DNA from: Strigamia acuminata
Taxonomy: Eukaryota > Arthropoda > Chilopoda > Geophilomorpha > Linotaeniidae
Reading direction: 5' to 3'
DNA: 64,000 nucleotides
NCBI GenBank assembly: GCA_949358305.1
Contig: OX442322.1
Location: forward strand, 10,230,001-10,294,000
Shown here: positions 1 through 64,000 of the stretch, piece by piece
Position numbering within the stretch: position 1 is the first letter of the stretch
How the letters are laid out: every line of letters begins with the position of its first letter
The notes under the pieces: model-generated
Database searches by the model: none
Told to the model about the DNA's origin: nothing
What the model saw: the letters and a program-made list of their open reading frames with translations, nothing else
Position numbers and translations under genes: made by a program

Positions 1-2964
1 TGACCAACTAACAACTTACCCAAAGCCATGACCACCTAGCTAACATGATCACGCCAGAAAGAGGAAAAAGAGAACGAGAAGGCATGAAGCTCAGGCAATG
101 CGAACCATTCGCAGCAACTGCCACGCAAAGGCGTTGACCGCACCCTGACTTGACATGAACCCACGAAACCGCTAAGAGCAGAGAATAAAGAAAAAAGGAA
201 AGACTTAGTCAGGTGACTGTGTAAACCATCTGCGACCTCTTGTCCACAGCGACAAGGAAACACGCGCACGCTGACCCATCAACCACAACTTTATCTAACT
301 AACAAGAGAAAAACGGTTCAATTATCTAAACAGAACGAGCACGTTCCGTGCAAATAAATACCGGCTAAAACGTCAATATTATCACTAAAGCTATTGGCCA
401 AGTATGGCCTCACAAAGGAAACTAGCAAACCGGAACTGTGAAAACCAGCAAGAATTCCAAAACACTAAACTTCTGCTTTTTTTTCCGAAGAGGGAACAAG
501 TCCGTACCCAAATAATCAATCCATTTCCTCCCCACGAGAAAAGAAAGGAAAGGGACCTGCTTCTTTTTGAAGATCAACAGGTGTCATATGATACTGAAAA
601 ACGTTGGAAGCAGTGCAACTGCAACCAAATGAAGCGAAGCTACACTTCCTTCACGAAAACTAATCACGTCGTTGAAAAGAAATTAAAACCGGTGGCTTTC
701 TTTCAACCGAGCTGCGCTTTACGAATGCGCCTTGAACAAAGAGGTACCCGATGGACTGCACGTCCGCACTCGGGCCACCGTGTAGCCTGTTGTGAGCAGA
801 CTACCACGAAGACTGAAACTTCTTTAACCGAGAGGGAAATAGAAACTAGATCTAGTTAAAACCCCATGCTCCAATAAGGAGGCTACTGTATGAACGCTTG
901 GCCCACCCCGAGTCGGAACCAATATGATTGAACCGAGAAACGAGAGAAGAGGGAGGGTTGCTTGACGTCCCTGATTACGAGGGGCGTCACACATAGACAT
1001 GAGCACAAGGACTTGCCAGTTGCCAACCGCATTCCTGGAACCGGTAAGCAACTGCAAGTCGACAATTGACTCGCTCACATACCCATTGACCACATCGTCG
1101 ATCAGCAAGCCGACTTCCGGAAATCGCCACTCTACTGAAAGCACGTGTTGTCCAATGACTAAAACGTGTTGCCGAGTGCCGGCGCCAAGAAGGCCGCACA
1201 CACACGTCCTTCGACCCATCCTAGAGTGGGCTCCCTGCCTAGTGCATGTCTGCCTCACTGCAGAGCTAGGAATGAAAGACTAACAACAACTACTCAGTCG
1301 CGGGAAGCAAACGTAGAAATAGGGGCCGCCAAAAGGCGCAGGGACTATGTCTCGGACACGACATCTGACAGAGTATGGCAGTGCAAACCTGCCCTCTGAA
1401 ACACATCGAATGGCAGTCCTTGCTGTGCACAGCAAGAACGACCATCCAAAACAAGTACCTATACCCTAACGCCACGCTAGCTAGCCACAACCCAAAAATA
1501 GCAAGCAAGCTATTTCCTAAACGAATAAGCTAAAATGTCCAAATTCTAAGGTTGCCCCAAAGAACTAGAATAACTAAACTCCCTTTTTTAAACGATAAAA
1601 GGCGAGACTAATCACTAATGAAGACTCATGAAACGCTACGGACGTTTCCACGAAGAGACAGTGAAAATGCAGAACGTACATCACCAGCGGTAGACACTGG
1701 GTGCAGCGGTCAGCAACAAAAACTGGACTTGTCCAGTGGGCGGTGCGGATCGGCTGCTCTAAACTTCCAGCACCGACAGAAGTCACACGCCTTTCTAAAT
1801 CCAAACCCACTTGCAAACAAGTTGTGTAACAACCTAAACTAACAGAGATTGACGGACAGGTAAGAACCGACTGACCTCGCGGGCCAGTGCTTTCCCTGCA
1901 AAACACGAGCAGCAAGAGAACGAATCTCGTTCTAAAAACAAGAAACGTTCTACAAACACACGAATACAAACGGGTGTGCCCTCTCCCGGAGCGGAGAGAT
2001 GACCGACACCAGAGCTCACGAGGAAACTCGAGCGGCACACAAAACTAAAACCGAGAACGGCGGGCTTCAACCGCCTCGCTGGTCCCGGACTGGCCTCATA
2101 ACACCAGCGTCCGATCACCAATGACTAGCGGAAACCCCCAACTGAAAGGACCCCGAGCTGTGAACCCGGACCTTCTTGAAACAGACAAAGGCAAAAACAG
2201 ATAGAGCCCCTTATAGAAGGCGGGACTCTGCAATAAGACGCAACATCATGAAAAAAAGGAGAGAGCAGATCACGAGGTATGACTCGTGCATCGCTACTCC
2301 GGCCACAAGAGCCATGGGACAGATTTCCCATCTCAACACGAAATCCCCTTTTTAACGGTAAAGGAGAAATTCGATTAACAACTGCTAAACGAACTAAACG
2401 AAAAAGCCAAACGAATATAAGGCTAGCGGCAGAACATACTGGCGAACTCGTCTACAAGGGACCTGACAATCAAAACTTGAAGAGAACTAACTATATTAAG
2501 CATGAATCGGACTGAAAATCTCACCAAACGTGAGCAAATCGAGTAAAGCTAATAAATATACACGGGTTAAGTATAAACTATCAAAGATGCAAACTCTAAC
2601 TAGACCCAAATAGAAAACGCCAGCAAAATTATACCAGCCACCTTATTTTATCTCAAAAGGGAAACGTGAAACAAGATCACAGTAAATCGTAAGAAAAAGG
2701 ACAACAACTGTTACAGGGAATCTAAAGGGACTTTGCCGACAGCTCTACATAATAGACTATCGCCACAAGGCGCGAACATGCGAGGAAAACTAGAGAAAAT
2801 GAGCTAAAAACGACCCTTATCCACTGTAAAAACCTAACGCCCCTTAAAACCCCAAAACGACCACAATTTCCCCCAAAAACCTTAAAATTAACAATAAAAG
2901 CGAGAAAATATTCGATAAAAACGAAAATGATCGACAAAAAACGAAATCTTCATTGCCGACTCTT

Positions 2965-2979
2965 GTACATTGCGTTGTG
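2965..2979 (-). promoter_or_regulatory. F leader motif resembling the complement of the tRNA-His anticodon arm
   Basis: The plus strand here reads GTACATTGCGTTGTG, so the element's sense strand carries CACAACGCAATGTAC. The same motif stands in the leaders of A, E, L, P, D, H2, I and, in short form, B. Function is inferred, not shown. Confidence 0.6.
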
Positions 2980-3616
2980 TTTAACTGGACTACAGGCGGC
3001 GTAACTGTCGCTTGAACATCCGAAGCTCGCAAGTTGCGTTGCAGCTTGGCGGATCCGTCTGGACACGTGGCACGCCAACACCTGACTGACGACAAGACGA
3101 GACCAATCTTGACTCGGCGGCAAAACTGTTCGACCGATGAGCGCATTGGGCAGTCCTATCATGTTGCACAAGTGGCGCTGCTTCTTTCTGCTCGGTGAAA
3201 GATCGTCAATTGATCCCGGAGTGGCCACTGGAAACGGCAGACTCGATGATCGCCAACTTGACTGACGGCGCTCAGGTACGAACTGCATGGACGGCGACGG
3301 CGACCCACAGACTCGCACACGACCCACTGGAAGCTCCCGAGACAAATTTCGCCATCCTGTGCGGCGATTCTCGTCCCGCTTGTCAGCAATACACGCAGCG
3401 CTGGCCTCTCGCAACGAGGCGGTCACCACCTCATGCTGTGGCGCAAATCGCTTGTCTCCGTTGCATTTGACGACCACTCGCTGCCTAAGCACCTGACGTA
3501 CTCGCACACGATGCGCCTGAGAGTGTTTGAGCACACTCGAAACTCGCTTGATGACCATCTGCACGGCGGCATTCGAATATGGCGGACTTGCCTTTTCATC
3601 TCGAAATTCGGCCGAC

Positions 3617-3635
3617 ATCGTGGTCAACGGCACCA
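3617..3635 (-). other. F primer binding site, tRNA-His-like
   Basis: Four bases after the LTR the minus strand reads TGGTGCCGTTGACCACGAT. The first nine bases fit the complement of an animal tRNA-His 3' end (from memory, ending CGGCACCA), and the following TGACCA continues the match with one extra T. Confidence 0.75.
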
Positions 3636-3639
3636 ACTT

Positions 3640-4412
3640 TGTTTCTAGCAGTGCTTGAAGACCGTGTTGCACTCTAGAAGACATTTGAAAATGGTTAAAA
3701 TAAATAACCCTATTTACCAGAACTTGTGAAGAATCCCAAAGAAGAAAGTCCATTACAGGAAAAAACCTTGATGTGAAACCTGTAAAGTGAGCTGTGAACA
3801 TGTTGGGACAATTCAATACTATTGTGCTCAAGTTAGCACACAAAAACGAATTTATTGTAAAGTTAAAATCTATCAAAACATTACACATAAGAGAGGAGAA
3901 AATCAACGTTACTTAGGACTAGAAAAAACATATAACAAGTCAGTGTAGTTGCTGCGCAACCTACAACAATTAGAGCAGCAGCTCTTAGCAACGAGTGGCA
4001 ACAATCGCTCGCAAGAGGCGAATTGTCCCTCTAGTGACAAAATGATAAAGCGTATACAAGAAAATACACAGTTTCGAGTATAAAATCATTACAAAAGGCA
4101 CAAAACCGTAATAAATTAAGACAAAGTGTTTCAAATAAATAAACTAACTTAGGAACTAACAACAGCAACTCTTTGGACGAATCCAAGCAGTAAAACTCCA
4201 AAGAATCAAAGAAAAGATGCAAGATTACCTTAAGAAAGACAGCTTAAATCAGGTAATTCACCACTCACACGTCACAAACTACACGAAATTCATTTAACCT
4301 TTAGCCAAAACTTAAGCTGCACTATTAACTAAACACAAACTTAAATTAATGATTAATCAAAGCAAATCCGCTATTGCGATAGCAAAAATCCATGTTGCGC
4401 GTGCTCGCAACA
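3640..4412 (-). repeat. F 5' LTR (773 bp)
   Basis: On the minus strand it begins TGTTGCGAGCACGCGCAACA, ending at 4412, and finishes CTAGAAACA at 3640. It is identical in length to both LTRs of element A. It carries AATAAA followed by the GTGCT/AGCAC hairpin of the A-type LTR. Confidence 0.92.
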
Positions 4413-5870
4413 AGCCCCAGAAATTTAAAAAGTCCGGGTGGGATAACCTTACACTCCAATTCCGAGTCCAACTCTTCTCCACACGGTAACGAGGAATATT
4501 CTCCCGGCCGAAAGAACCAAGTAGCCAGCTCTTGACTGCATTTCCAGATCCTTCCTTTCGAGAAAGCATGGTCTTTGATGATTTGGGAAGGTTTGAGTTG
4601 ACTGTGCAGAAACAACTTGACTTTTCATCTGAAATTTGACTCAACTTCTTGCGATGGACGACTTCCGATGCTTGAGTTGCGATTAGGACCGGATTTTTTG
4701 ATTTGTTCCGGATAATTTGGCCTTGTTCTACCGAGAGACACGATACAGCTGCGCTAGTATCCGAATATTCATCCAAATCGTGGTTTGTGTTTCCAATCGA
4801 ACCATTGGCAATCCAACCAAATATCGTGCGAGACAAACCAAATGTTTTGCTAATTCGTTTTCTTCCACAGAGAGCAACTTTCCAAAAGTTGTCACCTCCT
4901 ATTAGGAAGTCAATTTCATCCGTGACTGACGGATGCGGTTCAGCTAATTCCAATCCAAACGCCAATATTTTCTTGATAGTTTCGGCGTTTGTCAGTCCAC
5001 TGACTGTGGGCAACGCTTTAGCTTTTAACGCATCAAATGTAAGCTTTTGATTTCCGTGACGTGACTGTAGCTCTACTGGAATTACGTCGTAATTAGCGGG
5101 AACCGCATGTTCATCATCCAATCGCTTCATCATGTATGCTACGGATCCCTTCTTTGTCATCCGAAGGCATTCGACCAATTTGGTAGATACGTACGACCGG
5201 TGACTCCCGGGGTCAAGAAGACCTCGGACGATAACTGGCTCCTTGTTTTTTCGGATTAATTGAGCTGAAAATACCATCAACTGAATACTCGATGCAACTG
5301 CTAAAGATACATTTGCAGAGACACTGGATTGGGTGGGAATTTCTTCTTTCTTTTCAGCAGGTTTTTCTTCCCCTTTTTGACAAATTATCGTGTGATGTCG
5401 ACCACCACATTTCCTGCAACTGAAGCTTACCAAGCAGTCTTTCGCCGAATGATTTCTGCGGAGGCAATTAAAGCATAAGCGCTTTTGTTTAGCGATTTCT
5501 GTTCGTTCCGCAACAGTAAGAGAAGCGTCGCATTTCGCATTATAATGTGATCCGTCACAAAAAACGCAGACGATTTTTCCCGACCCCATTGGACCGGATG
5601 GTTTAGGTTTGTCCTTCCCTGACTGTGAGGTGAAACAGGTTGACATGGTGCCTTTTCGTGCAAAATCCGACTCTTTCGGTGACTTTTCTGATTTTTCTTG
5701 TTTTTTCTTAGATGCTTTTGCTTTCAGAACCGTTTCTTCAGCGAGCTCAGCAATCCGCAGTTCTTCCGCAACAAAGTCCACAAACTTTAGTACGTTGTCC
5801 ATGCGACCCTGGTTGGTGCGGTGGTAACGTTTCGCTATGTCAGGTGGAAACTTTTCCAGAAGGTCAGGCA
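4413..5870 (-). pseudogene. Element D Gag-Pol fragment: Gag C-part, zinc knuckles, protease
   Basis: Open reading frame through the whole segment, entered from the right after element E and broken at 4412 by element F. In order it shows the end of the DUF1759-type Gag region (FPPDIAKRYH), three knuckles (CVFCDGSHYNAKC, CFNCLRRNHSAKDC, CRKCGGRHHTIIC; about 5565 down to 5400) and a protease segment with GLLDPGSHRSYV near 5200-5235. Further left are the A17-type features (LIGGDNFWK, FGWIANGS). RT, RNase H and integrase are not in the window. The frame runs into F's LTR and stops there, so the residues after about 4412 are not part of the gene. Inactive here because of the insertions; no internal stop is seen in the segment itself. 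Confidence 0.88.
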
Positions 5871-6642
5871 TGTTTCTAGCAGTGCTTTGTGGCCGTGTGG
5901 CACTCTAGAAGACAATCGGAAATGGTTATAACAAATAAACCTACTTACTAAAACTTGTGATGAGCTCCAAAAAAGATGATGCATTGCAGGAGAAATCCTG
6001 CTTGAAATCCCTGCAAAGTGGCCTAACAAGTGTCTGGAAGAACTCACCACTAATGTGTTAAATAACACATAAACAAACCGAATTTATTGTAAAGTTAACA
6101 TCTATCAAAATACACAGAAAAAGAGAGGAGAAAATTACATATCTTAACCCTAGAAAACTACATAACAAGTCAGAGTAGTTGCTGCGCAACCTACAACAAT
6201 TAGAGCAGCGGCTCTTAGCAACGAGTGGCAACAATCGCTCGCAAGAGGCGAATTGTCCCTCTAGTGACAAAATGATAAAGCGTATACAAGAAAATACACA
6301 GTTTCGAGTATAAAATCATTACAAAAGGCACAAAACCGTAATAAATTAAGACAAAGTGTTTCAAATAAATGAACTAACCTAGGAACTAACAGCAGCGACT
6401 CTTTGGACGAATCCAAGCAGTAAAACTCCAAAGAATCAAAGAAAAGATACAAGATTACCTTAAAAAAGACAGCTTAAATCAGGTAATTCACCGCTCCCAC
6501 TTCACAAACTACACGAAATTCATTTAACATTTAGCCAAAACTTAAGCTGCACTATTAACTAAATACAAACTTAAATAATTGATCAATTAAAGCAAATCCG
6601 CTATTGCGATAGCAAAAATCCATGTTGCACGTGCTCGCAACA
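5871..6642 (-). repeat. E 3' LTR
   Basis: Starts (minus strand) at 6642 with TGTTGCGAGCACGTGCAACA and ends at 5871. The internal sequence just before it reads as a pyrimidine-rich run followed by GGCCGGCAACGC on the minus strand. Confidence 0.93.
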
Positions 6643-9600
6643 GCGTTGCCGGCCAAAGAAGAAGGGAAGGCAAGGCAGAAAACCGTTGAAGAAATTCCCC
6701 ATCAAAACCAAGAGCACGGGAAGAAAAAGTACCGAAACCAAACTCGACTTTGTGAAAGTCGCAAAGGCAAAAAGCTGTAACCTAAACATCCGGGACCTCT
6801 AGAAGCGTCACGGAACCAAGAGCGTCGAAATCGGATTGTGACCCAAAAACACCGGAGAGAAGAAAGAGAAGGGCCGTGCCATGATGCCCTAGTCCAGACA
6901 CCAAGGGGCCACGGCGTCGCCAATACCCACGTGGCGCACACGCAAAAAACCTTTAGAAAATCCGACTGAACGGGTTTTCTAACCAAAACGACGTGAGAAC
7001 ATTGCGGGAGCTTGTCCGAAAGCTCAGTCTGTCAACTCGTAGACAGACGCTTAAACTAATGGAAACTAGAAGCAGGAAAACGAGAATCCTCGTCAAAGAG
7101 GAAGGGGTGCTGGTCAATAACACTTGCCTGACCACACACCGAGGTTCAAAATCTCAATACCGAGAACTAAACGTCATCGAAAAAAGAAAACTGTCACAAA
7201 AAACTCTTGACCGAGCATGGCCTCGCAAGGAACATGACATACATGAAGACTAGAAAGAAAACTTGGAACGCAAAAGAGAACGGACTTGAGACACGGCAGG
7301 CTTCACCGCCTCGTTGTCCTCGAGCCAGCGCTCAAGTGACAGCGTACCACGGAAACCTCCATCCGCACTAAAACACGAGCTGCGAACTTAAACTTATTAA
7401 ACTACTAAAGACGAACCTTTTATAGAAAACAAAAAAAATACAAACTAAGGGAATGAATGCGTTGACCCAGACCTATCGTCTGACCAACCACCCAGCATTC
7501 GTACGAAGAACTAGAAAATGCCGTCAAGACCTAGGCACCACTCTTTCGCAAAGAGTGACTAACTAACAACTTACCCAAAGCCATGACCACCTAGCTATCA
7601 TGATCACGCCAGAAGGAGGAAAAAGAGAACGAGAAGGCATGAAGCTCAGGCAATGCGAACCATTCGCAGCAACTGCCACGCAAAGGCGTTGACCGCACCC
7701 TGACTTGACATGAACCCACGACACCGCTAAGAGCAGAGAATAAAGAAAGAAAGGAAAGACGTAGTCAGGTGACTGTGTAAACCAACTGCGACCTTTTGTC
7801 CACAGCGACAAGGAAACACGCGCACGCTGACCCATCGACCACAACTTTATCTAACTAACAAAAGAAAAACGGTTCAATTATCTAAAAAAAAACGAGCACG
7901 TTCCGTGCAAATAAATACCGGCAAAAACGTCAATATTATCACTAAAGCTATTGGCCAAGTATGGCCTCACAAAGGAAACTAACAAACTGGAACTGTGAAA
8001 ACCAGCAAGAATTCCAAAACACTAAACTTTCTGCTTTTTTTTCCGAAGAGGGAATAAGTCCGTACCCAAATAATCAATCCATTTCCTCCCCACGAGAAAA
8101 GTAAGGAAAGGGAGATACTTCTTTTTGAAGATCAACAGGTGTCAAACGATACTGAAAAACGTTGGAAGCAGTGCAACTGCAACCAAATGAAGTGAAGCTA
8201 CACTTCCTGCATGAAAACTAATCACGTTGTTGAAAAGAAATCAAAACCGGTGGCTTTCTTTCAGCCGAGCTGCGCTTTACGAATGCGCCTTGAACAAAGA
8301 GGTACCCGATGGACAGCGCGTCCGCACTCGGGCCACCGTGTAGCCTGTTGTGAGCAGACTACCACGAAGACTGAAACTTCTTTAACCGAAGGGGAAATTC
8401 AAACTAGATCTAGCTGAAACCCCATGCCCCAATAAGGAGGCTACTGTATGAACGCTTGGCCCACCCCGAGTCGGAACCAATATGATTGAACCGAGAAACG
8501 AGAGAAGAGGGAGGGTTGCTTGACGTCCCTGATTGCGAGGGGCATCACACATAGACATGAGCACAAGGGCTTGCCAGTTGCCAACCGCATTCCTGGAACC
8601 GGTAAGCAACTGCAAGTCGACAATTGACTCGCTCACATACCCATTGACCACATCGTCGATCAGCAAGCCGACTTCCGGAAATCGCCACTCTACTGAAAGC
8701 ACGTGTTGTCCAATGACCAAAACGTGTTGCCGAGTGCCGGCGCCAAGAAGGCCGCACACACACGTCCTTCGACCCATCCTAGAGTGGGCTCCCTGCCTAG
8801 TGCATGTCTGCCTCACTGCAGAGCTAGGGATGAAAGACTAACAACAACTACTCAGTCGCGGGAAGCAAACGTAGAAATAGGGGCCGCCAAGAGGCGCAGG
8901 GACATTGTCTCGGACACGACATCTAACAGAGTATGGCAGTACAAACCTGCCCTCTGAAACACATCGAATGGCAGTCCTTGCTGTGCACAGCAAGAACGAC
9001 CATCCAAAACAAGTACCTATACCCTAACGCCACGCTAGCTAGCCACAACCAAAAAATAGCAAGCAAGCTATTTCCTAAACGAATAAGCTAAAATGTCCAG
9101 ATTCTAAAGTTGCCCCAAAGAATTAGAATAGCCAATGAAGACTCATGAAACGCTACGGACGTTTCCATGAAGAGACAGTGAAAATGCAGAACGTACATCA
9201 CCAGCGGTAAACACTGGATGCAGCGGTCAACAACAAAAACTGGACTTGTCCAGTGGGCGGTGCGGATCGGCTGCTCTAAACTTCCAGCACCGACAGAAGT
9301 CACACGCCTTTCTAAATCCAAACCCACTTGCAAACAAGTTGTATAACAACCTAAACTAACAGAGATTGACGGACAGGTAAGAACCGACTGACCTCGCGGG
9401 CCAGCGCTCGCTCTGCTAGACTCGAGCAGCAAAAGAACGAATCTCGTTCTAAAAACAAGAAACGTTCTACAAACACACGAATACAAACGGGTGTGCCCTC
9501 TCCCGAAGCGGAGAGATGACCGACACCAGAGCTCACGAGGAAACTCGAGCGGCACACAAACTAAAACCAAGAATGACGGGCTTCGTCCGCCTCGCTGGTC

Positions 9601-10460
9601 AAGGACTGGCCTCATAACACCAACGTCCGATCACCAATGATTAGCGGAAACCCCCAACTGAAAGGACCCCGAGCTGTGAAGCCGGGCCTTCTTGAAACAG
9701 ACAAAGGCAAAAACAGATAGAGCCCCTTATAGAAGGCGGGACTCTGCAATAAGACGCAACATCACGAGAAAAGGAGAGAGCAGATCACGAGATATGACTC
9801 GTGCATCTCAACTCCGGCCACAAGAGCCATGGGACAGATTTCCCATCTCAACACGAAATCCCCTTTTCAATGGTAAAGGAGAAATTCGATTAGCAACTGC
9901 TAAACGAACTAAACTAAAAAGCCAAACAAATATAAGGCTGGCGGCAGAACCTACTGACGAACTCGTCTACAAGGGACCTGACAATCAAAACTTGAAGAGA
10001 ACTATATTAAGCATGAATTGGATTGAAAATCTCACCAAACGTGAGCAAATCGAGTAAAGCTAATAAATATACACGGGTTAAGTATAAACTATCAAAGATA
10101 CAAACTCTCTAACTAGACCCTAAATAAAAAAGGCCAGTAAAATTATACCAGCCACCTTATTTTATCTCAAAAGGGAAACGTGAAACAGGATCACAGTAAA
10201 TCGTAAGAAAAAGGGCAAAAACTGTTACAGGGAATCTAAAGGGACCTTGCCGACAGCTCAACATGGTAGACAAGGCGCGAACATGCAAAGAATTCTAGAG
10301 AAATGAGCTAAAAACGACCCTTATTCACTGTGAGAATCTAACGCCCCTTAAAAAACCCAAAACGATCACAATTTCCCCCAAAAAAAACCTTAAAATCTAA
10401 CATTTCATTTCATATAAAGAAATTAATCAACAATAAATGAAATCTTCATTGCTGACTCCA

Positions 10461-10475
10461 GTACATTGCGTTGTG
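10461..10475 (-). promoter_or_regulatory. E leader motif resembling the complement of the tRNA-His anticodon arm
   Basis: Plus strand GTACATTGCGTTGTG, 571 bp downstream of the LTR in element orientation. The flanking bases differ from A/F (CCAGTAC instead of CTTGTAC), while the 15-base core is unchanged. Confidence 0.6.
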
Positions 10476-11013
10476 TTTCGAAAATAGACTTCAGGCGGCG
10501 TAACTGACGCTTGAGACTCTGATCCGACAGCACAGCTCCCTTGGCGGATCCGTCGGAACACGAGGCACGCCAACACCCAGCTGACAACAAGACGATACCA
10601 CTCCTGACTCGGATGGGCGGATCGGGCAGTCCTAGCATGTTGCACAAGTGGTGCTGCCTCCTTCTGCTCTGTGAAAGATCGTCAATCGATCCCGGAGTGG
10701 TCACTGGAAACGGCAGACTCGATGACCGCCAACTTGACTGGCGGCGCCCAAGTACGAACTGCATGGACGGCATCGGCGACCCACAGACTCGAACCTGACC
10801 CACTGGATGTCCCTGAGACAAATTTCGCCATCCCGTGTGATGATTCCCGATGTGTGTGGCAGCCACACTCGCTGCGCTGGTGGCACACGATGTGGTGGAC
10901 GTAACACTGTCCAGGCAACTCTCGATACAGTTGGTCCTGCACATGTCGTTCTTGTCCTGTAAAATGGCGCCCACTGCCGCCATTGTCAAACTCACGACAA
11001 CTTCACATCTGGC

Positions 11014-11042
11014 TTGCATCCTGGTCAAGCAAAACGGCACCA
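11014..11042 (-). other. E primer binding site, tRNA-His-like, split
   Basis: Minus strand TGGTGCCGT at 11042-11034, then a short run, then TGACCAGGAT at 11026-11017. Both blocks fit the complement of the tRNA-His acceptor and T arm as remembered for insects, with a few extra bases between them. Element P has the same arrangement. Confidence 0.7.
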
Positions 11043-11046
11043 AAAA

Positions 11047-11818
11047 TGTTTCTAGCAGTGCTTTGTGGCCGTGTGGCACTCTAGAAGACAATCGGAAATG
11101 GTTATAACAAATAAACCTACTTACTAAAACTTGTGATGAGCTCCAAAAAAGATGATGCATTGCAGGAGAAATCCTGCTTGAAATCCCTGCAAAGTGGCCT
11201 AACAAGTGTCTGGAAGAACTCACCACTAATGTGTTAAATAACACATAAACAAACCGAATTTATTGTAAAGTTAACATCTATCAAAATACACAGAAAAAGA
11301 GAGGAGAAAATTACATATCTTAACCCTAGAAAACTACATAACAAGTCAGAGTAGTTGCTGCGCAACCTACAACAATTAGAGCAGCGGCTCTTAGCAACGA
11401 GTGGCAACAATCGCTCGCAAGAGGCGAATTGTCCCTCTAGTGACAAAATGATAAAGCGTATACAAGAAAATACACAGTTTCGAGTATAAAATCATTACAA
11501 AAGGCACAAAACCGTAATAAATTAAGACAAAGTGTTTCAAATAAATGAACTAACCTAGGAACTAACAGCAGCGACTCTTTGGACGAATCCAAGCAGTAAA
11601 ACTCCAAAGAATCAAAGAAAAGATACAAGATTACCTTAAAAAAGACAGCTTAAATCAGGTAATTCACCGCTCCCACTTCACAAACTACACGAAATTCATT
11701 TAACATTTAGCCAAAACTTAAGCTGCACTATTAACTAAATACAAACTTAAATAATTGATCAATTAAAGCAAATCCGCTATTGCGATAGCAAAAATCCATG
11801 TTGCACGTGCTCGCAACA
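11047..11818 (-). repeat. E 5' LTR
   Basis: 772 bp, same length and apparently the same sequence as 5871-6642, implying a recent insertion. It carries AATAAA and the hairpin ATGTGTTATTTAACACAT downstream of it (minus strand). Confidence 0.93.
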
Positions 11819-12222
11819 GGCACGAGGAAAAGACCAGCTGTTCGGATAGGTACATGTAGTTTATCGAGCGTTTTTAACGAGGATGAAATCGATGTCAACA
11901 ATTGCTTGACCGGCAGGACTGGATACATCTCGTGTACCGCCTTGAGTTCGCGTATCGACTTTACCAACGCATTCTTCTGATTAATTTCAGATCCATAACG
12001 ACTTCTTAGCTCTGCCAATGCAAGAGAGTAAGAGTCTTTGGTTAGTGGAAAAGATCCAACGACCTTTTCCGCATCTCCGGTACAGGTTGACTTCAAGTAT
12101 TGTAGTTTCTCGATGTCCGACAATTCATCGTTCTTGTCGACAGCAGCATCGAACATGTCTATATATGACTGGAACTTCAGTGGGCTTCCATCATATTTGG
12201 TGATCTCAATCTTGGGTAGGCG
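11819..12222 (-). pseudogene. Element D Gag fragment, middle part (DUF1759-type)
   Basis: Open frame on the minus strand showing the core DUF1759-like Gag block: LPKIEITKYDGSPLKFQSY, EKLQYLKSTCTGDA, YGSEINQKNALVKSIRELK, RTAGLFLVP. Element B interrupts it at 12223 (duplication GGCG, 12219-12222 and 27503-27506) and element E at 11818 (duplication GGCA). The same block occurs in B (from 21120), I and H2. The frame is open up to each break, so the gene was intact when B and E inserted. Confidence 0.9.
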
Positions 12223-13451
12223 TGTTGCAAACAACGTGGAATAATTTAGAAACTACTTTTATTGCCAATTTGTGTCTGAATAAATGTTTCCAAAGTGTGT
12301 TTTATTTTGCATAACATTTCAGTTTTTATTTACAGGATTTTTGCATTATTAAAATGTTTTTAGTGCTTTCAGATACTGATGTTTGATGAAATGTGATATT
12401 CCATTGTTTATTGCATTTATTTCTAGTGTTTATTGCGTGATTTTGTGTTACTTTATTCATTTTCTATCAATTTGTGTGATTTCGGGTGAAATTTGGTGCA
12501 TTTGTCGTTGAACAGTTCACTAGTGTTATTGACGTGACGTCATATTTCAAGTTCTAGTTCGGTTTTTGTTCAAACTTCTAACCTTCCGTTTGGACGGAAT
12601 TTTGATGGTTAGAATTGTTTTTGACATTGTTTTAGACTAATTTGGGGGTGATCTGTTGATTCGTGCACTCTAATTTCGTCCCGGAACAGCCGTTTTTCTG
12701 CTACGAGCGATCGTGACGGACCCCGCATGTGCGTTGCCGTCCAAGATCGTTTCGTTCGGTTTGCGGTTGATTTCAAGTGTTCTTTCATTAAAAAGTGTCT
12801 TGTTTTGCGGGAAATTACATTCCCTGAACTTATTTACTTATTTCAAAGTGTTTACATAAGTTATTTCTTGTGTTGAAATTCAAACCTTGTGTTTTGCCGC
12901 CAATGTAGAGTTTACCGGACGCCATGTTGGATTTTGCCGATGATTTGTAAATCTTTCATGTCGCTTTGTTTTTATATCTCAATTGGTGTTAGTACTATTT
13001 AGTTTTAATGTATTTCAATGCAAAATCTTTACTTATTTGGTTTTGTGTGTGACTTTGAATTCAAACTTGATGATTATGTCATTTTGCTTGTCTTTGATTG
13101 GTTAGGCCCAATTGTCTGCCTAGCGATCACTGTTTTCGCTGTTTTCTCAGTGTTTTGATTAACGAATTTTGTTGTTACGATAGACTTTATTATTCCTGAG
13201 TTTTTTGTGCTCATTTTGAGCTATTACACATTATTTTTAATACATTTCTCGTAATTTGTTGTCTTTGCTTGAAATTGCATTTCCTCCGTTTCCATGTCAA
13301 CGGAGTATTTCTTTATTGTAATTTGCCAACAATTGGTTTGGCGTGTGCCATCCTATTATAATGTGTAATTATTGAGTTGCCATTTTATATTTGATTAAAA
13401 TAGTCGTGTTAATGTTAACTCTTGTATTTTCTGCTTTTGACCCATTTCCAA
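12223..13451 (+). repeat. B 5' LTR, first part
   Basis: Starts TGTTGCAAACAACG and matches 26033-27261 of the 3' LTR. Interrupted after CCAA (13448-13451) by element A. Confidence 0.95.
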
Positions 13452-14224
13452 TGTTGCGAGCACGCGCAACATGGATTTTTGCTATCGCAATAGCGGATTT
13501 GCTTTGATTAATCATTAATTTAAGTTTGTGTTTAGTTAATAGTGCAGCTTAAGTTTTGGCTAAAGGTTAAATGAATTTCGTGTAGTTTGTGACGTGTGAG
13601 TGGTGAATTACCTGATTTAAGCTGTCTTTCTTAAGGTAATCTTGCATCTTTTCTTTGATTCTTTGGAGTTTTACTGCTTGGATTCGTCCAAAGAGTTGCT
13701 GTTGTTAGTTCCTAAGTTAGTTTATTTATTTGAAACACTTTGTCTTAATTTATTACGGTTTTGTGCCTTTTGTAATGATTTTATACTCGAAACTGTGTAT
13801 TTTCTTGTATACGCTTTATCATTTTGTCACTAGAGGGACAATTCGCCTCTTGCGAGCGATTGTTGCCACTCGTTGCTAAGAGCTGCTGCTCTAATTGTTG
13901 TAGGTTGCGCAGCAACTACTCTGACTTGTTATATGTTTTTTCTAGTCCTAAGTAACGTTGATTTTCTCCTCTCTTATGTGTAATGTTTTGATAGATTTTA
14001 ACTTTACAATAAATTCGTTTTTGTGTGCTAACTTGAGCACAATAGTATTGAATTGTCCCAACATGTTCACAGCTCACTTTACAGGTTTCACATCAAGGTT
14101 TTTTCCTGTAATGGACTTTCTTCTTTGGGATTCTTCACAAGTTCTGGTAAATAGGGTTATTTATTTTAACCATTTTCAAATGTCTTCTAGAGTGCAACAC
14201 GGTCTTCAAGCACTGCTAGAAACA
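13452..14224 (+). repeat. A 5' LTR
   Basis: TGTTGCGAGCACGCGCAACA head, CTAGAAACA tail. AATAAA at 14008-14013 followed by hairpin GTGCTAACTTGAGCAC at 14025-14040. It matches 18794-19566 over its full length. Confidence 0.95.
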
Positions 14225-14228
14225 AAGT

Positions 14229-14247
14229 TGGTGCCGTTGACCACGAT
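14229..14247 (+). other. A primer binding site, tRNA-His-like
   Basis: TGGTGCCGTTGACCACGAT four bases after the LTR. Reads as the complement of the 3' end and T-arm start of tRNA-His with one inserted T. Confidence 0.75.
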
Positions 14248-14884
14248 GTCGGCCGAATTTCGAGATGAAAAGGCAAGTCCGCCATATTCGAATGCCGCCG
14301 TGCAGATGGTCATCAAGCGAGTTTCGAGTGTGCTCAAACACTCTCAGGCGCATCGTGTGCGAGTACGTCAGGTGCTTAGGCAGCGAGTGGTCGTCAAATG
14401 CAACGGAGACAAGCGATTTGCGCCACAGCATGAGGTGGTGACCGCCTCGTTGCGAGAGGCCAGCGCTGCGTGTATTGCTGACAAGCGGGACGAGAATCGC
14501 CGCACAGGATGGCGAAATTTGTCTCGGGAGCTTCCAGTGGGTCGTGTGCGAGTCTGTGGGTCGCCGTCGCCGTCCATGCAGTTCGTACCTGAGCGCCGTC
14601 AGTCAAGTTGGCGATCATCGAGTCTGCCGTTTCCAGTGGCCACTCCGGGATCAATTGACGATCTTTCACCGAGCAGAAAGAAGCAGCGCCACTTGTGCAA
14701 CATGATAGGACTGCCCAATGCGCTCATCGGTCGAACAGTTTTGCCGCCGAGTCAAGATTGGTCTCGTCTTGTCGTCAGTCAGGTGTTGGCGTGCCACGTG
14801 TCCAGACGGATCCGCCAAGCTGCAACGCAACTTGCGAGCTTCGGATGTTCAAGCGACAGTTACGCCGCCTGTAGTCCAGTTAAA

Positions 14885-14899
14885 CACAACGCAATGTAC
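14885..14899 (+). promoter_or_regulatory. A leader motif resembling the complement of the tRNA-His anticodon arm
   Basis: CACAACGCAATGTAC, 661 bp after the 5' LTR; mirror of 2965-2979 in F. Confidence 0.6.
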
Positions 14900-16427
14900 A
14901 AGAGTCGGCAATGAAGATTTCGTTTTTTGTCGATCATTTTCGTTTTTATCGAATATTTTCTCGCTTTTATTGTTAATTTTAAGGTTTTTGGGGGAAATTG
15001 TGGTCGTTTTGGGGTTTTAAGGGGCGTTAGGTTTTTACAGTGGATAAGGGTCGTTTTTAGCTCATTTTCTCTAGTTTTCCTCGCATGTTCGCGCCTTGTG
15101 GCGATAGTCTATTATGTAGAGCTGTCGGCAAAGTCCCTTTAGATTCCCTGTAACAGTTGTTGTCCTTTTTCTTACGATTTACTGTGATCTTGTTTCACGT
15201 TTCCCTTTTGAGATAAAATAAGGTGGCTGGTATAATTTTGCTGGCGTTTTCTATTTGGGTCTAGTTAGAGTTTGCATCTTTGATAGTTTATACTTAACCC
15301 GTGTATATTTATTAGCTTTACTCGATTTGCTCACGTTTGGTGAGATTTTCAGTCCGATTCATGCTTAATATAGTTAGTTCTCTTCAAGTTTTGATTGTCA
15401 GGTCCCTTGTAGACGAGTTCGCCAGTATGTTCTGCCGCTAGCCTTATATTCGTTTGGCTTTTTCGTTTAGTTCGTTTAGCAGTTGTTAATCGAATTTCTC
15501 CTTTACCGTTAAAAAGGGGATTTCGTGTTGAGATGGGAAATCTGTCCCATGGCTCTTGTGGCCGGAGTAGCGATGCACGAGTCATACCTCGTGATCTGCT
15601 CTCTCCTTTTTTTCATGATGTTGCGTCTTATTGCAGAGTCCCGCCTTCTATAAGGGGCTCTATCTGTTTTTGCCTTTGTCTGTTTCAAGAAGGTCCGGGT
15701 TCACAGCTCGGGGTCCTTTCAGTTGGGGGTTTCCGCTAGTCATTGGTGATCGGACGCTGGTGTTATGAGGCCAGTCCGGGACCAGCGAGGCGGTTGAAGC
15801 CCGCCGTTCTCGGTTTTAGTTTTGTGTGCCGCTCGAGTTTCCTCGTGAGCTCTGGTGTCGGTCATCTCTCCGCTCCGGGAGAGGGCACACCCGTTTGTAT
15901 TCGTGTGTTTGTAGAACGTTTCTTGTTTTTAGAACGAGATTCGTTCTCTTGCTGCTCGTGTTTTGCAGGGAAAGCACTGGCCCGCGAGGTCAGTCGGTTC
16001 TTACCTGTCCGTCAATCTCTGTTAGTTTAGGTTGTTACACAACTTGTTTGCAAGTGGGTTTGGATTTAGAAAGGCGTGTGACTTCTGTCGGTGCTGGAAG
16101 TTTAGAGCAGCCGATCCGCACCGCCCACTGGACAAGTCCAGTTTTTGTTGCTGACCGCTGCACCCAGTGTCTACCGCTGGTGATGTACGTTCTGCATTTT
16201 CACTGTCTCTTCGTGGAAACGTCCGTAGCGTTTCATGAGTCTTCATTAGTGATTAGTCTCGCCTTTTATCGTTTAAAAAAGGGAGTTTAGTTATTCTAGT
16301 TCTTTGGGGCAACCTTAGAATTTGGACATTTTAGCTTATTCGTTTAGGAAATAGCTTGCTTGCTATTTTTGGGTTGTGGCTAGCTAGCGTGGCGTTAGGG
16401 TATAGGTACTTGTTTTGGATGGTCGTT

Positions 16428-16445
16428 CTTGCTGTGCACAGCAAG
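16428..16445. other. 18-base perfect palindrome in the LARD internal region
   Basis: CTTGCTGTGCACAGCAAG. It recurs in the other LARD copies that cover this part (F, L, and reversed in E and M). In P the outermost C is T, which as RNA still pairs with G. A candidate dimerisation or structural element; function not shown. Confidence 0.5.
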
Positions 16446-17861
16446 GACTGCCATTCGATGTGTTTCAGAGGGCAGGTTTGCACTGCCATACTCTGTCAGA
16501 TGTCGTGTCCGAGACATAGTCCCTGCGCCTTTTGGCGGCCCCTATTTCTACGTTTGCTTCCCGCGACTGAGTAGTTGTTGTTAGTCTTTCATTCCTAGCT
16601 CTGCAGTGAGGCAGACATGCACTAGGCAGGGAGCCCACTCTAGGATGGGTCGAAGGACGTGTGTGTGCGGCCTTCTTGGCGCCGGCACTCGGCAACACGT
16701 TTTAGTCATTGGACAACACGTGCTTTCAGTAGAGTGGCGATTTCCGGAAGTCGGCTTGCTGATCGACGATGTGGTCAATGGGTATGTGAGCGAGTCAATT
16801 GTCGACTTGCAGTTGCTTACCGGTTCCAGGAATGCGGTTGGCAACTGGCAAGTCCTTGTGCTCATGTCTATGTGTGACGCCCCTCGTAATCAGGGACGTC
16901 AAGCAACCCTCCCTCTTCTCTCGTTTCTCGGTTCAATCATATTGGTTCCGACTCGGGGTGGGCCAAGCGTTCATACAGTAGCCTCCTTATTGGAGCATGG
17001 GGTTTTAACTAGATCTAGTTTCTATTTCCCTCTCGGTTAAAGAAGTTTCAGTCTTCGTGGTAGTCTGCTCACAACAGGCTACACGGTGGCCCGAGTGCGG
17101 ACGTGCAGTCCATCGGGTACCTCTTTGTTCAAGGCGCATTCGTAAAGCGCAGCTCGGTTGAAAGAAAGCCACCGGTTTTAATTTCTTTTCAACGACGTGA
17201 TTAGTTTTCGTGAAGGAAGTGTAGCTTCGCTTCATTTGGTTGCAGTTGCACTGCTTCCAACGTTTTTCAGTATCATATGACACCTGTTGATCTTCAAAAA
17301 GAAGCAGGTCCCTTTCCTTTCTTTTCTCGTGGGGAGGAAATGGATTGATTATTTGGGTACGGACTTGTTCCCTCTTCGGAAAAAAAAGCAGAAGTTTAGT
17401 GTTTTGGAATTCTTGCTGGTTTTCACAGTTCCGGTTTGCTAGTTTCCTTTGTGAGGCCATACTTGGCCAATAGCTTTAGTGATAATATTGACGTTTTAGC
17501 CGGTATTTATTTGCACGGAACGTGCTCGTTCTGTTTAGATAATTGAACCGTTTTTCTCTTGTTAGTTAGATAAAGTTGTGGTTGATGGGTCAGCGTGCGC
17601 GTGTTTCCTTGTCGCTGTGGACAAGAGGTCGCAGATGGTTTACACAGTCACCTGACTAAGTCTTTCCTTTTTTCTTTATTCTCTGCTCTTAGCGGTTTCG
17701 TGGGTTCATGTCAAGTCAGGGTGCGGTCAACGCCTTTGCGTGGCAGTTGCTGCGAATGGTTCGCATTGCCTGAGCTTCATGCCTTCTCGTTCTCTTTTTC
17801 CTCTTTCTGGCGTGATCATGTTAGCTAGGTGGTCATGGCTTTGGGTAAGTTGTTAGTTGGT

Positions 17862-17880
17862 CACTCTTTGCAAAAGAGTG
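17862..17880. other. LARD stem-loop CACTCTTT/AAAGAGTG
   Basis: CACTCTTTGCAAAAGAGTG here, with loop GCA. The L copy at 50506-50524 and the E, M and P copies have loop GCG with the same 8-bp stem. Confidence 0.55.
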
Positions 17881-18793
17881 GTGCCTAGGTCTTGACGGCA
17901 TTTTCTAGTTCTTCGTACGAATGCTGGGTGGTTGGTCAGACGATAGGTCTGGGTCAACGCATTCATTCCCTTATTTTAAATTTTTCTTGTTTTCTAGAAA
18001 AGGGTCGTCCTTAATAGTTTAATAAGTTTGAGTTCGCAGCTTGTGTTTGCAGGCGGACGGAGGTTTCCGTGGTACGTTGCCACTTGAGCGCTGGCTCGAG
18101 AACAACGAGGCGGTGAAGCCTGCCGTGTCTCAAGTTTGTTCCTTTTTGCGTTCCAAGTTTCTTCTAGTCTTCATGCATGTCTTGTTCCTTGCGAGACCAT
18201 GCTCGTTCAAGAGCTTTTGTGACAGTTTTCCTTCCTCTTTGACGAGGATTCTCGTTTTCCTGTTTTTAGCTTTCATTAGTTTAAGCGTCTGTCTACGGGT
18301 TGACAGACTGAGCTTTCTGAGAAGCTCCCGCAATGTTCTCACGTTGTTCCGGTTAGAAAACCCGTTCAGTCGGATTTTCTAAAGGTATTTTGTGTGTGTG
18401 CCACGTGTCTATTGGCGACGTTGTAGCCCCTCGGTGTCTGGAGTAGGTCATCGTGGCACGGCCCTTCTCTTTCTTCTCTCGTGTTTTAAGTTTCTTTTAG
18501 TTTTTGTTGGTTGTTGATAGGAAGTGCGCCGCAACGCAACTTCTCTTTTCTTTCGTCTCTCCGGTGTTTTTGGGCCGCGATCCGACTTCGATGCCCTTGA
18601 CCCTGGGACGCTCCTAGAGGTCTCGGATGTTTAGGTTACAGCTTTTTGCCTTCGTGTCTATGGTTTTGCCTTCGCGACTTTTACAAGGTCGAGCTTGGCT
18701 TCGATACTTTTTCTTCCCGTTCTCTTGGTTTTGATGGGGAATTCCTTCAACGGTTTTCTGCCTTGCCTTCCCTTCTTCTTTGGCCGGCAACGC

Positions 18794-19566
18794 TGTTGCG
18801 AGCACGCGCAACATGGATTTTTGCTATCGCAATAGCGGATTTGCTTTGATTAATCATTAATTTAAGTTTGTGTTTAGTTAATAGTGCAGCTTAAGTTTTG
18901 GCTAAAGGTTAAATGAATTTCGTGTAGTTTGTGACGTGTGAGTGGTGAATTACCTGATTTAAGCTGTCTTTCTTAAGGTAATCTTGCATCTTTTCTTTGA
19001 TTCTTTGGAGTTTTACTGCTTGGATTCGTCCAAAGAGTTGCTGTTGTTAGTTCCTAAGTTAGTTTATTTATTTGAAACACTTTGTCTTAATTTATTACGG
19101 TTTTGTGCCTTTTGTAATGATTTTATACTCGAAACTGTGTATTTTCTTGTATACGCTTTATCATTTTGTCACTAGAGGGACAATTCGCCTCTTGCGAGCG
19201 ATTGTTGCCACTCGTTGCTAAGAGCTGCTGCTCTAATTGTTGTAGGTTGCGCAGCAACTACTCTGACTTGTTATATGTTTTTTCTAGTCCTAAGTAACGT
19301 TGATTTTCTCCTCTCTTATGTGTAATGTTTTGATAGATTTTAACTTTACAATAAATTCGTTTTTGTGTGCTAACTTGAGCACAATAGTATTGAATTGTCC
19401 CAACATGTTCACAGCTCACTTTACAGGTTTCACATCAAGGTTTTTTCCTGTAATGGACTTTCTTCTTTGGGATTCTTCACAAGTTCTGGTAAATAGGGTT
19501 ATTTATTTTAACCATTTTCAAATGTCTTCTAGAGTGCAACACGGTCTTCAAGCACTGCTAGAAACA
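18794..19566 (+). repeat. A 3' LTR
   Basis: Same length and sequence as 13452-14224 as far as compared. Followed by CCAA and the resumption of B's LTR at 19571. Confidence 0.95.
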
Positions 19567-19570
19567 CCAA

Positions 19571-19811
19571 TGTGTCCTGAGTAGAGAACCATTTTTCCCA
19601 GACTGGCCAATGGATCAGCAAGCACTTGGATACCATGCAAAAGTGTTTCCAACAGTTAAACCTTCATGTAACAGGAGATTTTGAGGCGAATCAAGTGCAT
19701 TTCCACACGGTACACGTACGAATTTCACTATACGATCGTTTGAGTTTGTTGGCGGGAGTTTCGAATCGCCACATCTCAGTTCTTCTCTGTTCCTGTTGAC
19801 TGACCGCAACA
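19571..19811 (+). repeat. B 5' LTR, second part
   Basis: Matches 27262-27502 of the 3' LTR and ends GACTGACCGCAACA. With 12223-13451 it gives 1470 bp, the length of the 3' LTR. Confidence 0.95.
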
Positions 19812-19826
19812 TCGAATAAGAATTTT

Positions 19827-19850
19827 TGGTGCACGTGACCATGGATTTCG
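19827..19850 (+). other. B primer binding site, tRNA-His-like
   Basis: Starts TGGTGCACGTGACCATGG, then ATTTCG. It fits the tRNA-His 3' complement with single-base interruptions. Located 15 bp after the LTR. Confidence 0.6.
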
Positions 19851-20057
19851 TCTGCTTCTTGTGGGTTTTTTCCGGTTCATCATTTGATACGTTCAACCGT
19901 GCGTCTGGTGCGATTGACGGAAATTACGTCCGTGAGTCGTCGTCTGCTAGAATGGTCGTCGTTCAACGTGGCAACAGCCACAACGGGGATTTATTTGGCG
20001 TCGATCACGAACATTTCTGTGCAAGCAACGAGATTCTTCGGTCGACATCTTGGATTA

Positions 20058-20065
20058 CACAACGC
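20058..20065 (+). promoter_or_regulatory. B leader CACAACGC motif
   Basis: TTACACAACGCGCTGTG context, 247 bp after the LTR, sense orientation. This is the shortest form of the motif seen in all the leaders. Confidence 0.45.
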
Positions 20066-20721
20066 GCTGTGCTGGAAAGCCGATTTGCCCCTGAAATAAT
20101 TGCTTATTCTTGTGTTTTGCATTCAGTGCTTGTATTTCTAAGATTTTGGTTGCATGAGGGTATTGTATTGGGTATTTCAAAGCTGTTTTTGCTTTTTCCT
20201 AAGCTAGTTTTGAGGGAAAATTCACTGAAAGTGTATTTTATTGTGAATTTTTCAAGTGCTTTCTTGATTTTTGTGCATGCATCTCCATATAACTGGCTTA
20301 ACCAGGGGAGATTTAGATTTTTTGGAGTTAGAAACTGTTCAGTCTCTCATTGCAAGAGCTGTCAGTTATTCTCGTGAATCTGATAGTGATTTTCTGGCTA
20401 GATTCGTTCCGTACGAACAGCAGAAATAATTCAAACTTGTGTAGGACTTTTTGAGTCACGTTTTTAATACGTGATCAAGGTCGCTCGTTTGTTTTAGCAT
20501 CCTTGATTGCTAAAACACTCGATATTCTTGTGCATTTTCAAGGTTTTTTGTCGTTTGGGCAAGAAAACTTTGAAAAATTCTGTTCTTTTAAAGTAAATGA
20601 TTGTGAATTTTATTCTTTTCAAGTGTAAAGTTTATAATTTATTCCTTTTAAGTTTAAAGCGAAGTGTTTTGTTGTTCAAAATATTATCTTCTGTTTCATA
20701 ATTTACAGCCGTGAATTTGAG

Positions 20722-23700
20722 ATGGAGAGAGATAGAGATACAGAAACTTCCGAACGCGATTTACTCACTGTGGAGCAAATTGAAATACTAGAGACCAGGT
20801 GGGAAGCACAACTTTCATCTCTCAACGACTTGCTGTCTTTGTCGGAGAAGACGAGCGATCCAGGAGAGTTAGAAGCGCTTCTGCTTACTGCAAATCTGAA
20901 AGAGACACGCGTTGTAAATGGCCTGAACGAGCTTCAAGTCTACTGTGAGCACGCGTTTTACCTTGAGAGTGTCGAGAAACTGGAATCATCACAAACGAGA
21001 GTGGAACTTCTCCGAAGAAGGTGGGAGGTTTCAAAGCGGTCTCTTCCAACCCTTGGAGGAAGACTCAACATGTCTACAGTTTCCGGTGCAAATACATCCC
21101 TGAATACTTCGACTTCTTTCCGCAAGAATTCCAAGTTGCCCAAACTTGAATCTGTAAAGTTTGACGGGGAGATAATCAAATACAAGACGTTTAAGAGCAA
21201 CTTTGAAACTTCTGTTCATAATGACCCAGATCTGAGCAGTGTTGAAAAGTTGCAATACCTTCAAACTATGTGTACAGGTGAGGCTGCGGCTTTGATTTCC
21301 ACCTTTCCTTTGATCGAGGAATCCTATGACTTGGCACGGGAAGAACTTGATCGTAACTATGGCGATGAGGATGCGCAACAGACGGCTCTCATCCAATCCA
21401 TTCGAGACTTGAAGACTGTTTCAAGCATATACCCGACAAAGGTGTTGAAAGCAAATTTGACGAAAATTTCTTCAACAATACGACTTCTAGAGCAACTGAA
21501 GATTCCTGTACGGACATCTGGTGCATTTCTGATGCCGGACATTCTTAGCAAGTTTCCTGCTCCAATGACTTTGCGTTTTTACCAAGTCCATGGACTGTCT
21601 TGCAAGAACATTTTGACTTTGCTTGACTTTTTTCAAAAGGAAGTAGCTATGGCAGAACGCACTGAAGCTGTTTCTCCATCTGAAAAAGCAAAGAAGGAAA
21701 AGTCTGAAGTTGAAAAGGCTAAAGTTAAAGGATCCATGACGACTTGCACCGCGACGCAAGACTCAAAATCGTCTTCAAGCTCCAAAGTGAAGACAGAGTC
21801 GAGACAAGAGAACAAGTCTGCGAATTCCAAGGCACTCAAGTGCATTTTTTGTCAAGAAGACCATTTGAGCGGTTCTTGCAAAAAGGAGTTCGAAATCAAT
21901 GCAAAGATTGAATTGATAAAGAAAAACAGACTTTGCTTTAATTGTTTTCGAACAGGTCATCGCGTTGGTGACTGCAAAGTGAAGTTTTCCTGCAAGCATT
22001 GTGGCGGAAGACACCATTCAACCATTTGTAAGAAGTCTGAGGTGAACAATTCTCCAAGTCCGACAGAGAAACCCAAGGAGTCGCAAGTGACCACACACGT
22101 CTCGTGCGCGATATCCACTTCTCTTCAACTTATGATTTTTGTTGCTGACCTCAAAACCAAATCTGGAGGTTCACACCACATCAGAGGCATGATTGACCCG
22201 GGTAGCCATCGGTCATTCATTACAACTGAACTGGTGAACCGACTAAAACTGAAGAAGTGCGGCAGTATTTCTGCGACCACACAACGGTTCAACGATTCTA
22301 TGCCTGCTGCCACTGATTACGACGTATACAACGTTACTCTTCAAAGCAAGAATGACGCACAAAACTTCAAATTATCAATGCTTTCAGTGGAAAATTTGCC
22401 GAAAGTGCAGGGCATTTTGAATGCATCGGTAATAGAAAAGGTGAAGAAGCTTAATCTTGAACTTGCCGAAGATCTGCCAGCCAAGACATCTCAAATAGAC
22501 ATTCTTTTGGGAGTTGATGCTTGGTGGAAAGTCATTAAAGATGGCAAAAAGAAAATCAACGACGATCTTGGACTCATAAATACGTTATTTGGATGGGTGC
22601 TTATCGGAGCAGCCGGAAATACGGATTTATTCGAAGATGAAGCTGATTTGACTTCATGTTGTAATACTTGCAACATTGAAATCCATGAACAATTAGACAA
22701 ACTTTGGAACTTAGAGGCAATTGGGATTAATGCTGGTGAAAAAGAATCCGATTTCACAAGAGATCGATTTGAAGCCACGACAAAACGTCTCGATGACGGA
22801 AGATACGAGGTGATGCTGCCTTTTAATGGACAAGAAACTGACTTGGACTCAAACTGGGAGCTCGCACTTAACCAATTAGCCAACACATTGAAGAGAATCG
22901 ACTCAAATGACGATTATAAGAAGCGATATGACGACTCAATGTGGCAGTACATTGAAGAAAACCACGCTGAGGAAGTTCCAACTGAAGACCGGTTCCTAAA
23001 GAAAGGAATATATAACATTCCACATCATCCAGTGATCAAAGAGGACCGGGAAACAACGAAATTCAGAGTCGTATTCAATGCGTCGTCTGCGAAAAAAGGA
23101 AAACGCTCATTAAATGACTGCCTTTTTCCTGGACCATCTTTGAATCCAGATTTGATATTGGTGATGGTCAGATTCAGATTGTATTGCATTCCAATCATTG
23201 CTGACATTAAACAAGCATTCCTCCAAGTAATGATAAACCCCACACATAGGAACTTTCTGCGTTTTTTGTGGGTCTCGAGGCAATATTTCAAGAACCCCTA
23301 TTCGTGGAGAAATTTGTGGAATAATATTATGATTTTGAGGATGATAGTCGTACCATTTGGAGTTATTTCCTCTCCTTTTCTCCTGTGCGCAACAATTCGG
23401 AAACAAGCTGATCAATACAAGGAGACACATCCGAAAGAAGTTGATGCACTGGACGCCGGGATATACATGGATGATTTAACTTCTGGAGGTGATCACACGA
23501 CAGACACAACAAAGCATTGTGAAGAATTAAAAATGATTTTGGATGACGGGAAACTCCCACTTGTTAAATGGGCGACACCCAATGAAAAGGTTTTCAATGA
23601 CATCAAAGAAAAGGGATTTCACATGAGAAGTGACGAATTCTGTGAACAGGGAGTGATAAAAATGCTTGGAATCTTATGGGACACGCAAGAAGACGTCCTC

Positions 23701-25974
23701 ATGTTCAGGATTCCACAAATGGACATTATTCCGAACACAAGACGTGAAGTTCTCTCTTTGGTAGCCTCTATTTTCGACCCGATGGGACTCATTTCTCCAG
23801 TCGTTTTGAAAATGAGACTCCTTCTTCAAGACATTTGTCTACGTACAAAGAACTGGGACGGAAGAATTTCGGACTCAGAAAAGCAAGAGATTGACGAATG
23901 GAGTCGAGACATCCAGAAATTAAAAGACTATAAGGTACCTCGATGGTTAGAAACCTATTCTAATGAAGAGTTGAGTATTGAAGTTTTCTGTGATGCCAGC
24001 ACTAAAGCCTTTGGATGTGCAATTTTCATCGTCAACAACAAAGGAAAAGGAACTTTGCTACTCAGCAAATGTAGACTAGCCCCTGCAAAAAAGATTACCT
24101 TGCCTAGACTTGAATTAACTGCTGCGGTCGTTGGTGTACGGATGTGTCAGTATTTGACAAATAACTTTCTGCCAGGTTATCCAATCAAAACCATTCGATA
24201 TTTTTCTGATTCCACCATAACTTTGGCTTGGATCAACTCGAAGAAAAATGAGTGGAAGCCTTATGTTTCTAACCGCGTTCAGGAAATTGTTTCATCGTCT
24301 GACGCAAGCCAATGGTCACATATTCCGACAGAGTTCAATCCTGCAGATCTACTTACACGACCACACGATGCAAAAACATTAATGACAAATAAACTTTGGT
24401 GGAACGGCGTGGACGTTTCTAAAATCGAAAAAGTCGAGGTCGTGCAAGAAAAACTACCCGAAGAAGAAAAAAGAATTGTGGTTATGAATGTTCAAGTCAA
24501 AGAGACATTTATAAGCAAATTTTTCAAAAGATATCGCAACTTCAACCGTCTAGTTAGAGTATTTTCGTATATTTTGCGCTGGAAATCTCATCGTTTTCGC
24601 GGCGAAGATCTCGCGCAACGCGAAATGGAATCCAGTCAAATTAGGATTCTTCAATTTTCACAAGAAATCTACTTTCGAGAAGAGATCGAAGCTGTGAGAA
24701 ACAAGACTGAAGTTGAGAGATACTCCCCTTTGAAAAATTTTGAATATTTCTTAGATGAGGATGGACTTTTACGTTTGCGCAGCAGACTGAGATTGTCTTT
24801 GCTTTCGTTTGACGAAAAATACCCGATTCTTTTGCATAACGAAAGTTGGGTAACTAGATTAATTATTCGCAAGACTCATCTTGATCTCATGCATGGAGAT
24901 TTGAGTGAAACACTTTACCGAATTCGTGAGAAATTTTGGGTTCTCCGAGGACGCAGGACCATTCAAACTGTGATAAGAGAATGTTCCGTTTGCAGAAGGA
25001 CTAAACTTGCAAGAAATAATCCGTCTACTGGAGAATTACCGAAAGAAAGAGTAACCCCAGCAGCTTCTTTTCAACACACCGGAATCGATCATTTAGGACC
25101 TATTTTTGTGGGAAAGGACAAAAAACGATTGAAGAAAACATACATTTTATTATTCACTTGTATGGTTACACGAAGTTTACATCTCGAAGTGTCCGAAGAT
25201 TTATCCACTGAGAAATTCTTATTGGCATTCAGACGATTTTGTGCTCGTTACGGTTGTCCAGCAAAAGTCTTCTCGGACAACAGTAAAACCTTTGAAAAAG
25301 GAAGTACACAAATTCAGTCATGGGGAAAACTGATTGGCCGTTCGGACATAAAAACATTTCTGTCTGAGAAAAGGATTGTATGGACATTTATTCCTCCGCT
25401 CTCACCGTGGATGGGAGGAGCTTGGGAGAGACTAGTCCGTTCAGTAAAGGATAAATTGCGGAAAACTTTATTGAGACACACTGTGGATTTAGAAAATTTA
25501 CAAACCTTGGTTCTTGAGATCAGCTCCGTGTTGAATTCACGACCTTTGTCGTATGTACACGAAAATATAGACGGCGGCAGAATCCTTTCACCTAAAAACT
25601 TTTTAACGGGAGGTATGCCGAAATACATGATCAACAAGACCTTGAATGCAATCAAGAAAAGTGACCTTCGAAAACTCGACAAGAAAAGAAGACAGTTCAT
25701 TTGGGATTTTTGGAGTATATGGAAACACAGTTACTTGATGCAGTTAAGAAACTTTTATGAGACTAAAGGAGATAAATCTTTTCAAAACCCCAAAATTGAT
25801 CAGATTGTTCTTCTTGAAAAGATGGGAACCAACCCTTACTTTTGGCCTCTTGCCAGAATAAAACAAGTTTTTCCTGGTGATGATGGACTAATTCGCATCG
25901 TTAGTGTTGTGCTTCCCGATGGAAGAGAGTTGCGTCGTTCTGTAAGGCATATTAGAGCCCTTGAACTTGATTGA
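20722..25974 (+). CDS. BEL/Pao Gag-Pol polyprotein, intact (1750 aa)
   Basis: One uninterrupted frame starting at an ATG that precedes a coiled Gag N-terminus. Domains in order: DUF1759-type Gag (about 130-290; LPKLESVKFDGEI, EKLQYLQTMCTGEAA), zinc knuckles CIFCQEDHLSGSC (374), CFNCFRTGHRVGDC (405) and CKHCGGRHHSTIC (424), then a protease with GMIDPGSHRSF (Asp 492). RT has ADIKQAFLQV (Asp 828) and YMDD (915-918). RNase H has the FCDAS Asp near 1091, then LPRLEL and SDST. An integrase zinc-binding region lies near 1386-1420. The integrase core has Asp 1456, Asp 1519 and Glu 1569, and a DUF5641-like end has GLIRIVSVVLPDGRELRRSV. All polymerase and integrase catalytic residues I looked for are present. 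The protease triad is DPG rather than the usual DSG/DTG, as in D and I. No frameshift or stop separates Gag from Pol. Enzymatic activity is inferred from the motifs only. Confidence 0.96.
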   Translation: MERDRDTETSERDLLTVEQIEILETRWEAQLSSLNDLLSLSEKTSDPGELEALLLTANLKETRVVNGLNELQVYCEHAFYLESVEKLESSQTRVELLRRRWEVSKRSLPTLGGRLNMSTVSGANTSLNTSTSFRKNSKLPKLESVKFDGEIIKYKTFKSNFETSVHNDPDLSSVEKLQYLQTMCTGEAAALISTFPLIEESYDLAREELDRNYGDEDAQQTALIQSIRDLKTVSSIYPTKVLKANLTKISSTIRLLEQLKIPVRTSGAFLMPDILSKFPAPMTLRFYQVHGLSCKNILTLLDFFQKEVAMAERTEAVSPSEKAKKEKSEVEKAKVKGSMTTCTATQDSKSSSSSKVKTESRQENKSANSKALKCIFCQEDHLSGSCKKEFEINAKIELIKKNRLCFNCFRTGHRVGDCKVKFSCKHCGGRHHSTICKKSEVNNSPSPTEKPKESQVTTHVSCAISTSLQLMIFVADLKTKSGGSHHIRGMIDPGSHRSFITTELVNRLKLKKCGSISATTQRFNDSMPAATDYDVYNVTLQSKNDAQNFKLSMLSVENLPKVQGILNASVIEKVKKLNLELAEDLPAKTSQIDILLGVDAWWKVIKDGKKKINDDLGLINTLFGWVLIGAAGNTDLFEDEADLTSCCNTCNIEIHEQLDKLWNLEAIGINAGEKESDFTRDRFEATTKRLDDGRYEVMLPFNGQETDLDSNWELALNQLANTLKRIDSNDDYKKRYDDSMWQYIEENHAEEVPTEDRFLKKGIYNIPHHPVIKEDRETTKFRVVFNASSAKKGKRSLNDCLFPGPSLNPDLILVMVRFRLYCIPIIADIKQAFLQVMINPTHRNFLRFLWVSRQYFKNPYSWRNLWNNIMILRMIVVPFGVISSPFLLCATIRKQADQYKETHPKEVDALDAGIYMDDLTSGGDHTTDTTKHCEELKMILDDGKLPLVKWATPNEKVFNDIKEKGFHMRSDEFCEQGVIKMLGILWDTQEDVLMFRIPQMDIIPNTRREVLSLVASIFDPMGLISPVVLKMRLLLQDICLRTKNWDGRISDSEKQEIDEWSRDIQKLKDYKVPRWLETYSNEELSIEVFCDASTKAFGCAIFIVNNKGKGTLLLSKCRLAPAKKITLPRLELTAAVVGVRMCQYLTNNFLPGYPIKTIRYFSDSTITLAWINSKKNEWKPYVSNRVQEIVSSSDASQWSHIPTEFNPADLLTRPHDAKTLMTNKLWWNGVDVSKIEKVEVVQEKLPEEEKRIVVMNVQVKETFISKFFKRYRNFNRLVRVFSYILRWKSHRFRGEDLAQREMESSQIRILQFSQEIYFREEIEAVRNKTEVERYSPLKNFEYFLDEDGLLRLRSRLRLSLLSFDEKYPILLHNESWVTRLIIRKTHLDLMHGDLSETLYRIREKFWVLRGRRTIQTVIRECSVCRRTKLARNNPSTGELPKERVTPAASFQHTGIDHLGPIFVGKDKKRLKKTYILLFTCMVTRSLHLEVSEDLSTEKFLLAFRRFCARYGCPAKVFSDNSKTFEKGSTQIQSWGKLIGRSDIKTFLSEKRIVWTFIPPLSPWMGGAWERLVRSVKDKLRKTLLRHTVDLENLQTLVLEISSVLNSRPLSYVHENIDGGRILSPKNFLTGGMPKYMINKTLNAIKKSDLRKLDKKRRQFIWDFWSIWKHSYLMQLRNFYETKGDKSFQNPKIDQIVLLEKMGTNPYFWPLARIKQVFPGDDGLIRIVSVVLPDGRELRRSVRHIRALELD

Positions 25975-26032
25975 TGTGTGTTTTGCAGACTTCTCTCATC
26001 TCTCTTCTCTCTCTTTCTCGCTGGCAATTCGT
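25975..26032 (+). other. B pyrimidine-rich 3' junction
   Basis: Between the stop codon and 3' LTR: a run of C and T (about 25990-26020), then CTGGCAATTCGT, then TGTTGC of the LTR. No polypurine tract is present on the sense strand. Confidence 0.7.
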
Positions 26033-27502
26033 TGTTGCAAACAACGTGGAATAATTTAGAAACTACTTTTATTGCCAATTTGTGTCTGAATAAATGTTTC
26101 CAAAGTGTGTTTTATTTTGCATAACATTTCAGTTTTTATTTACAGGATTTTTGCATTATTAAAATGTTTTTAGTGCTTTCAGATACTGATGTTTGATGAA
26201 ATGTGATATTCCATTGTTTATTGCATTTATTTCTAGTGTTTATTGCGTGATTTTGTGTTACTTTATTCATTTTCTATCAATTTGTGTGATTTCGGGTGAA
26301 ATTTGGTGCATTTGTCGTTGAACAGTTCACTAGTGTTATTGACGTGACGTCATATTTCAAGTTCTAGTTCGGTTTTTGTTCAAACTTCTAACCTTCCGTT
26401 TGGACGGAATTTTGATGGTTAGAATTGTTTTTGACATTGTTTTAGACTAATTTGGGGGTGATCTGTTGATTCGTGCACTCTAATTTCGTCCCGGAACAGC
26501 CGTTTTTCTGCTACGAGCGATCGTGACGGACCCCGCATGTGCGTTGCCGTCCAAGATCGTTTCGTTCGGTTTGCGGTTGATTTCAAGTGTTCTTTCATTA
26601 AAAAGTGTCTTGTTTTGCGGGAAATTACATTCCCTGAACTTATTTACTTATTTCAAAGTGTTTACATAAGTTATTTCTTGTGTTGAAATTCAAACCTTGT
26701 GTTTTGCCGCCAATGTAGAGTTTACCGGACGCCATGTTGGATTTTGCCGATGATTTGTAAATCTTTCATGTCGCTTTGTTTTTATATCTCAATTGGTGTT
26801 AGTACTATTTAGTTTTAATGTATTTCAATGCAAAATCTTTACTTATTTGGTTTTGTGTGTGACTTTGAATTCAAACTTGATGATTATGTCATTTTGCTTG
26901 TCTTTGATTGGTTAGGCCCAATTGTCTGCCTAGCGATCACTGTTTTCGCTGTTTTCTCAGTGTTTTGATTAACGAATTTTGTTGTTACGATAGACTTTAT
27001 TATTCCTGAGTTTTTTGTGCTCATTTTGAGCTATTACACATTATTTTTAATACATTTCTCGTAATTTGTTGTCTTTGCTTGAAATTGCATTTCCTCCGTT
27101 TCCATGTCAACGGAGTATTTCTTTATTGTAATTTGCCAACAATTGGTTTGGCGTGTGCCATCCTATTATAATGTGTAATTATTGAGTTGCCATTTTATAT
27201 TTGATTAAAATAGTCGTGTTAATGTTAACTCTTGTATTTTCTGCTTTTGACCCATTTCCAATGTGTCCTGAGTAGAGAACCATTTTTCCCAGACTGGCCA
27301 ATGGATCAGCAAGCACTTGGATACCATGCAAAAGTGTTTCCAACAGTTAAACCTTCATGTAACAGGAGATTTTGAGGCGAATCAAGTGCATTTCCACACG
27401 GTACACGTACGAATTTCACTATACGATCGTTTGAGTTTGTTGGCGGGAGTTTCGAATCGCCACATCTCAGTTCTTCTCTGTTCCTGTTGACTGACCGCAA
27501 CA
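26033..27502 (+). repeat. B 3' LTR (1470 bp)
   Basis: TGTTGCAAACAACG head and CCGCAACA tail, uninterrupted, followed by target duplication GGCG. It serves as the empty-site reference for the insertion of A. Confidence 0.96.
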
Positions 27503-27902
27503 GGCGTAAGTTATGCTTCTTTGACGACACCGATGTGAATCCGGTGTTGAACGTCTGTGAAGCAATGGCACTAGCTCCCAAGGAGGTTGAACTGGTCCGG
27601 GCGACTTCCACTCGCTTCTTCAAGTGGTTGACCTTCGATCCAATCTTGTCCAAACGAACGATGAAATCCAGATATTTCTCTCTTGCCAGGTGCGGTTGGA
27701 GAACGGTGAGATCATCTATCAATGTAGCGTGTTGCTCCTGAATTGATTGGGAAATGGCATCCAACTCCCCAAAATCCTGCATGTTTGTTGACGTTCCCAA
27801 CAAGTCTTCTATGTTCCCTATCTTCGATTTCCATAAGATTTCCCATTCTTCTATCTGATCTGCGGACGGCGGCGCGACTGGAGTGGTTACTGGAAGTGAC
27901 AT
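27503..27902 (-). pseudogene. Element D Gag fragment, N-terminus
   Basis: Starts with ATG at 27902. It shows the charged, helical N-terminal Gag region shared by these families (ADQIEEWEILWKSKI, GELDAISQSIQEQHATL, KYLDFIVRLDKI). Broken at 27503 by element B. The reading frame is open to the break; what follows in the same frame belongs to B's LTR. Confidence 0.88.
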
Positions 27903-28507
27903 TTTTCAGATAAGTAAACTTTGACAACAGGAATTGATTCTTTGTGTAAAAATAAAATCTCCTTTTCCAGTTGGATCCCAACCCAACGGACGACACACTA
28001 AGGGCAAAGCAGAGACACCAACAAACAAAAAGGACGGATTTGACTTACACACTCGAATTTCGACCTCGAAATCCCACGTTCAAGGATCGATGCGACAGCG
28101 CTTAATTTATGTGAGCTAACTATTGACTTTGGAGATGACAAGGACCCCCAAAACCCCCGAGTCACAATAAATTTCGATACGCTTATATCTACGGAAATGC
28201 ACACTGGCGTAATTAAGACGACAATTGCTCTCTGCCTAATGCAGTAATGGCGAGCGAACTTGAGTATTTGCCCAGATTCAATTGTAGATTTAACAACCAA
28301 ATTGCAAACAAAACACTCCTAACTGAATTATTCTCGAAAATCTTTTCTTATTAGACCAAAACTGATCACTTGAATAAGACTTTGCTAAATAAACGATTTG
28401 TTTTCCCCCAAAGACCCGACTGAATGCTGGACATATACTTAAGAAGATTATATACAATTTATTTGAGACAAAATTATAAATATAAATCTTTGATTCAGAT
28501 GGACATC

Positions 28508-28520
28508 GCATTGCGTTGTG
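28508..28520 (-). promoter_or_regulatory. D leader motif resembling the complement of the tRNA-His anticodon arm
   Basis: Plus strand GCATTGCGTTGTG, 448 bp from the LTR in sense direction. It shares the CACAACGCAAT core with the LARD copies although the rest of the leader is unalignable by eye. Confidence 0.55.
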
Positions 28521-28940
28521 TGATGATTGACGACTAGTTGACAGCCAGGAACTTCTGCGACCAGTGGTGCACTGTGGCTTGAACTCCACACTGAGGACGT
28601 TGTCCACTCTTAGGAGATCCGCTGCCACGATGACACAAGACGGGGAAAGGACGATTTGCTCCAAGCAGGCGAATTTACTGCACGGCTCACTGACACCTGG
28701 CACAAACTCGTGTGCGCACTTGAAGACAGACGGCGCTAAGCAGCTGGAAACACCTGATGCACTTGAAATACACCTTTCTGCACTCTCACAAGATACGTGA
28801 CCGCAACTGACCGGAGGTACGAGCGTACAACGGCGCACGGACGACACGCATACAAAAAGCACTGATGCTTGTCACTTGAAATGAGAGCAAATCATAAATC
28901 ACACAATAAACCTGGCACAGACTCTAATTCGCGATGACAC

Positions 28941-28964
28941 GAAGTATCCTGGTCACTGGGACCA
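28941..28964 (-). other. D primer binding site
   Basis: Minus strand TGGTCCCAGTGACCAGGAT followed by ACTTCG, four bases after the LTR. The TGACCAGGAT half fits the tRNA-His T arm as remembered for insects; the acceptor half has mismatches. Confidence 0.55.
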
Positions 28965-28968
28965 AAAA

Positions 28969-30428
28969 TGTTGCAACTGGCCTGGGCTGGGCCAATTAAG
29001 AAACAAAGGACCTTCTTTTTGACCGCTGATTTTGTATAGTGGCTTTGAAGATTCAATGTCCATCTGTCAGGCATCCAGAACAGCAGGTACTTTGGAGGAA
29101 ACAAGGAGTTTTTACTCCTCACTCATTCTGTTAAAATCCACGGGAGTAAAAATAAACATCGTTTAATATCATTGAAAACATGAATAACACAGATACAATG
29201 CAGCGCGAGAGCAGAAACAAAGCAGTTACACTTAAAACAATAAACTATAACAAGTGCAATCACATAAGCATTGTATAAGGACATATGCACTTGAAAGTAA
29301 GGAAGCCTTAGGTCCCTAAAAAAGGGAGGAAATAAACCATCTGATACAAATAGACTACCGTACAGGGCATCAAGTACATTTGCTTAAGCCTAACAACTGA
29401 AAACCTACATTAAATGTAATAAATCAGTTTTACAATCAATCTTTAGATGCTATATTCAAGAACCCATTAGAAATGCATTAAATCCAAGTAAATATTCATG
29501 AAACACAAGAAAAAGAATAAATACAGAGGTTTTCTACCAATCAAATTACAGCTCTACAGTGAGTGCAGTATTTACATCAGAAAGCATTATCATCATGCAA
29601 TAAAACTTAATACTATTACATTGCTAATTACACAAATGCTCAATTACTCACAAATACCTCATAAAACCCACAAAAAGGTAATTTTAAATACATCTTTACA
29701 GAGACACTTAAGCCACGCCCACAGCAATGGCGGACAAGGAGAGAGAGAATGCTCATATGAGCACAAAAGCAATCCAATTAACCTTCCAGGACAAGTGAGA
29801 GGCATTTTAAGGTAACAAATTAATTAATAGGCATACAAACAACTAATATAAGTGGTTTTTAATCCGTGACAGGACCTGGAACATTTCTACCAGCTGTCCA
29901 GAGGCGGACACGCATGGGAGGCGATCATTTGCACGCATTTTGGACGTTTTCACACCTGAAACGAGCGGTGTTGAACTCACATGCGCACAATAGACACACA
30001 GGACATTAAACAAGGTAGGAAAATTGCTAATAAACTGATAAAATGCACTGAATGCATTTAAACATTAATAATAACAGTTAGATCTCTTCCAGTCCACATT
30101 TGAATTGAGCGAGATGCATCCAGCTTGTCGGACTGCTTACACTAATGAACTGGAAATAGATAACACTCAAGAAACAGGTAAAATTTGCACAAAACGTTAA
30201 TAAGTGACAACAAAAACTTACAAAGCAATATTTTGACATTTCAGATAATTAATTCACATGGCAAACGCTTTTATACGGGGAAATATTCAGATAATTGACA
30301 AATTCGAACTCAAACACACAAGAATATTATTAAAAACGTTTTGTCTGTATTTCCAGGAAATTGCCACATGTATAGATTTTCTTCCTAGCCGGTAAACGTT
30401 TTGACAACTCCATTTGTTGCTAGCAACA
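28969..30428 (-). repeat. D 5' LTR (1460 bp)
   Basis: Minus strand starts at 30428 with the perfect palindrome TGTTGCTAGCAACA and ends at 28969 with CCAGTTGCAACA. Its 3' end is duplicated at 63370-63739 (element N). No coding frame is seen. Confidence 0.88.
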
Positions 30429-33103
30429 TAATCAGGGACGTCAAGCAACCCTCCCTCTTCTCTCGTTTCTCGGTTCAATCATATTGGTTCCGACTCGGGG
30501 TGGGCCAAGCGTTCATACGGTAGCCTCCTTATTGGAGCATGGGGTTTTAACTAGATCTAGTTTCTATTTCCCCCTCGGTTAAAGAAGTTTCAGTCTTCGT
30601 GGTAGTCTGCTCACAACAGGCTACACGGTGGCCCGAGTGCGGACGTGCAGTCCATCGGGTACCTCCTTGTTCAAGGCGCATTCGTAAAGCGCAGCTCGGT
30701 TGAAAGAAAGCCACCGGTTTTAATTTCTTTTCAACGACGTGATTAGTTTTCGTGCAGGAAGGGTAGCTTCGTTTCATTTGGTTGCAGTTGCACTGCTTCC
30801 AACGTTTTTCAGTATCGTTTGACACCTGTTGATCTTCAAAAAGAAGCAGGTCCCTTTCCTTTCTTTTCTCGTGGGGAGGAAATGGATTGATTATTTGGGT
30901 ACGGACTTATTCCCTCTTCGGAAAAAAAGCAGAAAGTTTAGTGTTTTGGAATTTTTGCTGGTTTTCACAGTTCCAGTTTGTTAGTTTCCCTTGTGAGGCC
31001 ATACTTGGCCAATAGCTTTAGTGATAATATTGACGTTTTTGCCGGTATTTATTTGCACGGAACGTGTTCGTTTTTTTTAGATAATTTGAACCGTTTTTCT
31101 CTTGTTAATTAGATAAAAGTGTGGTCGAGGGGTCAGCGTGCGGGTGTTTCTTTGTCACTGTGGACAAGAGGTCGCAGATGGTTTACACAGTCACCTGACT
31201 AAGTCTTTCCTTTTTTTCTTTATTCTCTGCTCTTAGCGGTTTCGTGGGTTCATGTCAAGTCAGGGTGCGGTCAACGCCTTTGCGTGGCAGTGGCTGCGAA
31301 TGGTTCGCATTGCCTGAGCTTCATGCTTTCTCGTTCTCTTTTTCCTTCTTCTGGCGTGATCATGTTAGCTAGGTGGTCATGGCTTTGGGTAAGTGGTTAG
31401 TTAGTCACTCTTTGCGAAAGAGTGGTGCCTAGGTCTTGACGGCTTTTTCTAGTTCTTCGTACGAATGCTGGGTGGTTGGTCAGACGATAGGTCTGGGTCA
31501 ACGCATTCATTCCCTTATTTTGCATTTTTCTTGTTTTCTAGAAAAGGGTCGTCTTTAATAGTTTAATAAGTTTGAGTTCGCAGCTCGTGTTTTTAGGCGG
31601 ACGGAGGTTTCCGTGGTACGTTGCCACTTGAGCGCTGGCTCGAGAACAACGAGGCGGTGAAGCCTGCCGTGTCTCAAGTTTGTTCCTTTTTGCGTTCCAA
31701 GTTTCTTCTAGTCGTCATGCATGTTTTGTTCCTTGCGAGACTATGCTCGATCAAGAGCTTTTGTGACAGTTTTCCTTCCTCTTTGACGAGGATTTTCGTT
31801 TTCCTGTTTTTAGCTTTCATTAGCTTAAGCGTCTGTCTACGGGTTGACAGACTGAGCTTTCTGACAAGCTCCAGCAATGTTCTCACGTTGTTCCGGTTAG
31901 AAAACCCGTTCAGTCGGATTTTCTAAAGGTATTTGGTGTGTGTGCCACGTGTCTATTGGCGACGTCGTAGCCCCTCGGTGTCTGGACTAGGTCATCGTGG
32001 CACGGCCCTTCTCCTTTTTTTTTCTCTCGTGTTCTAAGTTTCTTTTAGTCTTTATTGGTTGTTGATAGGAAGTGCGCCGCAACGCAACTTCTCTTTTCTT
32101 TCGTCTCTCCGGTGTTTTTGGGCCGCGATCCGACTTCGATGCCCTTGACCCTGGGACGCTCCTAGAGGTCTCGGATGTTTAGGTTACAGCTTTTTGCCTT
32201 CGTGTCTATGGTTTTGCCTTCACGACTTTTACAAAGTCGAGCTTGGCTTCGATACTTTTTCTTCCCGTTCTCTTGGTTTTGATGGGGAATTCCTTCAACG
32301 GTTTTCTGCCTTGCCTTCCCTTCTTCTTTGGCCGGCAACGCTGTTGCGAGCACGCGCAACATGGATTTTTTTGCTATCGCAATAGCGGATTTGCTTGAAT
32401 TGATCAATTATTTAAGTTTGTGTTTAGTTAATAGTGCAGCTTAAGTTTTGGCTAAATGTTAAATGAATTTCGTGTAGTTTGTGAAGTGGGAGTTATGTTT
32501 TACCTGATTTAAGCTGTCTTTCTTAAGGTAATCTTGTATTTTTCCTTTGATTCTTTGGAGTTTTACTGCTTGGATTCGTCCGAAGAGTTGCTGTTGTTAG
32601 TTCCTAAGTTAGTTCATTTATTTGAAACACTTTGTCTTAATTTATTACGGTTTTGTGCCTTTTGTAATGATTTTATACTTGAAACTGTGTATTTTCTTGT
32701 ATACGCTTTATCATTTTGTCACTAGAGGGACAATTCGCCTCTTGCGAGTGATTGTTGCCACTCGTTGCTCCGATTGTTGTAGGTTGCGCAGCAACTACAC
32801 TGTGACTGTTATGTAGATTTCTAGGGTTAAGATATGTAATTTTCTCCTCTCTTTTTCTGTGTATTTTGATAGATGTTAACTTTACAATAAATTCGGTTTG
32901 TTCATGTGTTATTTAACACATTAGTGGTGAGTTCTTCCAGACACTTGTTAGGCCACTTTGCAGGGATTTCAAGCAGGATTTTTCCTGCAATGCATCATCT
33001 CTTTTGGAGCTCATCACAAGTTTTAGTAAGTAGGTTTATTTGTTATAACCATTTTCGATTGTCTTCTAGAGTGCCACACGGTCTTCAAGCACTGCTAGAA
33101 ACA
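30429..33103 (+). mobile_element. Element G: LARD-like retrotransposon, 3' part
   Basis: Enters the LARD internal sequence at the position equivalent to 16887 of element A, immediately after D's LTR, so D inserted into G. Internal sequence runs to 32341 and the 3' LTR follows. G's 5' half must lie left of the window, on the far side of D. Confidence 0.9.
32342..33103 (+). repeat. G 3' LTR (762 bp)
   Basis: Same family as E and L. It is shorter because the stretch AAGAGCCGCTGCTC near 32769 is missing. Followed by GCTT (33104-33107), the presumed target duplication. Confidence 0.9.
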
Positions 33104-34274
33104 GCTTTAAGGTTATTTGTGGTTTAGTGGTGTCTTGTATTGGTGTTTAAGGTAGTCCACAGGTGTCTTGGGTCGCTGGATGGGCGTTGGACATCGTTTG
33201 TGAGCGTTTGCGAGCGTCGGGCGTGAGCGTACGCCTTGCGACGCCTCTCGTGGTCGTGTGGGTCCTGCAAATGAGTTGAATTGGTCGGGTTTCAATGCCC
33301 AAGCACTGGGAAAGCTGTACTGACCGTTCTAAGACGAAGATCCATCGTTGAGAAGGCCTGTGAGTCGCTCGCGACCTTGTTTGGCTCCATTCACGTCATT
33401 TTAGCAGTTGCATGGTCGCCATCTTGGATTTGGTGCTGCACTGTTGCCCTGTTATTATTTCTTTTGGGGTTTTGAGGAGACCTGGACATAGGGAATATTT
33501 ACTAGTTATTGTTTGTATAAATTACCAATATTAAGGGTTGTTAATCTAAGCTTTTACCTTTGTTATTGTATGGTTGTTACGGGTTAAGGTTTGTGACACT
33601 TTGCGCCCTCTTTTGGTGGCAATTGGGGTTTGGGCTCAGCATTGTGTTTTGAGTGCAGTTAATGTTAGTTTTAGCCTTTGAATTATCTGTTAAGTTTAAG
33701 TGAAGTGCTGTTTGCACAGGTCATACTGTTTTCAAGGTGTTAGGTTAAGTTTTGCCTTTATTTATGTTAAGTTTGACATCTGTTGTCTATATACGGAAAC
33801 CTTGTTGGCACTATTGTTATTATTCAAATCTGTATTGTTTGGTCACTGACATTTATTGTAATCAGGTGACCAGTTGTTAAGAGTAGGTTGCTAAAGAAGC
33901 AACTCAGTTGTTATCAGTTGTTAAGTATTAAATCCAGTTGATATTTTTCCTCCTTCTTTGGATAATTTATTCCTGGGTTTCTTTTACTTCAATAAACATG
34001 ATGGCTTGTGAGTAGAGAGCTTTGCCTGCTCTCCTCCTCCCTGGGAGCCCGGAATTTCTACCCAGCAGCTAAAGAGGTTTTGCCAATCACTTCATCTAAA
34101 TGCAGTTAGGCCTAGTTTCATGCAGTCAGGCCTAATCCTTCTTCAAGTTAGGCTTGGGCTCAGAGAAAGGATTTCAGCTTGTTTCATCAACCACTATACA
34201 GTCTCGGGCGGTTTCCAGAGTTTGGTGACCAATTCGCCAGTCCTCCCCTGTGAGATCCAAGGTTGTTTGCTACA
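33104..34274 (+). repeat. H1 LTR, 3' part
   Basis: From about 33132 it is the reverse complement of the H2 LTR (43540 down to 43120, and 36508 down to 35799), ending TTTGCTACA. Its first part lies beyond element G, off the window. The first 28 bp do not align well with H2, so the exact G/H1 junction content is uncertain. It lacks the insertion of element I and so supplies an empty site. It interrupts the Gag of H2 at 34275. Solo LTR or full element cannot be decided. Confidence 0.8.
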
Positions 34275-35055
34275 ACTGTGTACGGACAGCTTTGACCGGA
34301 TGCAATTCCGTAACCTGTTTCATATCCCTTATGGACTTGACCAATGCCACTCTCTGGGCTTCATCGTCCCCGTAGGAACGTTCCAACTCTTCTCTTGCCA
34401 AATTGTAATTACCGTCCACTAACGGAAATGCAGAGATCAGCATGGCAGCTTCTCCCGTGCACAGCGACTGCAAGTATTGCAACTTCTCAATTTCTGATAA
34501 ATCAGGGTTGCTGTGAACAGCAGAATCAAAGCTGCTTAGGAAGGGACGAAATGTCGTCACATCTCCATTGAATTTCCGCATTTCCAACTTAGGAAGCTTT
34601 GCATTATTATGCCTTCTTGTCGATTGCGACAAGGTCTGGTTCAAAATCGAACTCTGAGACGTACTGGTCGTCAACGCTGAAGCATTTGCTGGATTTGCTG
34701 ACCAATGCGTCACGAACTTCTTGGACATTCGGGTTCTGTGCTTAAGAACTGAAATCGGTGTCTCTAACTCTTCGATTTCCCTTAGATTTGCCAAGTACTG
34801 ATCTCTTGTCAGGTTGGGCTGCATCGTGTTCAGGTCGTTTATCATTCTCATCATCTGTTCATCTGCAGCCATTTCTACAGCTTCCAGCTCGCCAGTATCT
34901 TTTAGTGTCAAGGACCTTCTCAAAAGCGCGTCCAAAGAGATCCCCAAAGTCGTGAACCTCCCAGACAACACGTCCATTTCTTCCGGCGGTTGTTGCTCAA
35001 CCGTTGTTGGCGTTGTTCTCCCTGAACCTGACCTTGATCCACCTCCTGTAGCCAT
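34275..35055 (-). pseudogene. Element H2 Gag fragment (N-terminal 260 residues)
   Basis: ATG at 35055 after an acceptor-like CCATTCCAG. Contains the N-terminal helical part (GELEAVEMAADEQM, RDQYLANLREIEELE) and the DUF1759-type core (LPKLEMRKFNGDVTTFR, EKLQYLQSLCTGEAAML, RSYGDDEAQRVALVKSIRD). Broken at 34275 by H1; the remainder is outside the window. Closest in wording to the Gag of element B. Confidence 0.9.
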
Positions 35056-35563
35056 GTCAAACCTGGAATGGCAGAAAGTGAAGACAATCAGTCAGTCAAA
35101 AACCAAAGACACACAACTCTAAACACAGGTGATATTTGGACAAACAATGACCAAATACACTAACTGCTCAACTAAACCGCTAGTGATCTGAATGATATAC
35201 AGACAGACTCACTGTAAACTCTATGCTACTAAAGATCTGAGTGGCGCAACACCCAGTCTCTAATTCCTATAGTAGACTAATTCCTGTTAACTGCTAAACT
35301 CTCTAAATTCCTAAGGATTTGAGTGATGCAACACCCAAAAACTCTAAGCTGTCAAGCAGACTCTTTTAACTACTAGGCTATCTAAATCTCCCCTGCCTAA
35401 GCAGTTATAGTGGAGAAAAACTTAAACTTTAACTTAAACACGAAAATGCACACTTCCCCTCCCCCCAGAAGGGACACACCAAAAAACCCAAAAAACGGCC
35501 CACCAAAAAACACTTTAAAAACTAAAACTGTTCTTCTTCTTTCAGGCTGTAGCTGTTCAACTT

Positions 35564-35578
35564 GCACATTGCGTTGTG
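35564..35578 (-). promoter_or_regulatory. H2 leader motif resembling the complement of the tRNA-His anticodon arm
   Basis: Plus strand GCACATTGCGTTGTG, one base different from the LARD version, 220 bp from the LTR. Confidence 0.58.
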
Positions 35579-35762
35579 TTTGACTTGGCAGACTCAGGAC
35601 GTCAATGGCCGCTCTCACGTGACTCTCTGGCGTGCGCACTTGATGCCGGTCGCTCACGGAACCAGCCGTACAAACAAACCAACTGGCACGCACCAAACCA
35701 CTTGAATCACTTGCTGAACGTCCGAATGACCTCTTTTTCATGCGCGCTGTACACACGCGCAT

Positions 35763-35785
35763 GAAATCCTGGTATCACGGTACCA
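35763..35785 (-). other. H2 primer binding site, tRNA-His-like
   Basis: Minus strand TGGTACCGTGATACCAGGAT then TTC. Good fit to the tRNA-His acceptor and T arm apart from A for G at position five and a two-base insertion. Confidence 0.65.
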
Positions 35786-35798
35786 AAAAACAGCTCCC

Positions 35799-36508
35799 TG
35801 TAGCAAACAACCTTGGATCTCACAGGAAAAAACTGGCGAATTGGTCACCAAACTCTGGAAACCGCCCGAGACTGTATAGTGGTTGAAGAGACAAGTTGAA
35901 ATCCTCTCTCTGAGCATAAGCCTAACTTGAAGAAGTGTTAGGCCTGACTGCATGAAACTAGGCCTGACTGCATTTAGATAAAGTGATTGGCAAAACCTCT
36001 TTAGCTGCTGGGTAGAAATTCCGGGCTCCCAGGGAGGAGGAGAGCAGGCAAAGCTCTCTACTCACAAGCCATCATGTTTATTGAAGTAAAAGAAACCCAG
36101 GAATAAATTATCCAAAGAAGGAGGAAAAATATCAACTGGATTTAATACTTAACAACTGATAACAACTGTTGCTTCTTTAGCAACCTACTCTTAACAACTG
36201 GTCACCTGATTACAATAAATGTCAGTGACCAAACAATACAGATTTGAATAATAACAATAGTGCCAACAAGGTTTCCGTATTTCTACAACAGATGTCAAAC
36301 TTAACATAAGTAAAGGCAAAACTTAACCTAACACCTTGATAACATTATGACCTGTGCAAACAGCACTTCACTTAAACTTAACAGATAATTCAAAGGCTAA
36401 AACTAACATTAGTTACACTCAAAACACAATGCTTAGCCCAAACCCAATCACCACCAACAGAGGGCGCAACGTGTCACAGTTTTAACCCCTTAACAACCAT
36501 GCAATAAC
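35799..36508 (-). repeat. H2 5' LTR, downstream part
   Basis: Ends (minus strand) at 35799 with GGTTGTTTGCTACA. Matches H1 in reverse between about 33560 and 34274. Confidence 0.87.
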
Positions 36509-37866
36509 TGTTTCTGGCAAGGTCGCAGGCGACAACCAGGCCAGAAGGAGGGGCGGCAATACTTGACTGCTGCTTGGCTAAAATTGATACACAGAAGTTG
36601 GCCAAAGACTTGAAGAAATGCAAACACTGGACTTGAACTTGCTGCTTCACATGATGATCTGCCACTGGTGAGTTCAAGGAGGAGGAAGGAGGATTTTTCT
36701 ACTCACTGCACATTGCTTTCTGGTTGTATAGAGAAATGAGACTTGGAGAGAAATAAAAAGCAACCATTTTATTCTCTAAATTCTTAACAACACTACTACA
36801 ATTGAATCACGAGGATATTACAAAGAAGTCACACTTTAACAATAATAAGAAACAACAAGTGTAACTATCTCCACATTGTATAAGGACACTTGCACTTAAA
36901 GTTACAGAGGTCTCTAAGTGCTTGTAAAGAGAAATAAGTACTGCTGGCACAACAAAACTACCGTAGAAGTTAATAGTTGAAAACACATAAGCCTAACAGC
37001 AAGTATTTGACATTAAATGCAAAAGTATACATTAACAACAGTCTCTAACCACAATGCTCGTTGAGAACTAAATTATTCACTCTAAAACACACTGAACAAC
37101 TCATAAAATAGAGAAAAGAATAAGTAAAGACATTTTAGACCAATGAGCTGGCAACTTTACAGTAAGTGCAGAAGTTAAGTTATAAATCAACACAGATAAA
37201 TCTTAAACTTAACACTTTTACATTGCATAATAATTAAGTGATTAATTATTAATCAGAACCCACAAAAACTCTTTGGGATTAAACATTTTCTCCTCTCTTT
37301 ACAGATACAAGTAGACCACTCCCACAGTAATGGCCGACAATGTAAACAGAGATCACTTGCAGGAAGATAGAAAGGCTTGAAATTAGCTCACTAGACAGGC
37401 TACACACAATCTAAGTTAACAAAACGCTTAATTGGTTAGTAATATACAGAAAACAAACAGAAATTGATTGAAACAGCTTAAAACTGATAATAACATACAT
37501 TTCTCATTCTAGTACCCTTTTGCTGTCTGAGAGCATCATTACACCTTGTCACTACATTGACAATAGTGGACTGGAAACAGGAAAACACTTGGAAACATCA
37601 AAACATGCATAACACAGGTAAACAAGATAGAAAATAAATTCTAAGTGGATAAATAACTAATGTAAAAACTCTTTTCTTCCCAGATTTATCCGGTCAGATC
37701 AACCAGTACTGAGAAATTCACTCAAACTAACTCAAAGAAGACTTATATTCAAATAAGTGTCTAATTAAATTCCCAATCTAAGATAAATATTAAAAACCCT
37801 TTTTAATAATTCCAGATGACTAATTTTTAAGACGTTTAGCAGCTTTCCTTTATGTTGCTAGCAACA
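36509..37866 (-). repeat. I 3' LTR
   Basis: Minus strand starts at 37866 with palindrome TGTTGCTAGCAACA and ends CCAGAAACA at 36509. The sense strand just before it reads TTTCTTTTCGCCGGCAATCTA, again pyrimidine-rich plus CCGGCAA. Confidence 0.93.
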
Positions 37867-37901
37867 TAGATTGCCGGCGAAAAGAAAGTGCGAACAACCC
37901 A

Positions 37902-40900
37902 TCATTTAGTTCGATTACTTCTGGTCTTTGATGATAATATTTGGGAGACCTCTTTCACCTTTTCGTATTCCACTCTGGGTGGCATGATTCTTTGACGGAT
38001 CAAATTTGGTATCCACGGAGGTATTCTTCGGTTGACAATCATACAACTAAGTCGAATAATTCCGTTGATGATTTTCCTTTTCGTCTCTAGGGACTTCATG
38101 GGCTTTGAGAAACATACTCGACAGGTTGGTTTGTATTTGTCGATCCCTCCTATCATCTTGACTCGGGTTTCGTGCGAAATTCGTCTTGAAAATTCAGCTT
38201 TATCTCCGCAAAAATAACATTTTGCTTGTAGTTTCACAACAGACTCGGCTAGTGGAACTAACTCGGATATCTGATCAAATGGCTTCCTCTTGAAGTCGAC
38301 GTCTAATGCGGCGACTATTACCTTTTTCTTTTGCTCAGCCATTTCATTTGAAAAAGTAAAAATGTCGGGAAAAAACTGTCCTTCGTCAATTCCGATTGTC
38401 TTCACTAATTTCGTTTTTTCCACAGCATTGGTTAGGCTACTGGTCGCGATTGCTTCTCGTCGATGACCGTCGTGGGTCACGACTTCGGTTTTACTGTAAC
38501 GATCGTCATTGGAGTGTTTAATTAGCAGGGACGACGTCTTCTCTTCCTTTTCTAAAAGCTTCAATAACTTGGTCGTTTTCCCCGCATACATTGGACCAAT
38601 GATGAGATGAATTCCCTTTTGATTGGTTGACAAATCAATTTTCTTTTTCCAGAAATTCAGAATCACGTTTCCACTCCATCTCACGATTGCACACAATTTG
38701 GGTAAACTGGGCACTTGGTTTGTAAGTAATTCGACGTTCTTTCTCCCTGACTCTAACTGATTTCGCCCTCGTAATTCCGGCTTCATGTCCGAGCTTGGAG
38801 TTCTGTTGACCAATCCTCCATCCTTGAACGACTTTTTCGTTTTTTGGAGGGTGGTGTCCAGTTCCTCTTTCTCCAGACCACTGGAGAGGCTCGCGGCAAA
38901 ACAAGAAGGTGTGACGTCTGTCTGTTTATTCACACCGGGTTCGCCATTCATGTTGGGCAGTGATTTCGGAATTAATTGGACTATTTTGTTTTCGTCATTT
39001 TCAGGTTGATTTGAGATCACTTCTTCTTTGGACTCGACCGCCATGCAAGAAATGTTGCACGCTGCCATGTTTTCTTCAAGCGGGTTGTTTGGTTTCAGTC
39101 GACCGTTTAGAATCCACCCAAAAATTGTCTCCATTAATCCCAACTCGTCGTTGATTTTTCGGCTTCCACCTTGACAAATCTTCCACCATGCGTTGCTTCC
39201 TAATAAGACGTCAATGTCTTCCGATTCTGACGGATGTATCTCAGCCATCTCAAGTCCGAGTGATTGGACTTGCTTTATGGCTTCTGCTCCAATTATCCCT
39301 TTGACTTTCGGGAGTGTGTCGGTTTCTAATGCAAGGATTGATGTCTTTTTTGTTCCGTGTCTTGATTGTAGTTCGAATCTAAAGACATCATGTGTCGTCG
39401 GAACTGGCTTTTTGTTGAGCAGACACTGTGTCATCGTGTGTAGTGTCTCGATCTTTTGCATCCGGAATTTATTTACTAGTCTCTTCGTGACGTAGGAGCG
39501 ATGGCTTCCTGGATCTAGTAATCCGCGGACGGGGTACATGTCTCCATTTTTCTTCACAAAAAGAGCAGTGAAGACCATCAGTTGAATCTCCACCGACTCG
39601 GTAAGCGATACATTAGTAGACACGTTTTCTTCTTTCGGTGTAATCGCTTTTTCTTTTTTGTTTTTGTTGCAGATCGATGTGTGATGTCTTCCACCACACA
39701 AGCGACAACAAAACTTCACGGTACATTCTTTGGCTGTGTGGTTATATCTCAAGCAGTTGAAACAAAGTCGTTTCTTCTTCACTATTTCGATCCTCGCTGG
39801 TACATCGAGATCCGCATCACAATTTGCGTGTGCGTGATCACCATCACAATAAGCGCAGGCGGGTTTGCGGTTTGGATTTGACTTGGAATTCATACTCAAT
39901 TTTCCATTCTCGGAAGTCACGAATGAGGACATGGTTCCAGTTGGTCTTTCTCTTGTTTCCTTTGAAGTTTTCTCAAATTTTTCTGACTTCTTCAGATGAG
40001 CGCGCTTAAGGAGAACGCTTTCTTCCGACAATTCAGCCAGTTGTATCTCGGTTGCTACGAAGTCCAGAAAAACGTTAACATCATCAACTTTTCCTTGATG
40101 CTTTCGGTAAAAACGTTGGGAGATCTCCGGTGGAAATTTTCTAAGTAGTTCTGGAATAAGGTACGTTCCAGTAGTGTCAACTGACACAGACAGTTGCGCC
40201 ATGGTCCGGACAGCAGATGCCAATGACGTGAATAGAGCTTTAAGTGGCTCGATTGGGTAGAGATCGAAAACGGGTTTCGACTCCCTAATCATCTTTGAAA
40301 TCGCATTTCTCTGCGTGTTTTCAGATCCGAATAGACTCTCTAATGTATTTTTCGCTAATGGGTAGGCGTCATCAGTTATTGGGTACGACTTGATTGCGGA
40401 TTCTGCAGCCCCAGTGCAGCATGATCTCAGATATATAAGCTTTTCCACGTTCGAAAGCTCCGTGTTCTGATCAACTGCTGATTCGAATAAATTCGCAAAG
40501 CCTCTATATTCAGTTGCATCGCCACTAAATTTGGCAATGTCGGTTTTCGGCAATCTCGTGTTTCTCCTAGCTAAAGCGGAAGTCTGGTTTAAACTGGAAT
40601 TCTGTCCCGGATGGGAACCAAATTGCCCTGCCATTTTTCCAGACACTTTTGCTCTTTGTTTCAATAAATTAACTCTGGTTCTAATGTCTTCAATTCGTTG
40701 AAGCCCCGCTAAATAGTCCTCTCTTTTTGACTCGTTTTTAAGATCTTTCAATTCATCGGCGAGATCACTCAATTGCTGGTCAACCGTTATTTGCATGGCT
40801 TCCAGCTCTCCTCCGTCTAGAATGTTGACTGAAGATCCCAGCAGATCCTCGGCTCCTTGAGCCTTTGCTTTCCAAATGACCTCCTTTTTCTCGAGATCAG

Positions 40901-40919
40901 CAGCGGATAATGTAGCCAT
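37902..40919 (-). CDS. Gag-protease-thymidine kinase fusion protein of element I (1005 aa)
   Basis: ATG at 40919 (an in-frame GTG three codons earlier is not needed). Order: Gag N-terminal helices and DUF1759-type core (about 1-300; LPKTDIAKFSGDATEYR, EKLIYLRSCCTGAAES, YLIPELLRKFPPEI). Knuckles follow: CAYCDGDHAHANC (355), CFNCLRYNHTAKEC (386) and CRLCGGRHHTSIC. Then an A17-type protease region with GLLDPGSHRSYV (Asp 469), DVLLGSNAWWK and FGWILNG, and a low-conservation linker (about 620-765). A type II thymidine kinase domain occupies about 770-940, and a basic tail ends the protein. The tail segment IINGIIRLSCMIVNRR resembles the DUF5641 end of BEL Pol (GLIRIV in element B), suggesting that RT, RNase H and integrase were replaced between protease and the Pol end. 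The frame is uninterrupted and shares gene structure with B and D, so this is one fused gene, not a neighbouring host gene. The expected reaction is ATP-dependent phosphorylation of thymidine to dTMP; activity and processing from the polyprotein are inference. Confidence 0.95.
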   Translation of the reverse strand: MATLSAADLEKKEVIWKAKAQGAEDLLGSSVNILDGGELEAMQITVDQQLSDLADELKDLKNESKREDYLAGLQRIEDIRTRVNLLKQRAKVSGKMAGQFGSHPGQNSSLNQTSALARRNTRLPKTDIAKFSGDATEYRGFANLFESAVDQNTELSNVEKLIYLRSCCTGAAESAIKSYPITDDAYPLAKNTLESLFGSENTQRNAISKMIRESKPVFDLYPIEPLKALFTSLASAVRTMAQLSVSVDTTGTYLIPELLRKFPPEISQRFYRKHQGKVDDVNVFLDFVATEIQLAELSEESVLLKRAHLKKSEKFEKTSKETRERPTGTMSSFVTSENGKLSMNSKSNPNRKPACAYCDGDHAHANCDADLDVPARIEIVKKKRLCFNCLRYNHTAKECTVKFCCRLCGGRHHTSICNKNKKEKAITPKEENVSTNVSLTESVEIQLMVFTALFVKKNGDMYPVRGLLDPGSHRSYVTKRLVNKFRMQKIETLHTMTQCLLNKKPVPTTHDVFRFELQSRHGTKKTSILALETDTLPKVKGIIGAEAIKQVQSLGLEMAEIHPSESEDIDVLLGSNAWWKICQGGSRKINDELGLMETIFGWILNGRLKPNNPLEENMAACNISCMAVESKEEVISNQPENDENKIVQLIPKSLPNMNGEPGVNKQTDVTPSCFAASLSSGLEKEELDTTLQKTKKSFKDGGLVNRTPSSDMKPELRGRNQLESGRKNVELLTNQVPSLPKLCAIVRWSGNVILNFWKKKIDLSTNQKGIHLIIGPMYAGKTTKLLKLLEKEEKTSSLLIKHSNDDRYSKTEVVTHDGHRREAIATSSLTNAVEKTKLVKTIGIDEGQFFPDIFTFSNEMAEQKKKVIVAALDVDFKRKPFDQISELVPLAESVVKLQAKCYFCGDKAEFSRRISHETRVKMIGGIDKYKPTCRVCFSKPMKSLETKRKIINGIIRLSCMIVNRRIPPWIPNLIRQRIMPPRVEYEKVKEVSQILSSKTRSNRTK
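38100..38612 (-). other. Thymidine kinase (TK1-type) domain inside the element I protein
   Basis: Walker A GPMYAGKTTKLL begins at residue 775. THDGH follows, then the catalytic-type motif IGIDEGQFFPDI (Glu 846), VIVAALDVDFKRKPF, LVPLAESVVKL, and two Cys pairs CYFC (901-904) and CRVC (933-936) for the structural zinc. The substrate-lasso segment MIGGIDKYKP lies between the pairs. All landmarks of the family are present, and the AALD/RKPF and IGGIDKY forms are those of animal TK1 rather than bacterial enzymes. The length of about 170 residues fits the family core. Confidence 0.95.
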
Positions 40920-41457
40920 AATACGCACCGAGAAATTGAGAATTCAAGGATCAGTTCAGGATTCAAAATCAACTTAACTGACTAAATTGGTTAACAAGAA
41001 ATTGTCTAATTCTTTTACACTCTAGGATTTACTGAACACACAAAAACAGGATGGATATACACAAGCTGTTAACAGGATTGAAACACACGAGATGTTAACA
41101 GGATTGGCACACACGAGATGTTAACAGGATTGGCAAAATAACCCCCAAAATTCAATAATTAAAGGTAATTGAAAATTCTCTTATTTTTACAATTGAGTTT
41201 CTGACTAGATACTCGTTTTAATTGGTATACCAACACTAAAGCTTGGTATTATTCACTAATTCACTGGATATTCTCTAAATTCCACAAACTGGAATCGAGA
41301 ATTTATTCAAATGGTTAAGACTTAAACTTCTTCTCCCCCCAACTACACCAGTTTCTAATCAAAAACTCCTTTGAAATGATTACAGCAGCAAATTCGGATA
41401 TTATTCTATTTAAATAATAATTCTTAATAATTATTTCTTCAAATCTTCTTGTAGGAT

Positions 41458-41472
41458 GTATATTGCGTTGTG
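41458..41472 (-). promoter_or_regulatory. I leader motif resembling the complement of the tRNA-His anticodon arm
   Basis: Plus strand GTATATTGCGTTGTG, one base different from the LARD version, 292 bp from the LTR. Confidence 0.58.
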
Positions 41473-41739
41473 TTTGGAATTGATTGTCGTGCAGGATCGC
41501 TCGTACTCTCGAAGCCTTGCTTGATCCAAGTTGAAAAACATCTTGACCATCTTGACAATTTGAGAATCCAACTTGAAAAACCCACTTTTTTGCCTGTGAA
41601 AGGCGGACGAGAGCATACACTTCACTGTAGTGGCACAGCTTCAATGGCACTTTACACATAAAAGCTTTGCACAGCTTGAGAACAAAACCCACTGATGAAT
41701 TTTGCAGCACACATGAAGGTCCACTGAGATAACTGGAAG

Positions 41740-41761
41740 AAATCCTTGGTTCACGGTACCA
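41740..41761 (-). other. I primer binding site, tRNA-His-like
   Basis: Minus strand TGGTACCGTGAACCAAGGAT then TT, three bases after the LTR. Very close to that of H2. Confidence 0.65.
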
Positions 41762-41764
41762 AAT

Positions 41765-43113
41765 TGTTTCTGGCAAGGTCGCAGGCGACAACCAGGCCAG
41801 AAGGAGGGGCGGCAATACTTGACTGCTGCTTGGCTAAAATTGATACACAGAAGTTGGCCAAAGACTTGAAGAAATGCAAACACTGGACTTGAACTTGCTG
41901 CTTCACATGATGATCTGCCACTGGTGAGTTCAAGGAGGAGGAAGGAGGATTTTTCTACTCACTGCACATTGCTTTCTGGTTGTATAGAGAAATGAGACTT
42001 GGAGAGAAATAAAAAGCAACCATTTTATTCTCTAAATTCTTAACAACACTACTACAATTGAATCACGAGGATATTACAAAGAAGTCACACTTTAACAATA
42101 ATAAGAAACAACAAGTGTAACTATCTCCACATTGTATAAGGACACTTGCACTTAAAGTTACAGAGGTCTCTAAGTGCTTGTAAAGAGAAATAAGTACTGC
42201 TGGCACAACAAAACTACCGTAGAAGTTAATAGTTGAAAACACATAAGCCTAACAGCAAGTATTTGACATTAAATGCAAAAGTATACATTAACAACAGTCT
42301 CTAACCACAATGCTCGTTGAGAACTAAATTATTCACTCTAAAACACACTGAACAACTCATAAAATAGAGAAAAGAATAAGTAAAGACATTTTAGACCAAT
42401 GAGCTGGCAACTTTACAGTAAGTGCAGAAGTTAAGTTATAAATCAACACAGATAAATCTTAAACTTAACACTTTTACATTGCATAATAATTAAGTGATTA
42501 ATTATTAATCAGAACCCACAAAAACTCTTTGGGATTAAACATTTTCTCCTCTCTTTACAGATACAAGTAGACCACTCCCACAGTAATGGCCGACAGAGAT
42601 CACTTGCAGGAAGATAGAAAGGCTTGAAATTAGCTCACTAGACAGGCTACACACAATCTAAGTTAACAAAACGCTTAATTGGTTAGTAATATACAGAAAA
42701 CAAACAGAAATTGATTGAAACAGCTTAAAACTGATAATAACATACATTTCTCATTCTAGTACCCTTTTGCTGTCTGAGAGCATCATTACACCTTGTCACT
42801 ACATTGACAATAGTGGACTGGAAACAGGAAAACACTTGGAAACATCAAAACATGCATAACACAGGTAAACAAGATAGAAAATAAATTCTAAGTGGATAAA
42901 TAACTAATGTAAAAACTCTTTTCTTCCCAGATTTATCCGGTCAGATCAACCAGTACTGAGAAATTCACTCAAACTAACTCAAAGAAGACTTATATTCAAA
43001 TAAGTGTCTAATTAAATTCCCAATCTAAGATAAATATTAAAAACCCTTTTTAATAATTCCAGATGACTAATTTTTAAGACGTTTAGCAGCTTTCCTTTAT
43101 GTTGCTAGCAACA
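41765..43113 (-). repeat. I 5' LTR
   Basis: 1349 bp. Lacks nine bases present in the left copy; otherwise the same throughout the parts compared. Confidence 0.93.
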
Positions 43114-43979
43114 TAGAAAAGGTAAAAGCTTAGATTAATAACAACTAATATTGGTAAATATACAAACAATAACTAGTATATATTCCCTACGTCCAGGTTC
43201 CAATAAAACCCCAAAAGAAACAATAACAGGGCACCAGTGCAGCACCAAATCTAAGATGGCGACCATGCAACTGCCAAAATGACGTGAATGGAGCCAGACA
43301 AGGTCGCGAGCGACTCACAGGCCTTCTCAACGATGGATCTGCGTCCTAGAACGGTTAGTACAGCTTTCCCAGTGCTTGGACATTGAAACCCGACCGATTC
43401 AACTCATTTGCAGGACCCATACGACCACGAGAGGCGTCGCAAGGCGTGCGCTCACGCCCGACGCTCGCAAACGCTCACAAACGATGTCCAACGTCCATCC
43501 AGCGACCCAAGACACCTGTGGACTACCTTAAACACCAATACAAGTTAGTATAAATTAAATTACCAGTGAAACAAGCACTAAAACTGCAATTGTGCTTATT
43601 TCAAGTTCTCCCGTTTCCCAGCTCACTTATGCTATGGCGGCCATCTTGCCGATGCACGCCTATCTCTCTCACAAGTGAACTGGAAACAGGAGAAAACTTA
43701 TAAATACTAGAAATAACACAAACAAGTGAAAAAGACACATAAAACAATGCCAAAAGACTAAAAACACAACTTTCAAACATTCCAGGTGTGGCAGGCGAAG
43801 TGACAACCCCCTTGAACTTCCAGGATCGTGACAACAAGGCAACAAACCAACTGGACATGTCAGATATGAGTTGCAAATCTATTCAAACTTGACAACAAAA
43901 TTAAAAAGCCTTTTCTCTCTTTCTGAAGATAAACAACGTGAAATCTTCAGATCTTTTTGTTGCGTTCTTGCTCGCAACA
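43114..43979 (-). repeat. H2 5' LTR, upstream part
   Basis: Minus strand starts at 43979 with TGTTGCGAGCAAGAACGCAACA-type head (7-bp stem, 8-base loop). From about 43540 down to 43120 it matches H1 in reverse, and element I interrupts at 43113. Confidence 0.86.
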
Positions 43980-44320
43980 CCGACAAATAGCGGTATGGTG
44001 ACGACCACCGCACGACCGGCAGGCAAAACGACTTGGACACTGCTTGAATGAGTGACCGCTGCGAAGACAGTTGAAACAGAGCCTGTCACGGCGAACTATT
44101 TCAGTTCTTGCCTCTACCTCTACAACCTTTGTACAATCTTGAGCCAAATGATCAGCCTTACAGAACGGACAAGCGGGCTTGGTTGGCCCCTGTCTTGGAC
44201 TTAACGGCCCTTTCGGACTCTGAGCAGCGACCAAAGACGCCATGGCACCTTTACGCTCTTTCTCAGACCGGTCAGCCTTTTCGGAAACCTGCTTCAAGGA
44301 CGGCAGGTGTGTGAACCCGA
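43980..44320 (-). pseudogene. Element J Gag fragment with three zinc knuckles
   Basis: Open frame between two insertions: H2 on its left, K on its right. Contains a lysine/serine-rich linker and knuckles CPFCKADHLAQDC, CFNCLRSGHSFKQC and CRSCGGRHHTAIC, i.e. the BEL/Pao Gag C-terminus. Wording differs from B, D and I, so it is another family or lineage. Both ends are truncated by insertion; it is the oldest layer visible in the window. Confidence 0.88.
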
Positions 44321-46066
44321 TGTTGCGAGCAGATACGCAACAAAATTAATATTCAGAAAAGAGAAAGAAACTTTGGTTCATCTGCATGATTCGAATTACC
44401 ATTCGTGGAATGTTTACCTTGTAAGTTGTCGGGGTTTGCTGAATCGTTTCGGTCATTTCGTTTCTTTGAAAGTCTCAATTTCTCGAAGAGTTCGCAACAT
44501 TGGAAATGAGAGGTGAGCGCAGTCCGCCATCTTGTGTTAAGTTCGGGCATCGGATTTATCTACAAAGGAAAAGTTAAGGTTTTTAATTTCGGTTCCGGTT
44601 AGTTTGAATAATTTTCAAGAACTTATCTGACACGGTACAGGCAGGCATTGGGTCGCTAATTAAAGGCGATAACGGCGAGGATGGGTTTCAAAGCGAAAAG
44701 CGAAGTCGTTGTTGATTATCGAGCGGTTTGGTCTGGTCGAAGTGCACTCGGAAAGATGTTGTTTTGAAGCTGTAGATTTGAATACATTAGTTTAGAAACC
44801 ACTCCGGTGATTAAATAAATAGCTTTAGTTGTAATTTACCGTGGATTAAAGTCCGATGATTCGGCGTTGGGCCGAGGCGAAGCTTCGTTGCTCACCAAGG
44901 AGCGTTGATCGGCTAGATCCGCCATTAGAAGACAGTTGGTACAACGAGCCTCGTTTTCGATTGAGATTTAATTTGATTCAGAATAAGATTTGTTCGACTT
45001 AAGTTTTTATTGTGTGATTTAATGCGATTTCGAATTGATTAGTTGGTTATTTTTTCGTTGTTTTGTGTTTCGGATAAGATTCAATCGTTTGGTCGGGTGT
45101 CACGTGATTTGGCGCATCGTGCATCTATTCGGTCGAGTTCGGGTTTTATAACTCGCCCGCGAATAGCATTGGGTTTAGTGCGGGCGATGGGAATTTAATT
45201 CCGTGCAATGCAAGGGATTTATTAAATGCGCACAACGAGTGTCGAGGATGCATTATTTGGGTTCTTTATTCGTATTAAGACAGTGGCCATGTTCGGGATG
45301 CGAGAATTACGATTGATTAGATTAAGTTTTCGTTGACATTGATTAGGCGACGTCTCGTGGCGAAATGTAGCAGTTTTCGGGTTTTCGAGATTTCCATTCA
45401 ATGTTCGTTGAGGTTTTAATTTTGAAGGTTTGCACCTTCTTTCATTTCATTTTCGCTGTATTAAATAATCATTAGGGTTTGAGTTATTTATATGCTCGAT
45501 TTTCGATATTAAAGATAAGTTTTTTGGTGTAATTTGAACTCTCAACGGCCGTTCTTGTTTTGTTGTACGGAGGCCGTTTTGAGACATTGGCTTTTTGATA
45601 TATTGTTATCTATTTTATTAATAATGCTGTCGTGTTGACGTTTATTGTTGTTAGAGACCGTGACACGAGTTTACACATTGTAAAAACAGTTATAGTTCTG
45701 ATTTGAACGATTAAACATCGGTTTATATTTGTTCGTAAATAAGAACGAGTGTTTCTTTTCGGTTGCACACAAGCGCGAGATTCGAATCTGCGCCATCTTT
45801 GATTTATGAAAGACGAGATTGATATTCGAGCCCGAATATCCGCCAACAGTCATGTTTAAAGCAAAAGCCAGGTTCTCGAGTTTTGGTCGACATGGAGAGG
45901 ACAATGATGGCCAAGTCAGAAAACATGATATGCGTTATCAGATGTCAGAATGGTTTCAATCGAGTCGAGTAGTGAAAAGTGCTGTGCGAAGATTTGATCG
46001 CTCGAATGTTTATTACGAGGTGCGTGAGTTGCCAGTCCTTGCAGCAATCACTGCTTGCTGGCAACA
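44321..46066 (+). repeat. Element K 5' LTR (1746 bp)
   Basis: Starts TGTTGCGAGCAGATACGCAACA-type head (7-bp stem) and ends TTGCTGGCAACA, followed by a tRNA-His-like primer site. No second copy is in the window, so the start rests on the shared LTR head and the break of J's frame. No coding frame recognised inside. Confidence 0.8.
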
Positions 46067-46212
46067 TAGCCCTTTTTGTGGTGCCGTGGATGACCGGGAT
46101 TCGTCGGGTAGACGAGGAGAGAGCCAGCAACCAGATGAGAATAGAAGTCCCAGGGTCGCAAAAGGAAGCAGCCGGCGTCAACAGAGAAGTGCCCGCACTG
46201 ATGGGTTGAGGG
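46067..46212 (+). other. K leader start with primer binding site
   Basis: Primer site at 46079-46103: TGGTGCCGTGGATGACCGGG then ATTCG, a good tRNA-His 3' complement with a short insertion. The leader is cut at 46213 by element L; AGGG (46209-46212) would be one copy of L's duplication. The rest of K lies right of the window. Confidence 0.75.
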
Positions 46213-46987
46213 TGTTGCGAGCACGCGCAACATGGATTTTTTTGCTATCGCAATAGCGGATTTGCTTGAATTGATCAATTATTTAAGTTTGTGTTTAGTT
46301 AATAGTGCAGCTTAAGTTTTGGCTAAATGTTAAATGAATTTCGTGTAGTTTGTGACGTGGGAGTTATGTTTTACCTGATTTAAGCTGTCTTTCTTAAGGT
46401 AATCTTGTATTTTTCCTTTGATTCTTTGGAGTTTTACTGCTTGGATTCGTCCGAAGAGTTGCTGTTGTTAGTTCCTAAGTTAGTTCATTTATTTGAAACA
46501 CTTTGTCTTAATTTATTACGGTTTTGTGCCTTTTGTAATGATTTTATACTCGAAACTGTGTATTTTCTTGTATACGCTTTATCATTTTGTCACTAGAGGG
46601 ACAATTTGCCTCTTGCGAGTGATTGTTGCCACTCGTTGCTAAGAGCCGCTGCTCTCATTGTTGTAGGTTGCGCAGCAACTACACTGTGACTGTTATGTAG
46701 ATTTCTAGGGTTAAGATATGTAATTTTCTCCTCTCTTTTTCTGTGTATTTTGATAGATGTTAACTTTACAATAAATTCGGTTTGTTCATGTGTTATTTAA
46801 CACATTAGTGGTGAGTTCTTCCAGACACTTGTTAGGCCACTTTGCAGGGATTTCAAGCAGGATTTTTCCTGCAATGCATCATCTCTTTTGGAGCTCATCA
46901 CAAGTTTTAGTAAGTAGGTTTATTTGTTATAACCATTTTCGATTGTCTTCTAGAGTGCCACACGGTCTTCAAGCACTGCTAGAAACA
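46213..46987 (+). repeat. L 5' LTR (775 bp)
   Basis: TGTTGCGAGCACGCGCAACA head, CTAGAAACA tail. Hairpin ATGTGTTATTTAACACAT at 46788-46805 follows AATAAA. Confidence 0.93.
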
Positions 46988-46991
46988 AAGT

Positions 46992-47017
46992 TGGTGCCGT
47001 GACTCAGGATTTTCGAA
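46992..47017 (+). other. L primer binding site, best tRNA-His match
   Basis: TGGTGCCGTGACTCAGGAT then TTTCGAA. Against the complement of vertebrate tRNA-His as I remember it this matches 18 of the first 19 positions with one inserted A, then continues into the T loop with two extra T. Confidence 0.8.
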
Positions 47018-47550
47018 CGAAATTCCTCACACGTGTGTATAGAAAAATGGCCGCCATCGCCGCCATTTGTCTGAGCAGGCGGCCTGAAGTCTGCCTGAGT
47101 TTTGTGCCGTCCACCACGTCGAGAGCCGGTGTAGCGTGTGTGGTCATCACACGGGACGAGAATCGCCCAACAGGATGGCGATATTTGTCTCGGGAGCATC
47201 CAGTGAGTTGTGTGCGAGTCTGTGGGTCGCCGACGCCGTCCATGCAGTTCGTACCTGGGTGCCGCCAGTCAAGTTGGCTGTTTTCGAGTTTGCCTTTTCC
47301 GGTGGCCACTCCGGGATCGATCGACGATCTCTCGCCAAGCAGAAGGAGGAAGCGCCACTTGTGCAACATGATAGGACTGTTCAATGCGCCCACCGGTCGA
47401 ACAGTTGTGCCTCCGAATCAAGAATGGTTTCGTCTTGTCGTCGGTCGGGTGTTGTCGTGTCACGTGTCCAGATGGATCCTCCAAGCTGCAGCGCAACTTG
47501 CGAGCTTCGGATATTCAAGCGACAGTTACGCCGCCCGTAGTCCAGTTAAA

Positions 47551-47565
47551 CACAACGCAATGTAC
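47551..47565 (+). promoter_or_regulatory. L leader motif resembling the complement of the tRNA-His anticodon arm
   Basis: CACAACGCAATGTAC, 564 bp after the LTR. Confidence 0.6.
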
Positions 47566-50500
47566 AAGAGTCGGCAATGAAGATTTCGCTTTTTTTGTCG
47601 ATTATTTTCTTTATGTCAAATGTTAATTTTTAAGATTTTTGGGGGAAATTGTGAGTGTTTGGGTTTTTAAAGGGCGTTAGCTTTCTAGAATGTTTAGGTG
47701 TCGTTTTGAGCTCGTGTGTAAGAAGTTACGCGGCTTTCCCTGGTTTTTTTTTAGCATGTTCGCGCCTTGGGGCGACAGTTTACCTTGACAGGCTGTCCGC
47801 AAGGGCCCTTTAAGTTCCCTACCTCAGCTTTTGCCCTCCTCGCTTACGGTTATGTTGCTATTGTCCTCAGTTCCTTGTTTAAGTGCCAAAGAATGATTTG
47901 TACGTATTTATTGGCTTTCTGTGTCTGGATTTAATAAGGGAGTCCAATTTTCTGATTGCATTTATGCCTGTGCTGGTTAATAGCTTTATTCTTTGTTCAC
48001 TCACGTTTTTGGTGAGAATTTTTGGTTTAATATGTGAGAAGCAAAGCTACTTGTTTCCAAGTTTCCCTTTTTAAACGAGTTTGCCAATTTATCACGTTAT
48101 TAGCTCTTTGGACTTGAGTTCTTTGTTCTCCCGGGGTTTTTCCCTTTTTCGTGTAGTCCTTTTAAGAAATTTTTAGGCTTAATGACAGGAGCGTCGTCAC
48201 ATTTGCAAGTTTTTAGTGGTGTTGTCCAGTTAGTCGTCAGCTCGGGGTCGATTAACTCCCGCTTTTAGCTTTCTGCCCTACGCTAAAGTTAAATTACTAG
48301 CTATTGTGAGCCAACCAGTTCCTTCTCCTCGTCCTTCCCGCCTATCAGAGCGGCGGTCAGGGGGGGTCCTTGAGTGATCTGGCTTCTTCTCGTCACGTGA
48401 GCCTGCTCTTGTGTTTGGAATGTGGACGACCTCTGGTCTTTACGTTTTGTGACCAATGTTTTTCGTGTGCCGCACGAGTTTCCTCGTGAGCTCTGGTGTC
48501 GATCATCTCTCCGCTTCGGGAGAGGGCACACCCGTTTGTATTCGTGTGTTTGTAGAACGTTTCTTGTTTATAGAACGCGATTCGTTCTTTTGCTGCTCAT
48601 GGTTAGCTGAACGAGCGCTGGCCCGCGAGGTCAGTCGGTTCTTATCTGTCCCTCAATTTCTGTTCGGTTAGATTGTTATACGACTTGTTTGCAAGTGGGT
48701 TTGGATATAGAAAGGCGTGTGACTTCTGTCGGTGCTGGAAGTTTAGAGCAGCCGATCCGCACCGCCCACTGGGCAAGTCCAGTTTCTGTTGTTGACCGCT
48801 GCACCCAGTGTCTACCGCTGGTGATGTACGTTCTGCATTTTCGCTTTCTCTTCGTGGAAACGTCCGTAGCGTTTCATGAGTCTTCATTAGTGATTAGTCT
48901 CGCCTTTTATCGTTTAAAAAAGGGAGTTTAGTTATTCTAGTTCTTTGGGGCAACCTTAGAATTTGGACATTTTAGCTTATTCGTTTAGGAAATAGCTTGC
49001 TTGCTATTTTTGGGTTGTGGCTAGCTAGCGTGGCGTTAGGGTATAGGTACTTGTTTTGGATGGTCGTTCTTGCTGTGCACAGCAAGGACTGCCATTCGAT
49101 GTGTTTCAGAGGGCAGGTTTGCACTGCCATACTCTGTCAGATGTCGTGTCCGAGACATAGTCCCTGCGCCTCTTGGCGGCCCCTATTTCTACGTTTGCTT
49201 CCCGCGACTGAGTAGTTGTTGTTAGTCTTTCATCCCTAGCTCTGCAGTGAGGCAGACATGCACTAGGCAGGGAGCCCACTCTAGGATGGGTCGAAGGACG
49301 TGTGTGTGCGGCCTTCTTGGCGCCGGCACTCGGCAACACGTTTTAGTCATTGGACAACACGTGCTTTCAGTAGAGTGGCGATTTCCGGAAGTCGGCTTGC
49401 TGATCGACGATGTGGTCAATGGGTATGTGAGCGAGTCAATTGTCGACTTGCAGTTGCTTACCGGTTCCAGGAATGCGGTTGGCAACTGGCAAGTCCTTGT
49501 GCTCATGTCTATGTGTGACGCTCCTCGTAATCAGGGACGTCAAGCAACCCTCCCTCTTCTCTCGTTTCTCGGTTCAATCATATTGGTTCCGACTCGGGGT
49601 GGGCCAAGCGTTCATACGGTAGCCTCCTCATTGGAGCATGGGGTTTTAACTAGATCTAGTTTCTATTTCCCCCTCGGTTAAAGAAGTTTCAGTCTTCGTG
49701 GTAGTCTGCTCACAACAGGCTACACGGTGGCCCGAGTGCGGACGTGCAGTCCATCGGGTACCTCCTTGTTCAAGGCGCATTCGTAAAGCGCAGCTCGGTT
49801 GAAAGAAAGCCACCGGTTTTAATTTCTTTTCAACGACGTGATTAGTTTTCGTGCAGGAAGGGTAGCTTCGTTTCATTTGGTTGCAGTTGCACTGCTTCCA
49901 ACGTTTTTCAGTATCGTTTGACACCTGTTGATCTTCAAAAAGAAGCAGGTCCCTTTCCTTTCTTTTCTCGTGGGGAGGAAATGGATTGATTATTTGGGTA
50001 CGGACTTATTCCCTCTTCGGAAAAAAAAAGCAGAAAGTTTAGTGTTTTGGAATTTTTGCTGGTTTTCACAGTTCCAGTTTGTTAGTTTCCCTTGTGAGGC
50101 CATACTTGGCCAATAGCTTTAGTGATAATATTGACGTTTTTGCCGGTATTTATTTGCACGGAACGTGCTCGTTTTTTTTTAGATAATTGAACCGTTTTTC
50201 TCTTGTTAGTTAGATCAAGTTGTGGTCGATGGGTCAGCGTGCGCGTGTTTCATTGTCACTGTGAACAAGAGGTCGCAGTTGGCTTGCACAGTCATCTGAC
50301 TAAGTCTTTCCTTTTTTCTTTATTCTCTGCTCTTAGCGGTTTCGTGGGTTCATGTCAAGTCAGGGTGCGGTCAACGTCTTTGCGTGGCAGTGGCTGCGAA
50401 TGGTTCGCATTGCCTGAGCTTCATGCTTTCTCGTTCTCTTTTTCCTTCTTCTGGCGTGATCATGTTAGCTAGGTGGTCATGGCTTTGGGTAAGTGATTAG

Positions 50501-51364
50501 TTAGTCACTCTTTGCGAAAGAGTGGTGCCTAGGTCTTGACGGCTTTTTCTAGTTCTTCGTACGAATGCTGGGTGGTTGGTCAGACGATAGGTCTGGGTCA
50601 ACGCATTCATTCCCTTATTTTGCATTTTTCTTGTTTTCTAGAAAAGGGTCGTCTTTAATAGTTTAATAAGTTTGAGTTCGCAGCTCGTGTTTTTAGGCGG
50701 ACGGAGGTTTCCGTGGTACGTTGCCACTTGAGCGCTGGCTCGAGAACAACGAGGCGGTGAAGCCTGCCGTGTCTCAAGTTTGTTCCTTTTTGCGTTCCAA
50801 GTTTCTTCTAGTCGTCATGCATGTCATGTTCCTTGCGAGGCCATGCTCGATCAAGAGTTTTTGTGACAGTTTTCCTTTTTTCGACGACGTTTAGTTTTCG
50901 GTTCTGAGACTTCTAACCTCGGTGTTTGGTTGGACGATTGTTTTGGACCAGCGCCTTTCCTCTCTGACAAGGATTTCCGTTCTCCCATTTTTAGTTTTCG
51001 TTTAGTTTAAGCGTCTGTCTACGGGTTGACAGACTGAGTTTTCGGACAAGCTCCCGCAATGTTCTCACGTCGTTTTGGTTAGAAAACCCGTTCAGTCGGA
51101 TTTTCTGAAGGTTCTTGCGTGTGCGCCACGTGTCTATTGGCGACGCCGTAGCCCCTTGGTGTCTGGACTAGGTCATCATGGCACGGCCCTTCTCTTTCTT
51201 CTCTCGTGTTCTAAGTTTTTTTTAGTGTCTATGGTTTTGCCTTCGCGACTTTCACAAAGTCAAGCTTGGCTTCGATACTTTTTCTTCCCGTGCTCTTGGT
51301 TTTGATGGGGAATTCCTTCAACAGTTTTCTGCCTTGCCTTCCCTTCTTCTTTGGCCGGCAACGC

Positions 51365-51748
51365 TGTTGCGAGCACGCGCAACATGGATTTTTTTGCTAT
51401 CGCAATAGCGGATTTGCTTGAATTGATCAATTATTTAAGTTTGTGTTTAGTTAATAGTGCAGCTTAAGTTTTGGCTAAATGTTAAATGAATTTCGTGTAG
51501 TTTGTGACGTGGGAGTTATGTTTTACCTGATTTAAGCTGTCTTTCTTAAGGTAATCTTGTATTTTTCCTTTGATTCTTTGGAGTTTTACTGCTTGGATTC
51601 GTCCGAAGAGTTGCTGTTGTTAGTTCCTAAGTTAGTTCATTTATTTGAAACACTTTGTCTTAATTTATTACGGTTTTGTGCCTTTTGTAATGATTTTATA
51701 CTCGAAACTGTGTATTTTCTTGTATACGCTTTATCATTTTGTCACTAG
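51365..51748 (+). repeat. L 3' LTR, first part
   Basis: First 384 bp of the LTR, ending at CTAG (51745-51748), the target duplicated by M. Confidence 0.93.
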
Positions 51749-52521
51749 TGTTTCTAGCAGTGCTTGAAGACCGTGTTGCACTCTAGAAGACATTAGAAAA
51801 TGGTTAAAATAAATAACCCTATTTACCAGAACTTGTGAAGAATCCCAAAGAAGAAAGTCCATTACAGGAAAAACCTTGATGTGAAACCTGTAAAGTGAGC
51901 TGCTGAACATGTTGGGATAATTCAATACTATTGTGCTCAAGTTAGCACACAAAAACGAATTTATTGTAAAGTTAAAATCTATCAAAACATTACATGAAAA
52001 AAGAGGAGAAAATTAACAAACTTAGGACTAGAAAAACTATATAACAAGTCAGTGTAGTTGCTGCGCAACCTACAACAATTAGAGCAGCGGCTCTTAGCAA
52101 CGAGTGGCAACAATCGCTCGCAAGAGGCGAATTGTCCCTCTAGTGACAAAATGATAAAGCGTATACAAGAAAATACACAGTTTCGAGTATAAAATCATTA
52201 CAAAAGGCACAAAACCGTAATAAATTAAGACAAAGTGTTTCAAATAAATGAACTAACTTAGGAACTAACAGCAGCGACTCTTTGGACGAATCCAAGCAGT
52301 CAAACTCCAAAGAATCAAAGAAAAGATACAAGATTACCTTAAGAAAGACAGCTTAAATCAGGTAATTCACCACTCCTACTTCACAAACTACACGAAATTC
52401 ATTTAGCATTTAGCCAAAACTTAAGCTGCACTATTAACTAAACACAAACTTAAATAATTGATCAATTAAAGCAAATCCGCTATTGCGATAGCAAAAATCC
52501 ATGTTGCACGTGCTCGCAACA
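51749..52521 (-). repeat. M 3' LTR
   Basis: Mirror of P's 3' LTR with constant coordinate sum 111467. Head at 52521. Confidence 0.93.
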
Positions 52522-53688
52522 GCGTTGCCGGCCAAAGAAGAAGGGAAGGCAAGGCAGAAAACCGTTAAAGGAATTCCCCATCAAAACCAAGAGCACAGGA
52601 AGAAAAAGTACCTAACCAAACTCGACTTTGTGAAAGTCGCGAAGGCAAAACCATAAACACGAAGGCAACAAGCTGGTACCTAAACATCCGGGACCTCTAG
52701 GCGCTTCCTAGAGTCATGGGCGTCAAAGTCGGATCGCGGCCCATAAAACACCGGAGAGACGAAAGAAAAGAGAAGTTGCGTTGCGGCGCACTTCCTTATC
52801 AACAACCAATAAAGACTAAAAGAAACTTAGAACACGAGAGAAGAAAGAGAAGGGTCATGCCACGATGACCTAGTCCAGACACTAAGGGGCTACGGCGTCG
52901 CCAATAAACACGTGGCGCACACGCAGAAAACCTTTAGAAAATCCGACTGAACGGGTTTTCTAACTAAAACGACGTGAGAACATTGCGGGAGCTTGTCCGA
53001 AAGCTCAGTCTGTCAACTCGTAGACAGACGCTTAAACTAATGGAAACTAGAAGCAGGAAAACGAGAATCCTCGTCAAAGAGGAAGGGGTGCTGGTCAATA
53101 ACACTTGCCTGACCACACACCAAGGTTCAAAGTCTCAGAACCGAGAACTAAACGTCGTCGAGGAAGGAAAACTGTCACAAAAACTCTTGACCGAGCATGG
53201 CCTCGCAAGGAACATGACATACATGAAGACCAGAAGAAACTGGGAACGTGAAAGAAAACTAACTTGATAAACGGCAGGCTTCACCGCCTCGTTGACCTCG
53301 AGCCCGCGCTCAAGTGGCCACGTACCACGGAAACCTCCGCCCGCACGAAAACACGAGCCGCGAACTCAAACTTATTAAACTATTAAAGACGACCTTTTTC
53401 TAGAAAACAAGAAAAATGCAAACTAAGGGAATGAATGCGTTGACCCAAACCTATCGTCTGACAACCACCCAGCATTCGTACGAAGAACTAGAAAATGCCG
53501 TCAAGACCTAGGCACCACTCTTTCGCAAAGAGTGACCAACTAACAACTTACCCAAAGCCATGACCACCTAGCTAACATGATCACGCCAGAAGGAGGAAAA
53601 AGAGAACAAGAAGGCATGAAGCTCAGGCAATGCGAACCATTCGCAGCAACTGCCACGCAAAGGCGTTGACCGCACCCTGACTCGACAT

Positions 53689-54461
53689 TGTTGCGAGCAC
53701 GTGCAACATGGATTTTTGCTATCGCAATAGCGGATTTGCTTTAATTGATCAATTATTTAAGTTTGTGTTTAGTTAATAGTGCAGCTTAAGTTTTGGCTAA
53801 ATGCTAAATGAATTTCGTGTAGTTTGTGAAGTAGGAGTGGTGAATTACCTGATTTAAGCTGTCTTTCTTAAGGTAATCTTGTATCTTTTCTTTGATTCTT
53901 TGGAGTTTGACTGCTTGGATTCGTCCAAAGAGTCGCTGCTGTTAGTTCCTAAGTTAGTTCATTTATTTGAAACACTTTGTCTTAATTTATTACGGTTTTG
54001 TGCCTTTTGTAATGATTTTATACTCGAAACTGTGTATTTTCTTGTATACGCTTTATCATTTTGTCACTAGAGGGACAATTCGCCTCTTGCGAGCGATTGT
54101 TGCCACTCGTTGCTAAGAGCCGCTGCTCTAATTGTTGTAGGTTGCGCAGCAACTACACTGACTTGTTATATAGTTTTTCTAGTCCTAAGTTTGTTAATTT
54201 TCTCCTCTCTTTTCATGTAATGTTTTGATAGATTTTAACTTTACAATAAATTCGTTTTTGTGTGCTAACTTGAGCACAATAGTATTGAATTATCCCAACA
54301 TGTTCAGCAGCTCACTTTACAGGTTTCACATCAAGGTTTTTCCTGTAATGGACTTTCTTCTTTGGGATTCTTCACAAGTTCTGGTAAATAGGGTTATTTA
54401 TTTTAACCATTTTCTAATGTCTTCTAGAGTGCAACACGGTCTTCAAGCACTGCTAGAAACA
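53689..54461 (+). repeat. P 5' LTR
   Basis: TGTTGCGAGCACGTGCAACA head. A-type GTGCT/AGCAC hairpin after AATAAA. Confidence 0.94.
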
Positions 54462-54465
54462 AAGT

Positions 54466-54490
54466 TGGTGCCGTTTTGCTTGACCAGGAT
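54466..54490 (+). other. P primer binding site, tRNA-His-like, split
   Basis: TGGTGCCGT, then TTTGCT, then TGACCAGGAT, as in element E. Confidence 0.7.
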
Positions 54491-55016
54491 GCTAGCCCAG
54501 TGTCGTCAGGTTGCCGTGAGTTCGAAAATGGGTGACATCGCCGCCATTTTCGGAAACAAGATCGGTAATTGCAGTGGAGGCTGCCAGCGCTTAGTGACGA
54601 CAGACGCATCGTGTGAAGCCAGCGCATTCACAAGCGCAATGCGGGTGGCTGTCGGTCAAATCGAGAATTGCTGCTCGGGATGGCGAAATTCGTCTCAGAT
54701 TCGCCCAGTACGAGTGCGTCGTATGGCGGAATGCAGCGACCACTTCGGGATCGTCGATGGAGAGAGTTTCGGCAAGATTTTCCAGGATTTCGTGTGCCCA
54801 GTTCGTTGGACAGTACGAGGCTGTGTCCACACAGACGTGCGCCGTCTCACAAGCGACGCGGTCAAGATTCCAGTCGAGTTGTTTCTTCAGCAGCAGAGCG
54901 AGTTCTCTCAGTTGTACCGGACAGTCCCGCCAAAAGATTCGTGCCGTCAGCGCACACAGAATGGTCACCGAGTTTGGAAGAGTCACTCTTCAAGCGTCAG
55001 TCGGCCGCCAGTTATA

Positions 55017-55033
55017 CACAACGCAATGTACTA
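55017..55033 (+). promoter_or_regulatory. P leader motif, longest tRNA-His-like match
   Basis: CACAACGCAATGTACTA, 15 of 17 positions identical to the complement of the human tRNA-His anticodon arm and adjoining bases as I remember them. It is preserved although the surrounding leader is much diverged. Confidence 0.62.
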
Positions 55034-58000
55034 GAGTCGGCAATGAAGATTTCGTTTTTTTGTCGATTATATTTTCTCGTTTTCATCAAATGTTAATTTT
55101 AAGGTTTTTGGGGGAAATTGTGGTTGTTTTGGGAGTTTTGGGGCGTTAGTTCTGTTTCATGCTTCTGCATACGTCGTTGTGCAAGTGTAGCTAGTTTCCA
55201 CGCCTATTTGCGCCTTGTTTGGAGTCCCCTTAAACCCTAAACTTCTGTTTTTGCCCTCCTCGCTTACGGTTAGGTTGCTATTGTCCTCAGTTCATTGTTT
55301 AAGTGCCAAAGAATGATTTGTACGTATTTATTGGCTTTCTGTGTCTGGATTTAATAAGGGAGTCCAATTTTCTGATCGCATTTATGCCTGTGCTGGTTAA
55401 TAGCTTTATTCTTTGTTCACTCACGTTTTTGGTAAGAATTTTTGGTTTAATATGTGAGAAGCAAAGCTACTTGTTTCCAAGTTTCTCTTTTTAAACGAGT
55501 TTGCCAATTTATCACGTTATTAGCTCTTTGGACTTGAGTTCTTTGATCTCCCGGGGTTTTTCCCTTTTTCGTGTAGTCTTTTTAAGAAATTTTTAGGCTT
55601 AATGACAGGAGCGTCGTCACATTTGCAAATTTTTAGTGGTGTTGGCCAGTTAGTCGTCAGCTCGGGGTCGATTAACTCCCGCTTTTGGCTTTCTGCCCTA
55701 CGCTAAAGTTAAATTACTAGCTATTGTGAGCCAACCAGTTCCTTTTCCTCGTCCTTCCCGCCTATCAGAGCGGCGGTCAGGGGGGTCCTTGAGTGATCTG
55801 GCTTCTTCTCGTCATGTGAGCCTGCTCTTGTGTTTGGAATGTGGACGACCTCTGGTCTTTACGTTTTGTGTCCAATGTTTTTCGTGTGCCGCACGAGTTT
55901 CCTCGTGAGCTCTGGTGTCGATCATCTCTCCGCTTCGGGAGAGGGCACACCCGTTTGTATTCGTGTGTTTGTAGAACGTTTCTTGTTTTTAGAACAAGAT
56001 TCGTTCTTTTGCTGCTCATGTCTTGCTGAGCGAGCGCTGGCCCGCGAGGTCAGTCGGTTCTTACCTGTCCGTCAATCTCTGCTAGGTTAGATTGTTATAC
56101 GACTTGTTTGCAAGTGGGTTTGGATTTAGATAGGCGTGTGACTTCTGTCGGTGCTGGAAGTTTAGAGCAGCCGATCCGCACCGCCCACTGGGCAAGTCCA
56201 GTTTCTGTTGTTGACCGCTGCACCCAGTGTCTACCGCTGGTGATGTACGTTCTGCATTTTCGCTTTCTCTTCGTGGAAACGTCCGTAGCGTTTCATGAGT
56301 CTTCATTAGTGATTAGTCTCGCCTTTTATCGTTTAAAAAAGGGAGTTTAGTTATTCTAGTTCTTTGGGGCAACCTTAGAATTTGGACATTTTAGCTTATT
56401 CGTTTAGGAAATAGCTTGCTTGCTATTTTTGGGTTGCGGCTAGCTAGCGTGGCGTTAGGGTATAGGTACTTGTTTTGGATGGTCGTTTTTGCTGTGCACA
56501 GCAAGGACTGCCATTCGATGTGTTACAGAGGGCAGGTTTGCACTGCCATACTCTGTTAGATGTCGTGTCCGAGACAAAGTCCCTGCGCCTTTTGGCGGCC
56601 CCTATTTCTACGTTTGCTTCCCGCGACTGAGTAGTTGTTGTTAGTCTTTCATCCCTAGCTCTGCAGTGAGGCAGACATGCACTAGGCAGGGAGCCCACTC
56701 TAGGATGGGTCGAAGGACGTGTGTGTGCGGCCTTCTTGGCGCCGGCACTCGGCAACACGTTTTAGTCATTGGACAACACGTGCTTTCAGTAGAGTGGCGA
56801 TTTCCGGAAGTCGGCTTGCTGATCGACGATGTGGTCAATGGGTATGTGAGCGAGTCAATTGTCGACTTGCAGTTGCTTACCGGTTCCAGTAATGCGGTTG
56901 GCAACTGGCAAGTCCTTCTGCTCATGTCTATGTGTGACGCCCCTCGCAATCAGGGACGTCAAGCAACCCCCCCTCTTCTCTCGTTTCTCGGTTCAATCAT
57001 ATTGGTTCCGACTCGGGGTGGGCCAAGCGTTCATACAGTAGCCTCCTTATTGGAGCATGGGGTTTTAACTAGATCTAGTTTCTATTTCCCTCTCGGTTAA
57101 AGAAGTTTCAGTCTTCGTGGTAGTCTGCTCACAACAGGCTACACGGTGGCCCGAGTGCGGACGTGCAGTCCATCGGGTACCTCCTTGTTCAAGGCGCATT
57201 CGTAAAGCGCAGCACGGTTGAAAGATAGCCACCGGTTTTAATTTCTTTTCAACGACGTGATTAGTTTTCGTGCAGGAAGTGTAGCTTCGCTTCATTTGGT
57301 TGCAGTTGCACTGCTTCCAACGTTTTTCCGTATCGTTTGACACCTGTTGATCTTCAAAAAGAAGCAGGTCCCTTTCCTTTCTTTTCTTGTGGGGAGGAAA
57401 TGGATTGATTATTTGGGTACGGACTTTTTCCCTCTTCGAAAAAAAAAAAAAAAGCAGAAAGTTTAGTGTTTTGGAATTCCTGCTGGTTTTCACAGTTCCA
57501 GTTTGTTAGTTTCCTTTGTGAGGCCATACTTGGCCAATAGCTTTAGTGATAATATTGACGTTTTTGCCGGTATTTATTTGCACGGAACGTGCTCGTTTTT
57601 TTTTTAGATAATTGAACCGTTTCTTCTCTTGTTAGTTAGATAAAGTTGTGGTCGATGGGTCAGCGTGCGCGTGTTTCCTTGTCGCTGTGGACAAGAGGTC
57701 GCAGTTGGCTTGCTCAGTCACCTGACTAAGTCTTTTCCTTTTTTCGTTATTCTTCGCTCTTAGCGGTTTCGTGGGTTCATGTCGAGTCAGGGTGCGGTCA
57801 ACGCCTTTGCGTGGCAGTTGCTGCGAATGGTTCGCATTGCCTGAGCTTCATGCCTTCTTGTTCTCTTTTTCCTCCTTCTGGCGTGATCATGTTAGCTAGG
57901 TGGTCATGGCTTTGGGTAAGTTGTTAGTTGGTCACTCTTTGCGAAAGAGTGGTGCCTAGGTCTTGACGGCATTTTCTAGTTCTTCGTACGAATGCTGGGT

Positions 58001-58945
58001 GGTTGTCAGACGATAGGTTTGGGTCAACGCATTCATTCCCTTAGTTTGCATTTTTCTTGTTTTCTAGAAAAAGGTCGTCTTTAATAGTTTAATAAGTTTG
58101 AGTTCGCGGCTCGTGTTTTCGTGCGGGCGGAGGTTTCCGTGGTACGTGGCCACTTGAGCGCGGGCTCGAGGTCAACGAGGCGGTGAAGCCTGCCGTTTAT
58201 CAAGTTAGTTTTCTTTCACGTTCCCAGTTTCTTCTGGTCTTCATGTATGTCATGTTCCTTGCGAGGCCATGCTCGGTCAAGAGTTTTTGTGACAGTTTTC
58301 CTTCCTCGACGACGTTTAGTTCTCGGTTCTGAGACTTTGAACCTTGGTGTGTGGTCAGGCAAGTGTTATTGACCAGCACCCCTTCCTCTTTGACGAGGAT
58401 TCTCGTTTTCCTGCTTCTAGTTTCCATTAGTTTAAGCGTCTGTCTACGAGTTGACAGACTGAGCTTTCGGACAAGCTCCCGCAATGTTCTCACGTCGTTT
58501 TAGTTAGAAAACCCGTTCAGTCGGATTTTCTAAAGGTTTTCTGCGTGTGCGCCACGTGTTTATTGGCGACGCCGTAGCCCCTTAGTGTCTGGACTAGGTC
58601 ATCGTGGCATGACCCTTCTCTTTCTTCTCTCGTGTTCTAAGTTTCTTTTAGTCTTTATTGGTTGTTGATAAGGAAGTGCGCCGCAACGCAACTTCTCTTT
58701 TCTTTCGTCTCTCCGGTGTTTTATGGGCCGCGATCCGACTTTGACGCCCATGACTCTAGGAAGCGCCTAGAGGTCCCGGATGTTTAGGTACCAGCTTGTT
58801 GCCTTCGTGTTTATGGTTTTGCCTTCGCGACTTTCACAAAGTCGAGTTTGGTTAGGTACTTTTTCTTCCTGTGCTCTTGGTTTTGATGGGGAATTCCTTC
58901 AACGGTTTTCTGCCTTGCCTTCCCTTCTTCTTTGGCCGGCAACGC

Positions 58946-59718
58946 TGTTGCGAGCACGTGCAACATGGATTTTTGCTATCGCAATAGCGGATTTGCTTTA
59001 ATTGATCAATTATTTAAGTTTGTGTTTAGTTAATAGTGCAGCTTAAGTTTTGGCTAAATGCTAAATGAATTTCGTGTAGTTTGTGAAGTAGGAGTGGTGA
59101 ATTACCTGATTTAAGCTGTCTTTCTTAAGGTAATCTTGTATCTTTTCTTTGATTCTTTGGAGTTTGACTGCTTGGATTCGTCCAAAGAGTCGCTGCTGTT
59201 AGTTCCTAAGTTAGTTCATTTATTTGAAACACTTTGTCTTAATTTATTACGGTTTTGTGCCTTTTGTAATGATTTTATACTCGAAACTGTGTATTTTCTT
59301 GTATACGCTTTATCATTTTGTCACTAGAGGGACAATTCGCCTCTTGCGAGCGATTGTTGCCACTCGTTGCTAAGAGCCGCTGCTCTAATTGTTGTAGGTT
59401 GCGCAGCAACTACACTGACTTGTTATATAGTTTTTCTAGTCCTAAGTTTGTTAATTTTCTCCTCTCTTTTCATGTAATGTTTTGATAGATTTTAACTTTA
59501 CAATAAATTCGTTTTTGTGTGCTAACTTGAGCACAATAGTATTGAATTATCCCAACATGTTCAGCAGCTCACTTTACAGGTTTCACATCAAGGTTTTTCC
59601 TGTAATGGACTTTCTTCTTTGGGATTCTTCACAAGTTCTGGTAAATAGGGTTATTTATTTTAACCATTTTCTAATGTCTTCTAGAGTGCAACACGGTCTT
59701 CAAGCACTGCTAGAAACA
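58946..59718 (+). repeat. P 3' LTR
   Basis: Same as 53689-54461 as far as compared, followed by ACAT. Confidence 0.94.
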
Positions 59719-59722
59719 ACAT

Positions 59723-62537
59723 GAACCCACGAAACCGCTAAGAGCGAAGAATAACGAAAAAAGGAAAAGACTTAGTCAGGTGACTGAGCAAGCCAACTGC
59801 GACCTCTTGTCCACAGCGACAAGGAAACACGCGCACGCTGACCCATCGACCACAACTTTATCTAACTAACAAGAGAAGAAACGGTTCAATTATCTAAAAA
59901 AAAACGAGCACGTTCCGTGCAAATAAATACCGGCAAAAACGTCAATATTATCACTAAAGCTATTGGCCAAGTATGGCCTCACAAAGGAAACTAACAAACT
60001 GGAACTGTGAAAACCAGCAGGAATTCCAAAACACTAAACTTTCTGCTTTTTTTTTTTTTTCGAAGAGGGAAAAAGTCCGTACCCAAATAATCAATCCATT
60101 TCCTCCCCACAAGAAAAGAAAGGAAAGGGACCTGCTTCTTTTTGAAGATCAACAGATGTCAAACGATACGGAAAAACGTTGGAAGCAGTGCAACTGCAAC
60201 CAAATGAAGCGAAGCTACACTTCCTGCACGAAAACTAATCACGTTGTTGAAAAGAAATTAAAACCGGTGGCTTTCCTTCAGCCGAGCTGCGCTTTACGAA
60301 TGCGCCTTGAACAAAGAGGTACCCGATGGACATCGCATCCGCACCCGGGCCACCGTGTAGCCTGTTGTGAGCAGACTACCACGAAGACTGAAACTTCTTT
60401 AACCGAAGGGGAAATAAAAACTAGATCTAGCTGAAACCCCATGCTCCAATAAGGAGGCTACCGTATGAACGCTTGGCCCACCCCGAGTCGGAACCAATAT
60501 GATTGAACCGAGAAACGAGAGAAGAGGGAGGGTTGCTTGACGTCCCTGATTGCGAGGGGCGTCACACGTAGATATGAGCACAAGGGCTTGCCAGTTGCCA
60601 ACCGCATTCCTGGAACCGGTAAGCAACTGCAAGTCGAGAATTGACTCGCTCACACACCCATTGACGACATCTTCGATCAGCAAGCCGACTTCCGGAAATC
60701 GCCACTCTACTGAAAGCAAGTGTCGTCCAATGGCTAAAACGTGTTGCCGAGTGCCGGCGCCAAGAAGGCCGCACACACACGTCCTTCGACCCATCCTAGA
60801 GTGGGCTCCCTGCCTAGTGCATGTCTGCCTCACTGCAGAGCTAGGGATGAAAGACTAACAACAACTACTCAGTCGTGGGAAGCAAACGTAGAAATAGGGG
60901 CCGCCAAGAGGCGCAGGGACTTTGTCTCGGACACGACATCTAACAGAGTATGGCAGTGCAAACCTGCCCTCTGAAACACATCGAATGGCAGTCCTTGCTG
61001 TGCACAGCAAGAACGACCATCCAAAACAAGTACCTATACCCTACCGCCACGCCAGCTAGCCACAACCATAAAATAGCAAGCAAGCTATTTCCTAAACGAA
61101 TAAGCTAGCGAAAATGCAGAACGTAACATCACCAGCGGTAGACACTGGGTGCAGCGGTCAACAACAAAAACTGGACTTGTCCAGTGGGCGGTGCGGATCG
61201 GCTGCTCTAAACTTCCAGCACCGACAGAAGTCACACGCCTTTCTAAATCCAAACCCACTTGCAAACAAGTTGTGTAACAACCTAAACTAACAGAGATTGA
61301 CGGACAGGTAAGAACCGACTGACCTCGCGGGCCAGTGCTTTCCCTGCAAAACACGAGCAGCAAGAGAACGAATCTCGTTCTAAAAACAAGAAACGTTCTA
61401 CAAACACACGAATACAAACGGGTGTGCCCTCTCCCGGAGCGGAGAGATGACCGACACCAGAGCTCACGAGGAAACTCGAGCGGCACACAAAACTAAAACC
61501 GAGAACGGCGGGCTTCGACCGCCTCGCTGGTCCCGGACTGGCCTCATAACACCAGCGTCCGATCACCAATGACTAGCGGAAACCCCCAACTGAAAGGACC
61601 CCGAGCTGTGAACCCGGACCTTCTTGAAACAGACAAAAGCAAAAACAGATAGAGCCCCTTATAGAAGGCGGGACTCTGCAATAAGACGCAACATCATGAA
61701 AAAAAGGAGAGAGCAGATCACGAGGTATGACTCGTGCATCGCTACTCCGGCCACAAGAGCCATGGGACAGATTTCCCATCTCAACACGAAACCCCCTTTT
61801 TAACGGTAAAGGAGAAATTCGATTAACAACTGCTAAACGAACTAAACGAAAAAGCCAAACGAATATAAGGCTAGCGGCAGAACATACTGGCGAACTCGTC
61901 TACAAGGGACCTGACAATCAAAACTTGAAGAGAACTAACTATATTAAGCATGAATCGGACTGAAAATCTCACCAAACGTGAGCAAATCGAGTAAAGCTAA
62001 TAAATATACACTTGGCGGCAAAACTGTTCGACCGATGAGCGCATTGGGCAGTCCTATCATGTTGCACAAGTGGCGCTGCTTCTTTCTGCTCGGTGAAAGA
62101 TCGTCAATTGATCCCGGAGTGGCCACTGGAAACGGCAGACTCGATGATCGCCAACTTGACTGACGGCGCTCAGGTACGAACTGCATGGATGGCGACGGCG
62201 ACCCACAGACTCGCACACGACCCACTGGAAGCTCCCGAGACAAATTTCGCCATCCTGTGCGGCGATTCTCGTCCCGCTTGTCAGCAATACACGCGGCGCT
62301 GGCCTCTCGCAACGAGGCGGTCACCACCTCATGCTGTGGCGCAAATCGCTTGTCTCCGTTGCATTTGACGACCACTCGCTGCCTAAGCACCTGACGTACT
62401 CGCACACGATGCGCCTGAGAGTGTTTGAGCACACTCAAAACTCGCTTGATGACCATCTGCACGGCGGCATTCGAATATGGCGGACTTGCCTTTTCATCTC
62501 GAAATTCGGCCGACATCGTGGTCAACGGCACCAACTT
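59723..62537 (-). other. M internal region, 5' part, non-coding
   Basis: Aligns with F and A in LARD orientation except for the 540 bp leader deletion. Primer site at 62515-62533 (minus strand TGGTGCCGTTGACCACGAT). Confidence 0.8.
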
Positions 62538-63310
62538 TGTTTCTAGCAGTGCTTGAAGACCGTGTTGCACTCTAGAAGACATTAGAAAATGGTTAAAATA
62601 AATAACCCTATTTACCAGAACTTGTGAAGAATCCCAAAGAAGAAAGTCCATTACAGGAAAAACCTTGATGTGAAACCTGTAAAGTGAGCTGCTGAACATG
62701 TTGGGATAATTCAATACTATTGTGCTCAAGTTAGCACACAAAAACGAATTTATTGTAAAGTTAAAATCTATCAAAACATTACATGAAAAAAGAGGAGAAA
62801 ATTAACAAACTTAGGACTAGAAAAACTATATAACAAGTCAGTGTAGTTGCTGCGCAACCTACAACAATTAGAGCAGCGGCTCTTAGCAACGAGTGGCAAC
62901 AATCGCTCGCAAGAGGCGAATTGTCCCTCTAGTGACAAAATGATAAAGCGTATACAAGAAAATACACAGTTTCGAGTATAAAATCATTACAAAAGGCACA
63001 AAACCGTAATAAATTAAGACAAAGTGTTTCAAATAAATGAACTAACTTAGGAACTAACAGCAGCGACTCTTTGGACGAATCCAAGCAGTCAAACTCCAAA
63101 GAATCAAAGAAAAGATACAAGATTACCTTAAGAAAGACAGCTTAAATCAGGTAATTCACCACTCCTACTTCACAAACTACACGAAATTCATTTAGCATTT
63201 AGCCAAAACTTAAGCTGCACTATTAACTAAACACAAACTTAAATAATTGATCAATTAAAGCAAATCCGCTATTGCGATAGCAAAAATCCATGTTGCACGT
63301 GCTCGCAACA
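62538..63310 (-). repeat. M 5' LTR
   Basis: Mirror of P's 5' LTR (coordinate sum 116999). Followed by CTAG. Confidence 0.93.
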
Positions 63311-63314
63311 CTAG

Positions 63315-63369
63315 AGGGACAATTTGCCTCTTGCGAGTGATTGTTGCCACTCGTTGCTAAGAGCCGCTG
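63315..63369 (+). repeat. L 3' LTR, second part
   Basis: Continues L's LTR after M (AGGGACAATTTGCC onward) and ends at GCTG, where element N begins. Confidence 0.88.
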
Positions 63370-63739
63370 TGTTGCAACTGGCCTGGGCTGGGCCAATTAA
63401 GAAACAAAGGACCTTCTTTTTGACCGCTGATTTTGTATAGTGGCTTTGAAGATTCAATGTCCATCTGTCAGGCATCCAGAACAGCAGGTACTTTGGAGGA
63501 AACAAGGAGTTTTTACTCCTCACTCATTCTGTTAAAATCCACGGGAGTAAAAATAAACATCGTTTAATATCATTGAAAACATGAATAACAGAGATACAAT
63601 GCAGCGCGAGAGCAGAAACAAAGCAGTTACACTTAAAACAATAAACTATAACAAGTGCAATCACATAAGCATTGTATAAGGACATATGCACTTGAAAGTA
63701 AGGAAGCCTTAGGTCCCTAAAAAAGGGAGGAAATAAACC
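63370..63739 (-). repeat. Element N: D-family LTR, 3' end
   Basis: Matches 28969 onward of D's LTR (TGTTGCAACTGGCC at the left edge), same orientation as D. Interrupted at 63740 by element O. Inserted in L's 3' LTR. Confidence 0.88.
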
Positions 63740-64000
63740 TGTTTCTAGCAGTGCTTGAAGACCGTGTTGCACTCTAGAAGACATTAGAAAATGGTTAAAA
63801 TAAATAACCCTATTTACCAGAACTTGTGAAGAATCCCAAAGAAGAAAGTCCATTACAGGAAAAACCTTGATGTGAAACCTGTAAAGTGAGCTGCTGAACA
63901 TGTTGGGATAATTCAATACTATTGTGCTCAAGTTAGCACACAAAAACGAATTTATTGTAAAGTTAAAATCTATCAAAACATTACACATAAGAGAGGAGAA
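63740..64000 (-). repeat. Element O: LARD LTR, 3' end, cut by window edge
   Basis: Starts TGTTTCTAGCAGTG (reverse of the LTR tail), A-type sequence as far as the window goes. Its internal region and primer site would lie on the other side of N or beyond the window. Confidence 0.88.

What the first reader, a model, noticed from the sequence alone, without database searches (positions are those of the whole stretch)
37902..40919. LTR retrotransposon encoding a thymidine kinase fused to Gag and protease
Seen: a single 1005-codon frame bounded by near-identical LTRs holds BEL/Pao Gag, three zinc knuckles, an A17-type protease and a complete TK1-type domain with Walker A, the DEGQFF Glu, lasso and all four zinc cysteines. 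Known: reverse transcription needs dTTP, TK1 is low in non-dividing cells, and some retroviruses and retroelements carry dUTPase for a related reason. I know of no described LTR retrotransposon with a thymidine kinase. Inference: the element captured a host TK1 transcript and may raise dTTP locally in its particles or cell.
Basis: partly seen in the sequence, partly recalled or inferred. Interest (0 to 1): 0.95.

Follow-up and report, generated by a model that had tools for sequence, protein, structure and literature searches.

The report
Thymidine-kinase-carrying, helper-dependent LTR retrotransposon
A retrovirus-like jumping gene in an invertebrate genome has lost its own copying enzymes and carries in their place an intact-looking thymidine kinase, an enzyme that makes a DNA building block; it has about a hundred related copies or pieces, and selection has conserved the kinase.

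Summary
On the minus strand, 36509-43113 is an LTR retrotransposon whose LTRs differ by one 9-bp indel and no substitution. Its single ORF (37902-40919) encodes BEL/Pao Gag, zinc knuckles, protease, then a TK1-type thymidine kinase. It is not an assembly join: 99 A/B rows, 85 in near-full frames. Families A and B share only 57% of kinase residues, yet 23 of 27 recalled functional positions agree. By domain the kinase (dN/dS 0.08-0.19) is constrained almost like Gag-protease, while the linker drifts (0.38-0.85): the kinase is selected within the element. Against necessity, a third family (F) amplified although the copy read has lost its kinase core. The capture story needs change: intron-bearing host TK1 exons group with human TK1; the element kinases sit beside another intronless multicopy TK lineage. 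Copies cluster in a few blocks, satellite-bearing where checked, with a young autonomous BEL family, a plausible helper. Likely role: thymidine salvage for reverse transcription, inferred, not shown. I found no LTR retrotransposon carrying a thymidine kinase in the open library searched.

The parts
41765..43113 (-). 5' LTR (element orientation)
   Evidence: TGTTGC...GAAACA; 1349 bp; differs from the 3' LTR by one 9-bp gap, 0 mismatches; ends read
36509..37866 (-). 3' LTR
   Evidence: 1358 bp
41748..41761 (-). putative primer-binding site TGGTACCGTGAACC, 3 bases after the 5' LTR
   Evidence: read. A 24-base PBS-leader pattern has 95 genome matches at up to 2 mismatches, control 0; 77 of the 95 have an A/B kinase row 2.5-4.5 kb downstream, 18 do not
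37867..37900 (-). purine-tract-side end preceding the 3' LTR
   Evidence: resembles the same site of family B and of the autonomous BEL (compared by eye)
37902..40919 (-). single ORF: Gag - protease - linker - thymidine kinase - tail
40104..40529 (-). BEL/Pao Gag domain (DUF1759)
   Evidence: residues 134-275 of the GTG-started ORF
39669..39857 (-). three zinc knuckles (by eye)
39102..39521 (-). protease region, DPGS motif to FGWILNG; homology to autonomous gag-pol ends shortly after
38109..38612 (-). TK1-type thymidine kinase domain, where autonomous elements have RT-RNase H-IN
   Evidence: PF00265 E 2.6e-54; phmmer to human TK1 E 3.8e-43; model and Foldseek
37905..38102 (-). C-terminal tail, part of it shared by families A, B and F
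20722..25974 (+). autonomous BEL gag-pol ORF (1750 aa), candidate helper; its LTRs (12223-13452 plus 19567-19811, and 26033-27502) are identical over the 1232 and 245 bp compared, TSD GGCG
4413..5871 (-). remnant of sister family F (gag-pro part)

Best explanation
The element belongs to old, recently mobile families of helper-dependent BEL/Pao retrotransposons in which a TK1-type kinase took the place of RT, RNase H and integrase. Its RNA makes one Gag-protease-TK polyprotein, which assembles with, or alongside, polyproteins of an autonomous BEL element that supplies RT and integrase. The kinase, held in or near the particle, phosphorylates thymidine to dTMP; host kinases finish dTTP, easing reverse transcription where thymidine nucleotides are scarce. 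Shown here: architecture, absence of pol, copy number, recent insertion, purifying selection on the kinase, co-location with a young autonomous BEL family. Inferred: catalysis, packaging, helper identity, benefit through dTTP.
For: Replacement of pol: homology to autonomous gag-pol covers residues 7-628 and stops before RT. Families A and B share one order over the whole ORF (51% identity); their gag-pro (56-57%) and kinase (55-58%) have diverged alike. Selection by domain, pairs window-L021, window-L036, L001-L002, L001-L005: gag-pro 0.075, 0.105, 0.071, 0.069; kinase 0.181, 0.191, 0.116, 0.077; linker 0.852, 0.621, 0.377, 0.816 (the last pair on 4 linker changes). At 27 positions recalled as functional in human TK1, A1 and B2 agree at 23, against 96 of 172 overall, P 5e-4. 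Frames: 47 of 54 A rows and 38 of 45 B rows lie in frames of at least 991 aa (recounted). Recent movement: L021, L035 and L037 have identical LTRs; L035 and L037 have 4-bp TSDs. Helper: the window's autonomous BEL has identical LTRs, a 4-bp TSD and a similar LTR start, PBS context and pre-LTR sequence; of 61 rows of its family at 96% or more, 50 fall in the six intervals that hold 77 of 99 A/B rows.
Against: Family F: the one copy read lost the kinase core, and 19 rows share its 892-aa frame, so the kinase is not indispensable for spread, unless A or B supply it in trans. L034 has P to L in the P-loop within an intact frame. Two close pairs gave kinase dN/dS of 0.45 and 0.55, on 8 and 9 changes. 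The tail is poorly constrained (1.1 in one pair). No catalytic, expression or particle data exist. The autonomous element closest by gag-pro (L130, 46%) is not the co-located one (38%), so the helper is uncertain. LTR, PBS and pre-LTR likenesses are partial and judged by eye.
Confidence: 0.6

Rival explanations
1. The kinase fold is kept as a structural module (oligomerising or RNA/protein-binding part of the Gag fusion), and catalysis is irrelevant.
For: TK1 enzymes form tetramers (recalled). Family F, in the copy read, keeps a P-loop-region remnant and the tail but not the catalytic core, and still amplified.
Against: In A1 and B2, 23 of 27 recalled active-site and zinc positions agree against 56% overall; K32, D58, R60, DEGQF, Y181 and the four cysteines are the same in 5 of 5 A/B rows compared. 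A domain kept only for shape would not need that.
Confidence: 0.17
2. Passive cargo: a cellular gene picked up by chance, as in acute transforming retroviruses, amplified before decaying.
For: Same layout as gag-onc proviruses (gag fused to a cellular gene, pol lost; recalled). Many copies are near-identical and young.
Against: A-B synonymous sites are saturated while kinase dN is about 0.35; L001-L002 has dS 1.09 with dN/dS 0.116; the linker between protease and kinase is far less constrained.
Confidence: 0.07
3. The kinase benefits the host or the helper (a source of dTMP for others) rather than the element's own reverse transcription.
For: Copies lie in the same blocks as an autonomous BEL family, a layout like that reported for a gag-contributing partner of a wheat retrotransposon (PMC11302176, abstract seen).
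Against: The genome has its own intron-bearing TK1 exons. About a hundred scattered mobile copies are not what a host gene looks like.
Confidence: 0.12
4. Assembly artefact or chimeric join.
For: None found.
Against: 54 A and 45 B rows on many contigs; TSD-flanked insertions; old relics with stops.
Confidence: 0.01

Closest known systems
BEL/Pao LTR retrotransposons (Belpaoviridae)
   Same: Gag (DUF1759), knuckles, protease, LTR termini, 4-bp TSD where one is seen
   Different: no RT, RNase H, integrase or DUF5641; a thymidine kinase sits in their place
Non-autonomous gag partners of autonomous LTR elements (RLG_Quinta with RLG_Cereba, PMC11302176, abstract seen)
   Same: contributes Gag, lacks pol, shares signals and genomic niche with an autonomous family
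   Different: a BEL element in an animal; carries a metabolic enzyme; centromere location only suspected here
dUTPase-bearing retroviruses and LTR retrotransposons (PMC4531489 and PMC5408684, abstracts seen; PMC6431247, passages seen)
   Same: accessory thymidylate-pool enzyme encoded by a retroelement
   Different: a dUTPase acts on dUTP and accompanies pol; here a salvage kinase, with pol gone
Acute transforming retroviruses (gag-onc; recalled)
   Same: cellular gene fused to gag, pol lost, helper-dependent
   Different: long-lived family under purifying selection; metabolic rather than signalling cargo
Cytosolic thymidine kinase TK1 (PF00265; human 2wvj, 1xbt)
   Same: fold, P-loop, DEGQFF, zinc cysteines
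   Different: fused behind a retroviral-type Gag-protease

Membership tests
BEL/Pao LTR retrotransposon | homologous Gag-protease | tested here: met
BEL/Pao LTR retrotransposon | LTR pair with short TSD | tested here: met
   LTR pairs in 7 of 8 A/B copies put through (L034 was skipped because its P-loop did not fit the script's motif). TSD CAAC (L035), GCGC (L037) and, by eye, TTTG (L023); none at the window copy and L021; not visible in L011 and L036
BEL/Pao LTR retrotransposon | RT, RNase H, integrase in pol | tested here: not met
   one long ORF between the LTRs with none of them in Pfam, and no room elsewhere. So: a non-autonomous derivative, not a full member
Helper-dependent LTR retrotransposon | cis signals matching an autonomous partner | tested here: inconclusive
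   similar LTR start, PBS context and pre-LTR sequence, not identical
TK1 (type II) thymidine kinase | complete PF00265 domain with P-loop, DEGQFF, zinc cysteines | tested here: met
TK1 (type II) thymidine kinase | phosphorylates thymidine | not testable with these tools
   no assay
dUTPase-bearing retroelement | dUTPase domain | tested here: not met
   absent from the Pfam scan of the ORF; an analogy only
Recent copy of the canonical host TK1 gene | closest to the intron-bearing host TK1 | tested here: not met
   host exons 39% to A1, 55% to human TK1; 81 columns, exons joined by inferred splice sites; an early, diverged copy is not excluded

The most novel reading that the evidence does not exclude
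A retroelement lineage that gave up its own polymerase and specialised in supplying nucleotide precursors: its Gag-TK joins particles of an autonomous BEL family living in the same satellite-bearing blocks and feeds reverse transcription for both, a metabolic division of labour between retrotransposons, with a kinase-less family (F) cheating on it.
Probability: 0.3. Interest if true: 0.93.

Novelty: new variant of a known kind. Interest (0 to 1): 0.83.

Why it matters
dNTP supply limits reverse transcription (established knowledge), and dUTPase is the accessory enzyme usually discussed. A thymidine kinase kept by selection inside a retroelement would show that elements can supply their own precursors. 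It gives a natural test of whether dTTP limits retrotransposition in animals, and a case of an element that keeps a metabolic gene but not a polymerase. The location with satellite and a co-resident autonomous family also makes it a candidate system for centromere-associated retrotransposons in an animal.

Tried and rejected
Assembly join: rejected. Bacterial or viral origin of the kinase: the viral loci (8), the prokaryotic loci kept (80 of 549) and the phage rows shown (5 of 54 records) are at most 40% identical, against 48% to human TK1 and 48-55% to groups C, D and E of the same genome. So identity alone does not separate human from D; the placing beside C, D and E rests on the tree. A viral source outside these collections is not excluded. 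Autonomous TK element: the 1118- and 1999-aa frames at C130 run through stretches of N. C1:37500691 and C1:45922195 are decayed B-like and A-like relics; C3:20609796 shows only the motif and looks like chance. The repeats that hold the C, D and E kinases were not resolved: Pfam showed no transposase on the 8 ORFs tried. tRNA and Rfam scans of the window: nothing. The six genomic intervals were drawn after seeing the A/B positions, so 77 of 99 is descriptive; 2 of 150 top-scoring DUF5641 rows lie in them, but those are the best 150 of 897 candidates and leave out the window's own autonomous family. Dropped before the A/B count: one second piece of the C127 copy and 46 rows of groups C, D and E. 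Dropped: 89 rows at 82-92%. Corrections to my notes: entry 5 says that the PBS pattern occurs only on TK elements, but 18 of 95 places have no A/B kinase near; entry 6 says 21 full F rows, but one search shows 19 in 892-aa frames.

Full report
What is there. The window lies in an unnamed 237.5-Mb genome in 157 contigs. Its mitochondrial COI needs TGA as tryptophan and reads open under tables 5, 9 and 14; judged by eye the conserved lysines come out only under table 5, so I take the host for an invertebrate and do not name it. On the minus strand at 36509-43113 is an LTR element: LTRs of 1349 and 1358 bp with no substitution and one 9-bp gap, and one ORF of 1005 codons. Pfam on the ORF gives DUF1759 and a complete thymidine kinase and nothing else above a family cut-off. 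Gag-protease aligns with the autonomous BEL ORF in the same window (36%, residues 7-628) and the match stops before RT. The 845 bp before and 35 bp after the ORF cannot hold RT, RNase H and integrase. So pol is missing and the kinase stands in its place.

Copies. A search of the genome with the kinase profile scored 150 of 205 candidates, all above the Pfam cut-off, 149 without a stop inside. A search with the window's kinase-and-tail piece gave 146 rows: 55 of the window's type (A; 54 used, one being the second piece of a copy), 45 of a second type (B, 51-56% identical in that piece), 46 others. In frames of at least 991 aa: 47 of 54 A and 38 of 45 B. LTR pairs were compared in 7 copies: identical in L021, L035 and L037 (A) and in the 950 and 718 bp seen of L011 and L023 (B); 99.64% in L036 (A3); the window as above. 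L035, L037 and, by eye, L023 have 4-bp TSDs. The window copy and L021 have none, and both carry TCTA before the 5' LTR, the same four bases that precede the 3' LTR. I cannot explain that.

The kinase. phmmer to human TK1 has E 3.8e-43; the AlphaFold2 model (pLDDT 88.2, pTM 0.83) matches TK1-type structures first. At 27 positions that I recall as functional in human TK1, A1 and B2 agree at 23, against 96 of 172 overall (P 5e-4); A1 equals human at 22 of them, B1 at 25. Exact genome patterns for IDE[G/A]QFF and for the P-loop each occur 174 times, reversed-pattern control 0; 100 places of each were listed, and the counts include other TK groups, relics and host exons.

Selection. Nei-Gojobori estimates by domain, in the order window-L021, window-L036, L001-L002, L001-L005: gag-pro 0.075, 0.105, 0.071, 0.069; linker 0.852, 0.621, 0.377, 0.816; kinase 0.181, 0.191, 0.116, 0.077; tail 1.125, 0.228, 0.322, no change. 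All pairs but the first cover only part of gag-pro. Some close pairs rest on few changes: L021-L037 gave 0.45 and L035-L037 0.55. A-B synonymous sites are saturated. Kinase and protease are thus held, the linker is not. Window and L021 differ by about 8% over the second half of the linker and the first half of the kinase, and by 0-4% in the other bins but the short last one (7 of 130), which looks like recombination between lineages.

Contrary evidence. Family F, first met as the remnant at 4413-5871, has 31 of the 88 rows, 19 of them in 892-aa frames; the other 57 are A, B or autonomous. After the protease the one F copy read (L129) keeps a P-loop-region remnant (GPMFLGKK) and the shared tail, but not the catalytic core; that the other 18 rows with the same frame length lack it too is inferred. 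F's gag-pro joins the A/B side only weakly (69/75); the shared linker and tail are the better reason. L034 has P to L in the P-loop. C1:37500691 and C1:45922195 are relics.

Origin. In a tree of 24 rows, six A/B kinases form one group (92/81) beside C, D and E kinases of the same genome (86/82), human TK1 outside. An intron-bearing TK1 gene lies at C9:8.319 Mb (splice sites inferred from 431 bases). Its 81 available residues group with human TK1 (100/99) and apart from A/B; in that short tree the prokaryote rows fall on the A/B side, so it does not say where A/B attach. A diverged, apparently decayed TK1 copy lies at C9:7.4147 Mb. One capture into a BEL element, from a TK lineage other than the canonical gene, fits best; an early copy of host TK1 or a viral donor is not excluded.

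Where it lives. 77 of 99 A/B rows lie in six intervals making 4.5% of the genome, 20 on small contigs, 2 elsewhere; of 150 top DUF5641 rows 2 lie in those intervals. L023 sits inside a 140-bp satellite, an array of it starts 2.2 kb beyond the LTR end of L011, and the L035 insertion splits the same satellite sequence. A 29-base piece of it occurs 22,192 times; 100 places were listed, and the first on the 67-Mb contig C1 is at 65.22 Mb, inside the A/B block. That is centromere-like, not proof of a centromere. The window's autonomous BEL family shares the niche: of 61 rows at 96% or more, 50 lie in the intervals, 6 on small contigs, 5 elsewhere on C1 and C11. Its window copy has identical LTRs and TSD GGCG and is a good helper candidate, though L130, at C3, is closer by gag-pro.

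Literature. In the held open library I searched thymidine kinase with LTR retrotransposon (30 papers, 25 listed, none on such an element by title or abstract start), with transposable element, captured and gag (9 papers), 'thymidine kinase domain' with retrotransposon (0), with Bel-Pao (0), nucleoside kinase with LTR retrotransposon (0), and two wider searches (24, 12 listed; 11). Seen: abstracts of PMC11302176, PMC5408684 and PMC4531489, passages of PMC6431247 and PMC7593179; the rest as listings. Subscription papers and repeat databases were not searchable, so novelty is likely, not proven.

Verdict. A real, recently mobile, helper-dependent BEL/Pao derivative with a selected TK1 domain. The salvage mechanism is the best-supported reading; catalysis, packaging and helper identity remain to be shown.

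Noticed in passing
G000 loci L019, L020, L025, L028, L029, L030: A 190-aa intronless TK ORF (group E) sits in near-identical dispersed repeats of at least 9.2 kb (L020 and L030 99.98% over 9183 bp); 40 rows. Element type unknown; no Pfam transposase on the ORFs tried.
   Followed up: partly
L012-L016, L022, L026, L027 (group C); L017, L018, L024 (group D): Two more intronless TK ORF groups in large repeats, several of C on small contigs; C and E kinases are 79% identical with dN/dS about 0.12.
   Followed up: partly
window 4413-5871; L129: Family F: gag-pro element sharing linker and tail with the TK elements; the copy read has lost the kinase core; 19 rows in 892-aa frames.
   Followed up: partly
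window 43114-43117 and 36505-36508; L021: The window copy and L021 lack a TSD and carry TCTA before the 5' LTR, the same bases as before the 3' LTR. A 94% similar uninterrupted stretch lies inverted at 33134-34274.
   Followed up: no
L023 6098-9901, L011 8404-9901: 140-bp satellite with 427-bp higher-order period; one 29-mer of it occurs 22,192 times, candidate centromere repeat.
   Followed up: partly
window 13453-19566: Another LTR element (773-bp LTRs, TSD CCAA) nested in the 5' LTR of the autonomous BEL, with similar LTR ends and PBS.
   Followed up: no
G000:C1:37653244 and C3:4133399 (L130): Autonomous BEL elements with unusually long frames (2105 and 2043 aa against about 1750), closest to the TK and F families by gag-pro; in L130 part of the extra length is upstream of the first Gag-like ATG.
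   Followed up: partly
L131 (C9:7414600-7415700): Diverged, apparently decayed TK1 copy of canonical animal type.
   Followed up: no
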